This document shows, in pieces, positions 1-64,000 of a stretch of DNA of 64,000 bases. Positions within the stretch are counted from its first letter, which is position 1, and the number at the start of each line of letters is the position of its first letter. The stretch is taken from contig OZ020521.1 of assembly GCA_963971425.1 (NCBI GenBank), positions 8,883,519-8,947,518 on the forward strand. Reading direction: 5' to 3'. Both the position numbers and the translations under genes were made by a program. Source of the DNA: Bryoerythrophyllum caledonicum (lineage: Eukaryota > Streptophyta > Bryopsida > Pottiales > Pottiaceae). The notes beneath the pieces are model-generated. The model searched no databases and was not told the DNA's origin. It saw only the letters and a list, made by a program, of their open reading frames with translations.

Positions 1-3000
1 TTGGGAATTTGGTCAAACAATTAAGTCAAGGTTGTTTCTTGAGTGTAGTCTTTTGAGATATTTATCTAAGAAGCGGAAGGAGCCTTTGTCTGGGGTGGCT
101 TCTATAGAGGGCCACTCATCTTTCTTGAAATAGTATGGAGTGGTGTGTCCAAACTCGTGCGGATAGTTGGCATCTCTATGGAATAACTCCCTTCCTAATT
201 TGGCTAGATTGTCTGCTTCTTTGTTGCCATGAATGTTAGCATGGGCACGGACTTTGTGGAGAGTAGTGGTTCATGTGCAGGATGTAACATTTCCACCATA
301 GATGTTAATATAGTTTGGTCGGGGTAGGGGAGGATTGTGTTAGGTGTCTGCATAGTAGGTATAGAACATTTATAGAGTTTGTAAATACGTGTGTTGGTTC
401 ATTGGCGTATTGAGTTGTAATTTTTGTAAGGATTTTATGGAGGCCTATCATTTCGGCTCTATGGATATTTTGGAGTCCATGTAGGCGTTTGGATATTTTT
501 AAATCTTTGGCGGGGTTGTAGATACCACATCCAACTTTCTTCCTAATCCAGTTGCCGAGGCTTTCTTATGTAGGTGGTTTAAAGGATCCATCTGTATAGT
601 AACAATAAGTAGGATTCAATTTCAGAATGGTTGGAGTGTAGATAGGTAGGAATGGATATTGGTATATAAGAGTGGACTGGTGGGAGATTGAAGTATTGCT
701 TGTTGTGTTTCTTCTTTTGTGTAGGGTGTGCAGTATCATTTCTGCGCCATTTGTAACGGTAAGGGTTGTCGAGAGAAACAAATATTTTATCTCGTTTAAA
801 GAAGGAATGGAATTGAGTTAGCTTTATTGAGCATGTCATGAGGGATGAGAAGTATGAGTGTTGTATGTTAAAGGTTGTAATTAAGGAGTTTAGTATCAGT
901 GTGAGTAGGGTGAATTGTGCAAATTTTAAGGGGTTTTCTTTTTCAGATGCGGTATTTGTACCTTTGGTATAGCCAAACTACCTCAATTTCAAAAGATTTG
1001 GTGGCTAGTTCCATGTTTGTGGGAGTTTGTAGTTTAGTGTGGTATTAGTTCCAAAGCCATAGAAGTCTAGTGACAAGGATGGTAGAAAGGTGTCTACCAT
1101 TATCTTCGTAAATGTGTGTGTAGTTGCCATTTATTTTGATGGTGTTTTTTGAAGTGAGGATGTCATTTTGGGGGTTACATTCATTGAGGTTGATATACTG
1201 AGAAGGGGAATGGTTATGGGCGCTGTAACGAATCTAGGGTTTGCAAAATTACATTTCGGGGTGGTGTGCTTGAATGATTTTAGAGTAAAGTTGGTTTTGA
1301 GTGTTTTGGTAGAAATGTTTTATAAGGGAGGACTTATAAATGGAGGTATTACAATCATGCTAGAGAAAGAGGTTTTATTGTGGTAACGAGCTTTGAAAGG
1401 TGCTATTGTTGTGTTTCCATTGGCAGAGATAGCGGGAGTCTTTTTTGGTTAATTTGTTGCCATGGATGATTGTGGAAGATTCCTAGTCTATGATATAGAT
1501 TATGGGGTGGAGAATGGGTTTTTTTCAATGCATTGTGGGGGTTGAGGTAGAGGAGGATGTAGAGGGAGGGGAGGGTGGGATTTGAACAAGGGGTGGATGA
1601 TATTGTTGATGGTAGTATATTGGTCTTTTAACATGTAGGTGTCAGGGTGTGTATGGCATGGAATATTACAGGTGTATCAACATCAAAAATAGAAAAATAC
1701 TTGTTTGGCAATGTCAAGCGCACATTTATTAGTTTAGAGGGTGTGCCATGTTATATTTTGAAGTCACTATGGTTCATAATTTGTGTGCCATTTGGTAGTA
1801 AATTTTGTTTTAAGTCTGTCATATCAACAGAGAATAGCTTTGTAGCAATTGTTGGGATTGGAGTTGATTTTTTTTAATCTTGTTTTGGGTTTCTTGTAGC
1901 CATTTTTGTTCTAGGGGTGTGGGTTTCAGAAAGAAATCCTTATGTGTGTTTTTGAGGTGTATATTTGCTCTGTGTTTTAATAGGAAGAATGTGCGCGTGA
2001 TTGGTGATGTGATGGAGTCGACTTTCTTGATACGGGGAATGTTTTGTGATCAACCATATTTGGCAAGGATAAAGCATGTGAGGCCATTGTAGATTTTACC
2101 AAGTCATCATTTGTCGTTGAGTGTAGTTTGAAGTTATTCTCCAATACAACGGAGATAGGCATTGTAAAATCAAAAGGCTTCGAGGCCATATAAGTTTTGT
2201 GGAAGTTGTGTGATGGCGTTGGACATGCATTTGGGAAGTCTATATGTGGATTTTTGTATGGCAATGATTTTCTTGTCAAGTTTACAAATGGCAGGCATGG
2301 AATATGGTATTGCGTAGAAATTGTATGCTACACCAAGCCTTAGTGTTGTGTCTACCATTTTTATTTTTTGTTTCATGGTGACTAGGCATGTTAGGAGCTC
2401 ATTGCATTCTTTAATGAGTTTAGCGGGTGGTGTGGATTTGGCGTTTCCGTTTTAGGGTGGATACAACTCTTGACCTAGGTATATGTATGGTTTGTTTTGG
2501 TGTAAAATGTGAATGGGTTGATTGCGGAATTATATGTTAAATTTGAATTTGGGCTTTGAATGCGGCATGATTCATTTTGGATTTGTTTGGGTATCTAGTG
2601 ATTGGGCATTTTGGTAGGCGGAGATCCATACCCGACCATTCACAAAATTTGTCAACTTTGTTTAGTTGTATTTGAAGTGATTCGAGTTCAGTAGTAATAT
2701 TAGCTGGATCGTCAACATATGTGGCTAAGTTTATGGTGATTTTTAACGTTCCAATGATATAACCATTGTTGCCAAGTTGCAGCCATCTGAGTAGTGATTC
2801 TTAGAAGATGATGAATAAATATAGGCTTAAGGTATCACCTGATATGGTGCCACGTTGTATGGAGATAGGGCAATTTTTCCCAAAGTATTCACCAATGTAT
2901 GAAGTGGTGGATTGGGAGTATGTGTTACCAACTAAGGCTATTACGTCAGTGGCGTATCTAAGGTTAGCCATTATAGCGAAGAGCCCGGCGTGGTCAATGG

Positions 3001-3385
3001 ATCCAAACGCATTTTCAAAGTCAATGCATAGTGTATATATGTCTTGATTGGTAAAGCGGGTGTCTTCGAATGCACCTATTAGTGTTTGTAGTTGTCTGGT
3101 TGTACCACGTTCGATGCGGAAGCCTTCCTAGCTATCGTGGAGGATTTTTTACTTTTCTCCGTATGAGGAGAGGATGGATGTAAAGGAGCTTGTAAAAACC
3201 TCATAAATGGTGTTGGCTAGGGCAATTGGTCTATAATAAAAAAGGAAAGAGGGTTCACCTTTCTTGTATAGTAAAATTGTAGAGCTAGTTTTCCATTAGG
3301 CATGAATTTGTTTTTGTTTGTAACATTGGAAAGAGGAGGTAGTGGAATTCTAGGGGACATAAGTGTGAGGATAACGTTGGGAATT
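1..3385 (-). mobile_element. LINE copy A, truncated fragment
   Basis: Reverse-strand translation matches ORF2 of the LINE at 28655-35560. Around 2170-2376 the frame reads KQKIKMVDTTLRLGVAYNFY, like KIKMIDTVIRPGISYSFY in copy B, and around 570-605 it reads YCYYTDGSFKPP, the RNase H start (YYTDGSFKEP in copy B). Homology stops near 3385, at the part of the reverse transcriptase just after the KAPGPDHIP motif, so the copy lacks everything 5' of that. The other end runs off the window in the region after RNase H. Many stops and frame changes break it. No intact ORF remains; it is an old dead copy. Confidence 0.85.
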
Positions 3386-3783
3386 TTTAAATACTTAAAA
3401 ATATGGAACTAATCTTTTGTTTAATTATTGGAATTTGGAACTTTAAGACTATGAGTTTACAAAAACATGGACCTCTTTGAATTTTATGACTTCTACTTGG
3501 AATCATAATGTACATCTTTGCTACGTCTCAAATTTGAACAATCTTAGAATAATGAACGCAATGTCTTTGTTTTATCTTTTAGAAACCCACTACTTGTGGA
3601 TTGGCTCAATGGCTTTGGCCTTGGCATTTCAATAGGGGTTACAAAGATATAAGTCATAATGCCAAACGGTGGCTACTATTGTGGTCTGCTCAATCACAAT
3701 AGGGGATTCCAAGACCTTATGGATATTCTCAAAATGAATGGGTATTTTTTAAATGTCTTAAGAAAAAAATATGTTTGTTCTTT
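3386..3783. other. Intergenic, nothing recognised
   Basis: AT-rich sequence between LINE copy A and the first TTAA-flanked element. I see no ORF with coding character and no repeat shared with the rest of the window. Confidence 0.5.
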
Positions 3784-6693
3784 TTAATCCCTAAATCTCC
3801 TTGAGAATTTCACACCAAGAACACTTCTAAACTGTACATTCTAGTGCAATGAGTAAGGAAGGAAACAAAAAGTTGTATTTCTAGTTTGAACTATATGATC
3901 TCATTTAAAACTTGATAAATAACACACTTACAAAATTTCATCAACTTTGACCGCACGGATTGATAGATTATAGTGCTTGAAGTAGAAAAAATGGTTCATT
4001 TTGATCCCTGCGTTGAGTGGATCAACAAACTTTGACTTCACTTGGTGTCAAAATTTTGCACTACACAATGTCTAAATTTTATATCATCATGTTGACCATG
4101 ATGTTAAACTCCTTGTTCACCAATGTTTAGAAGTAGAGAAGGGGTGTAACCTATTCAAAAAAATGTGCAAAGAGTGGAGGTTCAAAAAGCGCCAATTCAT
4201 GTGTTTTTTTTTGGGAATAAAATATGTCCTAGAGTGATATTCCAAACAAGCAGTAAGATGGTTTACTCCACATGTATGGGCAACTCCAAAAACTTTTGCT
4301 TAGACAATTTTTTCTTCAAGATGGTGTGAGCCACCAAGTCTGCATTTGGTGGTTAAAGTTGCTAGTAGAGGTAAATTATGGATGAAAAATCAGTAGAAAG
4401 GTAACAAAAAACCTAGAATCAGAAGTTAGTGTAGATTTAGAGTTGAGACACCAATACTAGGTTTTTATTCCAAATCTAGTAAAAATGACCTTGTCACACA
4501 AATAAAATAGTTAGTTGTCTTAAGAGAAAATAAAAAATCAGTATACATGAGTAGAATAGATGTAGTACAATCCAAGATAGTACTTTGGTGGGAATGTCCA
4601 CCAATACCAGTTACTGCGAACAATACCCGTAGTAGAAAGTAGAAATTTCAAATAGCATTTGAGGAAGAAAATCATTCTATTAGAAAAATGAAAAAAATAT
4701 ATGAAAAAAAAATCAAAAGCCTTGTAGAGGCATACAAAAAAATTGGATATTTTTGGATACTTTTAAAATAGTGAGAGATTGCTTTTCATCTTCTAAGAAA
4801 AACTTAGAAAATAGTAGAAAATAGAGATTTATCCCTAAAACCTTAGAAAAAATATATTGTATGATTTAGAGTAGTTTGATTTCATATTTAAATTCTTGGA
4901 AGAATCAAAGATAGAGAAGGGGAACAATTTGATATTAACCTAGTGCTGAAGACCTCGAAATCACTAATGGAGTTTTGCAACAACATATTGAAGTGGAGCG
5001 ACAACATTTCCTAGTATATTTGGACATTCTAAAATCATTGATGAAAGAAATTTTACCAAAAGATGCTTAGAATGAGCTAAATGTGCACACAATCGGCGCT
5101 AGAATCTTGACTATTCTACAATGGCAAAACTTGCTTAAAATAGGGGTTTGCCGGAATAGTCCACTAATTTGGGCATTTTGAGTCCGATGGCATAGTTCAT
5201 TTGTACATCCATATATCAACAGAAAAGTTAAAGTAGAGGACCGTCATAGATAAGAGTAGGAGATAAAAGGATAAAACGGGAGAAGATTCTTCAATTTTTG
5301 AAGATCTAAGGATGAGAACAAGTAAAAAACCTCAAATTCAATGCTCTATCCTATTGCTTAGATGCCATCAAAGTCAATGGTCTACTCTCTAGCTAAATCT
5401 TCGAAAGTAACAGGATTTAATCTAAGTTTTTAGTTATAAATTAATAGATGGGAAAAAGAAATTGGTAGATGGGGACTCCACTTGGCACTATAAAAGGCTA
5501 CATGCAAGGCTCTAAAAACACTTCTCTTCTCTAACTTCTACGCTATGACATTTCTCTCTCTATTTTCCTCTCATTTCTCTACTTCTTATACTCCCTATCT
5601 TTCTCTCTTTCTCTAGTTCCTTCTCATTTTCAATGAGTTAGTTTAGACTCTAGTAGTTGTTGGTTTAAACTCTAGTAGTTTAGTTGTCAAACTTCTTGTG
5701 GTTTTCTACAGAACCTTGTGTTCTCTTTAGTACCTTTTATCACCTTGTGTTACAACTTCTTTTTCTTTTTTCTACCTTGTCTAATTACTTATTAATAACT
5801 TTTATGTTCAGCCTTTGTCACCTTGGTTTTTTTATTATTATCTCAACTAACCATCTTCTTTGTGTTATACTCTCTACCTTGTTTTCTACGGCTATATTAT
5901 CTTGTTTAAACATCTTCTCCTAAAAATTTTACCAACATTTTTAGCCTTCATTACCTTGGTTTTATTTTTTCATTTCTACTAACCTTTTTTCTAACCTTTA
6001 TTACTTTAATTTACTCCATTTTCCTATCCGCTAGTACTGTTTATCTTTTACCTTTTATCTTTCATTTGTTTTTACTTTTACTATCTTATTTTTACTACTT
6101 ACAACCTTGTTTTTACGATTGTCTACTAACTGTTTTTTACCTTTTCTCTTGTTTTTAATTACTTTACCACCTTGTTTTAACTATCTTTTACTATCTATTT
6201 TTTCCTTTCACTATATCAGTCTTTTACTATTTTACAACTTTTTTTTACACCTTTTCACTGTCTTGTTTTGTATGACTTCTTACTAACTTATTTTACAAAT
6301 TAGAGTCCATTGCTTGGAAGGCAACCTAAACTCTGTAATTCCTTGTTATTGAATTTATCTCTCTTACTTGTTTTGTTTTTTTTCTTTATTTTGTTGACTA
6401 GAGATAAAGCTTTCATTTGCATAAAAGACGCAAAAATATATTTAAAAATAGACTTCAAACTTAGAATTACCTTAATCCATACACGTAAAACTTGGTGGGT
6501 AAATTTGTACTCACAAATGGCATAAATTTTTTTCTACAAGTCCAATGAATGTAAATATTATACTACCACGTACCTCTTCACTTTTTGTATCTCTATACAT
6601 AATTTGAAGAATTGAAAACATAAATTGCAACCATGGGAACTTACCCAAGATTTGTAAAAGCCCACCTCAAGACTTTTTTCATTTAGGGGTTAA
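3784..6693. mobile_element. TTAA-flanked element, copy 1 (long, with internal extra DNA)
   Basis: The left end reads TTAATCCCTAAATCTCC at 3784 and the right end reads CATTTAGGGGTTAA ending at 6693. The outer parts match copy 3 (7982-8932): left about 3784-4260, right about 6530-6693. The central ~2.2 kb (about 4270-6530) is absent from copies 3 and 4. It has a long pyrimidine-rich stretch (5520-6260) and a TATA-like ACTATAAAA at 5488, as in a plant-type LTR, but I could not define ends or a target duplication for an insert. A short stretch near 4275-4310 matches copy 3 (about 8690-8735) in inverted orientation, so rearrangement is also possible. Confidence 0.6.
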
Positions 6694-7054
6694 GGTACTT
6701 TGTGGTAGACTAGGTAGTTAAAGAATTCACATTTGAAAAGACGCAGTAAGGGTACATGCGTTATTTAGGTCTTCATGGCGTATTTACTTGCAGTATTTCA
6801 AACAAACAGTTGATGTATGCCTGTAGGCTTGCATTACTCTCTATTCAGAAGCTACAAACCAGCTTGGTGCAAAAATATCGACTAAAGCTTGGATTACAAC
6901 TTCCTCAAACTTCTGCAATTGTTGAGGATGTTATACCACCTATAGTTTTTAAAGATTTTCTTCCGACTATTTATCATCACAAAGAACCTTGAGTTACTCT
7001 TCCAAAGAATGATGATGGTGCGCGTTCAATGATCCAAAGATTTATCTATAAAAT
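6694..7054. other. Spacer with an unassigned 78-codon ORF
   Basis: A plus-strand ORF at 6756-6992 encodes 78 residues with mixed composition. I do not recognise it, and it has no matching exon or splice context that I can defend. It lies between two TTAA-type elements and may be random or a relic of a gene. Confidence 0.25.
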
Positions 7055-7528
7055 TTAACCCCTAAAGGACCAAGTGTCAAAATGAGCTTTTTGAAAGTTT
7101 GGTCAAGGTCTTATGATGTCTATTTATATCATTATTCTTTGAAATTTCTACTATAGATGGACATTACTAAAACCTCGGTGGGAGTACACTTTTTTCCTAA
7201 ATTCAATATTTAATGAAAAAGCTAGAGGGTTTTGGGCAAAGAAAAACTTTTGCCCAAAGAATAATGACAACAAATGAAGTCAAAGTATGTTGATTCACTC
7301 CACGCAGGGAAGGAAATGAACCATTTTTTTTGAAACAAACACTATATTGCAATCCGTGTTGTCAAAGGTTATGAAATTTTGTGAGTATGTTACTCAATGA
7401 TTTTTAATTGAGATTCTACGGTTGAAACTGGAAAAAATAGTATTTGTTTCCGTACTTACTCATTGCACTAGAATCAATAGTTTTGAAGTGTTTTTGGTGT
7501 GAAATTGTCACGGTACCTTTGGGGTTAA
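7055..7528. mobile_element. TTAA-flanked element, copy 2 (short, inverted)
   Basis: It starts TTAACCCCTAAAGGACC at 7055 and ends GGTACCTTTGGGGTTAA at 7528, so TTAA plus an inverted CCCCTAAAGG-type terminus stands at both ends. The interior matches copy 4 (9464-10415) in reverse orientation, for example the stretch with CACTCCACGCAGGGA near 7295. At 474 bp it lacks roughly half the interior of copy 4. There is no coding capacity. Confidence 0.7.
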
Positions 7529-7981
7529 TTAATAAAAGTTGCACAACCTAAATGTTATCCAACAAAGGAATCACATATCACATTATTTAGAACATTTCAC
7601 CCAGTACAAGCTGCGTTGTGGTCTATTGCCTTATTTGGCAAAAAATCACCAATTAAACCATTTAAGGACAAGGCCCAGAGCACTTATGGGCGGAATCTAC
7701 AAGGGTCATAGATTGTATTGTCTGTCATCAAGGCTGCTTGTACATTCAACCCATGGTCGTTCCGGATGTCGTCCTTAAAGGGTTACACAACGTTAAAGCT
7801 TTCTTGGAAGCATTTACAAAATCTACTAGGAGAATATGATAAGGCTCGTTAAACAACAACTAAAATTTGATTGTTGTAACAAAAGACAAATTGTGCATGA
7901 GTGTATGCATATGATTTTAGGCAACTAACATGCAACATCAATTAATATGAGAAAACCTTGATGAATGAGTTTTGTTGGAAT
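7529..7981. other. Spacer with an unassigned 79-codon ORF
   Basis: A plus-strand ORF at 7539-7778 starts right after copy 2. Its 79 residues have no motif I know. The rest, to 7981, is AT-rich with no feature. Low confidence that anything here is functional. Confidence 0.25.
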
Positions 7982-8932
7982 TTGATCCCTAAATTTCCTT
8001 GACAATTTCAAACCAAAAACACTTCTAAACTATTAATTCTAGTGCAATGAGTAAGCAAGGAAACAAAAAATTTGTTTCAACATCTGACCGTAGGATCTCA
8101 TTCAACACTTAAAGATACTCCCAAAATTTCATTAACTTTGACCGCAAAGATTGAAAGATTATAGTGTTTTAAGTAGAAAAAATAAATCATTTTCATCCGT
8201 GCGTTGAATGGATTAGCAGACTTTGACGTCACTATGTGTCAAAATTTTGCACTACACAAGGTCTAAATTTGTTATTTTATGTCATCATATTGATCATGAT
8301 ATTAACTTCTTGTGCACCAATTTTTAGAGGTAGAAAAAGGGTGTAGCATATTCAAAAAAATGAACAAGGAGTGAAGGTTCAAAAAGTGTCAATTCACGTT
8401 TAGGGTTTTTGGAAACAATGTGTGTTTTAGAATGATAATCCGAATTGTCAATAAGAGGGTGTGCATCACGCCTTGTAATAAAGAAAATAAAAAGTGAAAA
8501 ATATGACGATCTCAAAGTTATATGTGGAAAAGAAGATGTTTTCTGGTTCCTTGCCGGATAGTGTATGGCAATGTGCAAATATCTTTGACTTGGGATAAAA
8601 TGCATTATTTCACTAAAGACAAGAAATGTTTTCAGACAATATGAATGGAAATAATATTAATTGCTAGTATTGAAAATCTCAAATTTACTAGAGTGTCCTA
8701 GCAAAAGTTTTCGGAGTTGCCCAACATGCCCGCACTCGACAGTTTATCTTCTAAGATGGCATAATTTTTTTTGTATAAGTTTGATGAGAATAAAAATTAT
8801 ACTCCAACATACGTCTTATCTTCTTGCATCTCCATACAAAATTTCAACAATTGCAGATATAAATTGCAACCATAGGAACGTGCCTGAGATTTGCAAAAGC
8901 CCACCTCAAGACTTTTTTCATTTAGGGATTAA
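7982..8932. mobile_element. TTAA-flanked element, copy 3
   Basis: The left end is TTGATCCCTAAATTTCC at 7982 (TTAA degraded to TTGA) and the right end is CATTTAGGGATTAA to 8932. The interior shares long blocks with copies 1 and 4: the segment with CACTTCTAAACTATTAATTC, the segment around GCGTTGAATGGATTAGCAG, and the right-hand segment with AAAGCCCACCTCAAGAC. It is 951 bp with no transposase ORF, so a non-autonomous DNA element. Confidence 0.7.
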
Positions 8933-9463
8933 CAAACAATTTGCAGGATTTCTCTATTTTCCCTTTGTGATCTACAAACGCTCACCAGAGCCATTAGCCA
9001 AGCCGTAAATGAGGGAATTGACTATGTCAATGTTGTTAAGGTCAACATTTATAGGCTTCATTTAGACAATAAGGTAGTCCAACCCATCACCGTCACCTTC
9101 CTATCACTACCACTTTATATTTCGTCCCAATTCTACCCCGTATTTGCCCCATTTCCACCCATTCACTCTTTGTTTACTCCAAATTAAGGCTTATTATTGG
9201 TCAAGACCCTTATTTTTTGGTCGGCCCTAATAGAGATATCTAGTGGCACAATTAGACTAAACATAGCTTACCACTTTGAAAATTTATAACTAATCCACAT
9301 CTTATTGGAAAAATATGAAATCCATTGGGCATTAAGATTGTAATTCCACTAGCTATCACTGAAAAGTATTGTATCATTATTTGGATTCTCCTTATTTGCA
9401 CATTGCTTAATCTGTTGGACATGGGAGGTGATACCTTATACAATCTCTCACGTTCTTGCTATA
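8933..9463. repeat. Spacer with a dispersed repeat (about 9185-9440)
   Basis: The stretch 9185-9440 matches the reverse complement of about 60560-60780, for instance GGTCAAGACCCTTATTTTTTGG here against GGTTTGCTATTAGTCAAGAC there reversed. It is a diverged copy of a small non-coding repeat. The rest of the spacer holds nothing I can name. Confidence 0.45.
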
Positions 9464-10415
9464 TTAACCCCTAAGGTACTCTGACAGTTTTACACCAAAA
9501 ACACTTCAAAATTAATGGATTCTAGTGCAATGAATAAAGAACGAAACAAAAACTTTTATTTTTAGTTCTGACCGTAGGATCTCAATAAAGGCTTATTAAG
9601 TAATACATGTACAAAATTTCATAAACTTTGACCACACGGATTGAAAGATTATAGTGTTTGAAGTCAAGCAAATGGTTTATTTTCTTCCCTGCGTTTAGTG
9701 GATCAGCAGACTTTGACTTCAGCTGGTGTCAAAAAATTTCACTACACAAGGTCTAAATCTATTACCATCTTGTTAAGCATGATGTTAGCTCCTTACACAC
9801 CTATTTTTAGAGGTAGAGACGGGGTGTAGCATATTCAAAACAAGTGTGCAAGGAGTGGAGGCTCGAAATTTGTTAACTCACACTTTAATTTTTTTTTAAT
9901 TTAATATGTTTTCGATTGACAATCCATATGGTTAATAAGAAGGTTTACATTACATATTGTTGTGGAAAAAATAAAAAGTGAAAAATAAAATGATACCTAG
10001 GTTTTATGTGGAAAAGAAGAAGTTTTTTTGGTACCTTGCCCGACAATGAGTGACAATGTGTGAAAATGTTTGACATGGGTTGGTATGCTATTTTTCACTA
10101 AAGACAAGAACTTTTTTTGACAACATGAAGGAAAATAATATTACTTGCGAATACTGAAAATCTCACTTTCAATAGAGTGTCCTATCAAAAGTTTTTGGAG
10201 GTGCCTGAGGTGCCCGCCCTCCCCATTTAAAATTCAAAACCCTATAACTTTTTCATCAAATTTCCAATTTAGGAAAAATTTGTTTTCCCACTAAGATCTT
10301 GGTATTGTCTTTCTATAATAAAAATTTCAAAGAAGAATGATGGAAATTGACACCATAGGAACCCGACCGAACTTTCAAAAAGCCCATTTTTGACACTTGG
10401 TACCTTAGGGATTAA
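9464..10415. mobile_element. TTAA-flanked element, copy 4 (best preserved)
   Basis: This copy gives the clearest ends: TTAACCCCTAAGGTAC at 9464 and GTACCTTAGGGATTAA ending 10415. These are inverted repeats of 12 bases, CCCCTAAGGTAC and TCCCTAAGGTAC, each next to TTAA. It is 952 bp with no ORF of note. TTAA target sites and termini starting CCY are the known hallmark of piggyBac-type transposons, so a piggyBac-derived MITE is my best guess; no transposase is present to prove it. Confidence 0.7.
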
Positions 10416-10420
10416 CAAGC

Positions 10421-10528
10421 ATCTTGAATTTAAAATTGAAAGTAGAGAACATGGAAATCAATGTGGTATGTTTTATCTTGAATTTAAAATTGAAAGTAGA
10501 GAACATGGAAATCAATGTGGTATGTTTT
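10421..10528. repeat. Tandem duplication, two 54-bp units
   Basis: Units 10421-10474 and 10475-10528 are essentially identical (start ATCTTGAATTTAAAATTG). It lies just after TTAA copy 4. Confidence 0.9.
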
Positions 10529-11498
10529 ATTCTTCCTACGAACTCAAATTTTTTTTGTAGAGATATCAGATGGTATAGTCACTTATGAAACAATGCTTGT
10601 GAAAATGGAATTTGAAAAGTATTGCACTAAGTGTCTTTTTCTATGTGAATTTAGAAATAAAGAAAATACGCATAAATATTTTTTTAAAAGAAAGCCTTGA
10701 TTGTAGAAATTTACAATGATTCAGGCAATTTGTTCTAACTATTACATTATTGGTGTAATGAGAGACACACTATCATCCAATATTCAAATTAGTACAATTC
10801 TTTTACACTTATAGAAGTTTAAACCAATAGATGTGAATGGCATCAATGGTGCATTTTTGGTATAAAAGGTGACTCAAGAGACTACACACTTTAACCTCTA
10901 TAGTGTCACCTTTTAAGATATCATCAAAATCAATATGTAAAGCATATCTCAAAAATCTTGATATAGACATCGTTCATAAATATATTTAATTAGTTTTAAA
11001 ATAGATTCTTTATTACAACATCTTCATGATGAAGACATGTGATAATGGAGTCTTTATATTCCATGTTGATTATACTTTAGAAGTTTAAATATAGTAAACA
11101 ATAATAGTACCTATTGAGTTGAGTTTGAAAATAGTGGTAAATGATATTTTAATCATAAATTTTGAATAATAAATCACATATTTTTCAAATGCAATTTAGA
11201 ATATAAGTATAAGTTTTATGATTTATTAAGTTTAGGATATAAGTATAAGTTTGGATGAAATTTTATTCAAATATTAAATTCATTGATAGGTGTAAAAGGA
11301 GCTAAGCAAAATTTGAGAATTTTGAAAATCCTAAAAACTTAGGGTTGGGCTTTGAATCAAAGAAATGAGAAAAATTAGCATTAAATTCTCAAGTATATTG
11401 AGATGAAAATTTGATCTTATAAAAATAAAAATAAAAATAAAAATCATTTCATTTTTAAATTGTAAATAATAAATCAAACTTTAGCAATCATTTATGTT
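10529..11498. other. AT-rich spacer upstream of the multi-exon gene
   Basis: About 1 kb of very AT-rich DNA. A frame around 10555-10700 contains EKYCTKCLFLCEF and a basic tail, faintly like a zinc-knuckle fragment, but I cannot assign it. A promoter for the gene starting at 11499 should lie here; I see no convincing core element in such AT-rich sequence. Confidence 0.4.
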
Positions 11499-14400
11499 AT
11501 GGATTTGAAAGGGATGCATTTACAAGTAAGTACTTAAATGAATATATAAATATTACAATAAATCAATATTTCATAAGAAATTTGATTCTTATCAATTCTA
11601 TAATCTAGTTGTAAATTATAGCTACTTTCTTCAATTTCAATATGATTAAAAAATAATTAAGGTTTCAATGAATATATTATAAGAATAAAAATAATAGCAG
11701 GTTGAAATAAGAAAGAAATTAAATCTGTGGGATTGGAAAATATCTAATATTTACTTATCAGTTGGAAATGGTCAACAACCTCTACAATGGCTTGGTTATG
11801 TTGCTTGTAATTATGTAGCCTATGAAAATGGTAATCACAAATTTATTGTATTTTTAAATTCATGAAACTAATTGATTAAAATATTCCAAAAAAGTATAAA
11901 GGTTGGAGAATAACTCATTTGAATTTATATTTATTTCAAAGTACTTATTTAAAAGGTACCTTATTTTAGTTTGAAATCAATATGATAAAAAATAATATAT
12001 ATATGCATATAAATAGGCATTGCAACCACAAGATGTGTTCCACAAGGTGTATTTTTAAAAGTATGTATTTTTTTTATATAAGTAGTTACATGCTATTTCC
12101 ATTAATATTCTTATGATTACTATTATAAAGATTATTCAATCATCATTTTTGTCATACTAAAATTTATGTATTTGCATACACCCATATTAAATAATTTGAA
12201 AATATAATACAAGAAATTTGTCATATGATATGTATGTTGCAATTATGATTCTTATAGGGGAAGTTAGTAGATATAGAAGGGATAATAAAAGAAACATGTA
12301 ATGATGGTGAAAAAGTGATTGTTGAGTATTCAAGTACACATCGTTCAATATTTTATTGTCTTTGTAAAGTATAAATCACCTTTTAGATGTCAATATTCAT
12401 TGTCTAAAAACTTGCTTGAACCAACAAAAGATTCAAATACAGAAAAGATCAAATATTATGAAACCAATTATAAAGTTTTTAAATTTGTATATTCAACAAC
12501 ACACACGCACTCTTTCTATCTCTTTTTATATATAATTAAACTTCAAGAAGTTTTAATGTATGTAGCATTTTAAATTTAAAAATTATTTTTATTTATTATC
12601 ACACAAGTAAATTAATCACGTTTTTTCAATGTTCATTCCATATGATTCAACACAAATTATCAAAATTTATTGAAAATTTTAAACATGATATTAGATATTA
12701 ATGTATATTTCTTAGATAATACAAACATTACTATGTATGATTTATTAAATGTGATAATGTAAATATTTTCATTTTAGATGGCCCAGAAGCTTTTACACAA
12801 TGTTGGGAAGGACGGATTGTTGGTAGAGAAAAAAAAATGAGACAATTCCTCATTAAGGATGGTATATATTTTATAATTAAATGCATATAGTATGTGAATT
12901 GCACCTTATTTTCCAATCAAAGTACCGAACTTTTTCATAAGACATTCATGAAGAATGAATTATAAATTTATCAATCTATATGAGAATCCATTTAAACAAA
13001 GAAATCCAATGTATATTTGAAACTTGTAACATATGAGATAAAAATATAAAATGGTAATGAATTACTATGATTTAGGTGATAACATTGAAATTCTTGACTT
13101 GGTCAATGAAGTTGATGGTCTGGTAACAAGAGTAGTAGATTTAACACACGACGTTGTTAAAGAAGTAGATTCAATATTAAATAACAAGGAGGTATATAAA
13201 TTTTAATTCTTGAATCTAAAGAATAATGTATAAGGTCATGTACCAATATATATTAGGTTTCAAAACAATCGGGGAGATAAACTACCTTCTATTGGAATTG
13301 AATCAACAACCTAAATTGTTCATTAGTGAATTATTGTCACATGTATTACTAGTCGCGTGAAGAAAATAGTTCTATAAAATTTCAATATTACCACAAAGCC
13401 ATATAGAAGATAATTATTTTGTGAGGAAATGTATAATAAATTTTCTCGTACTAAATAGCAATGGCCAATTATTGACATATCAGATTAATAATGAAGAAAG
13501 TCGACCAACAGACATAATTGCTTTAGATGTAACACCTAATGTGTCTGAAGTACAATATCAATATCAACGTAAATAACTATTACGTATTTTCCATAGATAA
13601 TTCTATATTATAATTATAGTTAATAAACATATTAATTTCATGTCATTGTAAACTAAAAACATGTTAATTCAGTCAGCTCACTTCACAAGAGCATATGTAA
13701 CAACAACCATTTTATCAAAACATTAGGCTTGCCTTCCTCACACTACACATTCTGAGACCAAAGTCATTTATCATGACAACTACTCTTTATAGCAAGAAAA
13801 CAAATAGGGTTGTTGTGGAAGGAGCTGATTGTACATCTGATTGATGGTATATTTTCAACGTTAAGTTAATTATCAAGTAAAATTTAGTCTATAAATTTTG
13901 ATGTACTATGTAGTTGACGAAGATGGTAATCAAGTACTTGATAAAGATGGAAATCCAATTATCCTTTATGTACTTGACAAAGATGGTAATCAAGTACTTG
14001 ATGAAAATGGAAATCCAATTCCTCTTGCACCTCCTCTACCAGATCCAACCAAAGAACAAGAAACATATATAGAAATTTCTCTTCTATATTTTGGTACATT
14101 TACGCTTTTGTGCCCTTTTGCATAATTACATATAAAAAACATATATCATTCATCAAAACGTTTGTTCATACATATTTTTATTGTTTGATATGAATATGGG
14201 GTGTTGGGTTTGCCGCTGTAGAGTCAAATGATCATATATTTCTAAGCATGTAAGTTTGGCAAAACATTTTTTCTTCAAAAAGTAAATTTTACCAAATCAT
14301 AAAAATTATTTTTTAAAATTCTAAAAATTTGGTGGGTATTTTTAGTATATTTTTTTGCGGAGGCCAATCCTTGGATTTGGTGATGATGAACTAATGGATA

Positions 14401-15012
14401 TATGAAACTTATCTAATATATGGGAAGCATTACTCTTTAGTTAATTACAAAAATTTCTAAAATTTTGAATTATGACAAATTCTTACTTCTAAACTTACTT
14501 CAAATGAACTAATTCCTCAATATAGATTTTTAAGTATGTAAAAAACAATTCTACTATTCAAACACTTCAAAAACAAGAAACATATCTACCATATATTAGT
14601 CGTGAATATTTAAGAATAAAAGGAAAAAAAATTGGTACATAATCTCTAATAGTTGTTTTTGGATGTTTATATCATTAATTTCTCATTAATGTAGAGGAGT
14701 TTGATTATGGAATTGTGCAAAAGATTCAATTGGCTTTAGGTGATGAACATGGAGATGCTTCATGGGAAGAATTTAGACTTTGTCGTGAAGCACTTAAGGG
14801 TCATGATGGTAAATGTTGCTTACAATATGAATCCATGTAATGTTATAGTTTAATTTCTATACAATCATTTAACTCATCAAAACAAAAGAATTATAGATAT
14901 AAAATCTCAAAAATTATAATATAAAAAATAAAAGTAATTCAACTTAAAATGAAATTCGTCTAAAACAAAATCTTAAATCAACCTCAATTTAGTGTTTAAA
15001 AATGAATATATA

Positions 15013-15072
<60 letters not shown>

Positions 15073-18071
15073 CTAACAATAAGTTTGCAATCAACATTCT
15101 ATGAATTTTTTAATAATTTGATTTCTTTTTAATGTTTTAGTTCAATTACAAGCCATATTTCTTTGGTATGGTTCAAAGGGTGTTGAACTACATGACAAAG
15201 ATTTTGGATATTTGACCTTTGTGAGTTTAATTAAAAAAATAATTCATTTTAAGTACTAATGTAAAAATGAAACATATTAATGCTATTAAAAAACCAAAAT
15301 GACTATATAGTAGTTAATATTGAATACTATTGTAATCAACATACCAAAATCAAATATTCTTGTAATTCATAGAATTTCTACCATTAGGACCAATGGCAAT
15401 TATTATGGGAAGATTTGAATATACCTCCTGCAACCTTAGATCGTAAGTTATGTGTTATTCCAAATGCAAGATTATAATATTATAAAATTTAATTTATGAA
15501 TAAACGTAAAAATAGGGAATTATCAAATGGATGCCATTACTATTAATACATGTTTCATATAATAATACCAATTTAGAAATAACATAACAACATTTTAAAA
15601 TATCCAATCATATAAATTAGTAATAATTTATGTTTGTAGAGAAATTGAAACTAAAACTCTTCCATCTAAAAGTTGAAAATTGAAAAAATGCAGCTTCCTT
15701 GACAAAACCATTGTTTTATGAACTTAAAGACATAAATGCATTAAAAGGAAACTATCAACTTAATTTCTATGGATTCTATGCAGCAATTATGCACCTTACT
15801 TTTGGTACTTTGATTTTCATTAAATTTATTAATTTTTCCAACTATTTATTTTGAATAACTTTTATAATCAATTCAGATGTATAGAGGTTGTAAATTTTTA
15901 AACTCATGCACGATAGTTTTTGGGAAATCATTTGTTTCCAATAACCATCTTTTTACATGAAAATTGGTTCTCATCCATTTCTTACAAAAACTCAATAATA
16001 ATAATAAATCTTTATATATATTTATTCATTGTATTAATATTAAAATGGCCATTGGAAATGTTATAGCTTTATACACAGGATATAAATCTACGGAAGAGTT
16101 ATCAGATCTTTTAGAAATGGTTTGATTCTATTCTATTCATAATCTAATGAAATATCATATTCCTTTTGGGATCAAATATGTAACTTTGTTTTTAGATATA
16201 AAAGTTTTATTTCAAAATTATACAATCAAAACCTATACCTAAAACTAAAAATCGTATTTAAATATAAATACAGGTGGTACATTTTATTGAGGATATACTT
16301 GTTTTCAATTTCAAATCCAGAATAGAATCAAAATTAAAAGAATTTTATGCCATAGATACATCAAAATATCAGGTGATTATAATTTGCATATGCTAGAAAA
16401 AAATTAAGTGCAAGCTGTTTAGTTTTTTATGAATTTATATATATCTACATATTTTATTAAAATGAAGTATTAGATTTTTGAAAATATTCTTCACTTTCAA
16501 AAATCCATCAATTTTTTCTATTAATAACTATATAATATTGTTCTAGAATCCTAATTATTCAATTCAATTTTTAAAAATTAATTAAAAGAACGTGATTGTA
16601 TTATTTCATAGTTATAAAATAAGTTCAGAAAACTATTTTATGGCTTGAATATGTATGTTGCAGTATATTCAATATATCCACGTGTTAAATTCATGGTAAT
16701 ATTGTCAGAGTGTCTATAAAGAAATTGAAGAAACAATATCAACAGTTGTATATTCAAGACATTTAGATAAAGAAAAAAGAGAGTTAGCAATTAAAAAAGT
16801 AGCAGAAAAGGAACTGGCAGAAAAAGAAGCAATAAAAAAAGAAATCGGAGATAAGATATTAGCAAAAAAAGAAGAAGAAGAAAAAAAAATAGCGGAAGAA
16901 TTAGCAGCAATAGAAAAAAAAGCAAAGAAAGGAAAGAAAGGAGAAAAAGACAAAAAATTGAAAGAAGAGAAACAAGGAAAAAAAAAAGAAAAAAAAGAAG
17001 AAAAGGATAAAAAAGAAGGAAAAGAACCCATTGTAATGGAAGATAAATGTCTTCATATTATTGTACCTGAAGAAGTTAAAAACTTGATACCTTATTTTAG
17101 GGTATCGAATTTTTAAAATTTTGGAATGATGTCATATATGTATATAGATATATGAAATTTTCTTTTAATTATAAATATTTTTTTTAGTTCATCATGTCTT
17201 GCACTATCATAATTATTTTTCTCCATAAAATAATGGTGAATACTTCATTATTCAAATATTCAATATTCAAATATTTAATTTCATTGTATACAAATAGAAA
17301 TGGAAGATCTTAGGTAATGAGTGGAATCCTGAAATGGCAGTATTGGCTATCATTTATGCTTTAACATATTCACCGGTATAAGGGTTCTTAAATCACAAAT
17401 AAATTATATATTCATCAAAATTCTATAGTATAAAGTCTTATACTATGCTTTATGATTGAAAATATATAATTTAGATATATTGATATATTATTATTTTTTA
17501 TTATTATTCATGATAATAAATGATTTGTTATATGCATATATATATAGAGAGAGAGAAAGTACATCATTTTTATGAAGTTAATATTGTAGGAAATGAGTGA
17601 ATTTGGAACCCTTTTTACCGACGAATTGGCATTTGGAATGACGGAATTAGAAAGGGTACGAGCTTACATCTAAAGCCAATATTGTAATATTATTTGTTTG
17701 TAATGAGAGTCTCTTATATGATTGAGTGTTTTTTATGGCTTTCAAAAATAGTAATATACATACAACTAAATAATAACTCTAGTCTCTAGTGCAGACCGGC
17801 TTGAATAAAGTGTCTATTTTTTCCATCACTAAGTCTAATTTACATACAGATGATAACAGCAGCATCACATTTTGCATATGAAAAGGTTCCTATTAAACGA
17901 GTTTCTGAATTTTCATTCTTCAAAACACATCTCAATGATAGTTTACAACGCGGAGGTTTGGTGAAACCCTTTTATTCAACTTATGAACAAAAGAAAAAAT
18001 ATTTAGCATCTATCTGTTTTAGATATGGAGGAAAACCTCCTCCACAACCTCCAGTATTTGAGAAAAAATGA
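11499..18071 (+). CDS. Multi-exon host gene of unrecognised function
   Basis: Exons inferred from frame, GT-AG sites and matching intron phases: 11499-11525, 11701-11847, 12017-12046, 12258-12333, 12778-12861, 13076-13191, 13257-13568 (damaged), 13914-14093, 14578-14634, 14695-14808, 15141-15220, 15388-15442, 15694-15804, 16067-16119, 16274-16372, 16709-17101, 17298-17375, 17590-17655, 17850-18071. Phases agree at every joint except around 13257-13568. The protein would be about 730 residues. The N-terminus (KLNLWDWKISNIYLSVGNGQ, then QWLGYVACNYVAYENG) could be a ubiquitin-like or similar small fold. The middle has a 20-residue repeat with DKDGNQVLDENGNPI, followed by a segment (AIFLWYGSKGVELHDKDFGY, LTFDQWQLLWEDLNIPP) that looks EF-hand-like in spacing. 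A Lys/Glu-rich coiled stretch is encoded at 16740-17030. The last exon ends GGKPPPQPPVFEKK. The start at 11499 is the only ATG that leads into the 11701 exon in phase through a CAA/GTAAGT donor. I cannot name the family; a ciliary or axonemal role is only a guess from composition. Confidence 0.75.
13257..13568 (+). pseudogene. Damaged exon of the multi-exon gene
   Basis: This 312-nt segment reads as good protein (INYLLLELNQQPKLFISELL, then ILPQSHIEDNYFVRKCIINF, then QLLTYQINNEESRPTDIIAL) but has three problems. Two in-frame stops, TGA at 13358-13360 and TAG at 13367-13369, lie 9 nt apart. The frame needed at its start does not fit the phase left by exon 13076-13191; one base more near the GGGG run at 13272-13275 would fit, and the exon length (312 instead of 313) is also one short. 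The TGA could be a CpG decay of CGA. Either the gene is a young pseudogene, or the assembly is wrong here, or the 18-nt GT...AG segment 13352-13369 holding both stops is removed. Confidence 0.6.
13670..13830. repeat. Intronic dispersed repeat, related to 60310-60515
   Basis: Within the intron before 13914, the end of this stretch (GCAAGAAAACAAATAGGGTT then GTTGTGGAAGGAGCT) resembles 60485-60520 (GCAGGAAAAACAAACAAGGT then TGTTGTAAAGGGAGCT). Similarity is patchy. It may be a small transposon copy that landed in the intron. Confidence 0.4.
13907..14026 (+). repeat. 60-bp in-frame tandem repeat, two units
   Basis: Units starting TATGTAGTTGACGAAGATGG at 13907 and TATGTACTTGACAAAGATGG at 13967 encode two copies of a 20-residue block with (D/E)DGNQVLD(K/E)(D/N)GNPI. 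Recent internal duplication within a coding exon; the acceptor TAG/TTGAC at 13913 lies inside the first unit. Confidence 0.85.
15017..15069. repeat. (TA)n microsatellite
   Basis: An uninterrupted TA run of about 53 bp within the intron between exons 14695-14808 and 15141-15220. Confidence 0.95.
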
Positions 18072-20239
18072 TCATATATTCAATTGGCATAAACCATCAC
18101 CATATACAATAATATATCTTGTAATGTCATCTGTATGCTACAAATAAAGTGATTTCTTTTTTCAAAAAAAATAAAAAAATAAAAAAACTTGAATTTTATT
18201 TGTAATAATTATCCAATGACTTTCCATGTATGATAAATTGAACGTGATTGACAAAAATAGATCTAAAATTGGTGCATAAATCTAGTAGAAGAGATCTTAA
18301 ACACAATAAAAAGGAAAATAAAACTGATAGAAATTAGTGTAAGTTTACATTTTTTTAGATCTAAAGTCATGCCAAAAAATGAAAAGTTACAAAAAATTCA
18401 TCTCAAAACGTTGTTGTCTTTATCTTTGCATATGTTGGTAAGATTTCCATTAAAAATCATATAACACACTATTGATCATCTTTTATACTTTAAAAGTACA
18501 TCAACTTGTATTGATCATCTGTATATTGAGAAACTAAATAAACTTAGAAAATGACATTTGTGTCCAACAGAAAGAAAAAAACATACACTACAATAATCTT
18601 GATTGTAAATGAATTTAATAGTTTATGGAAGTTCAATCATACATAAAAATAAGTTCAATTATGGAATGAACCAAATATTCTTATTACTAGTTACAAGATG
18701 AAGAACTAGAGTTCTACGATTTTAGATGAGGGGAAGAGCGAGGAGTTAGTCTTTTGAGCGTGCAATAGGAACACCAAGAGGTGTTGGGCTTGGTGTGTGT
18801 CCCGCCTATTGTAGATCTCGAGAGACTAGTGGGTCAATGAGCAAAACATGTGTTGGAAAGGGTCGTAATGAAACCAGATTTGTCTAGTTAGAACGATTCA
18901 ACTTCAAAGCAAAGATTGATAAGGCAGATCTCAGAGTTGGAAGCCAAATGTGTTGGTGTTCAGGTCTTTGTCACACAATTAAAGCACACCTTCCTAGACC
19001 AACCTCTAAATTGGGGGATCGTGGAAACTTGACGCACAATACTCCCCGCAACTCCACATCTGATCACCTCAGATAGACTAGATCTTGAAAAATACAATAC
19101 TGCGGCGCACCAGCGCTATCGCAACAATCCACTAAAGTTAGTACAAAAGCTAGATCCGTTAGTTCATTCCACTAGTCACCTCAACCATCACAGCGTACAA
19201 GCCCCACACGAGACAACAAACACATCAGGAGACCCAGATCTACGGGCATCATTTGGTCAAGATCAAAGACGCCCTACCGGTTGGTCGTCAACCAAATTGT
19301 TTCAATAAGAACAGAAGTAACAATACGTGAAAAATGCGTCTGCGGCAGGAGACCAACCTTCAATGCTAGTACCAAGGAAGTTAAATACTCTCCACCAAGA
19401 GCGTTCAGGTCTGACCCTAACCTTTGTTCACTTCCTTTGCTTGTTGTTTGCATAAAAGCCCATAGCTTAACTACAATTTTAGACTGTTTTATACGTCTTA
19501 GAAGTAGTTCAGATCTAAACCATAGTAAAAGCCACAATTTTTTTTAATTTTCAAATCTAACGTAAAAAACCTAGTTTTTTCTTGTTGTTTTCTTTCCTAC
19601 TATACAGGATCCTCTAACAACACAAGGAATACAATTGTGAGCTAAATTAATCCACCTTCATATAGTTGCGTTGAAATAGTCCAGGGGGCAATTTAACTCA
19701 CATAAGGTAGGATGATTTTGTAATTTATTTAATTATTTAATTTGTCATTCTCTATTAATTTATGATGTTTTTTTCTTTTAAATTTTTATTGCAAGGACAA
19801 AATGTATCTTAATTCACTTGTCATCCAATTCTAACTTCATCCATCATATCATTTTCATCCATTCAATGTTCATCCAATCACATCCATCCATGAATACACT
19901 TATCATCCATCCATCCAAAAATTCATCCAGTTGAAATGATTCATCCAAGTTACATCCTAAGAGCTCGGAAAAGACTAGGAGCCGCCACCTCCTAAGTATG
20001 GACAATGACACCTTTGCACTAATTCCACGACAATGTCTTTATCAAGAACTTTCCAATAACAAGCCCTAGGTTCCTAGAAAGAAGACTCAAAGGCACATCT
20101 ATTCCAACAATTTTCATTGCAAATCATGCACAAGGTAGAAAATCTCTTGCCTCAAAGTTGGGTGACTCCACGGCCTAGGCATCGCACCACTGTCAACAAA
20201 AATTCTTGTCCCAAATTCGTCATCGCTACATTGTGAATG
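18072..20239. other. Intergenic region, no gene seen
   Basis: AT-rich to 18700, then a more GC-rich block (18720-19540) whose style, including AGAGGTGTTGGGC at 18778, faintly recalls the first few hundred bases of LINE copy B (GAGAGGTGTTGGGCCTCAC near 20944). This could be an eroded LINE 5' region, but I cannot align it further. Around 19818-19955 there is a loose run of CATCCA-type repeats. Overlapping ORFs on both strands at 19274-19547 look random. Confidence 0.4.
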
Positions 20240-20299
20240 TTCTTTCGCATTTCTAAAAATATTCTTATCTAGCCCTGAAGATAGTGCAAACAAAATATT

Positions 20300-20564
20300 T
20301 GTTAGAGATTAGAGTTTCTCGTTTTTATTATGATATCGTAAATAGTTGAGGTAGATTTCGAAGAAAAAGTACAGAGGAGAAAATGGAGAGAGGCGATACA
20401 AGCTTACAGTAGTCCTATATGCATTGGTAGAGTTTGTTACCAATTGGTACTATAAGTGAAGGCCTTCAGAAGAAGGTCATATCTCACTCCAAGCATTGTT
20501 TGTAATACCTTGTGTGTTTCATTTGCTTGTGCAATCATTTCTCTATTTTTTCTAAACCTCAATA
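20300..20564 (+). repeat. 5' LTR of the Copia element
   Basis: Begins TGTTAGAGATT and ends CCTCAATA. It shares long blocks with the 3' LTR, such as TCTCACTCCAAGCATTGTTT near 20490. Confidence 0.85.
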
Positions 20565-20701
20565 GGTTATAGGCCCACTCATGTGAGTTGCGTGTGTAGA
20601 GTTTTGGTGCAAATTAGTTAGGAAGAGATCTTGAGAGTCTTTGAGTGATTGAGGAGCACTAGTGCACATTGGAAGTTAGAAGTTAGTGTTGAAGTGCAAA
20701 T

Positions 20702-20831
20702 ATGGCAACATATGATGGCGGGAGTGCTAGAGCCATTGACAAGTTCAAAGGTGAGAATTTTAATCTTTGGAAGTTCAAGATGGAGATGGTGTTGGCATCC
20801 ATGGACCTTTGGGAGATTGTGGATGATTCCG
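20702..20831 (+). pseudogene. Copia gag, N-terminal part (fossil)
   Basis: An ATG at 20702 opens a frame reading MATYDGGSARAIDKFKGENF and then LWKFKMEMVLASMDLWEIVD, the typical start of a plant Copia gag (KF.G.NF..WKF pattern). It is interrupted by the LINE at 20832; the rest of gag lies after 35957. Confidence 0.8.
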
Positions 20832-23800
20832 GTATGCATCTAAGGTAGAGTTTGAATTCGGGAAGAATGAGAGAGGAGTAGCTCCGTGAAACCTGGTGAA
20901 GTGAGTCTTGGGTGTTAGGCACAGATGGGAGGCAAGTTGTAGTGAGAGGTGTTGGGCCTCACTACTAACCCCGGATTTGCTTAAGCTCTGCACCGAATGG
21001 GTGTCTCTAGCTGTGTACTTGTGTTGACACGGGATGATTAGATCTGGATCCGTTAAGTGGGATTTGCAAGGATACTTTATATGGAATCAACTTTTAGATG
21101 AGAGGTAGATCTGTAGCGAGGCCTATCTGTTGGACTCAGATCTAAGCTAGCTACCACAAATCCATGCAACATCACATATGCAGATCTAGATCTAGATCAT
21201 TAGTACTACTAGAGACACAAGCACACCCAGATTCAACTCACCAGACGACATCAAGCAACATGAAGAACAAACGCACGCAAGGAACTCACAAGCAAGGACG
21301 AGAAGAGCATCAAGCGCATGGACTTTCAAGACACCCAGATAACTCTCTCTTAGTCTTACTCATTTACACTACGCCCATTGTCAAACTTTGTTCTCTTAAT
21401 TGGAAGCACTACAGTACCAGCAATCAGACGCAAGTGAAGATGCAAACACGCTATGGATACAAACGGCACGCATGTAGGAGACACAAGATGCAACTACGAA
21501 TGGAGAGCATACATACACACATAGCAAGTCCGCAGCAAGAGTCAAAGGTGCAAAAGTCAACAAGAGATCACCACACGCAAGCAGCCAGCACACAGAATGA
21601 GAAACGAGTGAGCAAGACAATACAAGACCAGCATACGCAGACATCAAGAAAACAACAGGAAGCACAAGAGCGCAAGTTACGAGATTAACATACGACAACA
21701 TCAAGACAACAACAGGCATCAACACGGGATTGCCATAAGCTTGCAGCCAGCATACAACACGAGACAGGAGTGAGCAAGACAACACGATGACAACACACGC
21801 AGTCATCAAGAAAACAAAAGAAGGCACATGAGCACAAGTTAACATGCGCTCAATATACAACAACAGCAAGGAAACAGCAGGAGTCCCGAGCAAGCACGAC
21901 ACAACATAAGCAGCAAACAGCCACGGGCCATAAGCATATGGCAACAACAAGTAAGTATTATCAGGAGCCTCCGCGAGGAACCATACACGTGTAGCAGGTC
22001 AAGAACCGCCGGCATCAAAGCAGGAAGACGTAGTCCATACAAGAGCCAGATGAAGAGAGACAACACTTCGAAGGAGATGCAACGCCGCAAGAAAAAGACG
22101 TCGGCAATAGGGGGCCCATGTGCGTCGAATGCCCGCCAGCAGCAGGAAGGTCAAACCCTCGTAACCAGCAGCAGCTCCCCTGCCATGAGAAAACGCAACA
22201 CAGCCGGCATCAAGACCATAAGACGGCGCATAAGATCTTAGCAAAAGCATCAACAACCGGCATCAAGACCACAAGATGGCACATCATCCGGCATAAAAGA
22301 CGCATCAACAGCCGACACCAAGACTACAAGACGGCACATCAGATCATAGCAGACGCAACACAGCCGGCATCAAGATCACAAGACGGCACATCACCCAAGG
22401 TGAATATTCTATCCCCTCTCTCAATCAGCAATGCTATTCAACTGTTTTTTTTGGCAAAATCAACTGCGACTCCCATAGATGGCCAACAGAAGACAACAAA
22501 GGAGACCAAAGACGTACACACCAGATCATAGAAGACGCATCAACAATGCAGAAAAATGTGCCAGCAGAGGTGGGAGCGGGAACATACAAGACGAACACAT
22601 CAAACGCCGACAACACAGCACAAAACGACCACGAACTGGAGCTACAAGAACACCGAAAACAACACGAAGTCCAAGCCTCTAGCCACCACACAAAAAAAAG
22701 GTACGAAAACCCACAAGTAAGCTACCTCACCACCTAGTCGTCATCCTTCCCTTCCCTTTGCACACTACCTACGTTTAAAGTCAAGACTAACATACTATCT
22801 ACAAGAAAACATTGCAAAACCCCATTGCAATATAGCCCTAGAAATGACCAATTCATGCAAAGGCAAGATTCAAACGGCCACCTCAACTACCCTAGCCGTC
22901 CAGCTGCAACCAAACGGCACTCTGTTGAAACAAACCCTAAACGACCACAAATCCAACAACGAAGATGTTCATCAAACTCAACGGCATCCACCAAACAACA
23001 AGACATCATAAGGTATATATTACAATCTTACCTCTCTCCTAAACCCTTTCATTTTGATCTAATATGCAGATGCCTACTCTCAGCCTCGAGGACACAAAGC
23101 TTTACTTGCACAACAAGTGAGAAGGAAGCTTATCTTTTGGGAGATTAGTTGGAGGGAGCTCCGCCGCAACAACCACCGAGCACTTCACACACCAGTGAAG
23201 GATCCCCCTGTCCTCTATTGCATTGCTTGATTTCTTGCTTCCTACTGCGCTGTTTTCAAATCCGATTCTTTGCTGTACTACCTGTTGTGATAACAAACGC
23301 TCCCAAGCTGTAGATATTACCCTCCTCGCAGACTGTGAAGAACCTACACAAGAAACTCGGATCCATTTGCCGAGACCCACACAAGGACATACACCAACCA
23401 TACCAGGGAAGCAGTCAGAGACGAAGCCCAAGCAGAAGCGGCATCCACACAATACGGCAAGACCGACGCAGCAACCCACAGCCACCGGACGTTACCTACG
23501 CACAACATCGACAAGATTACAAGCACGCGCACAGATCCATCGAACCCTACTTTCAACTCCAGATCCAGGGACTCAGCCCCAAGACCCGCGACCGTACTTC
23601 ACCTGCAAGAGAATACCTCCGAACCGCCACAGACGCGACCCAACGACCACGATCTAGACCAAGCATATCTGCAGGAGGGGTCGATCGAGCCTGGAGAAGC
23701 CAAACCCGCGACCGAAATACTCAAGAACACAGAAACCGCTAGCGGCACCCTCGAATCCTCGACATCAAGCAATACAGATCCTTGGCTGCGAGACCTCCCG

Positions 23801-24839
23801 CCCCCACTTTGCTGCACTCCGTTCTTGTGCACTTGTCAGGATCAATAACCCTAGACCACTAACGCACCATGTGTTGCATGCTGTAGGAGTAACTACGCTT
23901 GGAGTAACTACGCTTGGAGTAACTGATACGAAGCGTGAGCCCAACACCCCCCAAAACCCCGACTCGCCCAACACCAACGAGAATCCTGAGAGGGAGGACC
24001 GAAGCAGAGTACTGGAGAGACGTTACACAGACTCCGAAGAAAAGAGAAGGCGGCCAATTGCGGAGAGAAGAAAAAGGGAAGACCACCTGTAGAGGCCAAA
24101 AACCGACGCAGAAGAATACAAGGACAGAGCACCCGACCCGTCCAGCACAAGTAGCCACAAGAAGAGAGTGAACCGGAAGGGCGAGACTACTGACCTCACA
24201 GAAGGATCCAAGAGCACAAGAAGAAAGGAGGGCCCTAACGTCTTTGAACCAGCCTCGGCCAGAGGATCACCCAGCTTGAGTCAAAACCAGGACCAAGATT
24301 TCTTACCCAACTCAATGGCCCAACTAGTAGCCAAGTTCAGTAACATCGAGAACAAGTACATCACCACAGCAAGGCGGAGCCAGAGGATCAAGTCTCAACA
24401 CCACCACACCCAAGTTGGGACCCTCTCATCAGGTTATAGTTCTATATCACTCCCTCTACAAATTGTCATCTCTTGCTATCATAGGGTTTATTTTGCAAAC
24501 CCATGGTCATGCACACAAATCTTAATAATTAAGCCTGCTACTTGGGGAGGTGACCTTTTATGTGGCACCTCCCATGTGTGTGTATGTGTAAAAGTCATTG
24601 AATGTCACAACACCAACCTCTCCCACATAGTAGTCCTAGAAAACAGTAGTCAAGTCAATTGTTTGCATGTCTTTCAAATCCACTACTCCTTCTTGATCAC
24701 TTTAGCTTTATCAAGCCCTCAATGTATGTTGGGGGGAGAAGTTAAAATAAAGGTGATAAGGAGTAACACTAAAGTGATTATCTATATCTCAACTAGTGAC
24801 ACATTTGATTTTGCCATGTTCAGTATGTCTCAACTTTAA
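20832..24839 (+). other. 5' region of LINE copy B with degenerate tandem repeats
   Basis: About 4 kb, richer in G and C than the surroundings and dominated by CAAGAC/CATCAAGA-type repeats. The clearest array is 22200-22395, about four units of ~60 bp containing GGCATCAAGACCACAAGA. A looser set lies at 21540-21900. Three short units of GGAGTAACTACGCTT stand at 23886-23924. Frames at 23935-24420 encode Arg/Glu-rich sequence, for instance SEEKRRRPIAERRKRE, which could be the eroded start of ORF1. An inverted repeat GGGAGGTG...CACCTCCC is at about 24545-24575. Repeat-rich 5' regions are common in LINEs and often act as promoters; that role here is inference. Confidence 0.5.
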
Positions 24840-24899
24840 GCTGCGGCCACTCCCTCCAAGCGGTTATTTGTTGATGTAGTAGAAGAAAATGCACATGCT

Positions 24900-26191
24900 A
24901 TGAATGAGAATGCCCTTTTTATTGCTAGTACCACCCAAAAAAAGGTGAAGGCAACAAGTTTGCCTCACACCGAGTATTGGTTGGGCTTTCGCTCAATGAA
25001 CACAATTGCAAAGAAAAAAGGTAGCCCTAAAGTACCAATTGTTCCATTGGAAGAATTGGTGAAATTGGGTATAAACACAAAGGAAGCAGCTGAAAACGTG
25101 GAAGCCATGCCTTCCTTCCCGTTTGTTTCCCAAAAAGAATGGGCGACTACAAGGGCTGATGGAAAAATGGGCAACCATTTCAATCTCACCCAACTTCCAA
25201 GTGAGGTTGACGTAGATAACGATGGTTTTGCCCTAGATTACCAAGTCTCAATCCACTTTGAACTTGGTGATCAAATATGGACAAAAGATATTGTGCTAGA
25301 AATGACAAAATCAAGGCTCAAAGATATGAAAATCCCTATTAGGACCCGCATCGGTGAGCCAATAGCAATCTTTTGTTACCATCAGTCCGAAAATTGGAAT
25401 GGGGTCATCAAAATACATCTAAAAAACCCAGAAGTAGATGGGAAGGGATTGTTGCAAGGGTTGAGGCCCTTCATTCTTATCTTGAATGAAGGAATTCCAC
25501 ATAAAGGGAAAGTATGCAAAGCATACGACGCCTTGGCCTTTTCACACCTCCTTTCGGTAAAAATATCTGGTCCCAATTTAGTTAATAGGGAACCATATGA
25601 CCTACATGCCAAAATTGTTAGTGATAGTTTTGCAAGAGGCTATGACTTCGAGTAACTGGGGTAGAGAAGAAGAGTTTTTCTGAATTTGCATGGGTCAAAA
25701 TCCCCTCCCCGGTACAAGCGGCCAAAGTAAAGGACTACAAAGTCTCATTCAATAATGAGATATTTGAGCCAGTCTTCGCAACCCGGAAGATGGATGAAGA
25801 TGAGATTGCAAAAAAGAATTGCCTAATTCTTATTGCAAAAAACCTTAACAAAATGAAAAGTGAAAAAAAACTAGCAGAGGGAATCAAATCCATACTTGGG
25901 GAGGAGAATGTGGTTGATACATTCTTCAAACTCAAGCATGGGCGCCATGTTGGAACTTGCAACATTGAGTGTCTAAATGCAGCAGTGTATAAAAAGTTTG
26001 TCAAACAAAGTAAAAAACTACATGGTAAATACATCATGTTTTCTCCTCACCCAAAGAGTTTAGATGGGAGTAACAAACCAAATGTAGATGAATTCACAAG
26101 GCTAGGATTCACGGATGTAAACTCAGCCGTAGCGAACGCAGTAATTGCCATGGAAAATGGCCCAAACAACGGCAGCCCTACAACAACTTAG
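24900..26191 (+). pseudogene. LINE copy B ORF1 (RNA-binding-like protein)
   Basis: Frame 24900-25655 encodes 251 residues starting MNENALFIASTTQKKVKATS. A second frame, open from about 25650 to 26191, continues the same kind of protein, so one frame change near 25655 breaks it. Total about 430 residues. The C-terminal part (LILIAKNLNKMKSEKKLAEG, then NVVDTFFKLKHGRHVGTCNI) has the look of an RRM-like fold, which is common in LINE ORF1 proteins that coat element RNA. No zinc knuckle is visible. The position upstream of ORF2 on the same strand fits a two-ORF LINE. Confidence 0.6.
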
Positions 26192-26491
26192 GAGGGAAAT
26201 GAAGACTATGAAAAGGAGAAATCGTGGAAGAAGCAAGACAATATGCGGACTTGGTACAAGCTAATACCGTCAAATCTCTAAAGGGGGAAATGTCCACTCT
26301 TAGATCTCAACTCATTGCTACTATCATGGCGGCCAAAACACAAGCATTGGAAAGAGAGCAAAGAGCCATTGAAAGCAAGATGGACATGTCAAACTAATAG
26401 CGTCAAACAACGCTACAACTAAATACACCATAGTATATATATATACTACTAAAATACATACTAATAACATCCAAAATATGTATAACAAAAC
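26192..26491 (+). other. Spacer between ORF1 and the TG...CA insertion
   Basis: Remnant coding to about 26395, then AT-rich DNA. ACCATAGTATATATATATAC near 26428 resembles ACCATAGTATATCTACATAC near 28283 on the other side of the insertion, an older short duplication in the LINE. Confidence 0.5.
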
Positions 26492-28255
26492 TGTAAGGTT
26501 TGGAACTTGGGTCGACTTACAAAACATCCAGGCTACACCCAACGTTAGGTTCGTTCTAGGGGATAATCTGGCGTCTAGTCTTAGGTAGTTATCTCTAATT
26601 CCACTAATAAATGTGTCGATTGTTGTTGGCTTTAAGGTTTTGAAGGTAAAAGTGTATCTATAACCTACACTCTTAAGGATTTTTACTTATTACTCTTATA
26701 CCCACAAGCATGTGCAATTATGACGTGAGCCTTGCTCATTGTCATTATTCTGTGAAGTGCCCATCGACTTCTAACCTATACCCTCATGGGTAAATGGATG
26801 CTATCCATTTGGTACTCATTGCCAGTTCCTTAATTAATTCAAGTTAATCAACCACAATCTAACCTCTAGCAATGAGCTCCACGCTTCCTTATGTCTTCAC
26901 TTTATACTTCTCGTCATCACACCTTTAAACCACAAGTTAAAGCACAAACAACACACAAGGAATAATTCACACTATTCTTTAAGGTTCAAAGTGTTAAGTC
27001 TAACTCTTGACTCAAATAACTAGTTGTATTATTATCTCTTTTGATTAGACTTTGTATACTTTGAATACTTCTTAATAACCAACTTTTATTCCTTTGTTTA
27101 ACTCTAACTTATTTACTACACTATTATCCTTCGTATACTATCACACTTTCTAAGGATATTCTTGTAATATAAATCTTGATCGATTCTACTACTTAGCTAG
27201 TCTTAAAGATCAACTTTAAACACTACTAGACTTTTGATCTAAAATTTACAATTTAATTACTAGACTCACAAGTCAATGTAATTTCCATATTATGTAATCA
27301 ACTCAACCATATGTTGATCAAACATTAATAATCAAAATTATTAAGTTTCAAATTAATATTGCATTCATAATTGAAACTTCAATTCTCATGAATTCCAATT
27401 CCAATGATTCTGAATCACAACTTCAAACAAACATTAATTCATCACATACATAATGCATTTTTTATTGAAATTAATTATATGCAATTTACAATTAATTTTA
27501 TTTCTGATTGCAATTAATTTCACTTCACTTCTATGCATCAATTGTCTTGCATATTTTTTTTTTATATATTTATTTTATTTATTTTTTATTTTTTACAATT
27601 TGTTCACAAATTGGTACTGTAGATATTCAATTTCTACTCTAACCGATTTCACTTCCAAAATTCACAAATTTAATTTATTTATTATAAATTCTTTTCTAGT
27701 GAATTTTGTAATCTCATTACAATTCTTCTTCACATTTAACTTCCACAATTCATAATTTTGAATTTAATTCTTTATTTAATGTGTCTTATTACACATGAAC
27801 AATTTCATACAACAATTACAATTATGTAGCTAGCAACTCGTAGACTTACACACAATTCAATAATTAAATATATTTCAAACAAATTTCTTACAAATCACAT
27901 GTAAGAATTCTTACTAGCTTCAATCCAAGCTAGGACTCACATAGTTTTCTTCAAATGCGGTGTGATCATCATCACTTTCTATTCACTTGTACTATCTAAT
28001 TATGAAAAGGTACCACTTCTCCTAATGACTTTTCCTATCACCTCTTTTGTTTAATTTCAAAACCTTTTCATATCATTAGGAGTTATGTCCTTTCTTCATA
28101 TCTTTCTAATTCTATTTTCCATTTACTTTAGTAATTTCTATTTATTTTTAATTTTACTTCTACTTTTACTTTTACTTTATTCTTTTGAAGTTGTTTCTAT
28201 AGCTTTTGAGCTCTAATTTTTTGAAATTTAACAACTTTATCATTTTGGCTCTACA
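26492..28255. mobile_element. TG...CA insertion, probable solo LTR, in LINE copy B
   Basis: Starts TGTAAGGTTTGGAACTTGG, ends GGCTCTACA, and is flanked by AAAAC at 26487-26491 and 28256-28260. It is 1764 bp and AT-rich, with no coding capacity that I trust and no internal LTR pair. TG...CA ends with a 5-bp duplication and no internal region fit a solo LTR. It is the youngest layer of the nest. Confidence 0.7.
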
Positions 28256-28311
28256 AAAACATATACTATAGGGAAAAAACATACCATAGTATATCTACAT
28301 ACTACAAAACA

Positions 28312-28537
<226 letters not shown>

Positions 28538-28650
28538 AAAACAAAATACAAAAAGATAAGAAAATATAAAAATATAAGAAGAACAAAACAACAACAACAA
28601 CAAATCTCCACACCCCTCCTACTAGTAACCATAAACATTACTCATTGTAA

Positions 28651-28696
28651 ACTATTGATTACACTTTGCGGAGACATAGAAACTAACCCCGGCTCA
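28651..28696 (+). other. 2A-like motif at the start of LINE ORF2
   Basis: The ORF2 frame reads CKLLITLCGDIETNPGS just before the first ATG (about 28697). The 2A consensus is D(V/I)ExNPG followed by P; here the last residue is Ser instead of Pro. The frame is open upstream through a hydrophobic stretch (TPLLLVTINIT) and a short CAA run. 2A-like sequences at LINE protein N-termini are known in several clades. In this copy it should not skip properly, if skipping ever occurred. Confidence 0.65.
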
Positions 28697-30109
28697 ATGC
28701 CAAATGCCTTCCACAACCATCCAAAAACACACAAAAGAGTATCAAAAATATATTTCATTCCGAATACTATAAAACTCCACCCCAAATATCAACACCTAGC
28801 ATCTTCCTTTGCACCACTTCCAAAAAATAATCACATACTTCACCAAACTTATGCTACCCTCTACCCCAACATTTCCAGTTACATTTATAAAAAAAACAAC
28901 CACCCATCCACACATATCTTATTCGCCATAATTACCACCCTCCACCCTTCAATAGACGAATGCAACATCACCAACCAGCACCCTACCAACACAAATCCAA
29001 CACACTGGACAAACATATTACTAAACACCCTATCATCTCTAAATAACCCCCCCGAAAGACATATAGACACACCCCACCCGTACACCAAATTCCTAGAGAC
29101 AAATCAACACCTAATTGAACATAAAACCTCTCTACACAATGACCTATATAACTTTATTCATAGCCAAACCCCACCCCCTTCCCCCGATGAACTAAAACTA
29201 AAATTTCCCTACTTCCCGTACAATCTTATCTTTGAAGCTCTTAGATGCTTTGAACCAATTCATGCTTACACGCACCACACCCCGACACCCGCCTACATCT
29301 CCCCTCTATTTCGTAACCACGACAATATAGACAATAGAAACACATATATAACTACATGGAACGCCTCAACGTTAAACACTGCTTTACCATGCATCCACAA
29401 TCTAACCGCCTACACCAACACACCACCCGCCATAATTGCCATACAAGAAACTAAATTAACCGCTACTAAATCCACAAAATATATCCAAAAAACATTCCCC
29501 GATTATAAACTTATATTTAATAACACTCACTCTCTCACACGATGCATCCAACAACGAAGGCCATATACACCGGCAAGAAGAGGTTTACTCATGCTCATAC
29601 ACCAATCATATGCCTTCCCCGGGAATATTACTAAAATCCTCACCCCGGCTAACATATCACCATATCTCCAAATTATTGAAATTACTAATCGACCCCTCCA
29701 ACCATGGCTCATTCTTCATCTATACATGCCCTCGCACATAGAAGACTCTAGGCTTATCCCGGAGATACAAAATTCCATCACTTCACAAATAAATACACAC
29801 ACTAACCATACAATAATACTTTGCGGAGACTTTAACCGAGACATCGCCCTTATAAGACGACAAAACGGAGGGGTTTTTACCCCCCCACTCGACATAGACT
29901 ATCAATGGCAAAGTTATACGGACGAACTAGAATTACACTTAGTCCCAACTGATACACAATACTCTCGCCAAGGTGGACTTAATTACACACATACTAGCCT
30001 AATTGATGGATTTTACATTAAAACACCTAACCATACTTGATATACATCTATCACCAACACTACAACCAACTTGAACTCGGACCACTTCCCAATCCAACTC
30101 AATACCTGA
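28655..30109 (+). pseudogene. LINE copy B ORF2, AP-like endonuclease part
   Basis: This part encodes the nuclease that nicks the target. The motifs come in order: TTWNAST (start of the domain, about 29350), QETKL (metal-binding Glu, about 29445), LCGDFNRD (about 29820), SLIDGFY (about 30000) and LNSDHFPI (about 30075). The frame is open from 28655 to a TGA at 30038-30040 (HT*YTS) and meets a second TGA at 30107-30109; both probably replace Trp codons. Homology to the family continues through both, so they are lesions and not natural ends. About 210 residues precede the endonuclease and are Pro/His/Thr-rich without a recognised fold. Confidence 0.8.
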
Positions 30110-33100
30110 CAACACCCTTAAAAGTAGACCTCCCACAACCATCAGCTCAAATAATATTAAAATACTAAACCCCATTCCAAAAGAAAACCTTGAGAACTTC
30201 AATACGACATTCTTTGAAAAAAATTCACTATTCATAGACTCCCTTATAAACACTCTTTCTAACAACCAACACCTCACACACATACAATGGCAAGAAGCTT
30301 GCACGACTCTTGACAAACTTATTAATGAAATTTCTACTACACTCGAAAAGACTTGTAAAGCGCCTCCAACCCCACAACTCACACCTAGAACCTCAAAACA
30401 AGGGGGGTATCTCCCGAGAAAACTAGCCAAAAAGTGGAAACAACACCTTGTCATATACCACACTATTCGTAAAACAATCTATATTGCTAAAACTAACCAA
30501 AATTGGCAAATCCACCCCATACTCTCCAAACTACAAAACCTCCGTCACCCTCGAATTCCACAAGTACCACTGTCCAATACCCCTCACGAAGACTAGCTAA
30601 AAGACATTGCAACCATAGCAAAAACTGCCAACAAAGAAGCTCGGAAAATTACTACAAAATATGCAAGAGAATGTGTCAAAAAAGACATTTCTAAGTACCG
30701 TCAATTACACGAAACTAGCCCAAAAAAGATTAATAGAAAAGTCTTAAAAAATAACACAAACCTGCCACTAGACTGCATTTTAGATCAAAACAACAACATT
30801 CTAACCAGCCCAGACGACATTGCAAACGAAATACATTTTCAACAATCCATAAACAATAGACCAACCACCCCCCCATGTCACTTCCAACCACAACATACTT
30901 TAACATGCACATGCGGAGTTAGGCAATACCCGTGGCATGATTTGGATGGATTTACCATTGATAAAAGAGGCGAACCAACAACACCTCTCCACACATATTA
31001 CAACAGAGACACATACAACATGTGCCTAAAAAATTTGGGAAACAACAAAGCACCTGGCCCGGACCACATACCTAACTCAATTCTAAAAAACATGCCCCTA
31101 AGATTCCACGACCTTCTAATATTATTCTTCCTTAATTGTTACAAACAAAAATCCATTCCCACATCTTGGAAAACAAGTTTAACAATCTTATTATACAAAA
31201 AAGGCAACCCATCCGTGCTACCTAACCACCTACCTATTGCCTTAGCTAACACCATTTACAAACTATATACTAGCATACTAACATCAATACTATCAGACTA
31301 CGGAGAAAATCACCAAATATTACACGAAAGCCAAGAAGGGTTTAGAGCCGAGAGAAGTACCACAAGGCAACTTCAAACCCTCATTGCCGCTCTTGAGGAT
31401 GCAAAATTCATTTATAAAGACATTTACATACTCTACATTGACTTTAAAAACGCATTTGGCTCCATTGACCATCCTCGATTGCTAGCCATTATGAGCGATC
31501 TTGGATACCTAGAAGACGTAGTCACACTGGTTGGCAATATATACTCCCAATCTACCACTACATACGTTGGAGAATTTTTTGGTAAAACACACCCTATCTC
31601 CATCCAACGTGGTACCATCCAAGGCGATACACTGAGCCCATACCTCTTTATTATTTTTCTAGAACCTCTATTGAGATGGCTTCAAAGAGGCAATAATGGA
31701 TACACATTTGGCACCTCAAAAGTCACCGTAAACTCAGCAGCATATGCCAACGATCTAGCAGCCATCTCAGAACGTCTCAAATCACTCCAAATTCAATTAG
31801 ACAAAATAGACAAATTTTGTTTATGGACTGGGATGGAACTTGGGGTCCAAAAATGTGCCGGAACTGGATGCCCAAACAAATCCAAAATAAATCCGACCGC
31901 CTTCAAAGCCCATATCCAAGCTACCAATATCCACTATCGTAACCAACCAATTCCGGTACTCAACCAAAACCAACCCTATATATACCTTGGAATAAACCTA
32001 GTCCCATTGTTAAAATGGAAAATCCAAACTCACATTACTGCTACAAAACTTATTAAACAATGCAATGAACTTACAATATGTCCGGCTACATTACAACAAA
32101 AAATAAAAATGATTGATACCGTCATACGACCGGGTATCTCATATAGTTTCTATGCGGTCCTTTATTCCATGCCCGCCATAAACAAACTTGACAAAAAAAT
32201 CATAGCCATACAAAAAAAAGCATGTGGACTCCCTAATTGTATGCCTAATGTCATCACACAACTCCCCCACGAATTATTTGGATTAGAAGCTTTTTCCCTC
32301 AAAAATGCCTATCTACGTTGCATTGGAGAACAACTCCAAAATGCACTTAACGACAAGGGACGACTAGGACTAATTTACAATGGACTCTTCCAGCACATCC
32401 TCGCCATTTATGGAGGAGCACAATACCTCCAAAGACTTAAAAAATTTGATTGCCTTTGGTCTCCTATTACCCGCACACTTTTTCTACTCAAAATAGAAGG
32501 CCAAACATTTCTAAAAAGCACACTAGAAAATTTTCCACTAGGCCTCGCACCACTTGAACAAAATTGGGCAAACGAAATACATAACCTCTCTAGACTTGAC
32601 CGACAATTATCCGCCAAACTCCTACAAAAACTTTTCTCCGCAAACATTACCAATCTAAAACAAATTACACTACCAAATGGAACACAACTTATGGACAACA
32701 AGAGCTACAAAACATTCAACGGTACCCCTCACAAATTAATAAAAAGTGCACTAAATATTGCTAAACAATTATTTTGTCAAACGCCATGCCTCCCTGTATG
32801 CCCAAACCCGTGCACTACTCACGCCCCACCTTACACACTCAAAGACCCATACATCATTGGTCAAAATGACATCCACCCCAACATCAAACCCCCATTAATC
32901 CCTCCAAACCCGCCACATTCACGACCATACGCCCCTCCACCACATATATTTAAAAATCCTTTCATGTACCCAATAAACAACATAACCGCGCACAAACATA
33001 GAAAGTACATTGACTCTAACAACATAAGCAAACGATACACGTCATACCTATGCCATTGGCCCCACAATAACACTACCTACACCAAATGGCTCCCGCAAAG

Positions 33101-34451
33101 AAATCTTTTCCCTTGGCACAACCAAAACGCTTCCTTACATAACACCGAAATCCTCACACAATACTACCTTAGAACTCAAAACAGTTATTACTTGAATATC
33201 ATACAATTACACCACCCCCAAGTACAACCTCGAGATAGAAGATCCGTCACGCCACCTATTAGTATCCCCCTCCTTAACATCTTTACAACCGAATGCAACC
33301 CCGAAACTGACATCCTCACACAAACAAATACAATCAAAATACAACAAGATAATGCCCACATATACGAAGATAATGGTAGACATCTAATAACCATACCACT
33401 TGCTAGACTACAATGGTTGTGGAACCAATATCACAATGCATTACAAACCCCCATTAACATTGAACCAATACCCCAAACATTTGAAACCGAAATTGTTTGG
33501 CTATACCAAAGATATAAATACCGAATACCCAAAAATGACCCCCTTAAAAATGCACACTACATACTACCAGATCCTATCTTAGACTACTTTATTACATCTC
33601 TAAATATCACACATTCATACTTCTCATCCCCCGTCACATGCTCCACAAAAATCTCAAAATTCTACTCTCCATTCGAACGTGATAAGATTTTTGGTTCTCT
33701 TGGTAAAACTTTTGATTATAGGTGGAGTGGAATAGGCCTTGCACATCCTCGCAACGAAGAAGAAATACAACAAGCAACACATTGGGCACGCCTAGCGGCA
33801 AATAGTGATCCTAACCATAACATTACCATTCTTATCACCCCCGATACTCATTGGTACCAAAACTCTAACCCACACTTAGGCCCATTCCCGGACTCTCACA
33901 TCATAGTACTATTTGAAGCGGACTCTATGACTTACAAAGAACCCACTATACCACCACAAATACAAACACCTCGCCTTGAACCATCAACCCTATGTATTCT
34001 ATGTATTCATCACCAAACCCGAAAGATAGGTACTCTAGAAAGCCTCAATCATCTCACTTTGATAGCAAAAAGTCTAAACATTAACAAAGTATACACCGCA
34101 ATTGCCCCTCCCACACCTACTTCAATCCGTGTACACCGTAACAAAAAATGGTCTAAAATCCCCCACACAAACATCTCCGCACTACCAGCTACCAAACTGA
34201 GCCTCCCACTCCCCAACTACCAAATTAATACCGTCCTTAAATTTGATTCCAACTTTAGCTACTATACTGACGGCTCCTTCAAAGAACCAACCGAAGTAAG
34301 CCTGGGACATTGGCACCGAGAAAAAGCCGGTTACGGGGTATACAATTCCACCAAACAAATTAAATTAGGCAAAAGATTACATGGACTCCAAAATATTCTA
34401 AGAGCCGAAATGATGGCAATACTCAAAACCCTTAGGATAATCACCACTTAA
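30110..34451 (+). pseudogene. LINE copy B ORF2, linker, reverse transcriptase and RNase H start
   Basis: After one frame change near 30115 and a TAG at 30594-30596, the frame is open from about 30600 to 34451. The reverse transcriptase core lies at about 31040-31900: NKAPGPDHIPN, LYIDFKNAFGSIDH (first catalytic Asp), RGTIQGDTLSPYLF, and AAYANDLAAI. The last should be YADD or YVDD; here AAC at 31749-31751 gives Asn in place of the first Asp, so the enzyme would be inactive. A connection of ~700 residues follows, then RNase H begins near 34255 with YYTDGSFKEP and RAEMMAIL. A TAA at 34449-34451 interrupts it. Confidence 0.85.
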
Positions 34452-34835
34452 TATCCAAACGAACAGGCTCACATTTTTACAGATTGCATAAATGTATTAT
34501 ATCTCCTTAATACACACATAAAACACCCCACTTTACATAACAGTCACCCGAACAAAACTATCCTCACATCTATGGTTTTAATGTTCCAAAATTGCACACA
34601 AATTACTACACTCCACAAAGTTCGAGCTCATGCTAATATAGTCGGCAATGAACAAGCTGACAAACTAGCAAAGGAAGGAAGAGAAAAAACCCACAAGAAT
34701 GCCGAACACACATACAAACACGCCCATGCCACCCTATACTACTTTTATAGAAATGAATGGCTTTCTATGGGCGAAACTCCCGATAAAGGCCCCATAAGAT
34801 TCTTGGACAAATACCTCAAAAACATGATCTTGTAA
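34452..34835 (+). pseudogene. LINE copy B ORF2, RNase H second half
   Basis: In the same frame after the TAA: AHIFTDCINVLYLL (third Asp) and KVRAHANIVGNEQADKLAKE (His/Asn...Asp end of RNase H). RNase H removes the RNA strand after cDNA synthesis. The domain places the family among RNase H-bearing LINE clades rather than ordinary plant L1. The frame stops at 34835, where homology moves to another frame. Confidence 0.8.
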
Positions 34836-35560
34836 ATAACCTGGAAAAACTTACAGAAAACTTCCCCAATATTGATAAATGGACCGGCAATCCAAACATT
34901 CACAAAGTACTGTCCAACAATTTTTGGAAAAATCCCATAATTACGGACTCGCAAATCACATGCCTAATTAAATTCCGCACAAGACAATACATGGGAAATG
35001 CTGGCAAACAACTCTTCTTCAGAATTGAAAGATTTCTCACAATAACATGTCCAATTTGCAATACCACGGACCCGGACACATGGCTACATGTCTTACTCAA
35101 ATGCCATAACCCCCACATACACTCACTAATTGTCAAAAGACACAATAAAGCCATATGGGCTATTCGTAAACTACTTGTATAATCAACCAAATCCCAGTGC
35201 TTCATTCTCATGAATGCCGAAACATTTAATGACAACCCACAAGAAAATACGGTCCCTCCTTGGCTACTACCATGCATGTGTTGCACTCAAAGATGCCAAT
35301 GTAATACAAGATTCAAACCCGACGTGCTATGTGTCAGAGGACTATCATACAAAGACCCCCCACCAAACCACATAGACCCTAATCTCACTATTCAGTTTAT
35401 TGAATTCACATATTGCAATGATAGATTCTCTCCGGACACTATTGCAAACAAATCAAATAAATACCAACCACTACTTGACGATATACAAGCACTAGGATAG
35501 AAAGTTGACTCCCTTATTGTGATCACCGCGGGTGCTAGAGCCACCACCATCATCCCTCAA
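34836..35560 (+). pseudogene. LINE copy B ORF2, zinc knuckle and restriction-like endonuclease
   Basis: The frame reads IKFRTRQYMGNAGKQLFF, then CPICNTTDPDTWLHVLLKC with a CCHC knuckle, then KRHNKAIWAI, RFKPDVLCVRG, IQFIEFTYCNDRF, NKSNKYQPLL and LIVITAGARAT. RH(N/D) after the knuckle, then PD, then E, then KxxKY is the known signature of the restriction-like endonuclease of R2-type elements. A TAA at 35180-35182 and a TAG at 35498-35500 (a Trp codon in copy C) break it. Copy C preserves the same block (IQFIEFTYCDDRF, NKIEKFQPLI), so the domain belongs to the family and is not a chance reading. Confidence 0.75.
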
Positions 35561-35956
35561 TGACTACCCTTGAAGAAACATTTAAAATCCCCATTACTTC
35601 AATCCAAACCACTTTTTCAAATATAAACATTATTGCAATTCAACATGCTATGTCAATACTATTGCATAAACGAAAACTTGAAAACAACCAACCCCTTCCT
35701 GATGCTTCAAACCCCCTTCTATAGACTAACATTTGCATTTCATTACACACACCCTCCCTTTTTTGGTGACTTTTTGGGACCCTGGTCCTTTATTCTTGGC
35801 TACTTGTGCTGGATACATAGTGTCTATCCTCGAAAGGGGGAAGTAGTTCCATGCTACTTACCCATGCTCGGTGGGCATGGACTTAGTGGTGGAATGAACG
35901 GACATTCTATTCACGCCGGCCCCATATTTTTGGAGACCGGCATTCTTCTTCTTCTC
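35561..35956 (+). other. 3' region of LINE copy B
   Basis: Contains QFNMLCQYY-type coding remnants, then the block CATAGTGTCTATCCTCGA and AGTAGTTCCATGCTACTTA shared with copy C (59025-59070). It ends in a pyrimidine run, CATTCTTCTTCTTCTC, with no poly(A), directly at the target duplication. Confidence 0.6.
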
Positions 35957-35968
35957 TGGATGACTCCG

Positions 35969-36746
35969 AAGAGCCTCCATCTGAAGACAATGATCCAAAG
36001 GTGAAGGACTATAGTCGGCGTGTGAAGAAGGCCATGTCTGTCATTGGCCTCAACTTGGTAGACAACCAACTCGCCAACATCAAGAGTTGCAAAGGATCCG
36101 CGAAAGTATGGAAGACTTTGTGCAACATCCACAAAACGAGGACCTTGTCCAACATCCTCTTCATTCGCGGCAAGTTCTTTACAATCAAGATGCAAGAGCG
36201 AGATGATTTATTGAATCATGTCAACGAAGTGAAGGCATTTGCGAATCAACTCACTTGCTTGGATGTCCCGGTGAGAGATGAAGATGTGGTCATGACCTTG
36301 TTTGAGAGTTTGCCGCCTTCATATGAACACTTCATCACGACCTTGGAGACTTTGGCAATGAAGGAGCTCACCATGGAGTTTGTGACGACGCAGTTGATGT
36401 ATAAAGTATCCAAGCACAAAGAAAAGGAGCCCAATGGCGACAATGTGGCCTTGGTGTCAAAACAAAACAAGTGGGGAGGCTCTTCTTCAACACGTGGTGA
36501 GCCCAAGGTATGTTACAATTGTGGCAAACCGGGTCACATTGCACGAAATTGCTTCAAGCCAAAGAAGTGGGAGCGGGACAACACGAACCAAGCAAAGGAG
36601 AAGGAGAACGCCAATCATGCAAAGGAAGATGATGACTACGCATTTACAACTCAAGGTGGACCACATTCCAAGTCCATGTATAAGTGGATTATAGATTTGG
36701 GCGCCACAAAACACATGACACTTCATAAGGCGACATTTGACACGTA
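35969..36746 (+). pseudogene. Copia gag remainder with zinc knuckle (fossil)
   Basis: The frame from about 36001 gives the gag core (VWKTLCNIHKTRTLSNILFI, then LFESLPPSYEHFITTLETL) and a CCHC knuckle, CYNCGKPGHIARNC, near 36510-36555. It ends near the protease region (KWIIDLGATKHMT). Gag coats the element RNA in virus-like particles. Part of the Copia copy described above. Confidence 0.85.
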
Positions 36747-39276
36747 GGAGGTAAATACTCCACGGAATGTGCATTTGGATGATGATAGTGTTGTGGAGGC
36801 CATTGGCGTCGAATCTATTTTTGTCAAAGTACTTGTGAGGGGTTGCTCTATGAGATTTAGAATCAAGGATGTTCTCCATGTGCCCAAGTTGCAAGCAAAC
36901 TTGCTCTCGGTGAGCAAACTTGTGACAAGTGGAATGAAGGTGTAATTCAATGTGGATGGATGTGTGTTGAGGGCACCAAACAAAGATGTTCTTGTGGTAG
37001 CACCTCGTGAAGGCAATTTGTATTAAACAACTTTCATGAAAGTGTTTGAGGCAGATGCGGCCAACGTGGCACAATCATCAACAAAGAGCGATGCATTAGA
37101 GCTTTGGTATCGTCTTGGTCATTTGAACGTGAGAAGTGTGCATTTATTTGAAAGCATGATAACTTATAAGTGGTATGACTCTTGGCAAAGATGAATAATC
37201 AATGTTATTTTGTGAAGGGTGCGTACAAGGCAAGCAATATAAGACACCATTTCCGAAGGATGGAGCGACACGTACAACAAAGCCTTTGGAGATTGAACAT
37301 TTGGATGTGTGCGGTCCTATGACGACGACTTTCATAGGTGGTGCAAGGTATTTGTGACCTTTATTGATGACTTTTCGAGGAGGATGTGGGTGTACATCTT
37401 GAAGACAAAGGGGGAATGCCTTGAGAAGTTCAAAGAGTGCAAGGCCCTTGCGGAGAAGGAATTGGAGCACAAGATCAAGGTGTTTCGGTTGGACAATGGT
37501 GGGGAGTTCATACCCAGAAGCTTTCAAAGTTTCTTGAAGAAGCATGGCATTGAGAATCACACATCAACACCTTATACGCCAAAGCAAAATGGAGTTACGG
37601 TGCGTGCAAATCGTACTATAGTGGAGACGATGAACAACTTGATCCATACACAACGCCTAATTCTTGAATTTTGGGTGGAAGTGGTGGCCAATTTGGTTTA
37701 CATCCACAATTGATGTCCAACAAAGGCTGCTATCACCATCACACTCCAAAAAGCTTGGAGTGGCTACAAGCCATGCATTGCGCATATGTGTGTGTTTGGA
37801 TATATTGCATATGCAATGGTGCCAGATACAAAGAGGGGTAAATTTGATGCAAAAGATACGGAGTGTTTGTTTCTTGACTATTGTGAGGGCACTAAGGCAT
37901 GTAGGCTCATGTGCATTGAGAAGAAGAAGATCATTAAGAGTCGTGATGTAGTATTTGTTGAAGATACTACTAGTATTGGTGATGTTTTGGAGATGAATCC
38001 AAGTGGCAGAAGCGAGACTCCTACCTTGGTGGACGAATCTTCCAAACCACAACCCTTGAAAATTGCGATGGCGATACCAAGAAAGAAGAGAGATTGGATG
38101 CCAAAGAAGGAGGTGTAGCAACTTCATCAACACCTTCGTGAAGCGATGAGGACTTGGGGAACTTACAAGAGCCGCGGTATCCAAGAAAAGAGCGTCGCCC
38201 GCCCGATGAATGGTAGAAGAGTCACATTTTGCCTCAACATGAGATAAAATGTACCGTTATGGTGTCATTGGAGGATCCTTTAAACATGTGTGAGGCTATG
38301 TAATCAGAGGATGCGAGCAAGTAGGAGACGGTCATACAAGAAGAATACGACTCGCTCATGGCAAATGGACCGTAAGAGTTGGCTCCTCTTCCAAAGAATC
38401 GCAAGAGCGTTGGATGCAAGCGGATGTTCCGTACGAAGAAGGATGCTTCGGGTCGAGTGGTGCGTCACAAGACAAGATTAGTTGCCAATGGATACTCTCA
38501 AGTTGCGGGAGTGGACTTTCTTGAGACGATTGCTCCCGTTGCTAGGTTCACCACCATTCGGTGCATTTTTGCACCTGAAGCATCCTTGAACTTTGAGATC
38601 TACTAAATGGAATCATATGAAGACTGCATTTTTAAATGGTGAGTTGGAGGAGGACATTTTCATGGATCAACCCCAAGGTTTTAAACAAGAAGACTTTAAT
38701 CATCTTGTGTGCAAGCTCAAAAAGTCATTGTATAGACTCAAGCAATCACCAAGAGCATGGTACCAACACATTGATACTTCCTTCACTAATGAAGGTTTTA
38801 CAAGGAGCCAAGCAGGCCATTCCTTGTACATCAAGCAAATGGATAAGTACTTGGTGATAGTTTTCATCTATGTGGATGACTTGATCATCTTGGCTAGCCT
38901 TTTGGCTAAGTTAGCGTGGCTCAAAGGTAAGCTCAACAGGGAGTTTGAAATGAGGGATCTTGATGAGTTAAAGTATTGCTTTGGTGTGGAATTTGTGAGA
39001 GACCGCAAAGCACGCACCATCACCATGAGCTAAAAGAAGTATGTGGAGGAGGTGCTCAAGCGCTTCACCATAGAGGAGTTCAAGCCCATTGGTACCCCTC
39101 TTGATTTGCAACATCACTTCATTTGCAAGAAGTTGGAGAGAAAAAATAAGCTTGCAGTATTGTCCAACGGAAGACATGGTGGCGGATGTGTTGATGAAAG
39201 CACTTGCAAAAGAGCGGCATCAAAGGTTAGCAAAGGCAATGGAATTGTGAGAAGGTAACTACTCGCAAAGTAGGAG
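36747..39276 (+). pseudogene. Copia pol remnant (integrase, reverse transcriptase; fossil)
   Basis: Integrase lies at about 37080-37700 (FVTFIDDFSRRMWVYILKTK, then RLDNGGEF and TPYTPKQNGV). The reverse transcriptase follows at about 38380-39030 (QPQGFKQEDFNHLVCKLKKS, then VFIYVDDLIIL). The RNase H part is short or missing. Order and motifs are typical of Ty1/copia. Broken in many places. Confidence 0.85.
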
Positions 39277-39544
39277 TATTAGAGATTAAAGTTGCTTGTT
39301 GTTATTATGATATTGTAAATAGTTGAGGTAAATTTAGAAGGGAAAGTAAAGGGGGAGAAAATGGAGAGAGGTGATACGAACTTAAAATAGTCCCATATGT
39401 ATTGGCGGAGGTAGTTATCAATCGGTACTATAAGTGACGACCTTTGAAAGAAGGCCATATCTCACTCCAAGCATTGTTTGTAATACCTTGTGTATTTCAT
39501 TTGTATGTGCAATCATCATTCTCAACTTCTTTTGAATCTCAATA
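39277..39544 (+). repeat. 3' LTR of the Copia element
   Basis: Starts TATTAGAGATT (TG altered at this end) and ends TCTCAATA, next to the ATATT target duplication at 39545-39549. The LINE copy C sequence resumes immediately. Confidence 0.85.
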
Positions 39545-40344
39545 ATATTCAACCAACAAAAAAAAAACCCACGGTACCTACATGTAACTACCAACCACAA
39601 CACCCAATAAAATGCACATGTGCAGTACGACAATATCCATGGCATGACCTTAAAGGATTTACTTTAGACATAAGAGGCAAACTCAAATCCCACTATACAC
39701 CTACTTCAATCAAGTCACATATGACACATGCCTTCAAAATCTTGGAAGTAACAAAGCCCCAAGGCCAGACCAAATACCAAACTCCATTCTCAATCATATG
39801 CCTCCTAGATTCTATAAACTCCTATTCCTCTTTTTTTCTCATTGCTACAAATAAAAATAAATACCTAGCTCTTGGAAAACTAGCGCAACAATCTTATTAT
39901 ATAAAAAGGTGACTCCTCGATGGTATCAAACCAAAGACCAATTGCTTTGGCTAATACCATCTACAAACTCTATATAAGCACATTAACCTCTATACGATCT
40001 TCATACGGAGAAAAATAAAAAATCTTACACTATAGTTAAGAAGGATTTAGGGTAGAAAGAAGCACCTTCACACAAATTTAAACCATTATAGCCGCGTTAG
40101 AAGACGCACGCTTTACAAACCAAGACATATACATTCTATATAGGGGCAACTAGAGCTAGGGTTAGAAGATAAGAGATAAAAAATAATCAAGGCTTATGTG
40201 GGAGCATAGATTTCAAAAATGCCTTTGATTCTATCGACCACACTCGACTATAGCAATAATGACCGACTCTGCTACCAAATGGATGCAACTGCACTTGATG
40301 GTAACATATACTCTCAATCTTCAACCTCATACATTGGTGAACAT
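39545..40344 (+). mobile_element. LINE copy C, piece 2 (start of RT region)
   Basis: Encodes CTCAVRQYPWHDLKGF (CTCGVRQYPWHDLDGF in copy B) and continues to TTG GTG AAC near 40340. A short extra segment, about 40143-40205, is absent from copy B and contains AGCTAGGGTTAG; it looks like filler DNA from a repaired break. Many stops. Confidence 0.8.
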
Positions 40345-43300
40345 TGTTGCAGTTTGTAGGATCAATATTCCTCCGGAAGGCACTTAATTGTCACTAAATG
40401 CTTCCAAAGTAAACCGCTCCGGTTTCGTTCCCAGAAAAATCTATTGTTCTTCTCAAAACATCCAACAAAACTAAACTACCAATTAATCATTCATGGGCTA
40501 GCTATTCTATTCATACACTTACTACAGATTTGGATCCTTCCAAATTCTGGATTCATACAATGGCTTCCGGAACTAGTTTTTGGACAACCAGAGGATAGTT
40601 TGATTTATCTTTGTTCCTCCTCAGAAAGTCTTCCGGACGGTTTAAACGAGTGACCGGAAGGCCATTGATCCTATTTTGTGTAAGTGGCTGGATTCCCCAC
40701 TACCTTGTGACTTTAAGTGTCTAGACACCCACTGCCCCGGAACTTATAGTGGTTGGACACCCACTCTCCCTACTCCGCTAACCGGTGATTGATTGCTGCT
40801 ACCAGACTTAGAAAGAACATCTCTGCAGTTCATCTCTTCCCCTCCTGGCTTCTTCCGGATTTTGGAGACTACGAGGAACACCTCTGCAATACACCTTCAG
40901 CTCTTCTAGGCGTTCTCCAAATGCAGGTCCCAATCGGTTTCTCTCTAGAAAATAGGATATCACTCTACTTCGAAAGAATTCTTCCACAACAATACGTACT
41001 ACAATGGATCCGTTACTTACAAAGGCAACACTCCACACCACAAAAACTACGAAGCAAATCTAGCAAAAGGTTTGAAATGTATTCAATGTAAGAAATCAAG
41101 ATCATGAGTTTGCTAAAACTCATTTAATAAGTACTAACTAAGTTTCCTAATCTTACTATTACCCAATCCGCGAGTAGTCCGGAAAATCTAATCCTAAAGA
41201 AAATCTTATCCCTAAAGATCCGGAAATTCGAATTTGAGATCCGAAAATTATGGATCTCATATCCGGATTTTCCGCCGGTCAAAGAAGTTCAAGAATTTAG
41301 TTAACCTAAGGGTTGGTAGCCGGGTGCAATCATGAGCCCCATCGTTTAATCGCTACAAAACCTAAACAACTGGAAATTCTAACTGTAACTACGGAGTCTT
41401 TTTGTTCCGACCGCTCCTCCGTACTAGAGATGCCTCCATCGTCTCCGTCCTCCTGTCGGTCTTCTTCGGCCTCCTGTCGGTCTTCTCCGGAGTTGGATCC
41501 GGTATTTGTCTGCTTTCGGAAGCTGGGGTTTCCGGCTCTGGTAGGTCGAATGAGGGTGCCGCATGAGTGGCCTTCTCTACCGTGCCGGTTGTGGTCCCTA
41601 CCGCGGTCTTGGGGCTAGAGGTTCCCTCTAGATGACCCCTGGACAGTGGGGAAGTCGTCTTCCGGCCGGTGGAGGAGGGGGAGGAAAGAGGTATCCGGAA
41701 GGGGTCCCCTGAAACAGTGGTGCCGGAAGGGGGTTCTTCTTGGCCGTCTCCGGACTGTTGTGAGGAGCCTTGCTCCACGGTCCGGGTGAAGCCGCATCAC
41801 GTGTGCGCAAGGCCTCATCCATCGGCCGCTTACCTTTTCTAGTAGATTTCCAGGCCTTGATGGTTAGGCTACATCCGGAGACGAGTCGAGGTCAATGGGG
41901 GAATTTGGTGCCATCAATTCCTCTCGGACCACGATGCTTGCCGCGTTGCTGGCTAGCAGTTGCATTTGCTCCCATGTCTTCTCCATCTTCTGGGCGTGGT
42001 TCATTAGGAACCGAATGATCTGTCCACGGTTCACTTTATCTTCCTTCTCTAGACGCTCGTTGAAGAGGAGGCTCTAGTTGACTGTGTTAACCAAAAAACT
42101 CAGTGCCTCTCGTACTTCCCCGAGTGCTTGAGCCGATGTGGTAGCCATGACCTCCGCTTCCTTCTGGTCTACTTGCGCCTTTGTCAACGCGGCATTCGCG
42201 ACTGCCAGGTCCTGTTGCAGCTTCGCCCGGGCTTGGACTACTGGCACCTGCTAATCCTCGATCACCTGTAACCGGATCTCGACATCCCGGAGGCTCCTTA
42301 ACCGGGGCATGATCTCCGCTACATCTTTGATCCATTTCTCATCCATGAGCTCTAATATCATTGCCGAATTGTCGGAAAGGTGTTGATTGATTAGCGTGGC
42401 CCTCCAGTCTACGTGCTGGAGTAACTCCATCATGTCTTCTATGTACTTCCCGGTGAGCTCCGGAGGTTCGGGAGTCGGACATCGTTCCGGTCGCCAGGAA
42501 GGACCTGCCACATCCAGGTCGTCGGTGGTTGTGTCCATCCGTATTGGTGGAGACTCCGTTGGTGCCGGTTCCGGCTGCACTGATCAGCTTCGCTACCGAG
42601 CCCAAGGGATCTCGGCCGGAGGTGGCTGCGCATCTTCCGTCTCCTCCTCCGAGTTGGTCTCCATCCCGCCGTACTTCTGAATCGTCAGAAGTTCCTCGTA
42701 TTTGTCGTGCACCTCCGGCTTCAGCACTTCGTGCCGGAAATAAAGGTAGGTCAAGTAGGCCGAAAGTGGTGACCCAACCTTCTTTGTCCGGTGGAGACTC
42801 TTGACCAACCTCTCCACCAGGTCTTGCATGAGCGACGACCAATCTACGGTGATTTTTCCCCGCATCGCTCCCAAGAAGATGCTCGCCCACTTGAGCATCA
42901 CTCGCTTGGGCTTCTCCGGATGGAAGATAGGATTTGGAAACCCTATCACGATCCGGGCTTGAGGATTGGTGAGATCGCTCGTTGTGAAGCCGTCCTTCGA
43001 GTCGGCATGAATGTGGAACTCCCCGTCCACGATGTCGTCTTTTCGCTCCGCCACCTTGACGTCTCTGTCCTGGAAGCCGTATGTCCGCTTCCACTCTAAC
43101 CGGGTCCACTTCTCCGGATGCACTCGGAAGCTCCCGTCGTATTGGTTGTCGGGGGTCCCGATCAGCTCCGTCTCCACCCTCTCGTCCTTTGTTCCCGATG
43201 CCGCTTTCATAAGACCGGAACACCCCATCTTGTTTAGGAAGTGGAACAAGACATGGAGGTCCTTGTCCTCCGTCAGATACTCCGGCTCCACCTTCAGGAT

Positions 43301-43897
43301 AGGCGGCGCTCCGTCGGCGGTGCTCATTACCCTCCCCGGTTTCCCGGCTCGCTCTCTTCCGGCCATGGCTATCACCTTCCCGTTCGTCCGGTCGCACCTA
43401 CACGCACTGACCTCACCAAAACACTCAAACTACTACCAGATGCTGAAAAGCAACCGACAAAGATGGCAGAAAACAAAGAAAGAAAGAGAGAAGGAAAAGA
43501 AGAAGAAAAGAAAGGGAAAAGACAACTGTGGAGGATTCCCGTCGTTTGCCTCTTCTTATAACGGTCACGACGTACGGGATCTCATAACGGCTCTAACGTC
43601 ACTTTCAAAGATGCCATCCTGACAATTCCGTTCTCCGGATCTCATCCGGAATTGATCCCGGCTCTGGATTCTTCTGGAGAGTTCCGGTCATTACCGGATC
43701 CGGTCGTATCCGGACCCCCAGATTTAGCATTCCGTTAGAGCTTTTAAGGAACTTTACTGCCCCCTATATGTCTTATTCGTTGTTTTTATTTTCCTACGGT
43801 TTTATTCTTCCTTTCTATCATTCTAGTGCTAATTTATATTTTTTTTTGCCGGAATCTTAGGTTACCTTTCGGAACCTTGTGGGAACGGATTCCCACA
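40345..43897 (-). mobile_element. 3.55-kb TG...CA element with its own ORFs, in LINE copy C
   Basis: Ends are TGTTGCAGTTTGTAGG at 40345 and GGATTCCCACA at 43897. Flanks are AACAT (40340-40344) and AAGAT (43898-43902), a 5-bp duplication with one mismatch that also rejoins the LINE reading. I find no long LTR pair, no primer-binding site and no polymerase. The interior is GC-richer than everything around and is crowded with CCGG/TCCGGA motifs. Main ORFs are on the minus strand: 42593-43375, 42251-42580 and 41389-41778. It may be a non-autonomous LTR-type element or a DNA transposon with subterminal repeats. It looks broken in a few places. Confidence 0.55.
42593..43375 (-). CDS. 260-residue ORF of the 3.55-kb element, unknown function
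   Basis: Starts MIAMAGRERAGKPGRVMSTA and is open for 260 residues. Recognisable blocks: EYLTEDKDLHVLFHFLNKMG, FRVHPEKWTRLEWKRTYGF, KWASIFLGAMRGKITVDWSS and KVGSPLSAYLTYLYFRHEVL. Such blocks remind me of proteins encoded by plant mobile elements of the kind often annotated as putative plant transposon protein, but I cannot assign a domain. Further minus-strand ORFs (42251-42580, with IEDMMELLQHVDWRATLINQ; 41389-41778, Ser/Pro/Thr-rich) suggest a longer protein with a helical middle and a low-complexity tail. Codon use is GC-rich, unlike the LINE around it. Confidence 0.5.
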   Translation of the reverse strand: MIAMAGRERAGKPGRVMSTADGAPPILKVEPEYLTEDKDLHVLFHFLNKMGCSGLMKAASGTKDERVETELIGTPDNQYDGSFRVHPEKWTRLEWKRTYGFQDRDVKVAERKDDIVDGEFHIHADSKDGFTTSDLTNPQARIVIGFPNPIFHPEKPKRVMLKWASIFLGAMRGKITVDWSSLMQDLVERLVKSLHRTKKVGSPLSAYLTYLYFRHEVLKPEVHDKYEELLTIQKYGGMETNSEEETEDAQPPPAEIPWAR

Positions 43898-43898
43898 A
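43877..43898. repeat. Hairpin at the end of the 3.55-kb element
   Basis: TTGTGGGAA-CGGA-TTCCCACAA forms a perfect 9-bp stem with a 4-base loop, reaching to the very end of the inserted element. Confidence 0.85.
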
Positions 43899-44030
43899 AG
43901 ATTTTGGAAAAACTCGATCCATCCCATTTCAAAAGAAGAACCATAGAAGGAGATACTCTTAGTGCATACCTATTTATTATATTTATAGAACCATTATTAT
44001 GATGGTTGTAAAGAACCAACAATGGCTATA
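43898..44030 (+). mobile_element. LINE copy C, piece 3
   Basis: Aligns with the copy B RT segment that reads RGTIQGDTLSPYLFIIFLEP; here ATAGAAGGAGATACTCTTAG and CCTATTTATTATATTTATAG are readable with decay. Bounded by the two TG...CA elements. Confidence 0.75.
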
Positions 44031-44200
44031 TGTAAGCCCAAAAATTGGTTCACATTTGATTTTAGACCAACTTGTTAGATTTTGGTCAATTAGTTAGAAA
44101 AGTAGTAATTAGATGTGGTTAGTAAGTAGAAGAGTTCCAAAATATCATTAAGTTAGTATTAGTGGTGGTAGAATTAGTGTTAGTGGTTAGTTGTGGTATT

Positions 44201-44202
<2 letters not shown>

Positions 44203-44232
<30 letters not shown>

Positions 44233-44332
44233 AAGAAGAAGAAGAAGAAGAAGAAGAAGAAAAGAAAGAAGAAGAAAAAGAAGAAGAAGAAGAAGAAGAA
44301 GACAAAGAAAGGAAAGAAGAAGAAGAAAAAGA
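44203..44332 (+). repeat. (GAA)n purine tract
   Basis: Imperfect GAA/AAG run of about 130 bp. It creates artificial poly-Lys, poly-Arg and poly-Phe ORFs. Confidence 0.95.
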
Positions 44333-45030
44333 ACTTGGTTAGAGTTGAAATTGTCATCGGGCTAGTAATTAGTTTGACAAGTTGTTGGTTTTTAATGATT
44401 AAAAAGTTGGATTTGAACGTGTGAATAGTCAAAATAGATGTTTCAATGTGTTTTAAACACAAAAGTGGAGTTATTTTGGTCAAAATTACTTTAGTTTAAG
44501 AATTTTAGGTGGGTCCAGCCCTAAAATTGGATTTAGGGCTTAGCTTGATCATGGACCCTTGATCTTGGTTAGGAATTGTTGAGATGAACGGTGGAGATGT
44601 GGCCACCACTCTTGGGCCTCCTTCCACTTGAATAAGAGGGTGCGGTTGGCCACTCTTTCTTTCTCTCACCTTTCTTTGGGCAGAGCCATGCCAAATTGCT
44701 TCTCCACCTACCTTGTTTTGATAGAACTGCGATTTAACTGCTGTTGTGTGTTACTTTCTTAAAATAAGAAAGTGAAACCTAATCCATAGCTAGGTTTTGA
44801 TATTAGCTTTCTAGGGACACCAAACACGCTTTGTTTGGATAAAAGCCGAAAGAGTTGTGGTGGATTTAGTGTCCAAGGGGTCTGTTGTTAACGAGATTCA
44901 GTGCATCAATTTTAGTGGGCCACTGCAAGCAAAAAACAGCGAATTGGGGCTTGAGATTTGGCAGGCTTGTAAAACTCAAAGTTAGCTTTTCAACAACACT
45001 AAGCATGCACAATTTCAAGCAACAACAAAG

Positions 45031-45386
45031 GAGTTACGGCTGATGAAGCGCGAGAGCGTTAGCGGCCGCAAGATTTCAAGACTAGAAACTTTGGAGGCTC
45101 ATAACTTCTGATTGGTAAGAGATTTCGTATTTTTTTTACGTGTGTCGATGCAAAGTCAAGTGAACTAGCTTGTGGCCAAGTTTCAAGTTGATTGAATTAA
45201 AGACAACGGAGGTACGGCTGATCAAGTGCGAGAGGGGTGGCGGCCGCATGGGTTGAAGAACAAGAACTTTGGAGGTCCTTTACTTTCGATTGGTAAGAGC
45301 TTTTCCACTGTTTTTTTGCGTGCTAGAGCAAAGAAATGTGGACTACATTGTGGCTAAGATTCAAGTCAATTGGAGTGAAGACGAAG
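45031..45386. repeat. 178-bp tandem duplication, two units
   Basis: Units 45031-45208 and 45209-45386 share GAG(T/G)TACGGCTGAT, GGCGGCCGCA and AACTTTGGAGG in the same spacing; a third start (GAGTTACTGCTGG) is at 45387. Confidence 0.8.
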
Positions 45387-45977
45387 GAGTTACTGCTGGT
45401 TTAGTGGCAGGGGATTCTATTGCCCCTAATGACTACTTTTAAAGCTTAATTTCAACTATTTGTTTGTTTTAATGATAGTATTGTGTTGTGGGGTTTGAAG
45501 TATGAATGTGTTGGTGTGATTGAGTTGTAAAGATATTGTTGTGGTTGATTATGGATGTTGTTTGCATTGGAAGTTGTCTAGTAACTTGAGCTTTCACTAA
45601 ATGATGTGGTAAGAAAAAAAAAAAAAAAAACCGAAGCTGCAATCTTTGGGATAAAAGTAAATTTTTTAACTTAAATAAAACTTTTAACCCATAGGTAAAG
45701 TATAACTCACATAGGTAAAATTAAGTTACTTGAGCTAAAATCATTTATTAAGATATTTTTTTTTCCAGTAGGTTAAAATTAAGTCACTTGAGTGAAAATT
45801 ATTTATTAAGGTAAATTTATTTATTGTGCGTTAAAATTAAATTACTGAGCACAAATTTAATTTACATTTCAGTTCATATAACTTAATATGGAAATTTTAA
45901 ATCTAGTTTATACAATGTGAGTGATATTGCATCCTCGACTACTAAACCCAATCAAAGGTGGTGAAATATTTCTCACA

Positions 45978-47179
45978 CTATACTTTTGGTACATTACAAA
46001 TCACCATAAACTTAGCCGCCTACGTTGATGATCTAGCCACCATGACCAGTAAGCTTAAATTGCTACAAATACAGCTTAAAAAAAATCTGCGAATGGACCG
46101 GTATGGACGTTGGCGTCCCAAAATGTGCCGCCACTGGATGTCCAAATAAATCCAAGAAAAATTAAACTTCATCAAAGCCCTCATGCAAGCTACAAACATC
46201 AACTATCGTAACCAACCAATCCCTATATTGCATCAAAACAAACCATATGTATATTTGGGCACAAACCTCGTCTCCTCATTAAAATGGAAAATCTAAATTC
46301 ACATTACAACCACAAAACTTATAAAACAATGCTAAAAATTAATGTGTCTGGCAAATATGAAACACAAAATAAAAATGGTTGATATGATAATACGACGAGG
46401 CGTATTGTACAGTTTCTACATCGTACAATACTCCATGGCAACTATTAAAAAACTTGATAAAAATATAGTAGCTATACAAAAAACCATTTGCGGCATTCCA
46501 AAATGTATGTCAAATGCAATAATCCAACTCCCACATAATTTATTTGGACTTGAAGCTTTCTCCCTCAAAAATGCATTCCTCCAATGTATAGGTGAACAAC
46601 TCCAAAATGCTCTAAATGATAAGGGCACAGTTGGAAAGGACTAATCCACTTTGTCCTTGCCCAATAAGGTGGTGCCAAACATCTACCTAAAATTAAGAAA
46701 ATCGATTGTATAAGATCATCAATAACTCGCACATTTTTTCTATTATAAATGAAGCTAAAGTTCACTTAAACAACACACTTACAAACTTTCTCTCAGAACC
46801 AACACCATTAGAAAAAAATATGGCACGGGGAATCAGAGAACCATAATACACTCAATACGCAAGTCTCCCAAAACTTCTACAAAAACTTCTTTCAAAAAAA
46901 ATATCCAACTTAAAACAAATCACCCTACCAAACAAAATCCATGTCATGAATAATGAGGATTTCAAAGCCTTCCACTTTACGCCATCAAATTTTTTTAAAA
47001 AGTGCCGTCAATGTTACTTAACACTACAAGAACCATTCATCACCATCAACAACAACCTCCCTAGAAATATTCCCCTACCAACCCACCCCCAAGCCTTTAC
47101 AACAATACCAATCTCCCCCCCAATACACATCATTAAAAATCCTACCACAGATTCCATCAACAACATCATCAGGATTGTT
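45978..47179 (+). mobile_element. LINE copy C, piece 4 (RT end and connection)
   Basis: Reads LAAYVDDLATM near 46015 (the RT active site in good form, unlike copy B), KIKMVDMIIRRGVLYSFYIV near 46365 and FGLEAFSLKNAFLQCIGEQL near 46545. It runs to the 9-bp duplication of the Mutator-like element. Many stops elsewhere. Confidence 0.85.
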
Positions 47180-47729
47180 ATCTTATGAGCGGCAAGCGGC
47201 CAGTGGTGAGCATTGAGTTTTATTGTTTTTTCTTCGAATTTATTTTTACAAAATTTGAAAGCAACTTCTATGGCCGTAGGTTATATTTAGGCTATCTTGA
47301 CATATATTAAAAATCATGTAAAATCCTACAATATTTGGACATATTGAAGTCTGAATTGTTGACGGTCTATAAAATGAAAGGGGCACTAATGGGTTTGCTA
47401 TTTAGGTAAGGGTAATGAAACAAGTCTGAACTACTCATTGGTCGTATTTGTATTTATTTCATTGAGAATGGAGACTCGCCCAATAATTAAGAAATTAAAA
47501 GGATTAATGGAAGGACATACCCTTATAATACATAGATGATACCCATATAATACTGGGGCAATATCTTTATAATACTAGGTGATACTCGTGGTATGGAAAC
47601 CACCTTCAATTGAGAAATTGACATACTTTAACAAAAAGTGTTTGATACTAACGATTGTGTATGGCCTTTTTGATGGGTGACCTAGTCGGGCGGGTGGTCA
47701 AGAACCTCCACTGGACAAAGAAGACTAGA

Positions 47730-50700
47730 TCACCATTTTTGTCTTACCTGACGCACCAGGTATGCGCCAAGCACGAGTTGTTGACATCGGCGGAACATGA
47801 CGGATAGGAAGAACTTCTGAATTTGTAACTTCTGGATGTCATCTTCGGCTTGAATTGATAAATGTCAAAATGACGCAACATCTAAACAGAAGACACATAA
47901 AATTTGTGTCAATTTGGTATACATTTAAACTGTTTGGAAATAAAAAATATGAGAAACAATGAATAGGACAGTAAGAAAACTTCAAAAATCAAACCTTCTT
48001 GAAGAAGTCTTCGCCATTAGCCAGATTGGCAACTGCCAATACTTGATTGAAACTGGTTCGACACAAGGCCTTGAGCTTCTTCAGCACTGCGTCTGTGCAC
48101 TTACTCACCAACTCAACAGAACTTCTTTTGCGGTCTTCACCATTGCTGGTAACGAGAGTGTCCGTGTATTGTCGAATGCATTCCTCTTGAAAGGCAATTA
48201 AGTCACGCTGCAATTACCAACTCATGAAGTATTATATTCAAAGTATGGAAGTACAAGCAACTACATAGAGCAATAGGCACGAATCAAGAGTATGTGTTAG
48301 TTGTCGAACCTTGAATATGAGCGTCAGAAAAGCATCATGCGTCATGTAAACCGATTTTTTCTTTGTTGCCTTCCCCCATTTAGCAAGGTTGGCCTTGTAG
48401 TCAAACTCGCTTATCAGACATTTGAGCTGGTTAAAGTCCAGTAATCCAAAATGGTGGATCTTCTTCAAGTCATGGGTAAGCTGCTTACTGATGTGATCTG
48501 TCTCCTTTTGCCTGAAGGATATGATGTAGAATTTAGATGAAACAGAAGCATGTATTAAATAATGAAAATAAATAATAGATGGAATTAAGATAAAATGCTT
48601 ACTTGTTCCAATCGGTCATCACATTGAGGAGAATGTGTCGCTTCTCCACAGTGGGCTCAATGACAACCGTCCTTACCGGCACATGGAACTTGACATGAGT
48701 GGCATGAAGATGGGATATCACCTCCATCTAGATAGTGTGGCAGTGATTCCCATCCCAGACAAAAAAGAACTTGTTGCAAAATGGCGCATACTCCGGCTGA
48801 CTTGCAAGAAGAGCCTCGGACTGCCGATCTTTCTCTTGTCACAACTCAGACCACTAAGCTCGAATATCTCATGACACATCCTTCTCCACCAATGAGAAGC
48901 TCTTCACTGTGATGTAAAAGCAAGCAGAGCCGGGTCAATACCACTTTACAAAATCCCCTTGAGCTTCTCGACATCGCTCCGTAGCGGGACTCTCACATCC
49001 GACATAGGGAGCATGTGGCAGAGTGGGATGTGGAGTTCTCGAGCATAAACGCAAGTCGACTTTTGCAGGACATCATAATAAGTCCCACACAGGGATCTCC
49101 GTAATGCCAGCTCCGACGTCTTCAATCTTGGATCTTCCCCAAACTCCAGAACTTGAAGAGCCATATTGTTACCATCACCCCTTGATGAGGAGCTCACATG
49201 CACATTTCTAGTCTACAACGATTTAACAAACTATTAGAAACTCTCCAACTCAAATCTATGAATACCTAGGTGATAACCAGTGAAGCTATCAAAATGCAAG
49301 GATTCAAATTATGCATAACACCACACTTTTAAAGAATATGAACCATGCATGGGAAGGCAAAAATTGGTGAGGATGAACTAGATGCATCTTAGAAGAGCTA
49401 AGCTACGATTAAAAAAAATGCATTTGCAACCAGATTTATATAAGAAATTATGGATATTTTTGAGTTTTGAAAAATTTCAGTGACCTTTATAGACCACCTT
49501 TGGATCCAAAGGTGGTTTACAAGAGTCACCGGAATTTTTGAAAAAGTAGAAATCCACGGCAGCCTACATTCAAAGTTTGTAGGGTTCCATGATTTCAAAT
49601 TTTTCGTGACCCCTAAAAACCACCTTCGGATCCAAAAGTGGTTTTCAAAGGTCACTAATTTTTTTAGAAAAGATGGATATCCATAGCAATCCACATTTGA
49701 ACTCCGCGGAGTTCAATGATTTGAAAAAAAACAATGACCCTTGAAAACCACCTTCGGATCCCTGAAGTTTACGGATCACGGAAAATTTTAAAAACATGAA
49801 CATTGGAAATCCATGGAAGTCCACATTTGAGCTCCGCGGAGTTCCATGTTTCAAAAAAATATAGTGACCCTTGAAAACCACCTTTGGATCCGAAGGTGGT
49901 TTTCATGGGTCACCAAAACTTTTGAAAACATGGAAATCCACAGCAGTCCACTTTTAAACTCCGCAGAATCAAATTCACAAGAACTGTTGACAGCAAAGTG
50001 AAGAATGACATACCCAATTGTCGTCACTCCATGCGCTAGTTGCCATCCCAACTCTGGAGTCTCCTTGAACTGACCTCGTCTCCAGGACCTAAAAATTTCC
50101 ACAATCAAAATTAAATTTGCGCATTAATCAAAATACAAACAAAGTTGATGAAGGAAATCGGATTACTTACCATTTGATACCAATATGGCCGTGTAAATTG
50201 AACTGGGTTTTGGCGCCCAATATTGCTATCAAGACTTGTTCACAAAAAAAAGGCTACACAATTCTAACAGACAATAAACTTTTGTTGACAACAATTCAAG
50301 TCGCCGGATGGTCGGTGCGGTCGAGGCCCAGTGGCCACTTGGTTGGTGCGCGGTAGGCAAGCAACCGCATGCCAACCGAGCAACGACCGGGCCCCGACCG
50401 CGGGTAAATTGGGCAACAACCAATTTACCTCCGCTTGCCCAAATTATGTAGAAATGATTGACTTTAGTTTAAATTATTTCTACATTATAGAAAAGAATTT
50501 ATTTAGCATTTTCAAAGAAGGAAAAATTCTTCATATTAAAGAGCAAAATGAATGTCAATGGAAGGTTTTAGCAAAAGATTGATGCTCTCTATAATCCTTA
50601 ATTCTAACTTACAGTCGTACTACTTTCAAACCATAAATCCAAATACAATGATTAGAATACCTACACCATGCTCTTAGCAGTGCACTTTGTAATCATATTC

Positions 50701-50994
50701 ATGCATTTTGAGAACATTTGTATAAAGAGGTACCTGAATCGATGGAACTTGCCCCAACTCCTGCAATACCAGCGTGAGGTTGTCGGCGCTTCCATGACAA
50801 TATTGTCCTCGAGACAGCATTGTCCTTGAGGAGGAGCCATTACTAATCCTTGAAGACGGTAACGGATTCTCAACGCTAACGGGAGCTTCAACCGTGCCCC
50901 CGCTTTGAATTTCATAGCCTTCTACTTGTTCATTATCATCCTTACATCCTTGATGCAAGCTCTCTAATGCCATTGATCTCTCTATTCTGCTCAT
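47730..50994 (-). pseudogene. Minus-strand multi-exon gene inside the MULE, DGNH motif
   Basis: Exons in transcription order: about 50994-50740 (MSRIERSMALESLHQGCKDD...), 49203-48946 (LQVLEFGEDPRLKTSELALR...), about 48890-48602, 48512-48310, 48210-47989 and about 47850-47765. GT-AG sites and phases agree for the 48602/48512 joint, for 48310/48210 and probably for 47989/47850. The exon at 48840-48602 reads PEYAPFCNKFFFVWDGNHCH and then HATHVKFHVPVRTVVIEPTV. FVWDGNH recalls the G-N-H-R motif of ParB/sulfiredoxin-like folds, with the Arg changed. Three in-frame stops lie in that exon (TAG and TGA before QEKDRQ, TAG after HTI), so it is broken. The C-terminal part is helical. It could be a second MULE gene or a captured host gene. 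Confidence 0.5.
49440..49960. repeat. Tandem repeats with palindromic cores inside the MULE
   Basis: About four units of roughly 110-140 bp. Each holds a version of ACCACCTTTGGATCC followed by its inverse; the first is a perfect 24-bp palindrome (49492-49515), the last is ACCACCTTTGGATCCGAAGG. Other shared words are GAAATCCA(C/T)(G/A)G and AACTCCGCGGAGTT. They lie in an apparent intron of the minus-strand gene. Confidence 0.75.
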
Positions 50995-52087
50995 CAGATT
51001 TGTTTGTAAAGAGTCTTTTTCTTCTCAACTCTCAAGGGATTGTACAAAACTAGTTGTCACCTACACAACATGTGAAGCAGCAAAGCCAAAGATTAAAGGA
51101 TAATTGAAGCAAACCCTAAGGTTTCCACGGTACATAAGTAGAGCACAACTTGTCAGTCAAATCGAAACATACTTGAACCCTTGACGGCACTTGATGGGCT
51201 CCCTTGTGCATACGATTCAACTCTCTAAATTGCTCAGCCCAATCAAGTTCCTCTACTTCTCTATTTTGAGATTTCAATAATGCCTTCTACACTCTATATT
51301 TTTTTTGAGTAGGGGTTTGCTTGGAATTTTAAAAATGTGTAGTTTGTCTCCACCGTGTAACCTTCCTAGTCATCCTCAATACTAAATCTCAAACTGTCGA
51401 GTCTTCTCTACAAAAATATCCCCACCACGTTAACACAACCCCAAATATATTGACGATTCTCCTTCAACAGATTGACTGGTTCAATGAATCCTTATTGCAG
51501 CCTTCACATGCACAAGCACAAGTGCTTTGGCTATATGAAACGATGCAGTCAACCTTTATTTTGAAGTGAATTAATATCGCACATGGCGTGCCCTTACTAT
51601 TTTACAGCTCAGCCGTCGTATAAAATTATATTTAACTTTTATCAAAATAATTTTAGAATAACGCCGCAATACTACCTATACCTTTAAGAGGCATATGCAA
51701 AGTTGTTCTATATTTAATTTCATTGTTTTTCTAATCTAAGTTTGTTGTCCTGAGCCTTTTGTCATATTCATTCATGAGGCTTTTGAAAGACTCCATGACA
51801 ATAGTCATGTCCATGAATACATGTTTCCGCCGTAGTCTCACTTTATAAACCTCTTCATTTCAACGAGGATGCTAAGAAAGCCTCTCAATGTTTGCGCATT
51901 CCTGAGTCATTGTCCATAGCTGAGGAATCAATCATTGAGACTTGAGGTTTATTGCTTCACTAACTTCTCATAAGGGAGTGTTCTATTTGTCATGTCCGTT
52001 TCTCAAAATGGCACTGTCATTGTCCCCAAGTCATTGCTATGTCTTTGATTTGGATATAGGATTGGAACAGTTCAAATTGAAGAAGAG
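50995..52087. other. MULE interior between its two divergent genes
   Basis: About 1.1 kb with no ORF of note. The minus-strand gene starts at its left and the transposase at its right, so divergent promoters would be expected here. Confidence 0.4.
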
Positions 52088-55000
52088 GTGTTTGATAGTA
52101 ATTTTGATCTAGTCCAGTCCAATTATCAAGTGAAGGACCGTGATGCCGAAAGATTCGTGTGGAATTTATGTCGCAATTCATTCAGAGTATATGGAATCTT
52201 AGATGCTCAAATGTCTGGTCATGCATCCACAGTCGTTATGACTCCTCGAGCCAACTCCGTTGATAGTGTACTTGTGTGTGATTTAGGCACGATGTCCAAC
52301 CCAAGCGTCCACATTTTGAGCGATACTCATGATGACAATATTTTTGGCCTGAACTCAGGTAAGTCAAGCACGCCGTTCCATTCCCAAAAATCAGCTCCTC
52401 TTGATGTGTCTACTTCACTTCCTTCCAAGTCCAAAATGTCTCCATTTGTATCGTCAGGTAAGTCCCCTGTCCATTGTACGTCTAGGATTGTACGAAGTAT
52501 CCTTTTGCATGTCCGTACAACCAATCTTAGAAAGGGGTCCACGTCTGAACTATTACATCTTGATTTAGATAGCTTGGATTTACAGCAAGTGAAGTATCTG
52601 CCTCCAAAAGATAATGGAGACGTGATATTCAAATTGTCACATCTTCCAGAGGGTATTTCTCCGCAGTTCGGAGGAGGCCTCGATGGGATGAGTAAACAGT
52701 ACGATCGTCACACATTGTGCAGGACTATGATCAAGAACAATTTTGGCCTCGGGTATCGGAAGTCGACATGTACCGGACATCTTCAATGCCCTAATTTGCA
52801 TTGTGACTACAAGTGCAGGAATGATGGTCGCACAAATCAAACCGAGTGGAGCGGGTTTGCCTTCACCCCATTTTCATTGAACAGAGCACCATCCAAGAAG
52901 TCAACGTTGGCATGTAAGCCATGTCAAATCCCTCCAATTTGTCTCGCCCTTTGTGATGCTTGAATTTATTATGTTACGTCTAGCAATCCAGAACGCACGC
53001 GTGCCGCTATCCACCTTAAGCATCATCATCATCCCATTTCAAAAGGCGTTGATCAAACCGCAATAGATGTCATGCACGATTGCGTTGCAACGGAAGTCCA
53101 GCATACACCTAAGGGTATTGATTTTGCTGTCATCATGGCTTCGAGTAAAACGTTCCTCTCCAACTACTTGATTAGTCCGGGCTCCGGATCGATGGGCCTT
53201 GATGGAACATCTATGGATGTTGTCTCCGATCAATTTGAGACTCTTTTTTCTTCAAACATCATAAACCTTGTGTTGACATATAAGAGGTTCTACAATGGAG
53301 GAAAGGGTGTGATGGACAACATCATGGGCATGAAGGAATCGTCCAAGTTCAAGTTTATCCACGAAAACAAGTTTTCGGGTCAATCTAAAGGTAAAGTTTT
53401 TGTTTTTAAGATGTCCGTTGATCGTCCAAGCCGTGGTGTCGACCTTGTAAAGCGTATGCAAGCTGGGGAGGATCTCCAAGATAATTGGTTGGTGTTTGAT
53501 AATGTAAAGCGAGTGAAGGATTAGACTACCATGGCATGCCATGTGTTTAACATTAAGTATTGTAGAGTCATGACAATCACCATGTGCGACATGCAATCAA
53601 AGGACGCTGAAGCCCAACAACTGTTTTGGGAGAATTTGAATGGCACAATGAAGAACCATGGCTTGAAGGAGATAAAATTCAAAGGCTTTATGGCAGATAG
53701 CGTGGAAGCAAATTGGCACGCCGTCCGGCGTGTTTATGGCTTCGGCGACAAGGAAAAGCGTATGGATAACAAAGAATGGACTTGCTTATTTCATTGGACC
53801 AAATGTCTTTAGTGAGCCACTACCAGAAGCATTCTACCGAGCTTCAGAGAGCAACACACCATCCTTTGCAAAATTTGGAAGAACGCAAAGACTCAAGAGG
53901 AGGTTGAAATGCAGTACAACATAATTTGTGCATGGTGGGTGTCTTCTAGTGCCACAACCATAACCGTTTGTCGTGTTCTAGAAGATTGGATGGCATTTTG
54001 GCACTTCCAATATTGACAATGGAGCGGTGCTATGCAACTTGTAAGCACTCTTCATCCTTTATTTTAAAATACTCCCGTGTGCAATATAAAAGAGACTTCT
54101 CATCATTTTATGACATTTGTTGTACCTTCTCATGATCTCACGCTTGGCAAGAGAGCCGGCATGCCTTCCTGCAACCTTGCAGAAATAGTCTATACAACTA
54201 GTGGCTGCAACAATCCAGAAATACAATGACATGTTTGTACGCGGCAATCGTGGACAACCTCATCTCTGCTTTCATGCAAATCACCACGTATCGGACATGG
54301 TTGAAGGATGACACGTTTGGGAAAGGTCCGGACAAAGGTACACTTTGTTTTCGGTCAGCGCAACGCTCAGGTGACCCTAAACTCATTGTTGAGGCTGTTA
54401 GGAACTTCCATGGGGCTAAGGATCTATTAACAAGGACGGAAGGCTTAGAAGGAGTAGAATTTTTTTGTTCCACCAAGCGCAAGCTTGACATGCCACCTCA
54501 ATCTGTCCATGATTTCCACACTCCGACATGATGAACTACTTTATCCTCCGTGATGGTCGAAAGGTGACTCAAGCGCGTATTGAAGAAGCCCTCACTGGAC
54601 AAGACTCCGGAGTCCAACATACAACATCCGTTTTGGAATCGAATTATGATCCATTGAAGTGGCACATTGTCCGCCTCTCAAAAAAGTCTACTAAAAAATG
54701 CCAAGCCTTACAAGCTTACACTAGTCAGCAGTGCAACACTAAGGTTGGGCGTGAGAGTTAAGGGACTCTAGCCTCGACATATGCCGGTATAAAAAAAGAT
54801 TACAGATTGCCACGGAATGCCTTGGCTGAATTTTGGTTTTGTCCCGATGACATTAGTCGCTATGTGAAAGGATCAAAAAAACTGTTTGTGGTTGATTGGC
54901 CAATAGTTCCAATGACGTGGCCTATAAAGCTTAGCACTAACGTAACAGTGTAGAAGGTACTAGCGTTCAAAGAAGCAAGTTTCCAGTTGCAGCACCATAG

Positions 55001-55590
55001 AGCTCTTTCACCACGAAGACAATTCCAAGTGTATATGGACATGCCCCTTCCGCGGTGGCACTTCCCTGTTCTAGCAAACCCGAATTCTCACCACACCTTC
55101 CGAAATGGCTATGCAATTTGTAGAACAACAGATGTTCCAACGACTGAGCAACGCTATAAGTGGTCAAGCGCCGTTTTTATGAATAATCATTCCGTCTCCA
55201 ACCTCTATGCCATACCGTATCTTGGATGGGGATGCGTTAACACTCTTGATATAGAGAAGGACAAGTTCTATTGCATCACCTTTACGGACCGTCCAGGGTG
55301 TTCATGCCTTGATTTTTTGAAGATGCAATTGGAGGCGTTGGGAAAGAAGGAACAATAGAAGTATTGCAAGCACGTGTATTACATCTTACGTTACCTTTGT
55401 AAAATTGATAACAAAGAGGACTTATTCATGCATGGTCCAAGCTATAGCTTCAACAAAGTCATGCAGATTCTAGTCTAGCTTGCAAAATTGCCAAACAAGA
55501 GTGAGAAAAACAATGATGTTGTATTTCTCAAAAAGATCTACGATCTTAGATTGCTCAAATATAGAGTTGCAAAGGCGTAGATGTGGACAT
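52088..55590 (+). pseudogene. MULE transposase, broken
   Basis: The frame from 52088 is open to a TGA at 52961-52963 and then continues unchanged to 53524. The N-terminal half has CTGHLQCPNLHCDYKC, a Cys/His cluster. IHLKHHHHPIS follows near 53020. The catalytic region at 53570-53815 reads VMTITMCDMQSKDAEAQQLF, then FKGFMADSVEANWHAVRRVY, then WTCLFHWTKCL, the pattern of a Mutator DDE core (MTI..CD.., G.M.D...A). Near 55285-55400 PGCSCLDF ... KYCKHVYYILRYLC is a CxC...CxH SWIM finger, typical of MuDR-type transposases. Several stops and frame changes separate these parts (for example at 53522-53524 and within the SWIM finger at 55357). Confidence 0.75.
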
Positions 55591-56197
55591 GAATTTAGTT
55601 CATGTACCTATTGAATTTGTAAAAATCTATTAATTGGCGTACTTCGTATGCGCTACTGTACGCAATGGAGAGTTTTGTACTAGTTGAATTCAAAGTGGAG
55701 ACTATCAACCTTTTCCGGAAATCCCTTTGGATTTGTGTAAGTGATCCCATTACTGCCCATGTGATGACCATGTAATACATGGATGATACCCAAGTAATGG
55801 CTAGGTGATACTCGTTCTTAACCTAGGCAATGCCCTTTTGATACCTAGGTGATATCTTGCAGTACACCTTGTGTCCAAACCAATGGATATTTATAAATAA
55901 TAAATTTTGTTGTGCCTAGACCAAAATTTTAAACCTATTGTACAAGATTTGAATGTGACCATTCTAAATTTAAAAATATGAGACGTATATTATAACCAAA
56001 GCACAGGAAGAGAAGAAGGCCAAATAGTTCCAAAAAAATTGTTCTACAAGTGACCACAATTATAGGCTTCTTACTTAATTTAGTAATCAAAAAAGAAAAA
56101 TGCTCCAAAATTCATAGTTATGCCCAAATTGCCAACAATTTCACATTTTTTTTTTGAAATATAATTTTTTTTCTAGTTTTCAAAGTTTTGTACCCTT
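55591..56197. other. MULE right-hand non-coding region
   Basis: AT-rich and without ORFs. TACCCAAGTAATGGCTAGGT and GATACTCGTTCTTAACC near 55785 resemble GATACCCATATAATACTGGG and GGTGATACTCGTGG near 47540-47590, so the two subterminal regions of the MULE share a degenerate repeat. Confidence 0.5.
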
Positions 56198-56218
56198 GCT
56201 GCTCGGCGCTCACAAGAT

Positions 56219-59168
56219 AGCATCGTTGACAACATCATAAAAAATAATGATGCCAAATATTTATGCCAATGGCAAACAACAATAGTACCTACAACAAATA
56301 ACTTCTTCAACAAAACCTCTTCCCATGGCATGATCGTAACACCTCTATCCACAATACCAAAAAACTAACACTTTGTTATCAAAGAATCCAAAATAAACTC
56401 TATTTGGAGATTATTCAAGCACACCACTCCCAAAAACAACCCCAAGACCCGAGATTTGTAACACCACCCACAATTATCCCTCTCTTAAACATCTATTCAA
56501 CGGAATGTAATTGTGAAAATAACATCCTCACATCATTCAACACAATTAGAGTAAATAACGACCAAGCATATCTTTACAAAGACATTGGTAGACATTTATT
56601 CACCATTTCTATCACTAGACTCCAACAGCTATGGAAACAATACAATATAACACTATAAACTCCTACAAACATTTAACCAAGTACTCAATCATTTGAAACC
56701 GAAATAATTTGGCTATATCAAAGATATTAATACCGAATTTCAAAAACAACCCCTTCAAATTTACACAATATCCACACTACCCACACCCATCCTAGACTCA
56801 TTAATTCTACCCTTCAACATCCAGCATTCATACTTTTCATCCTTTGTCATATACTCCACTAAACTCACAAAATTCTACTCACCTTTTAAAAGGGACCAAA
56901 TATTTGGTTCCTTGGAAAAAGCTTATGACCACAAATGGATCGGTAGTGGTATAACACACCTCCACGATGAAGAAGAATCACAACAAGCACTACATTGGGC
57001 CCGTCTTGCCGCCAAACACGATCCAAACCACACCTCTACTCTCATTATCACAGCGGACAACAATTGGTACCATAACTTTAACCAACACTGAGGTCCATTT
57101 CCAGACTCCGATATCAAAGTACTATTTGAAGCAAATTCACTACCATACGAAGAACCTACTATTCCATCCGAATTCAAAAAGCCTTGGCTTGAACCATCTA
57201 CATTACAAATAATTTGTGCCCATCACCAAAATCAAACCATTGGCACTCTAGAACAACTCGCCGCACTAACCTCCATAGCAAACACTTTAAATATACATCC
57301 ACTACACAAATAAATAACCCCACCTACACCCATCAAAACCTTAGTAAATTGTAACAAAAAATGGTCAAAACTAAAATACATCAACAATACAATAAACTAC
57401 CTCAAAACACCTCCCCTCTCCCTAACTATCAAACACACAATCCTCCTAAATTTGACCCAGCATATAGCTACTACACCAATGGATCCTTTAAAGAGCTAGA
57501 AGAAATTAGCTCTAGAAATTGGCAAAGAGAAAAAGCTGGATATGGTATATACAACCCTACTAAAGAAATTAAATTAGCCAAAAGACTCCATGGACTCGAA
57601 AATCATCACAACAAAATGCAAATTACAATCCTTCCTAAAGTTAGAGCTCATGCCATTATAGAAGGAAATGTACAAGCCGATAAATTAGAAAGGGGGGAAG
57701 AGAAAAATCACATTAAAATGCTGAACATCCATACAAACATGCCCACGCAACCCCATACTATTTCCAAAAAGAAGATTTGCCCTCCCAAGAAGCCACCCTT
57801 AACAAAGGGCCCCTTCAAATTCTTGGGCAAATATCTCAAAAAACAAGACCTCAACAACGACCTCAACCTAATCTCAGAAAATCTCTCCAACATAGGAAAA
57901 TGGATAGGCAACAATAATATAGACAACGAACTCCCTACAAATTTCTAGAAGAATCCCAACGTCTCCAACTCACAAATAACATGCCTTATCAAATTCTTTA
58001 CTGGCCAATACATAGGAAATGCCGGCAAACAACTCTTCTTCGGAATAGAATGATTTCCATCAATAACATGTCATATATGCCCCTCCACAGACCCACGCAC
58101 ATGGTTCCACGTTCTACTCAAATGCCAAAACCACCACATACACTCCCTAATTGCCAAACGACATTACAAAGCGGTATGGAAAATCCAAAAATTAATCACC
58201 TCCTATTCTAAATCCCAATGATTTATACTCATGAATGGTGAAACCTTTAACAAAAACCCACAAGAAAATACGGTCCCCCCTTGGCTACTCCCATGTACAA
58301 GAAGACGAAGAAGAACGTTGGTCCTCAAAGGGGGCCCGGCGTAAATAAAGTGTCTATTCGTCTCCCATGTACATGTGAAACTCAACGATGTCATTGTAAT
58401 GCCCAACTCAAATCGTACATACTTTGCATTAGAGGGGCCTACCATACAATGATCCCCCACTCGACCACATAAACCAAGTCCTCACCATTCAATTCATTGA
58501 ATTTACATACTGTGATGACAGATTTTCCCTAGAAACAATTAAAAACAAAATAGAAAAATTCCAACCCCTTATTGAAGACATCATAACACTCGGATGGAAA
58601 GTGGACCCCTCATTGTCATCACTAATGGCGCTCGTGCGACTACCTTCATCCCTTCCAAGAAAATCCTTGTAGAAACTTTTAAAATCCCCACTAATCTATC
58701 TAAAAATACCTTCAAAAATATTAACACCATTGCAATTCAACATGCTATGTCCATACTACTACATAAGTGAAAAATTGAAAACAACCAAGCCTTTCTAGAC
58801 ATTCAAGACACCCCATAAAATCACACCTACCTCACTCTACTTACCTTCTCTTTCTAGCCCACCAAATACTTCCTACACTACCTACATCCTATAATATAAT
58901 ATATATAAATAAATAAATAAATAAAAATTTCTCCTTCCTACCCTTCTGCACTTTCCTCCCTCCTCTCCCTTTGCCTTTGTTTCTCTTTGTTACGATTGGT
59001 TTTTGTGTGTCTAGGTTTCCGGTTTCATAGTGTCTATCCTCGAGAAGGGGAAGTAGTTCCATACTACTAATTCCTTGTTTGGTAGGCATCGTCTTAGCCG
59101 TAGAACGATCAAACATTTTATCCATGTTGGCCTACTTTGGGGACTGGAGTTCTACTTCTTATTACCAA
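56219..59168 (+). mobile_element. LINE copy C, piece 5 (connection, RNase H, RLE, 3' region)
   Basis: Reads QAHHSQKQPQDPRFVTPPTI (56416 on), the RNase H start YSYYTNGSFKELEE (57460; the catalytic Asp is Asn here), KVRAHAIIEGNVQADKLE (57640), and a restriction-like endonuclease block, IQFIEFTYCDDRF with NKIEKFQPLI, near 58485-58570. An (AAAT)n run lies at 58895-58925. The 3' end shares CATAGTGTCTATCCTCGA with copy B and stops near 59168. The CCHC/RHx segment at 58060-58200 is present but decayed. Confidence 0.8.
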
Positions 59169-59275
59169 TAATCCAAAAAATAATGCTACCAACCAGTGTT
59201 TCTGTAGACACAACATTTAACAATTATGTACCATTAGATGTTTTTAATGCTCTATTGGGGCACTTTTGAAGAACC

Positions 59276-59959
59276 TTAATCCTTAAAGGTCTCTCGGAGA
59301 CCATATATTTGTCACGTGTTTTTCTCTTAGAATACAAAAAATGTATTAAAATTTAGCAAAACAAACACCTTTGGATTGAAGATTCTTCAACCGACATCTT
59401 TCATTCGGAGGCCATTTCAATATTTGAACCTTATCATCTTCAAATATGACACCATATATGTAGATACATGACCATTTTTTGCAAGTTCTCAAACATGTAG
59501 TAGGTGCAATGATGATCTAAATTTGATACCCCACGTGTCATTGGATCAGGCTTAAGACAAATACAAACTTTTGTAACCATTGTGTACAATGGTTCTTACA
59601 CCCTCTATATCAATACATAGAGAACATCAAGTTGCAACCGAAATGTGGCTTCTTTACCCTATAGCGCCTACGTCGACCATGAGAGTCAGAGACAATCTAT
59701 GAGTATAGTAGATTAGAAAAAACATAATCTACACAGTGGGTACATTTTAGCACAAAACCTACGACTCCACTTCATGGAAATCACTGTAGTTTGATGATAC
59801 CTGCATGGATTAGAGATTGGAATGAACTGATGGAAAGCTATTGAGGAGCTCGAAATGCATTCAGAGTACACGAGAGACAATAGACTGTTGTACAAAGAGT
59901 TACAAGAGAAAAAACACAAAAACGACCATGCCAGAGCCTCTTAGGCGCTAAAGGGTTAA
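59276..59959. mobile_element. TTAA-ended element related to the foldback at 61382
   Basis: Starts TTAATCCTTAAAGGTCTC and ends GGCGCTAAAGGGTTAA. The left 200 bp match the left arm of 61382-61833 (GAATACAAAAAATGTATTAA, then TTTGGATTGAAGATTCTTCA, then TTCAATATTTGAACC). No inverted second arm is evident. Non-coding. Confidence 0.55.
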
Positions 59960-61381
59960 GGGCTACGACTTCATCTTAGTCTCATTTCAATGTAGCAATC
60001 TATTAATTTTCACTAAAAATCATGATTTCCTACAACAAGTGCATGAAAAAAAATAGTGTTTCATGCAATCAACAATTTCATATTGGTAAGAGGTGTTAGA
60101 ATTATGTAAATTACTTTCTTTAAATGATCTAAAAGTTTAAACACAAATATGATGTAAGGACGTGTTTTCAAAAAACCAAAATTTTGCTTTAGATCCATGT
60201 TTTCCATTTATCAAAATACTTTGTGAGATTGTTACATTTACAAAGAAGAATGCATAAATATGAAAACAATTGCTATGTGATATTTAATTGTACAGCCACT
60301 TGCCTTTATAGAAGCATCTGATACAACAACAATTTCTTTATAATATGTAGCTTGGGTTAGAACAAATCTTTTATCTCTACAACACTTGGGTCAGAACAAA
60401 TCTTCTCTCTCTACAACAACAATACTTGTGGTAACATTCATTACTCTCCATTATAACAACCGATTGAAATAGTAGCTATCTATTGCAGGAAAAACAAACA
60501 AGGTTGTTGTAAAGGGAGCTAAGGTAAGCCCCCCTAAAACCGACAAGTTGAGGAATGTGCATATATGGAGAGAGGAGATAGTTATACTATTATTTTTCAG
60601 TGATAGCCAATAGAATTTCAATTCCAACCCAAGTGATTTCATATTTTTCCTATGAAAACTGAATTAGTTATGAATTTTCAATTTGTGCAACCATGTTTAG
60701 TGGGTGGCCAATAGTAGGTAGTCCCCATAACCAACGACCAAAAGTAAGGGTCTTGACTAATAGCAAACCTCCATTTGGAGCTGAGTTGGTGGTAATCGGA
60801 TGGAAGAGGGTTGGATATTCCCCAATTTTATAGGCGCTGGCTATGGGTTTTTGTTGGTTATGAGGGGGCTTACCTTAATTGTACTTGCAGACAAGATAAT
60901 AAGTATGAGCACTACCAGTGGTAATCCATAGATTTATTTACTGTATATTGCATGCACATTTGCAAACCTGTCAAATTATATTTGAACCTCTTTAGCTTCC
61001 AGAAAGACAAATTCAAAATTTCTTTACAAGGAAAAATTGTACTTACAATAGTTGAAGATACAACAAAAGTATGAGAATAAATGAAAATTGAATATTGATT
61101 CCTAATCTTTTGGAATTTTATATCAAATCCTATTTCAAGTTATATAATGAGGTGATAATGATGCCAAAAAAATCTAGGAATGACGTGTTAGGAATATATA
61201 GAATCTTGTAGTTACTATTAAGGATGTCAATGGAAAACAAATGGATTGATAAGTTTTGTTGACAAAGATAACAATATTATTTCGTAAATTTTGTTTGAAC
61301 CTTTACCCAAATACCATCAAATTAATAAGTATACCAAAGTACAAAGATTCAAATGTAAAGCCACCAAAGATACAACTATGG
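59960..61381. repeat. Intergenic with a small inverted-repeat element (60519-60878)
   Basis: CTAAGGTAAGCCCCC at 60519 and GGGGGCTTACCTTAA ending about 60878 form inverted termini of 14 bp around some 330 bp that match 9185-9440 in reverse. Upstream, 60310-60515 resembles the intronic repeat at 13670-13830. The rest (60885-61381) is AT-rich with no gene. Confidence 0.55.
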
Positions 61382-61833
61382 TTAACCCCTAAACGTCAGT
61401 TAGGAACCGTATATATGTGCACGCATTTTACTTTGTAGAGTACAAAAATGTATTAATGTTTTGCAAGCACCTTATGCGTTTGGATTGAAGATTTTTCAGC
61501 TAACATCTTTCATTTGGAGGGTCATTTCAATATTTGAACCTCATCATGTTCAAATACGACACCGTACATGTAGAATTCTATGGCTACTAGTGGCACCTTA
61601 TGACGTTTAAGGGTCAACCCTGAAACATCAAAACGACCCGTTGCTCGCCACATCATTCTATATGTATGGTGTCGTATTTGAACATGATGAGGTTCAGATA
61701 TTGAAACAACGTTAGTTGAAGAATCTTCAATCCAAAGGTGTAAGGTGCTTACGAAACTTTAATACATTTTTGTATTCTACAGCGTGAAATACGCGCATGT
61801 ATATACGGTTCCCGACTGACGTTCAGGGGCTAA
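61382..61833. mobile_element. Foldback element just upstream of the PARP-finger gene
   Basis: Two inverted arms of nearly 200 bp (61382-61582 and about 61650-61833) surround a loop of about 65 bp. Ends are TTAACCCCTAAACGTCAG and, reversed, TTAGCCCCTGAACGTCAG. Shared words include GGAACCGTATATA, ACAAAAATGTATTAA and CCTCATCATGTTCAAATACG. It ends 89 bp before the start codon at 61923, so it forms the gene's proximal upstream region. Confidence 0.85.
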
Positions 61834-61922
61834 GGCGGGTTTAAGGTTTATGGTTTAGGGTTCAGGGTCGGGTCTAAGCTCAGGTTTTTCTCGGAGAGGC
61901 TCCGGCATACACACATACACAC

Positions 61923-64000
61923 ATGTTGCAACAAGCTGCGGGAGCATCGCCAGCCGCGGCGATGGCGCTCAAGCACGCCGTGGAGTACGCCAAGTCCGAT
62001 CGCGCGGAGTGCAAGCTGTGCGGCAAGAAGATCGCCAAGGGCGCGCTGCGTCTCGGCTCCATTGCTCCCGTCAAAGGCTACTACAATACCAAGTGGTATT
62101 CCAAAACCTTCCACCTCAAACCCTAGCTTTCGTCTCTGCCTGTGCAGAGATCTGATTGTGTTTGCTTCGTCTGGTCAAGAGAAATGATTGAAAGAATTTT
62201 CAATTGAAGTGTGTTCGCCTGGCGAAGAGGAAAATGCAGTGTGTTACAAGCGTGGATTTTGTTCCATTTCCTCTGTTCGCAATTCGATTTGACGACGCTG
62301 TAGTTGTTTGCTCGAGTACCTTTGAGAGAGCGCTTTTCATGTCCCTGACTTGAAATTGTTTTTGTGAAAAACAGTTTACTGATGAATTCTTCGATCAAGA
62401 ATACATGTTCATGTTGTTGATTAAACATGATTTTTCATTTTGGACTGTTTGATTCTTTGTAATGAGGTGGTCTGATTAATTGAGGGCAGATCCTTACCTT
62501 TTAAACTTGTGTCAGGCATCACCCTGATTGCTATTTGATCACTGATAGCAATGCTGCAGCAGTGGCATCGGATGTGGATGCCAACAAATTAGAAGGCTTT
62601 CCTGCTCTTAAGGTAATTGTTTTTAGTTTCTGCGACTAATTGGTCTTATCATGTAATTGCGTTAATAGTGTATATCATTTGTGGACATGGTGCCAAAAGT
62701 GTCCTATCGTGAGATGCTGCTCGTGAGATTTTGCAGCTAGCAGATCAGGTTGCGTTGAGAGCTTTGACTGCACGATCCAATGTTGAAGAAACTCCTGACG
62801 ATGCACCTTCTGAAAACAGAAGCACTAAAACTATGAAGGATTCTCTAGGTTCTGCGTTGTCCGTATCTGCGTCAGGGGAGACATCTCAGGTAATTTTAAA
62901 GTTCGCTTATACGAGTAGTATTTTGTACTAATGTTGTGTTGCAATTCATCATGTTTGTCTTGAGTTAAGTATCAACTCTCTGGCCGTAAATGTTTGAGGT
63001 GATATCGGAAGGTGGCATTGAGAACATTGATGTCAAGCTCGTGAATGCAAAATATACTGTAAGGTGTTTTCAGTATCATATTCAAGGCCGCAAATGTATT
63101 CATCTATGCAATTTATCATGCTGTAATCAGATGCCTACCGAAAGCCCAGACAGGAAGAGAAAAGTGTCCCCTGGTGTTGCGCCAAAACAAAAAGAGCAGG
63201 TATGGTCACGTTTTTTCTTTACTGTAGTTCTAGACTCTCATCATCGTCCGCAAGAGAATTTAGTACTTCACCTTAAGACAATAATGAGAAACAGATTGAA
63301 AGGCATGGCCTTCCAGGTTCTGGTAGCAAATGAATTGGCTTCGTTTTGATCCATTATGATGCTCCACAGGTACAGCGGTATGATCCAAAGTTATGGGGGA
63401 ATACTCTTAATACATTTAATCCATTTCTTCTCGCAAATGTATACAAGGTATGCTTCTCCTCTGTGTTTAATTTTTTCGTTTCGTTACAGCAAAGGCTCGT
63501 GTACTGGTGGTACCCTAAAGTTCACAGGTTATAGACACACTTATTTTCTAAAATATCTCATATCGAGGTGATATTAATTCCATTATTGCATGTATCTTGG
63601 TGATCTACAATACATGACAATATTTTAAAAATGAAGTGATTTGATCCTTCAGGGTGCGAAGTTATCTCGTGGTTGGAAGGCTTTTTCATCTGTTATTTTC
63701 TACGAGGTAAGCTACATCTGTGAATTCTGCTGACTATCACGTGAATCAGCTGAATGCGGAAGGTCTGGCTCCTTGTGTACGGACTAGGTTGATGTCTTTG
63801 CTCCTTCCTCCATATTCAGGAGAACTCACTACTGAAGTGGGTCTTTTTCAAGTCCATTCTTGTAATAATTTACCTGTCCTGCAAATGGCTCCTACTAATT
63901 TACCTGTCCTGCAAATGGCTCCTTCTAATTTACCTGACCTGCAAATGGCTCCTACTAATTGAAATATTGTGGTATGAATATCAGACAGACGGTTTGCAAC
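61923..64000 (+). CDS. PARP-type zinc-finger protein, 5' part (possible DNA 3'-phosphatase)
   Basis: Exons that fit in phase: 61923-62095, 62516-62612, 62737-62889, 63131-63199, 63370-63447 and 63653-63706; the gene runs off the window. Exon 1 starts MLQQAAGASPAAAMALKHAV, with a second ATG at 61962 that would start at the finger. Exons 1 and 2 join as CKLCGKKIAKGALRLG ... TKWHHPDCYLI, giving the C-x2-C...H-x2-C of a PARP-type zinc finger, which recognises DNA breaks in PARP1, DNA ligase III and plant ZDP. Later exons encode LADQVALRALTARSN, a basic stretch DRKRKVSPGVAPKQKEQ (possible NLS), YDPKLWGNTLNTFNPFLLAN and GWKAFSSVIFYE. The last resembles the lead-in to a PNKP-type phosphatase domain, which is why I favour a ZDP-like 3'-phosphatase; the diagnostic DxDGT motif lies beyond the window. 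GC-rich first exon, no damage seen. Confidence 0.75.
63867..63956 (+). repeat. 30-bp tandem repeat, three units
   Basis: Units start AATTTACCTGTCCTGCAAAT at 63867, 63897 and 63927 with one or two differences. Read in frame they give NLPVLQMAPT, but I think they lie in an intron of the PARP-finger gene because the frame lacks family character and stops soon after. Confidence 0.85.

Follow-up and report, generated by a model that had tools for sequence, protein, structure and literature searches.

In the window (the whole stretch of DNA analyzed, 64,000 nucleotides), a LINE ORF2 in damaged form (copy A) occupies 28.67-35.72 kb of the forward strand. It has 63-76% amino acid identity to an intact copy and is interrupted by stops at 30038, 30594, 34449, 35180 and 35498, and by frameshifts besides. 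Its N-terminal part is open over 602 aa from stop to stop (28232..30037, +), with its start shortly before an (ACA)n tract, and its 3' UTR and (TTC)n tail, which has no poly(A), lie at 35716..35955 (+). An earlier note on this DNA had ended the element at 35560, which is too short: ORF2 homology reaches ~35715 and the 3' end lies at 35953-35955. Further upstream, the C-terminal half of an ORF1 is left as a remnant (24972..26239, +), which was found by tblastn with the ORF1 of the fam4 copies (E 6e-51; 36% and 24% aa identity) and for which a Pfam scan of 24900-25652 identified no family. An 11-bp duplication considered for copy A (24030 / 35962) was weak, its start is not at the tail, and we do not claim it.

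Copy B of the same LINE (25..3332, -) covers RT to RNase H and runs off the window. Copy C can be read as a single element broken into four forward-strand pieces, which cover reference aa 1460-3087 in sequence but not completely: 39544..40345 (aa 1460-1706), 43910..44029 (aa 1709-1748), 45979..47169 (from aa 1748) and 56236..59160 (aa 2204-3087 with gaps). The fourth piece includes the restriction-like endonuclease (RLE) block and the 3' UTR, which bears out the earlier observation that copy C has the same C-terminal block as copy A with different damage.

Domains encoded along ORF2

A 2A-like peptide is encoded at 28670..28696 (+), reading GDIETNPGS in the window copy and GGDIETNPGP in fam8 and fam4. 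The 2A consensus is D-[VI]-E-x-N-P-G-P, which the fam8 and fam4 peptides match, while the window copy ends in NPGS. Exact coding sites for the 2A peptide number 772 genome-wide, with varied codons, and the reversed control pattern gave 0. The AP-like endonuclease (APE; 29339..30100, +) has the motifs TTWNAS, QETKL, GDFNRD and SLIDGFY, and SDH beyond the stop at 30038. Its PF03372 match in the window copy was below the cut-off (E 0.0014), a fam8 segment scanned alone was over it (E 2.9e-6), the best match of the APE profile in the PDB was exodeoxyribonuclease III (E 3e-4), and the APE motifs were complete in five of five ORF2s.

The reverse transcriptase core follows at 30957..32039 (+; PF00078, E 6.6e-23), with YAND in the window copy and YADD in all five intact or near-intact copies. 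RNase H (34242..34694, +; stop at 34449) was just below the PF00075 cut-off in the window copy (E 4.3e-5), in which only RT and PCIF1_WW were over their Pfam cut-offs, and was over it in 3/3 other copies' segments (E 2.1e-14 to 2.3e-14); in fam4 the match had E 9.7e-13. In L042 and L041 the RNase H motif pattern fails, yet PF00075 is over the cut-off. When whole ORF2s were scanned at E <= 1, neither APE nor RNase H was identified in fam8, and both were in fam4, with APE below the cut-off.

Two further blocks are located between RT and RNase H. The first, at 32994..33122 (+), is chromodomain-like: PF00385 was detected in the segments of three of five copies at E 0.007-0.059, below the cut-off, was absent from two, and was detected in two whole ORF2s at E 0.12-0.13; the window copy had no match. 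Supporting this designation was that all 12 matches of the block's profile to the PDB at E <= 10 were chromodomains (best 0.051). The second is derived from PCIF1, with homology at 33324-34136 (+) and its best stretch at 33471..33767, where PF12237 was over the cut-off in the window copy (E 9e-8), as it was in the fam8 segment (E 1.5e-12); with a diverged relative, human PCIF1 was matched at E 4e-4. An AlphaFold2 model of the chromodomain-PCIF1 region built from window-only rows was unusable (pLDDT 29.8). NPPF is the catalytic motif of the PCIF1 methyltransferase. The human PCIF1 chain carries ANPPF, and at this site the block has AHPH or AHPR (AHPR in the window copy), with A, H and P invariant in nine of nine rows. 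Since NPPF has been lost, the block is probably a binder rather than a methyltransferase.

The earlier domain list stands for APE, RT, RNase H and the RLE motifs, all of the cited APE motifs and the CCHC / KRHN / KPD / IEF / NKxxKY block being where it placed them, and is to be extended by the 2A-like peptide and the chromodomain-like and PCIF1-derived blocks, which it had missed.

Intact copies in the host genome

The host, which the earlier note had supposed might be a streptophyte, is a land plant by rbcL, perhaps a moss, and its 437 Mb genome contains intact, near-identical copies of the element. In the intact ORF2 a single frame encodes, in order, the 2A-like peptide, the AP-like endonuclease, RT, the chromodomain-like block, the PCIF1-derived block, RNase H, the CCHC knuckle and the RLE. 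The intact open frames holding these blocks are 3087 aa in fam8 and 2881 aa in one of four fam4 copies, and fam4 also carries ORF1. The scored RLE places number 132. The matches listed with 100% identity make up 41 of them, 33 within the 3087-aa frame; all 41 have an APE 5.5 kb upstream with the PCIF1 block (PCIF1_WW) between, the PCIF1 list used for this comparison being the first 108 of 150 matches. A scored APE place was paired with 59 of the 132 RLE places, compared with 0 in the opposite-strand control. The element is abundant in the host genome and apparently was recently active.

The several broken copies in the window, and the c8 locus, which looks like an element inside an element, might suggest that the layout is an artefact, produced by a LINE with an APE lying beside, or nested with, another that has an RLE. 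This explanation is refuted, and has practically no probability left, given that 33 copies have both nucleases in one 3087-aa open frame. That a single protein has RT and RNase H flanked by two endonuclease-like regions holds for intact copies as well as for the broken window copy.

The ends of the insertions were compared in nine copies, all of which have (TTC)n 3' ends without poly(A). In the eight of these used for the flank test (c8b, for which the sequence retrieved did not reach the 5' end, was left out), the flanks share 12-14 letters, compared with <=8 in 56 cross-pairs, and no common sequence was evident among the insertion sites of the copies examined.

The C-terminal knuckle and probable restriction-like endonuclease region

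The CCHC knuckle and RLE region is located at 34790..35715 (+), with the knuckle from 35048, KRHN at 35135-35146, KPD at 35315-35323, IEF at 35399-35407 and KX2KY at 35450-35464. According to PMC5678591, a LINE RLE is recognized by a CCHC knuckle, CX2-3CX7-8HX4C, followed by RH, PD, D/E and KX2KY. The knuckle here is CX2CX9HX4C, one residue off, and none of 10 rows (four with partial coverage) fits the strict pattern. With the knuckle spacing widened, RH, PD, E and KX2KY follow it in order in all six rows that cover the whole region; all eight rows that cover PD, E and KX2KY retain them, the L044 and window rows being read through stops.

It is improbable, in our estimation, that this region is an unrelated conserved domain, and not a nuclease, on an APE-type LINE, although its knuckle spacing is off by one and it has neither profile nor structure support. 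The ordered motif set including the widened knuckle occurred in 0 of 20,000 sequences made by shuffling these 298 aa, a count that is partly post hoc because the spacing was widened from X7-8 to X7-10 with the sequence known. The core motifs without the knuckle are a cleaner test, in which the gaps were also set with the sequence known, and occurred in 24 of the 20,000 shuffled sequences. The motif set was found in none of 79 background open frames of at least 100 aa within the window. The region's C-terminal position behind a knuckle is that of R2-type LINEs, and R2Bm 932-972 aligns at the matching place, to the element's knuckle and RHNK, with a score of -2.7 that is not significant.

The earlier note had looked to a profile search of the C-terminal segment against R2-type nucleases; the RLE profile, of 5 rows and then 10, had no significant match among solved structures, solved R2 proteins included. 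An AlphaFold2 model of the RLE from window-only rows was unusable (pLDDT 42.9). The sole Pfam match of the region, DUF3501 (E 0.032), and a terpene synthase match (E 1) were taken as chance. As the profile search had no hit and the model could not be used, the case for an RLE is made by the order of its motifs, its position and the selection on it, and we regard the earlier note's interpretation as partly supported.

Selection was estimated from six non-independent pairs among five intact or near-intact copies. The dN/dS values were 0.060-0.122 for APE, 0.060-0.094 for RT, 0.060-0.097 for RLE, 0.058-0.157 for RNase H, 0.131-0.175 for the PCIF1-derived block and, in four computable pairs, 0.078-0.145 for the chromodomain-like block. 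Comparison of the window copy with fam8 was set aside, as dS was saturated. By these estimates, purifying selection on the two nuclease regions is comparable in strength to that on RT.

The similarity of RLE dN/dS to that of APE and RT, together with the retention of PD, E and KX2KY in all eight covering rows, argues against only one nuclease being catalytic and the other, most likely the RLE, persisting in a structural or nucleic-acid-binding role. We rate that alternative at about one chance in four. In its favor, the lack of an evident site preference agrees with first-strand cutting driven by APE, and there is a parallel in the spliceosomal Prp8, which, according to PMC5678591, keeps an RLE fold with residues that apparently do not coordinate metal.

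Proposed mechanism and relation to known elements

We consider it likely that this land-plant element is an autonomous non-LTR retrotransposon of the Dualen/RandI type, Dualen having been compared by description only. In such an element, the 2A peptide would split off a variable leader during translation, and ORF2p would bind its RNA at the 3' end. One nuclease, most likely APE because insertion looks non-site-specific, would nick the first strand and so prime reverse transcription; the RLE would then cut the second strand or resolve a branched intermediate, and RNase H would remove the RNA. Tethering to chromatin is probably the role of the chromodomain-like block, and that of the PCIF1-derived block is probably RNA binding, perhaps at the capped 5' end, with no methyl transfer.

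As a rule a LINE has a single nuclease, and how its second target strand is cut has yet to be settled, most of all for elements of the APE type. With two nuclease regions similarly selected in one protein, the labor of each could be tested by single-residue changes, and the element also presents a LINE fused to PCIF1-derived and chromodomain-like modules.

The domain order of Dualen matches the layout of the four core domains, and 2A-like sequences were already known from other non-LTR elements. Kojima and Fujiwara in 2005 reportedly described a cysteine protease in Dualen; a scan of two ORF2s and one ORF1 identified no such family at E <= 1, though they may have a divergent one. Dualen is described, in PMC4640811 and PMC3636483, as having APE, RLE, RNase H and RT, and the element is like Dualen/RandI of green algae, Chlamydomonas included, in this set of four, its RLE being assigned by motif only. 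It is also like them in that its 3' end is a simple non-A repeat, (TTC)n, non-A 3' repeats being reported for eight of eight RandI families of green algae in PMC3747384. Unlike Dualen/RandI as described, it is hosted by a land plant, carries a 2A peptide and has two added blocks, PCIF1-derived and chromodomain-like, that separate RT from RNase H; no cysteine protease was detected. We did not find a land-plant host or a PCIF1-derived or chromodomain-like block described for Dualen/RandI in the accessible part of the open literature. Nor did we find there a LINE of this architecture, most subscription papers and Repbase being outside that scope, and no relatives were confirmed in the viral_contigs and genome_contigs collections.

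An independent lineage, in which an RLE-type LINE gained APE and RNase H, or the reverse, and the likeness to Dualen is convergent, appears unlikely, at a little over one chance in five. Consistent with it are the extra domains, which Dualen is not known to have, the failure to find a protease, and the best RT matches among solved chains, three R2 chains at 112-115 bits. Silkworm R2 scored only 48-52 bits, less than the 72 of chain 8c8j (human L1 ORF2p), and this mixed result, with an RT that sides only partly with R2, weighs against the Dualen/RandI-type reading. Counting against the independent origin are the low silkworm R2 score, the four core domains shared with Dualen, the kind of 3' repeat common to the eight RandI families and the lesser economy of two separate gains. 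We tentatively propose, as a possibility that we hold at somewhat over one in three, that these LINEs with two nucleases form a lineage of their own in land plants, very abundant in its host genome, that captured a chromodomain for chromatin choice and a catalytically dead cap-methyltransferase-like domain that would grip the capped 5' end of the element's RNA, with APE and RLE dividing first- and second-strand cutting.

The element is also like the R2-type RLE LINEs in its CCHC knuckle, RH, PD, D/E and KX2KY, and in its best RT matches, and unlike them in having APE and RNase H, X9 in the knuckle, a spacer of 26 residues from the D of PD to the E, a silkworm R2 RT score of only 48-52 bits and no evident site specificity. 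Among APE LINEs, plant L1 and the I group are recorded as having RNase H (PMC4640811). With LINE-1 and I-type elements it shares an N-terminal APE, short flanking duplications and no evident site preference, but it differs from these APE LINEs in its RLE, which they lack, and in a (TTC)n tail without poly(A). Its PCIF1-derived block resembles the cap-adenosine methyltransferase PCIF1/CAPAM in a recognizable core around FASPLNC...FGS-G, and departs from it in the change of NPPF to AHPH/AHPR and in being fused inside a LINE polyprotein.

The damaged copy in the window and its surroundings

A damaged LINE ORF2 (copy A) lies on the forward strand at 28.67-35.72 kb of the window, and all of the motifs that the earlier note had listed for it are visible on translation. 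Pfam matches, all on that strand, were RVT_1 (E 6.6e-23), RNase_H (4.3e-5, just below cut-off), Exo_endo_phos (0.0014, below cut-off) and, between the reverse transcriptase (RT) and RNase H, PCIF1_WW (9e-8, over cut-off), a domain the earlier note had missed. The copy is interrupted by frameshifts and stops at 30038, 30594, 34449, 35180 and 35498, and its homology to an intact copy begins at the 2A-like peptide (aa 740) and ends at aa 3086. At 28304-28604, ~81 units of an (ACA)n microsatellite encode poly-Asn inside the N-terminal open frame; in intact copies of fam8, a young family of the same genome, the leader that precedes 2A is of low complexity and rich in Thr and Asn. The sense strand at 28000-36000 is rich in A and C (GC skew as low as -0.58; AT skew +0.26), as is fam8 (38% A, 27% C, 12% G), a composition that makes long open frames upstream of 2A easier to obtain by chance.

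The 11-bp repeat GACTCCGAAGA occurs near both ends of copy A (24030-24040 and 35962-35972) and is a possible, weak target-site duplication. A copia-like gag, as judged by eye, begins directly after its 3' copy. Elsewhere, positions 10001-18000 stand out from the remainder of the window by a GC content of 24.5-26.2% and contain short tandem repeats. In eight other copies (four of fam8 and four of fam4, a second young family), 12-14 letters were common to both flanks, some of which may be tail sequence, versus at most 8 letters in 56 mismatched flank pairs. The fetched copies end 3' in (TTC)n, and by eye no common sequence was seen among their insertion sites.

Intact copies and domain order

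The architecture is readable without mending from fam8 and fam4 copies in the genome (437 Mb, 894 contigs). PCIF1_WW was found at no fewer than 150 scored places (the best 150 of 2614 first-look candidates), among which many copies of fam8 had an open frame of 3087 aa. Fam8 was the most uniform family seen, with at least 33 such copies and without an ORF1 in its 9.9 kb; five copies were 99.99-100% identical over ~9.8 kb (7 of 10 pairs reported). Fam4 (13.55 kb) was represented by four copies with 99.4-99.5% identity to copy c4, and copy c2 had a further 2.4-kb 5' piece at 95% identity. In three of the four, ORF1 had an open frame of 1337-1462 aa, and in copy c15a it was broken. Only c4 kept an open ORF2, of 2881 aa; stops interrupted that of the remaining three.

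The order along the fam8 ORF2 is 2A-like GGDIETNPGP (738), AP-like endonuclease (APE; 960-1212), RT (1500-1860), chromodomain-like block (about 2180-2222), PCIF1-derived block (2315-2560), RNase H (2595-2745), CCHC (2864) and restriction-like endonuclease (RLE) motifs (2893-3002). With the whole ORF2, Pfam matches at E <= 1 were limited to RT, PCIF1_WW and a chromodomain with a weak score; separate segments gave APE (2.9e-6) and RNase H (2.3e-14), and APE motifs were complete in five of five ORF2s. Exact 2A coding sites, at the protein level, numbered 772 and used varied codons; a control with the pattern reversed gave 0. The fam4 ORF2 has two 2A motifs (RRDIETNPGP and GGDIETNPGP) in an apparent ~60-aa tandem duplication; of the two copies in fam8, one is perfect and the other degenerate.

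A 298-aa RLE query scored at 132 places (the best of 9208 candidates), at least 41 of them with 100% identity, 33 of these in the 3087-aa frame; the APE query scored at 150 places or more (the best 150 of 3876). All 41 identical copies had a same-strand APE 5.5 kb upstream with PCIF1_WW in between. A scored APE partner was present for at least 59 of the 132 RLE places, versus 0 for opposite-strand pairing, these counts being lower bounds because all lists hold only best-scoring places (the PCIF1 list, 108 of 150 rows). The claim that two endonuclease-like regions, RT and RNase H share one ORF2 was borne out in intact 3087-aa frames.

The nuclease-like regions, the RT and the additional blocks

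The hallmarks of a LINE RLE are a CCHC knuckle, RH, PD, D/E and KX2KY (PMC5678591). In the element, KRHN, KPD, IEF and NKxxKY occurred in this order in all six rows spanning the whole region, and the ordered set was found in 0 of 20,000 shuffles with knuckle spacing widened to fit, or in 24 of 20,000 when the knuckle was left out. Three results count against the RLE: the knuckle spacing is X9, versus the expected X7-8; profile searches with the RLE alone reached none of the solved R2 chains; and a structure model built from window rows only was unusable. R2Bm 932-972, in the region preceding the R2Bm nuclease, aligned to the knuckle and RHNK of the element when drawn in via the RT, with a score too low to carry weight alone. 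With the RT profile, three R2 proteins scored 112-115 bits, 8c8j (L1 ORF2p) 72 and silkworm R2 48-52. These scores show a LINE RT without placing it among LINEs; being mixed, they slightly lowered our confidence in the best explanation and slightly raised that in two rivals.

Per-domain dN/dS was calculated from five intact or near-intact copies, three of which carry a single internal stop within the part read, as six non-independent pairs. The values for APE (0.060-0.122) and RLE (0.060-0.097) were similar to those for RT (0.060-0.094), and both nuclease regions have therefore been constrained since these families split. Selection is the strongest evidence against either being mere decoration. 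Values were 0.058-0.157 for RNase H, 0.131-0.175 for the PCIF1-derived block and, in four pairs, 0.078-0.145 for the chromodomain-like block.

In a diverged relative, the PCIF1-derived block matched human PCIF1 (E 4e-4) in an alignment spanning the catalytic site, where EANPPF of the human protein stands opposite LAHPHT of the element, with A, H and P invariant in nine of nine rows. Since the NPPF site is replaced, this block probably has a binding role. The best-scoring PF12237 place in the genome (59 bits) is a LINE copy, and among the best 150 of 2614 candidates there was no cellular PCIF1 gene outscoring the elements, although introns could hide one. The block between the RT and the PCIF1-derived block is a probable chromodomain: Pfam gave weak matches in three copies (0.007-0.059) and no match in two others, and all 12 PDB matches of its profile at E <= 10 were chromodomains.

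The host and comparison with Dualen/RandI

The genome has rbcL on three contigs. On the two that were read, its protein is of land-plant type by eye, with accD as the following open frame. PF01000, which represents plastid rpoA but also occurs in other RNA polymerase subunits, had no match on the rbcL contigs, which may be incomplete; the best of three matches was on a large chromosome. Loss of plastid rpoA is typical of mosses; a land-plant host is well supported, and that it is a moss can only be guessed. The rbcL-accD sequences on contigs C821 and C894 differ, reflecting either another plant present in the sample or a plastid copy that has diverged.

Dualen reportedly has a cysteine protease. 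In the accessible parts of the literature covered, Dualen/RandI is the sole group reported with both nucleases (PMC4640811, PMC3636483), it is reported from green algae (PMC8226300, PMC3747384), and it appears in cryptophytes as an annotation label (PMC12747079). No LINE like this one, with PCIF1, methyltransferase or chromodomain parts, was found in the portions of the open literature covered, and none is described in those of PMC5348765 and PMC6338049. Set beside Dualen by its descriptions, the element is, in our judgment, quite likely a Dualen/RandI-type autonomous non-LTR retrotransposon of a land plant. We take it to work like Dualen and probably to be a member of Dualen/RandI, as a new variant with captured domains.
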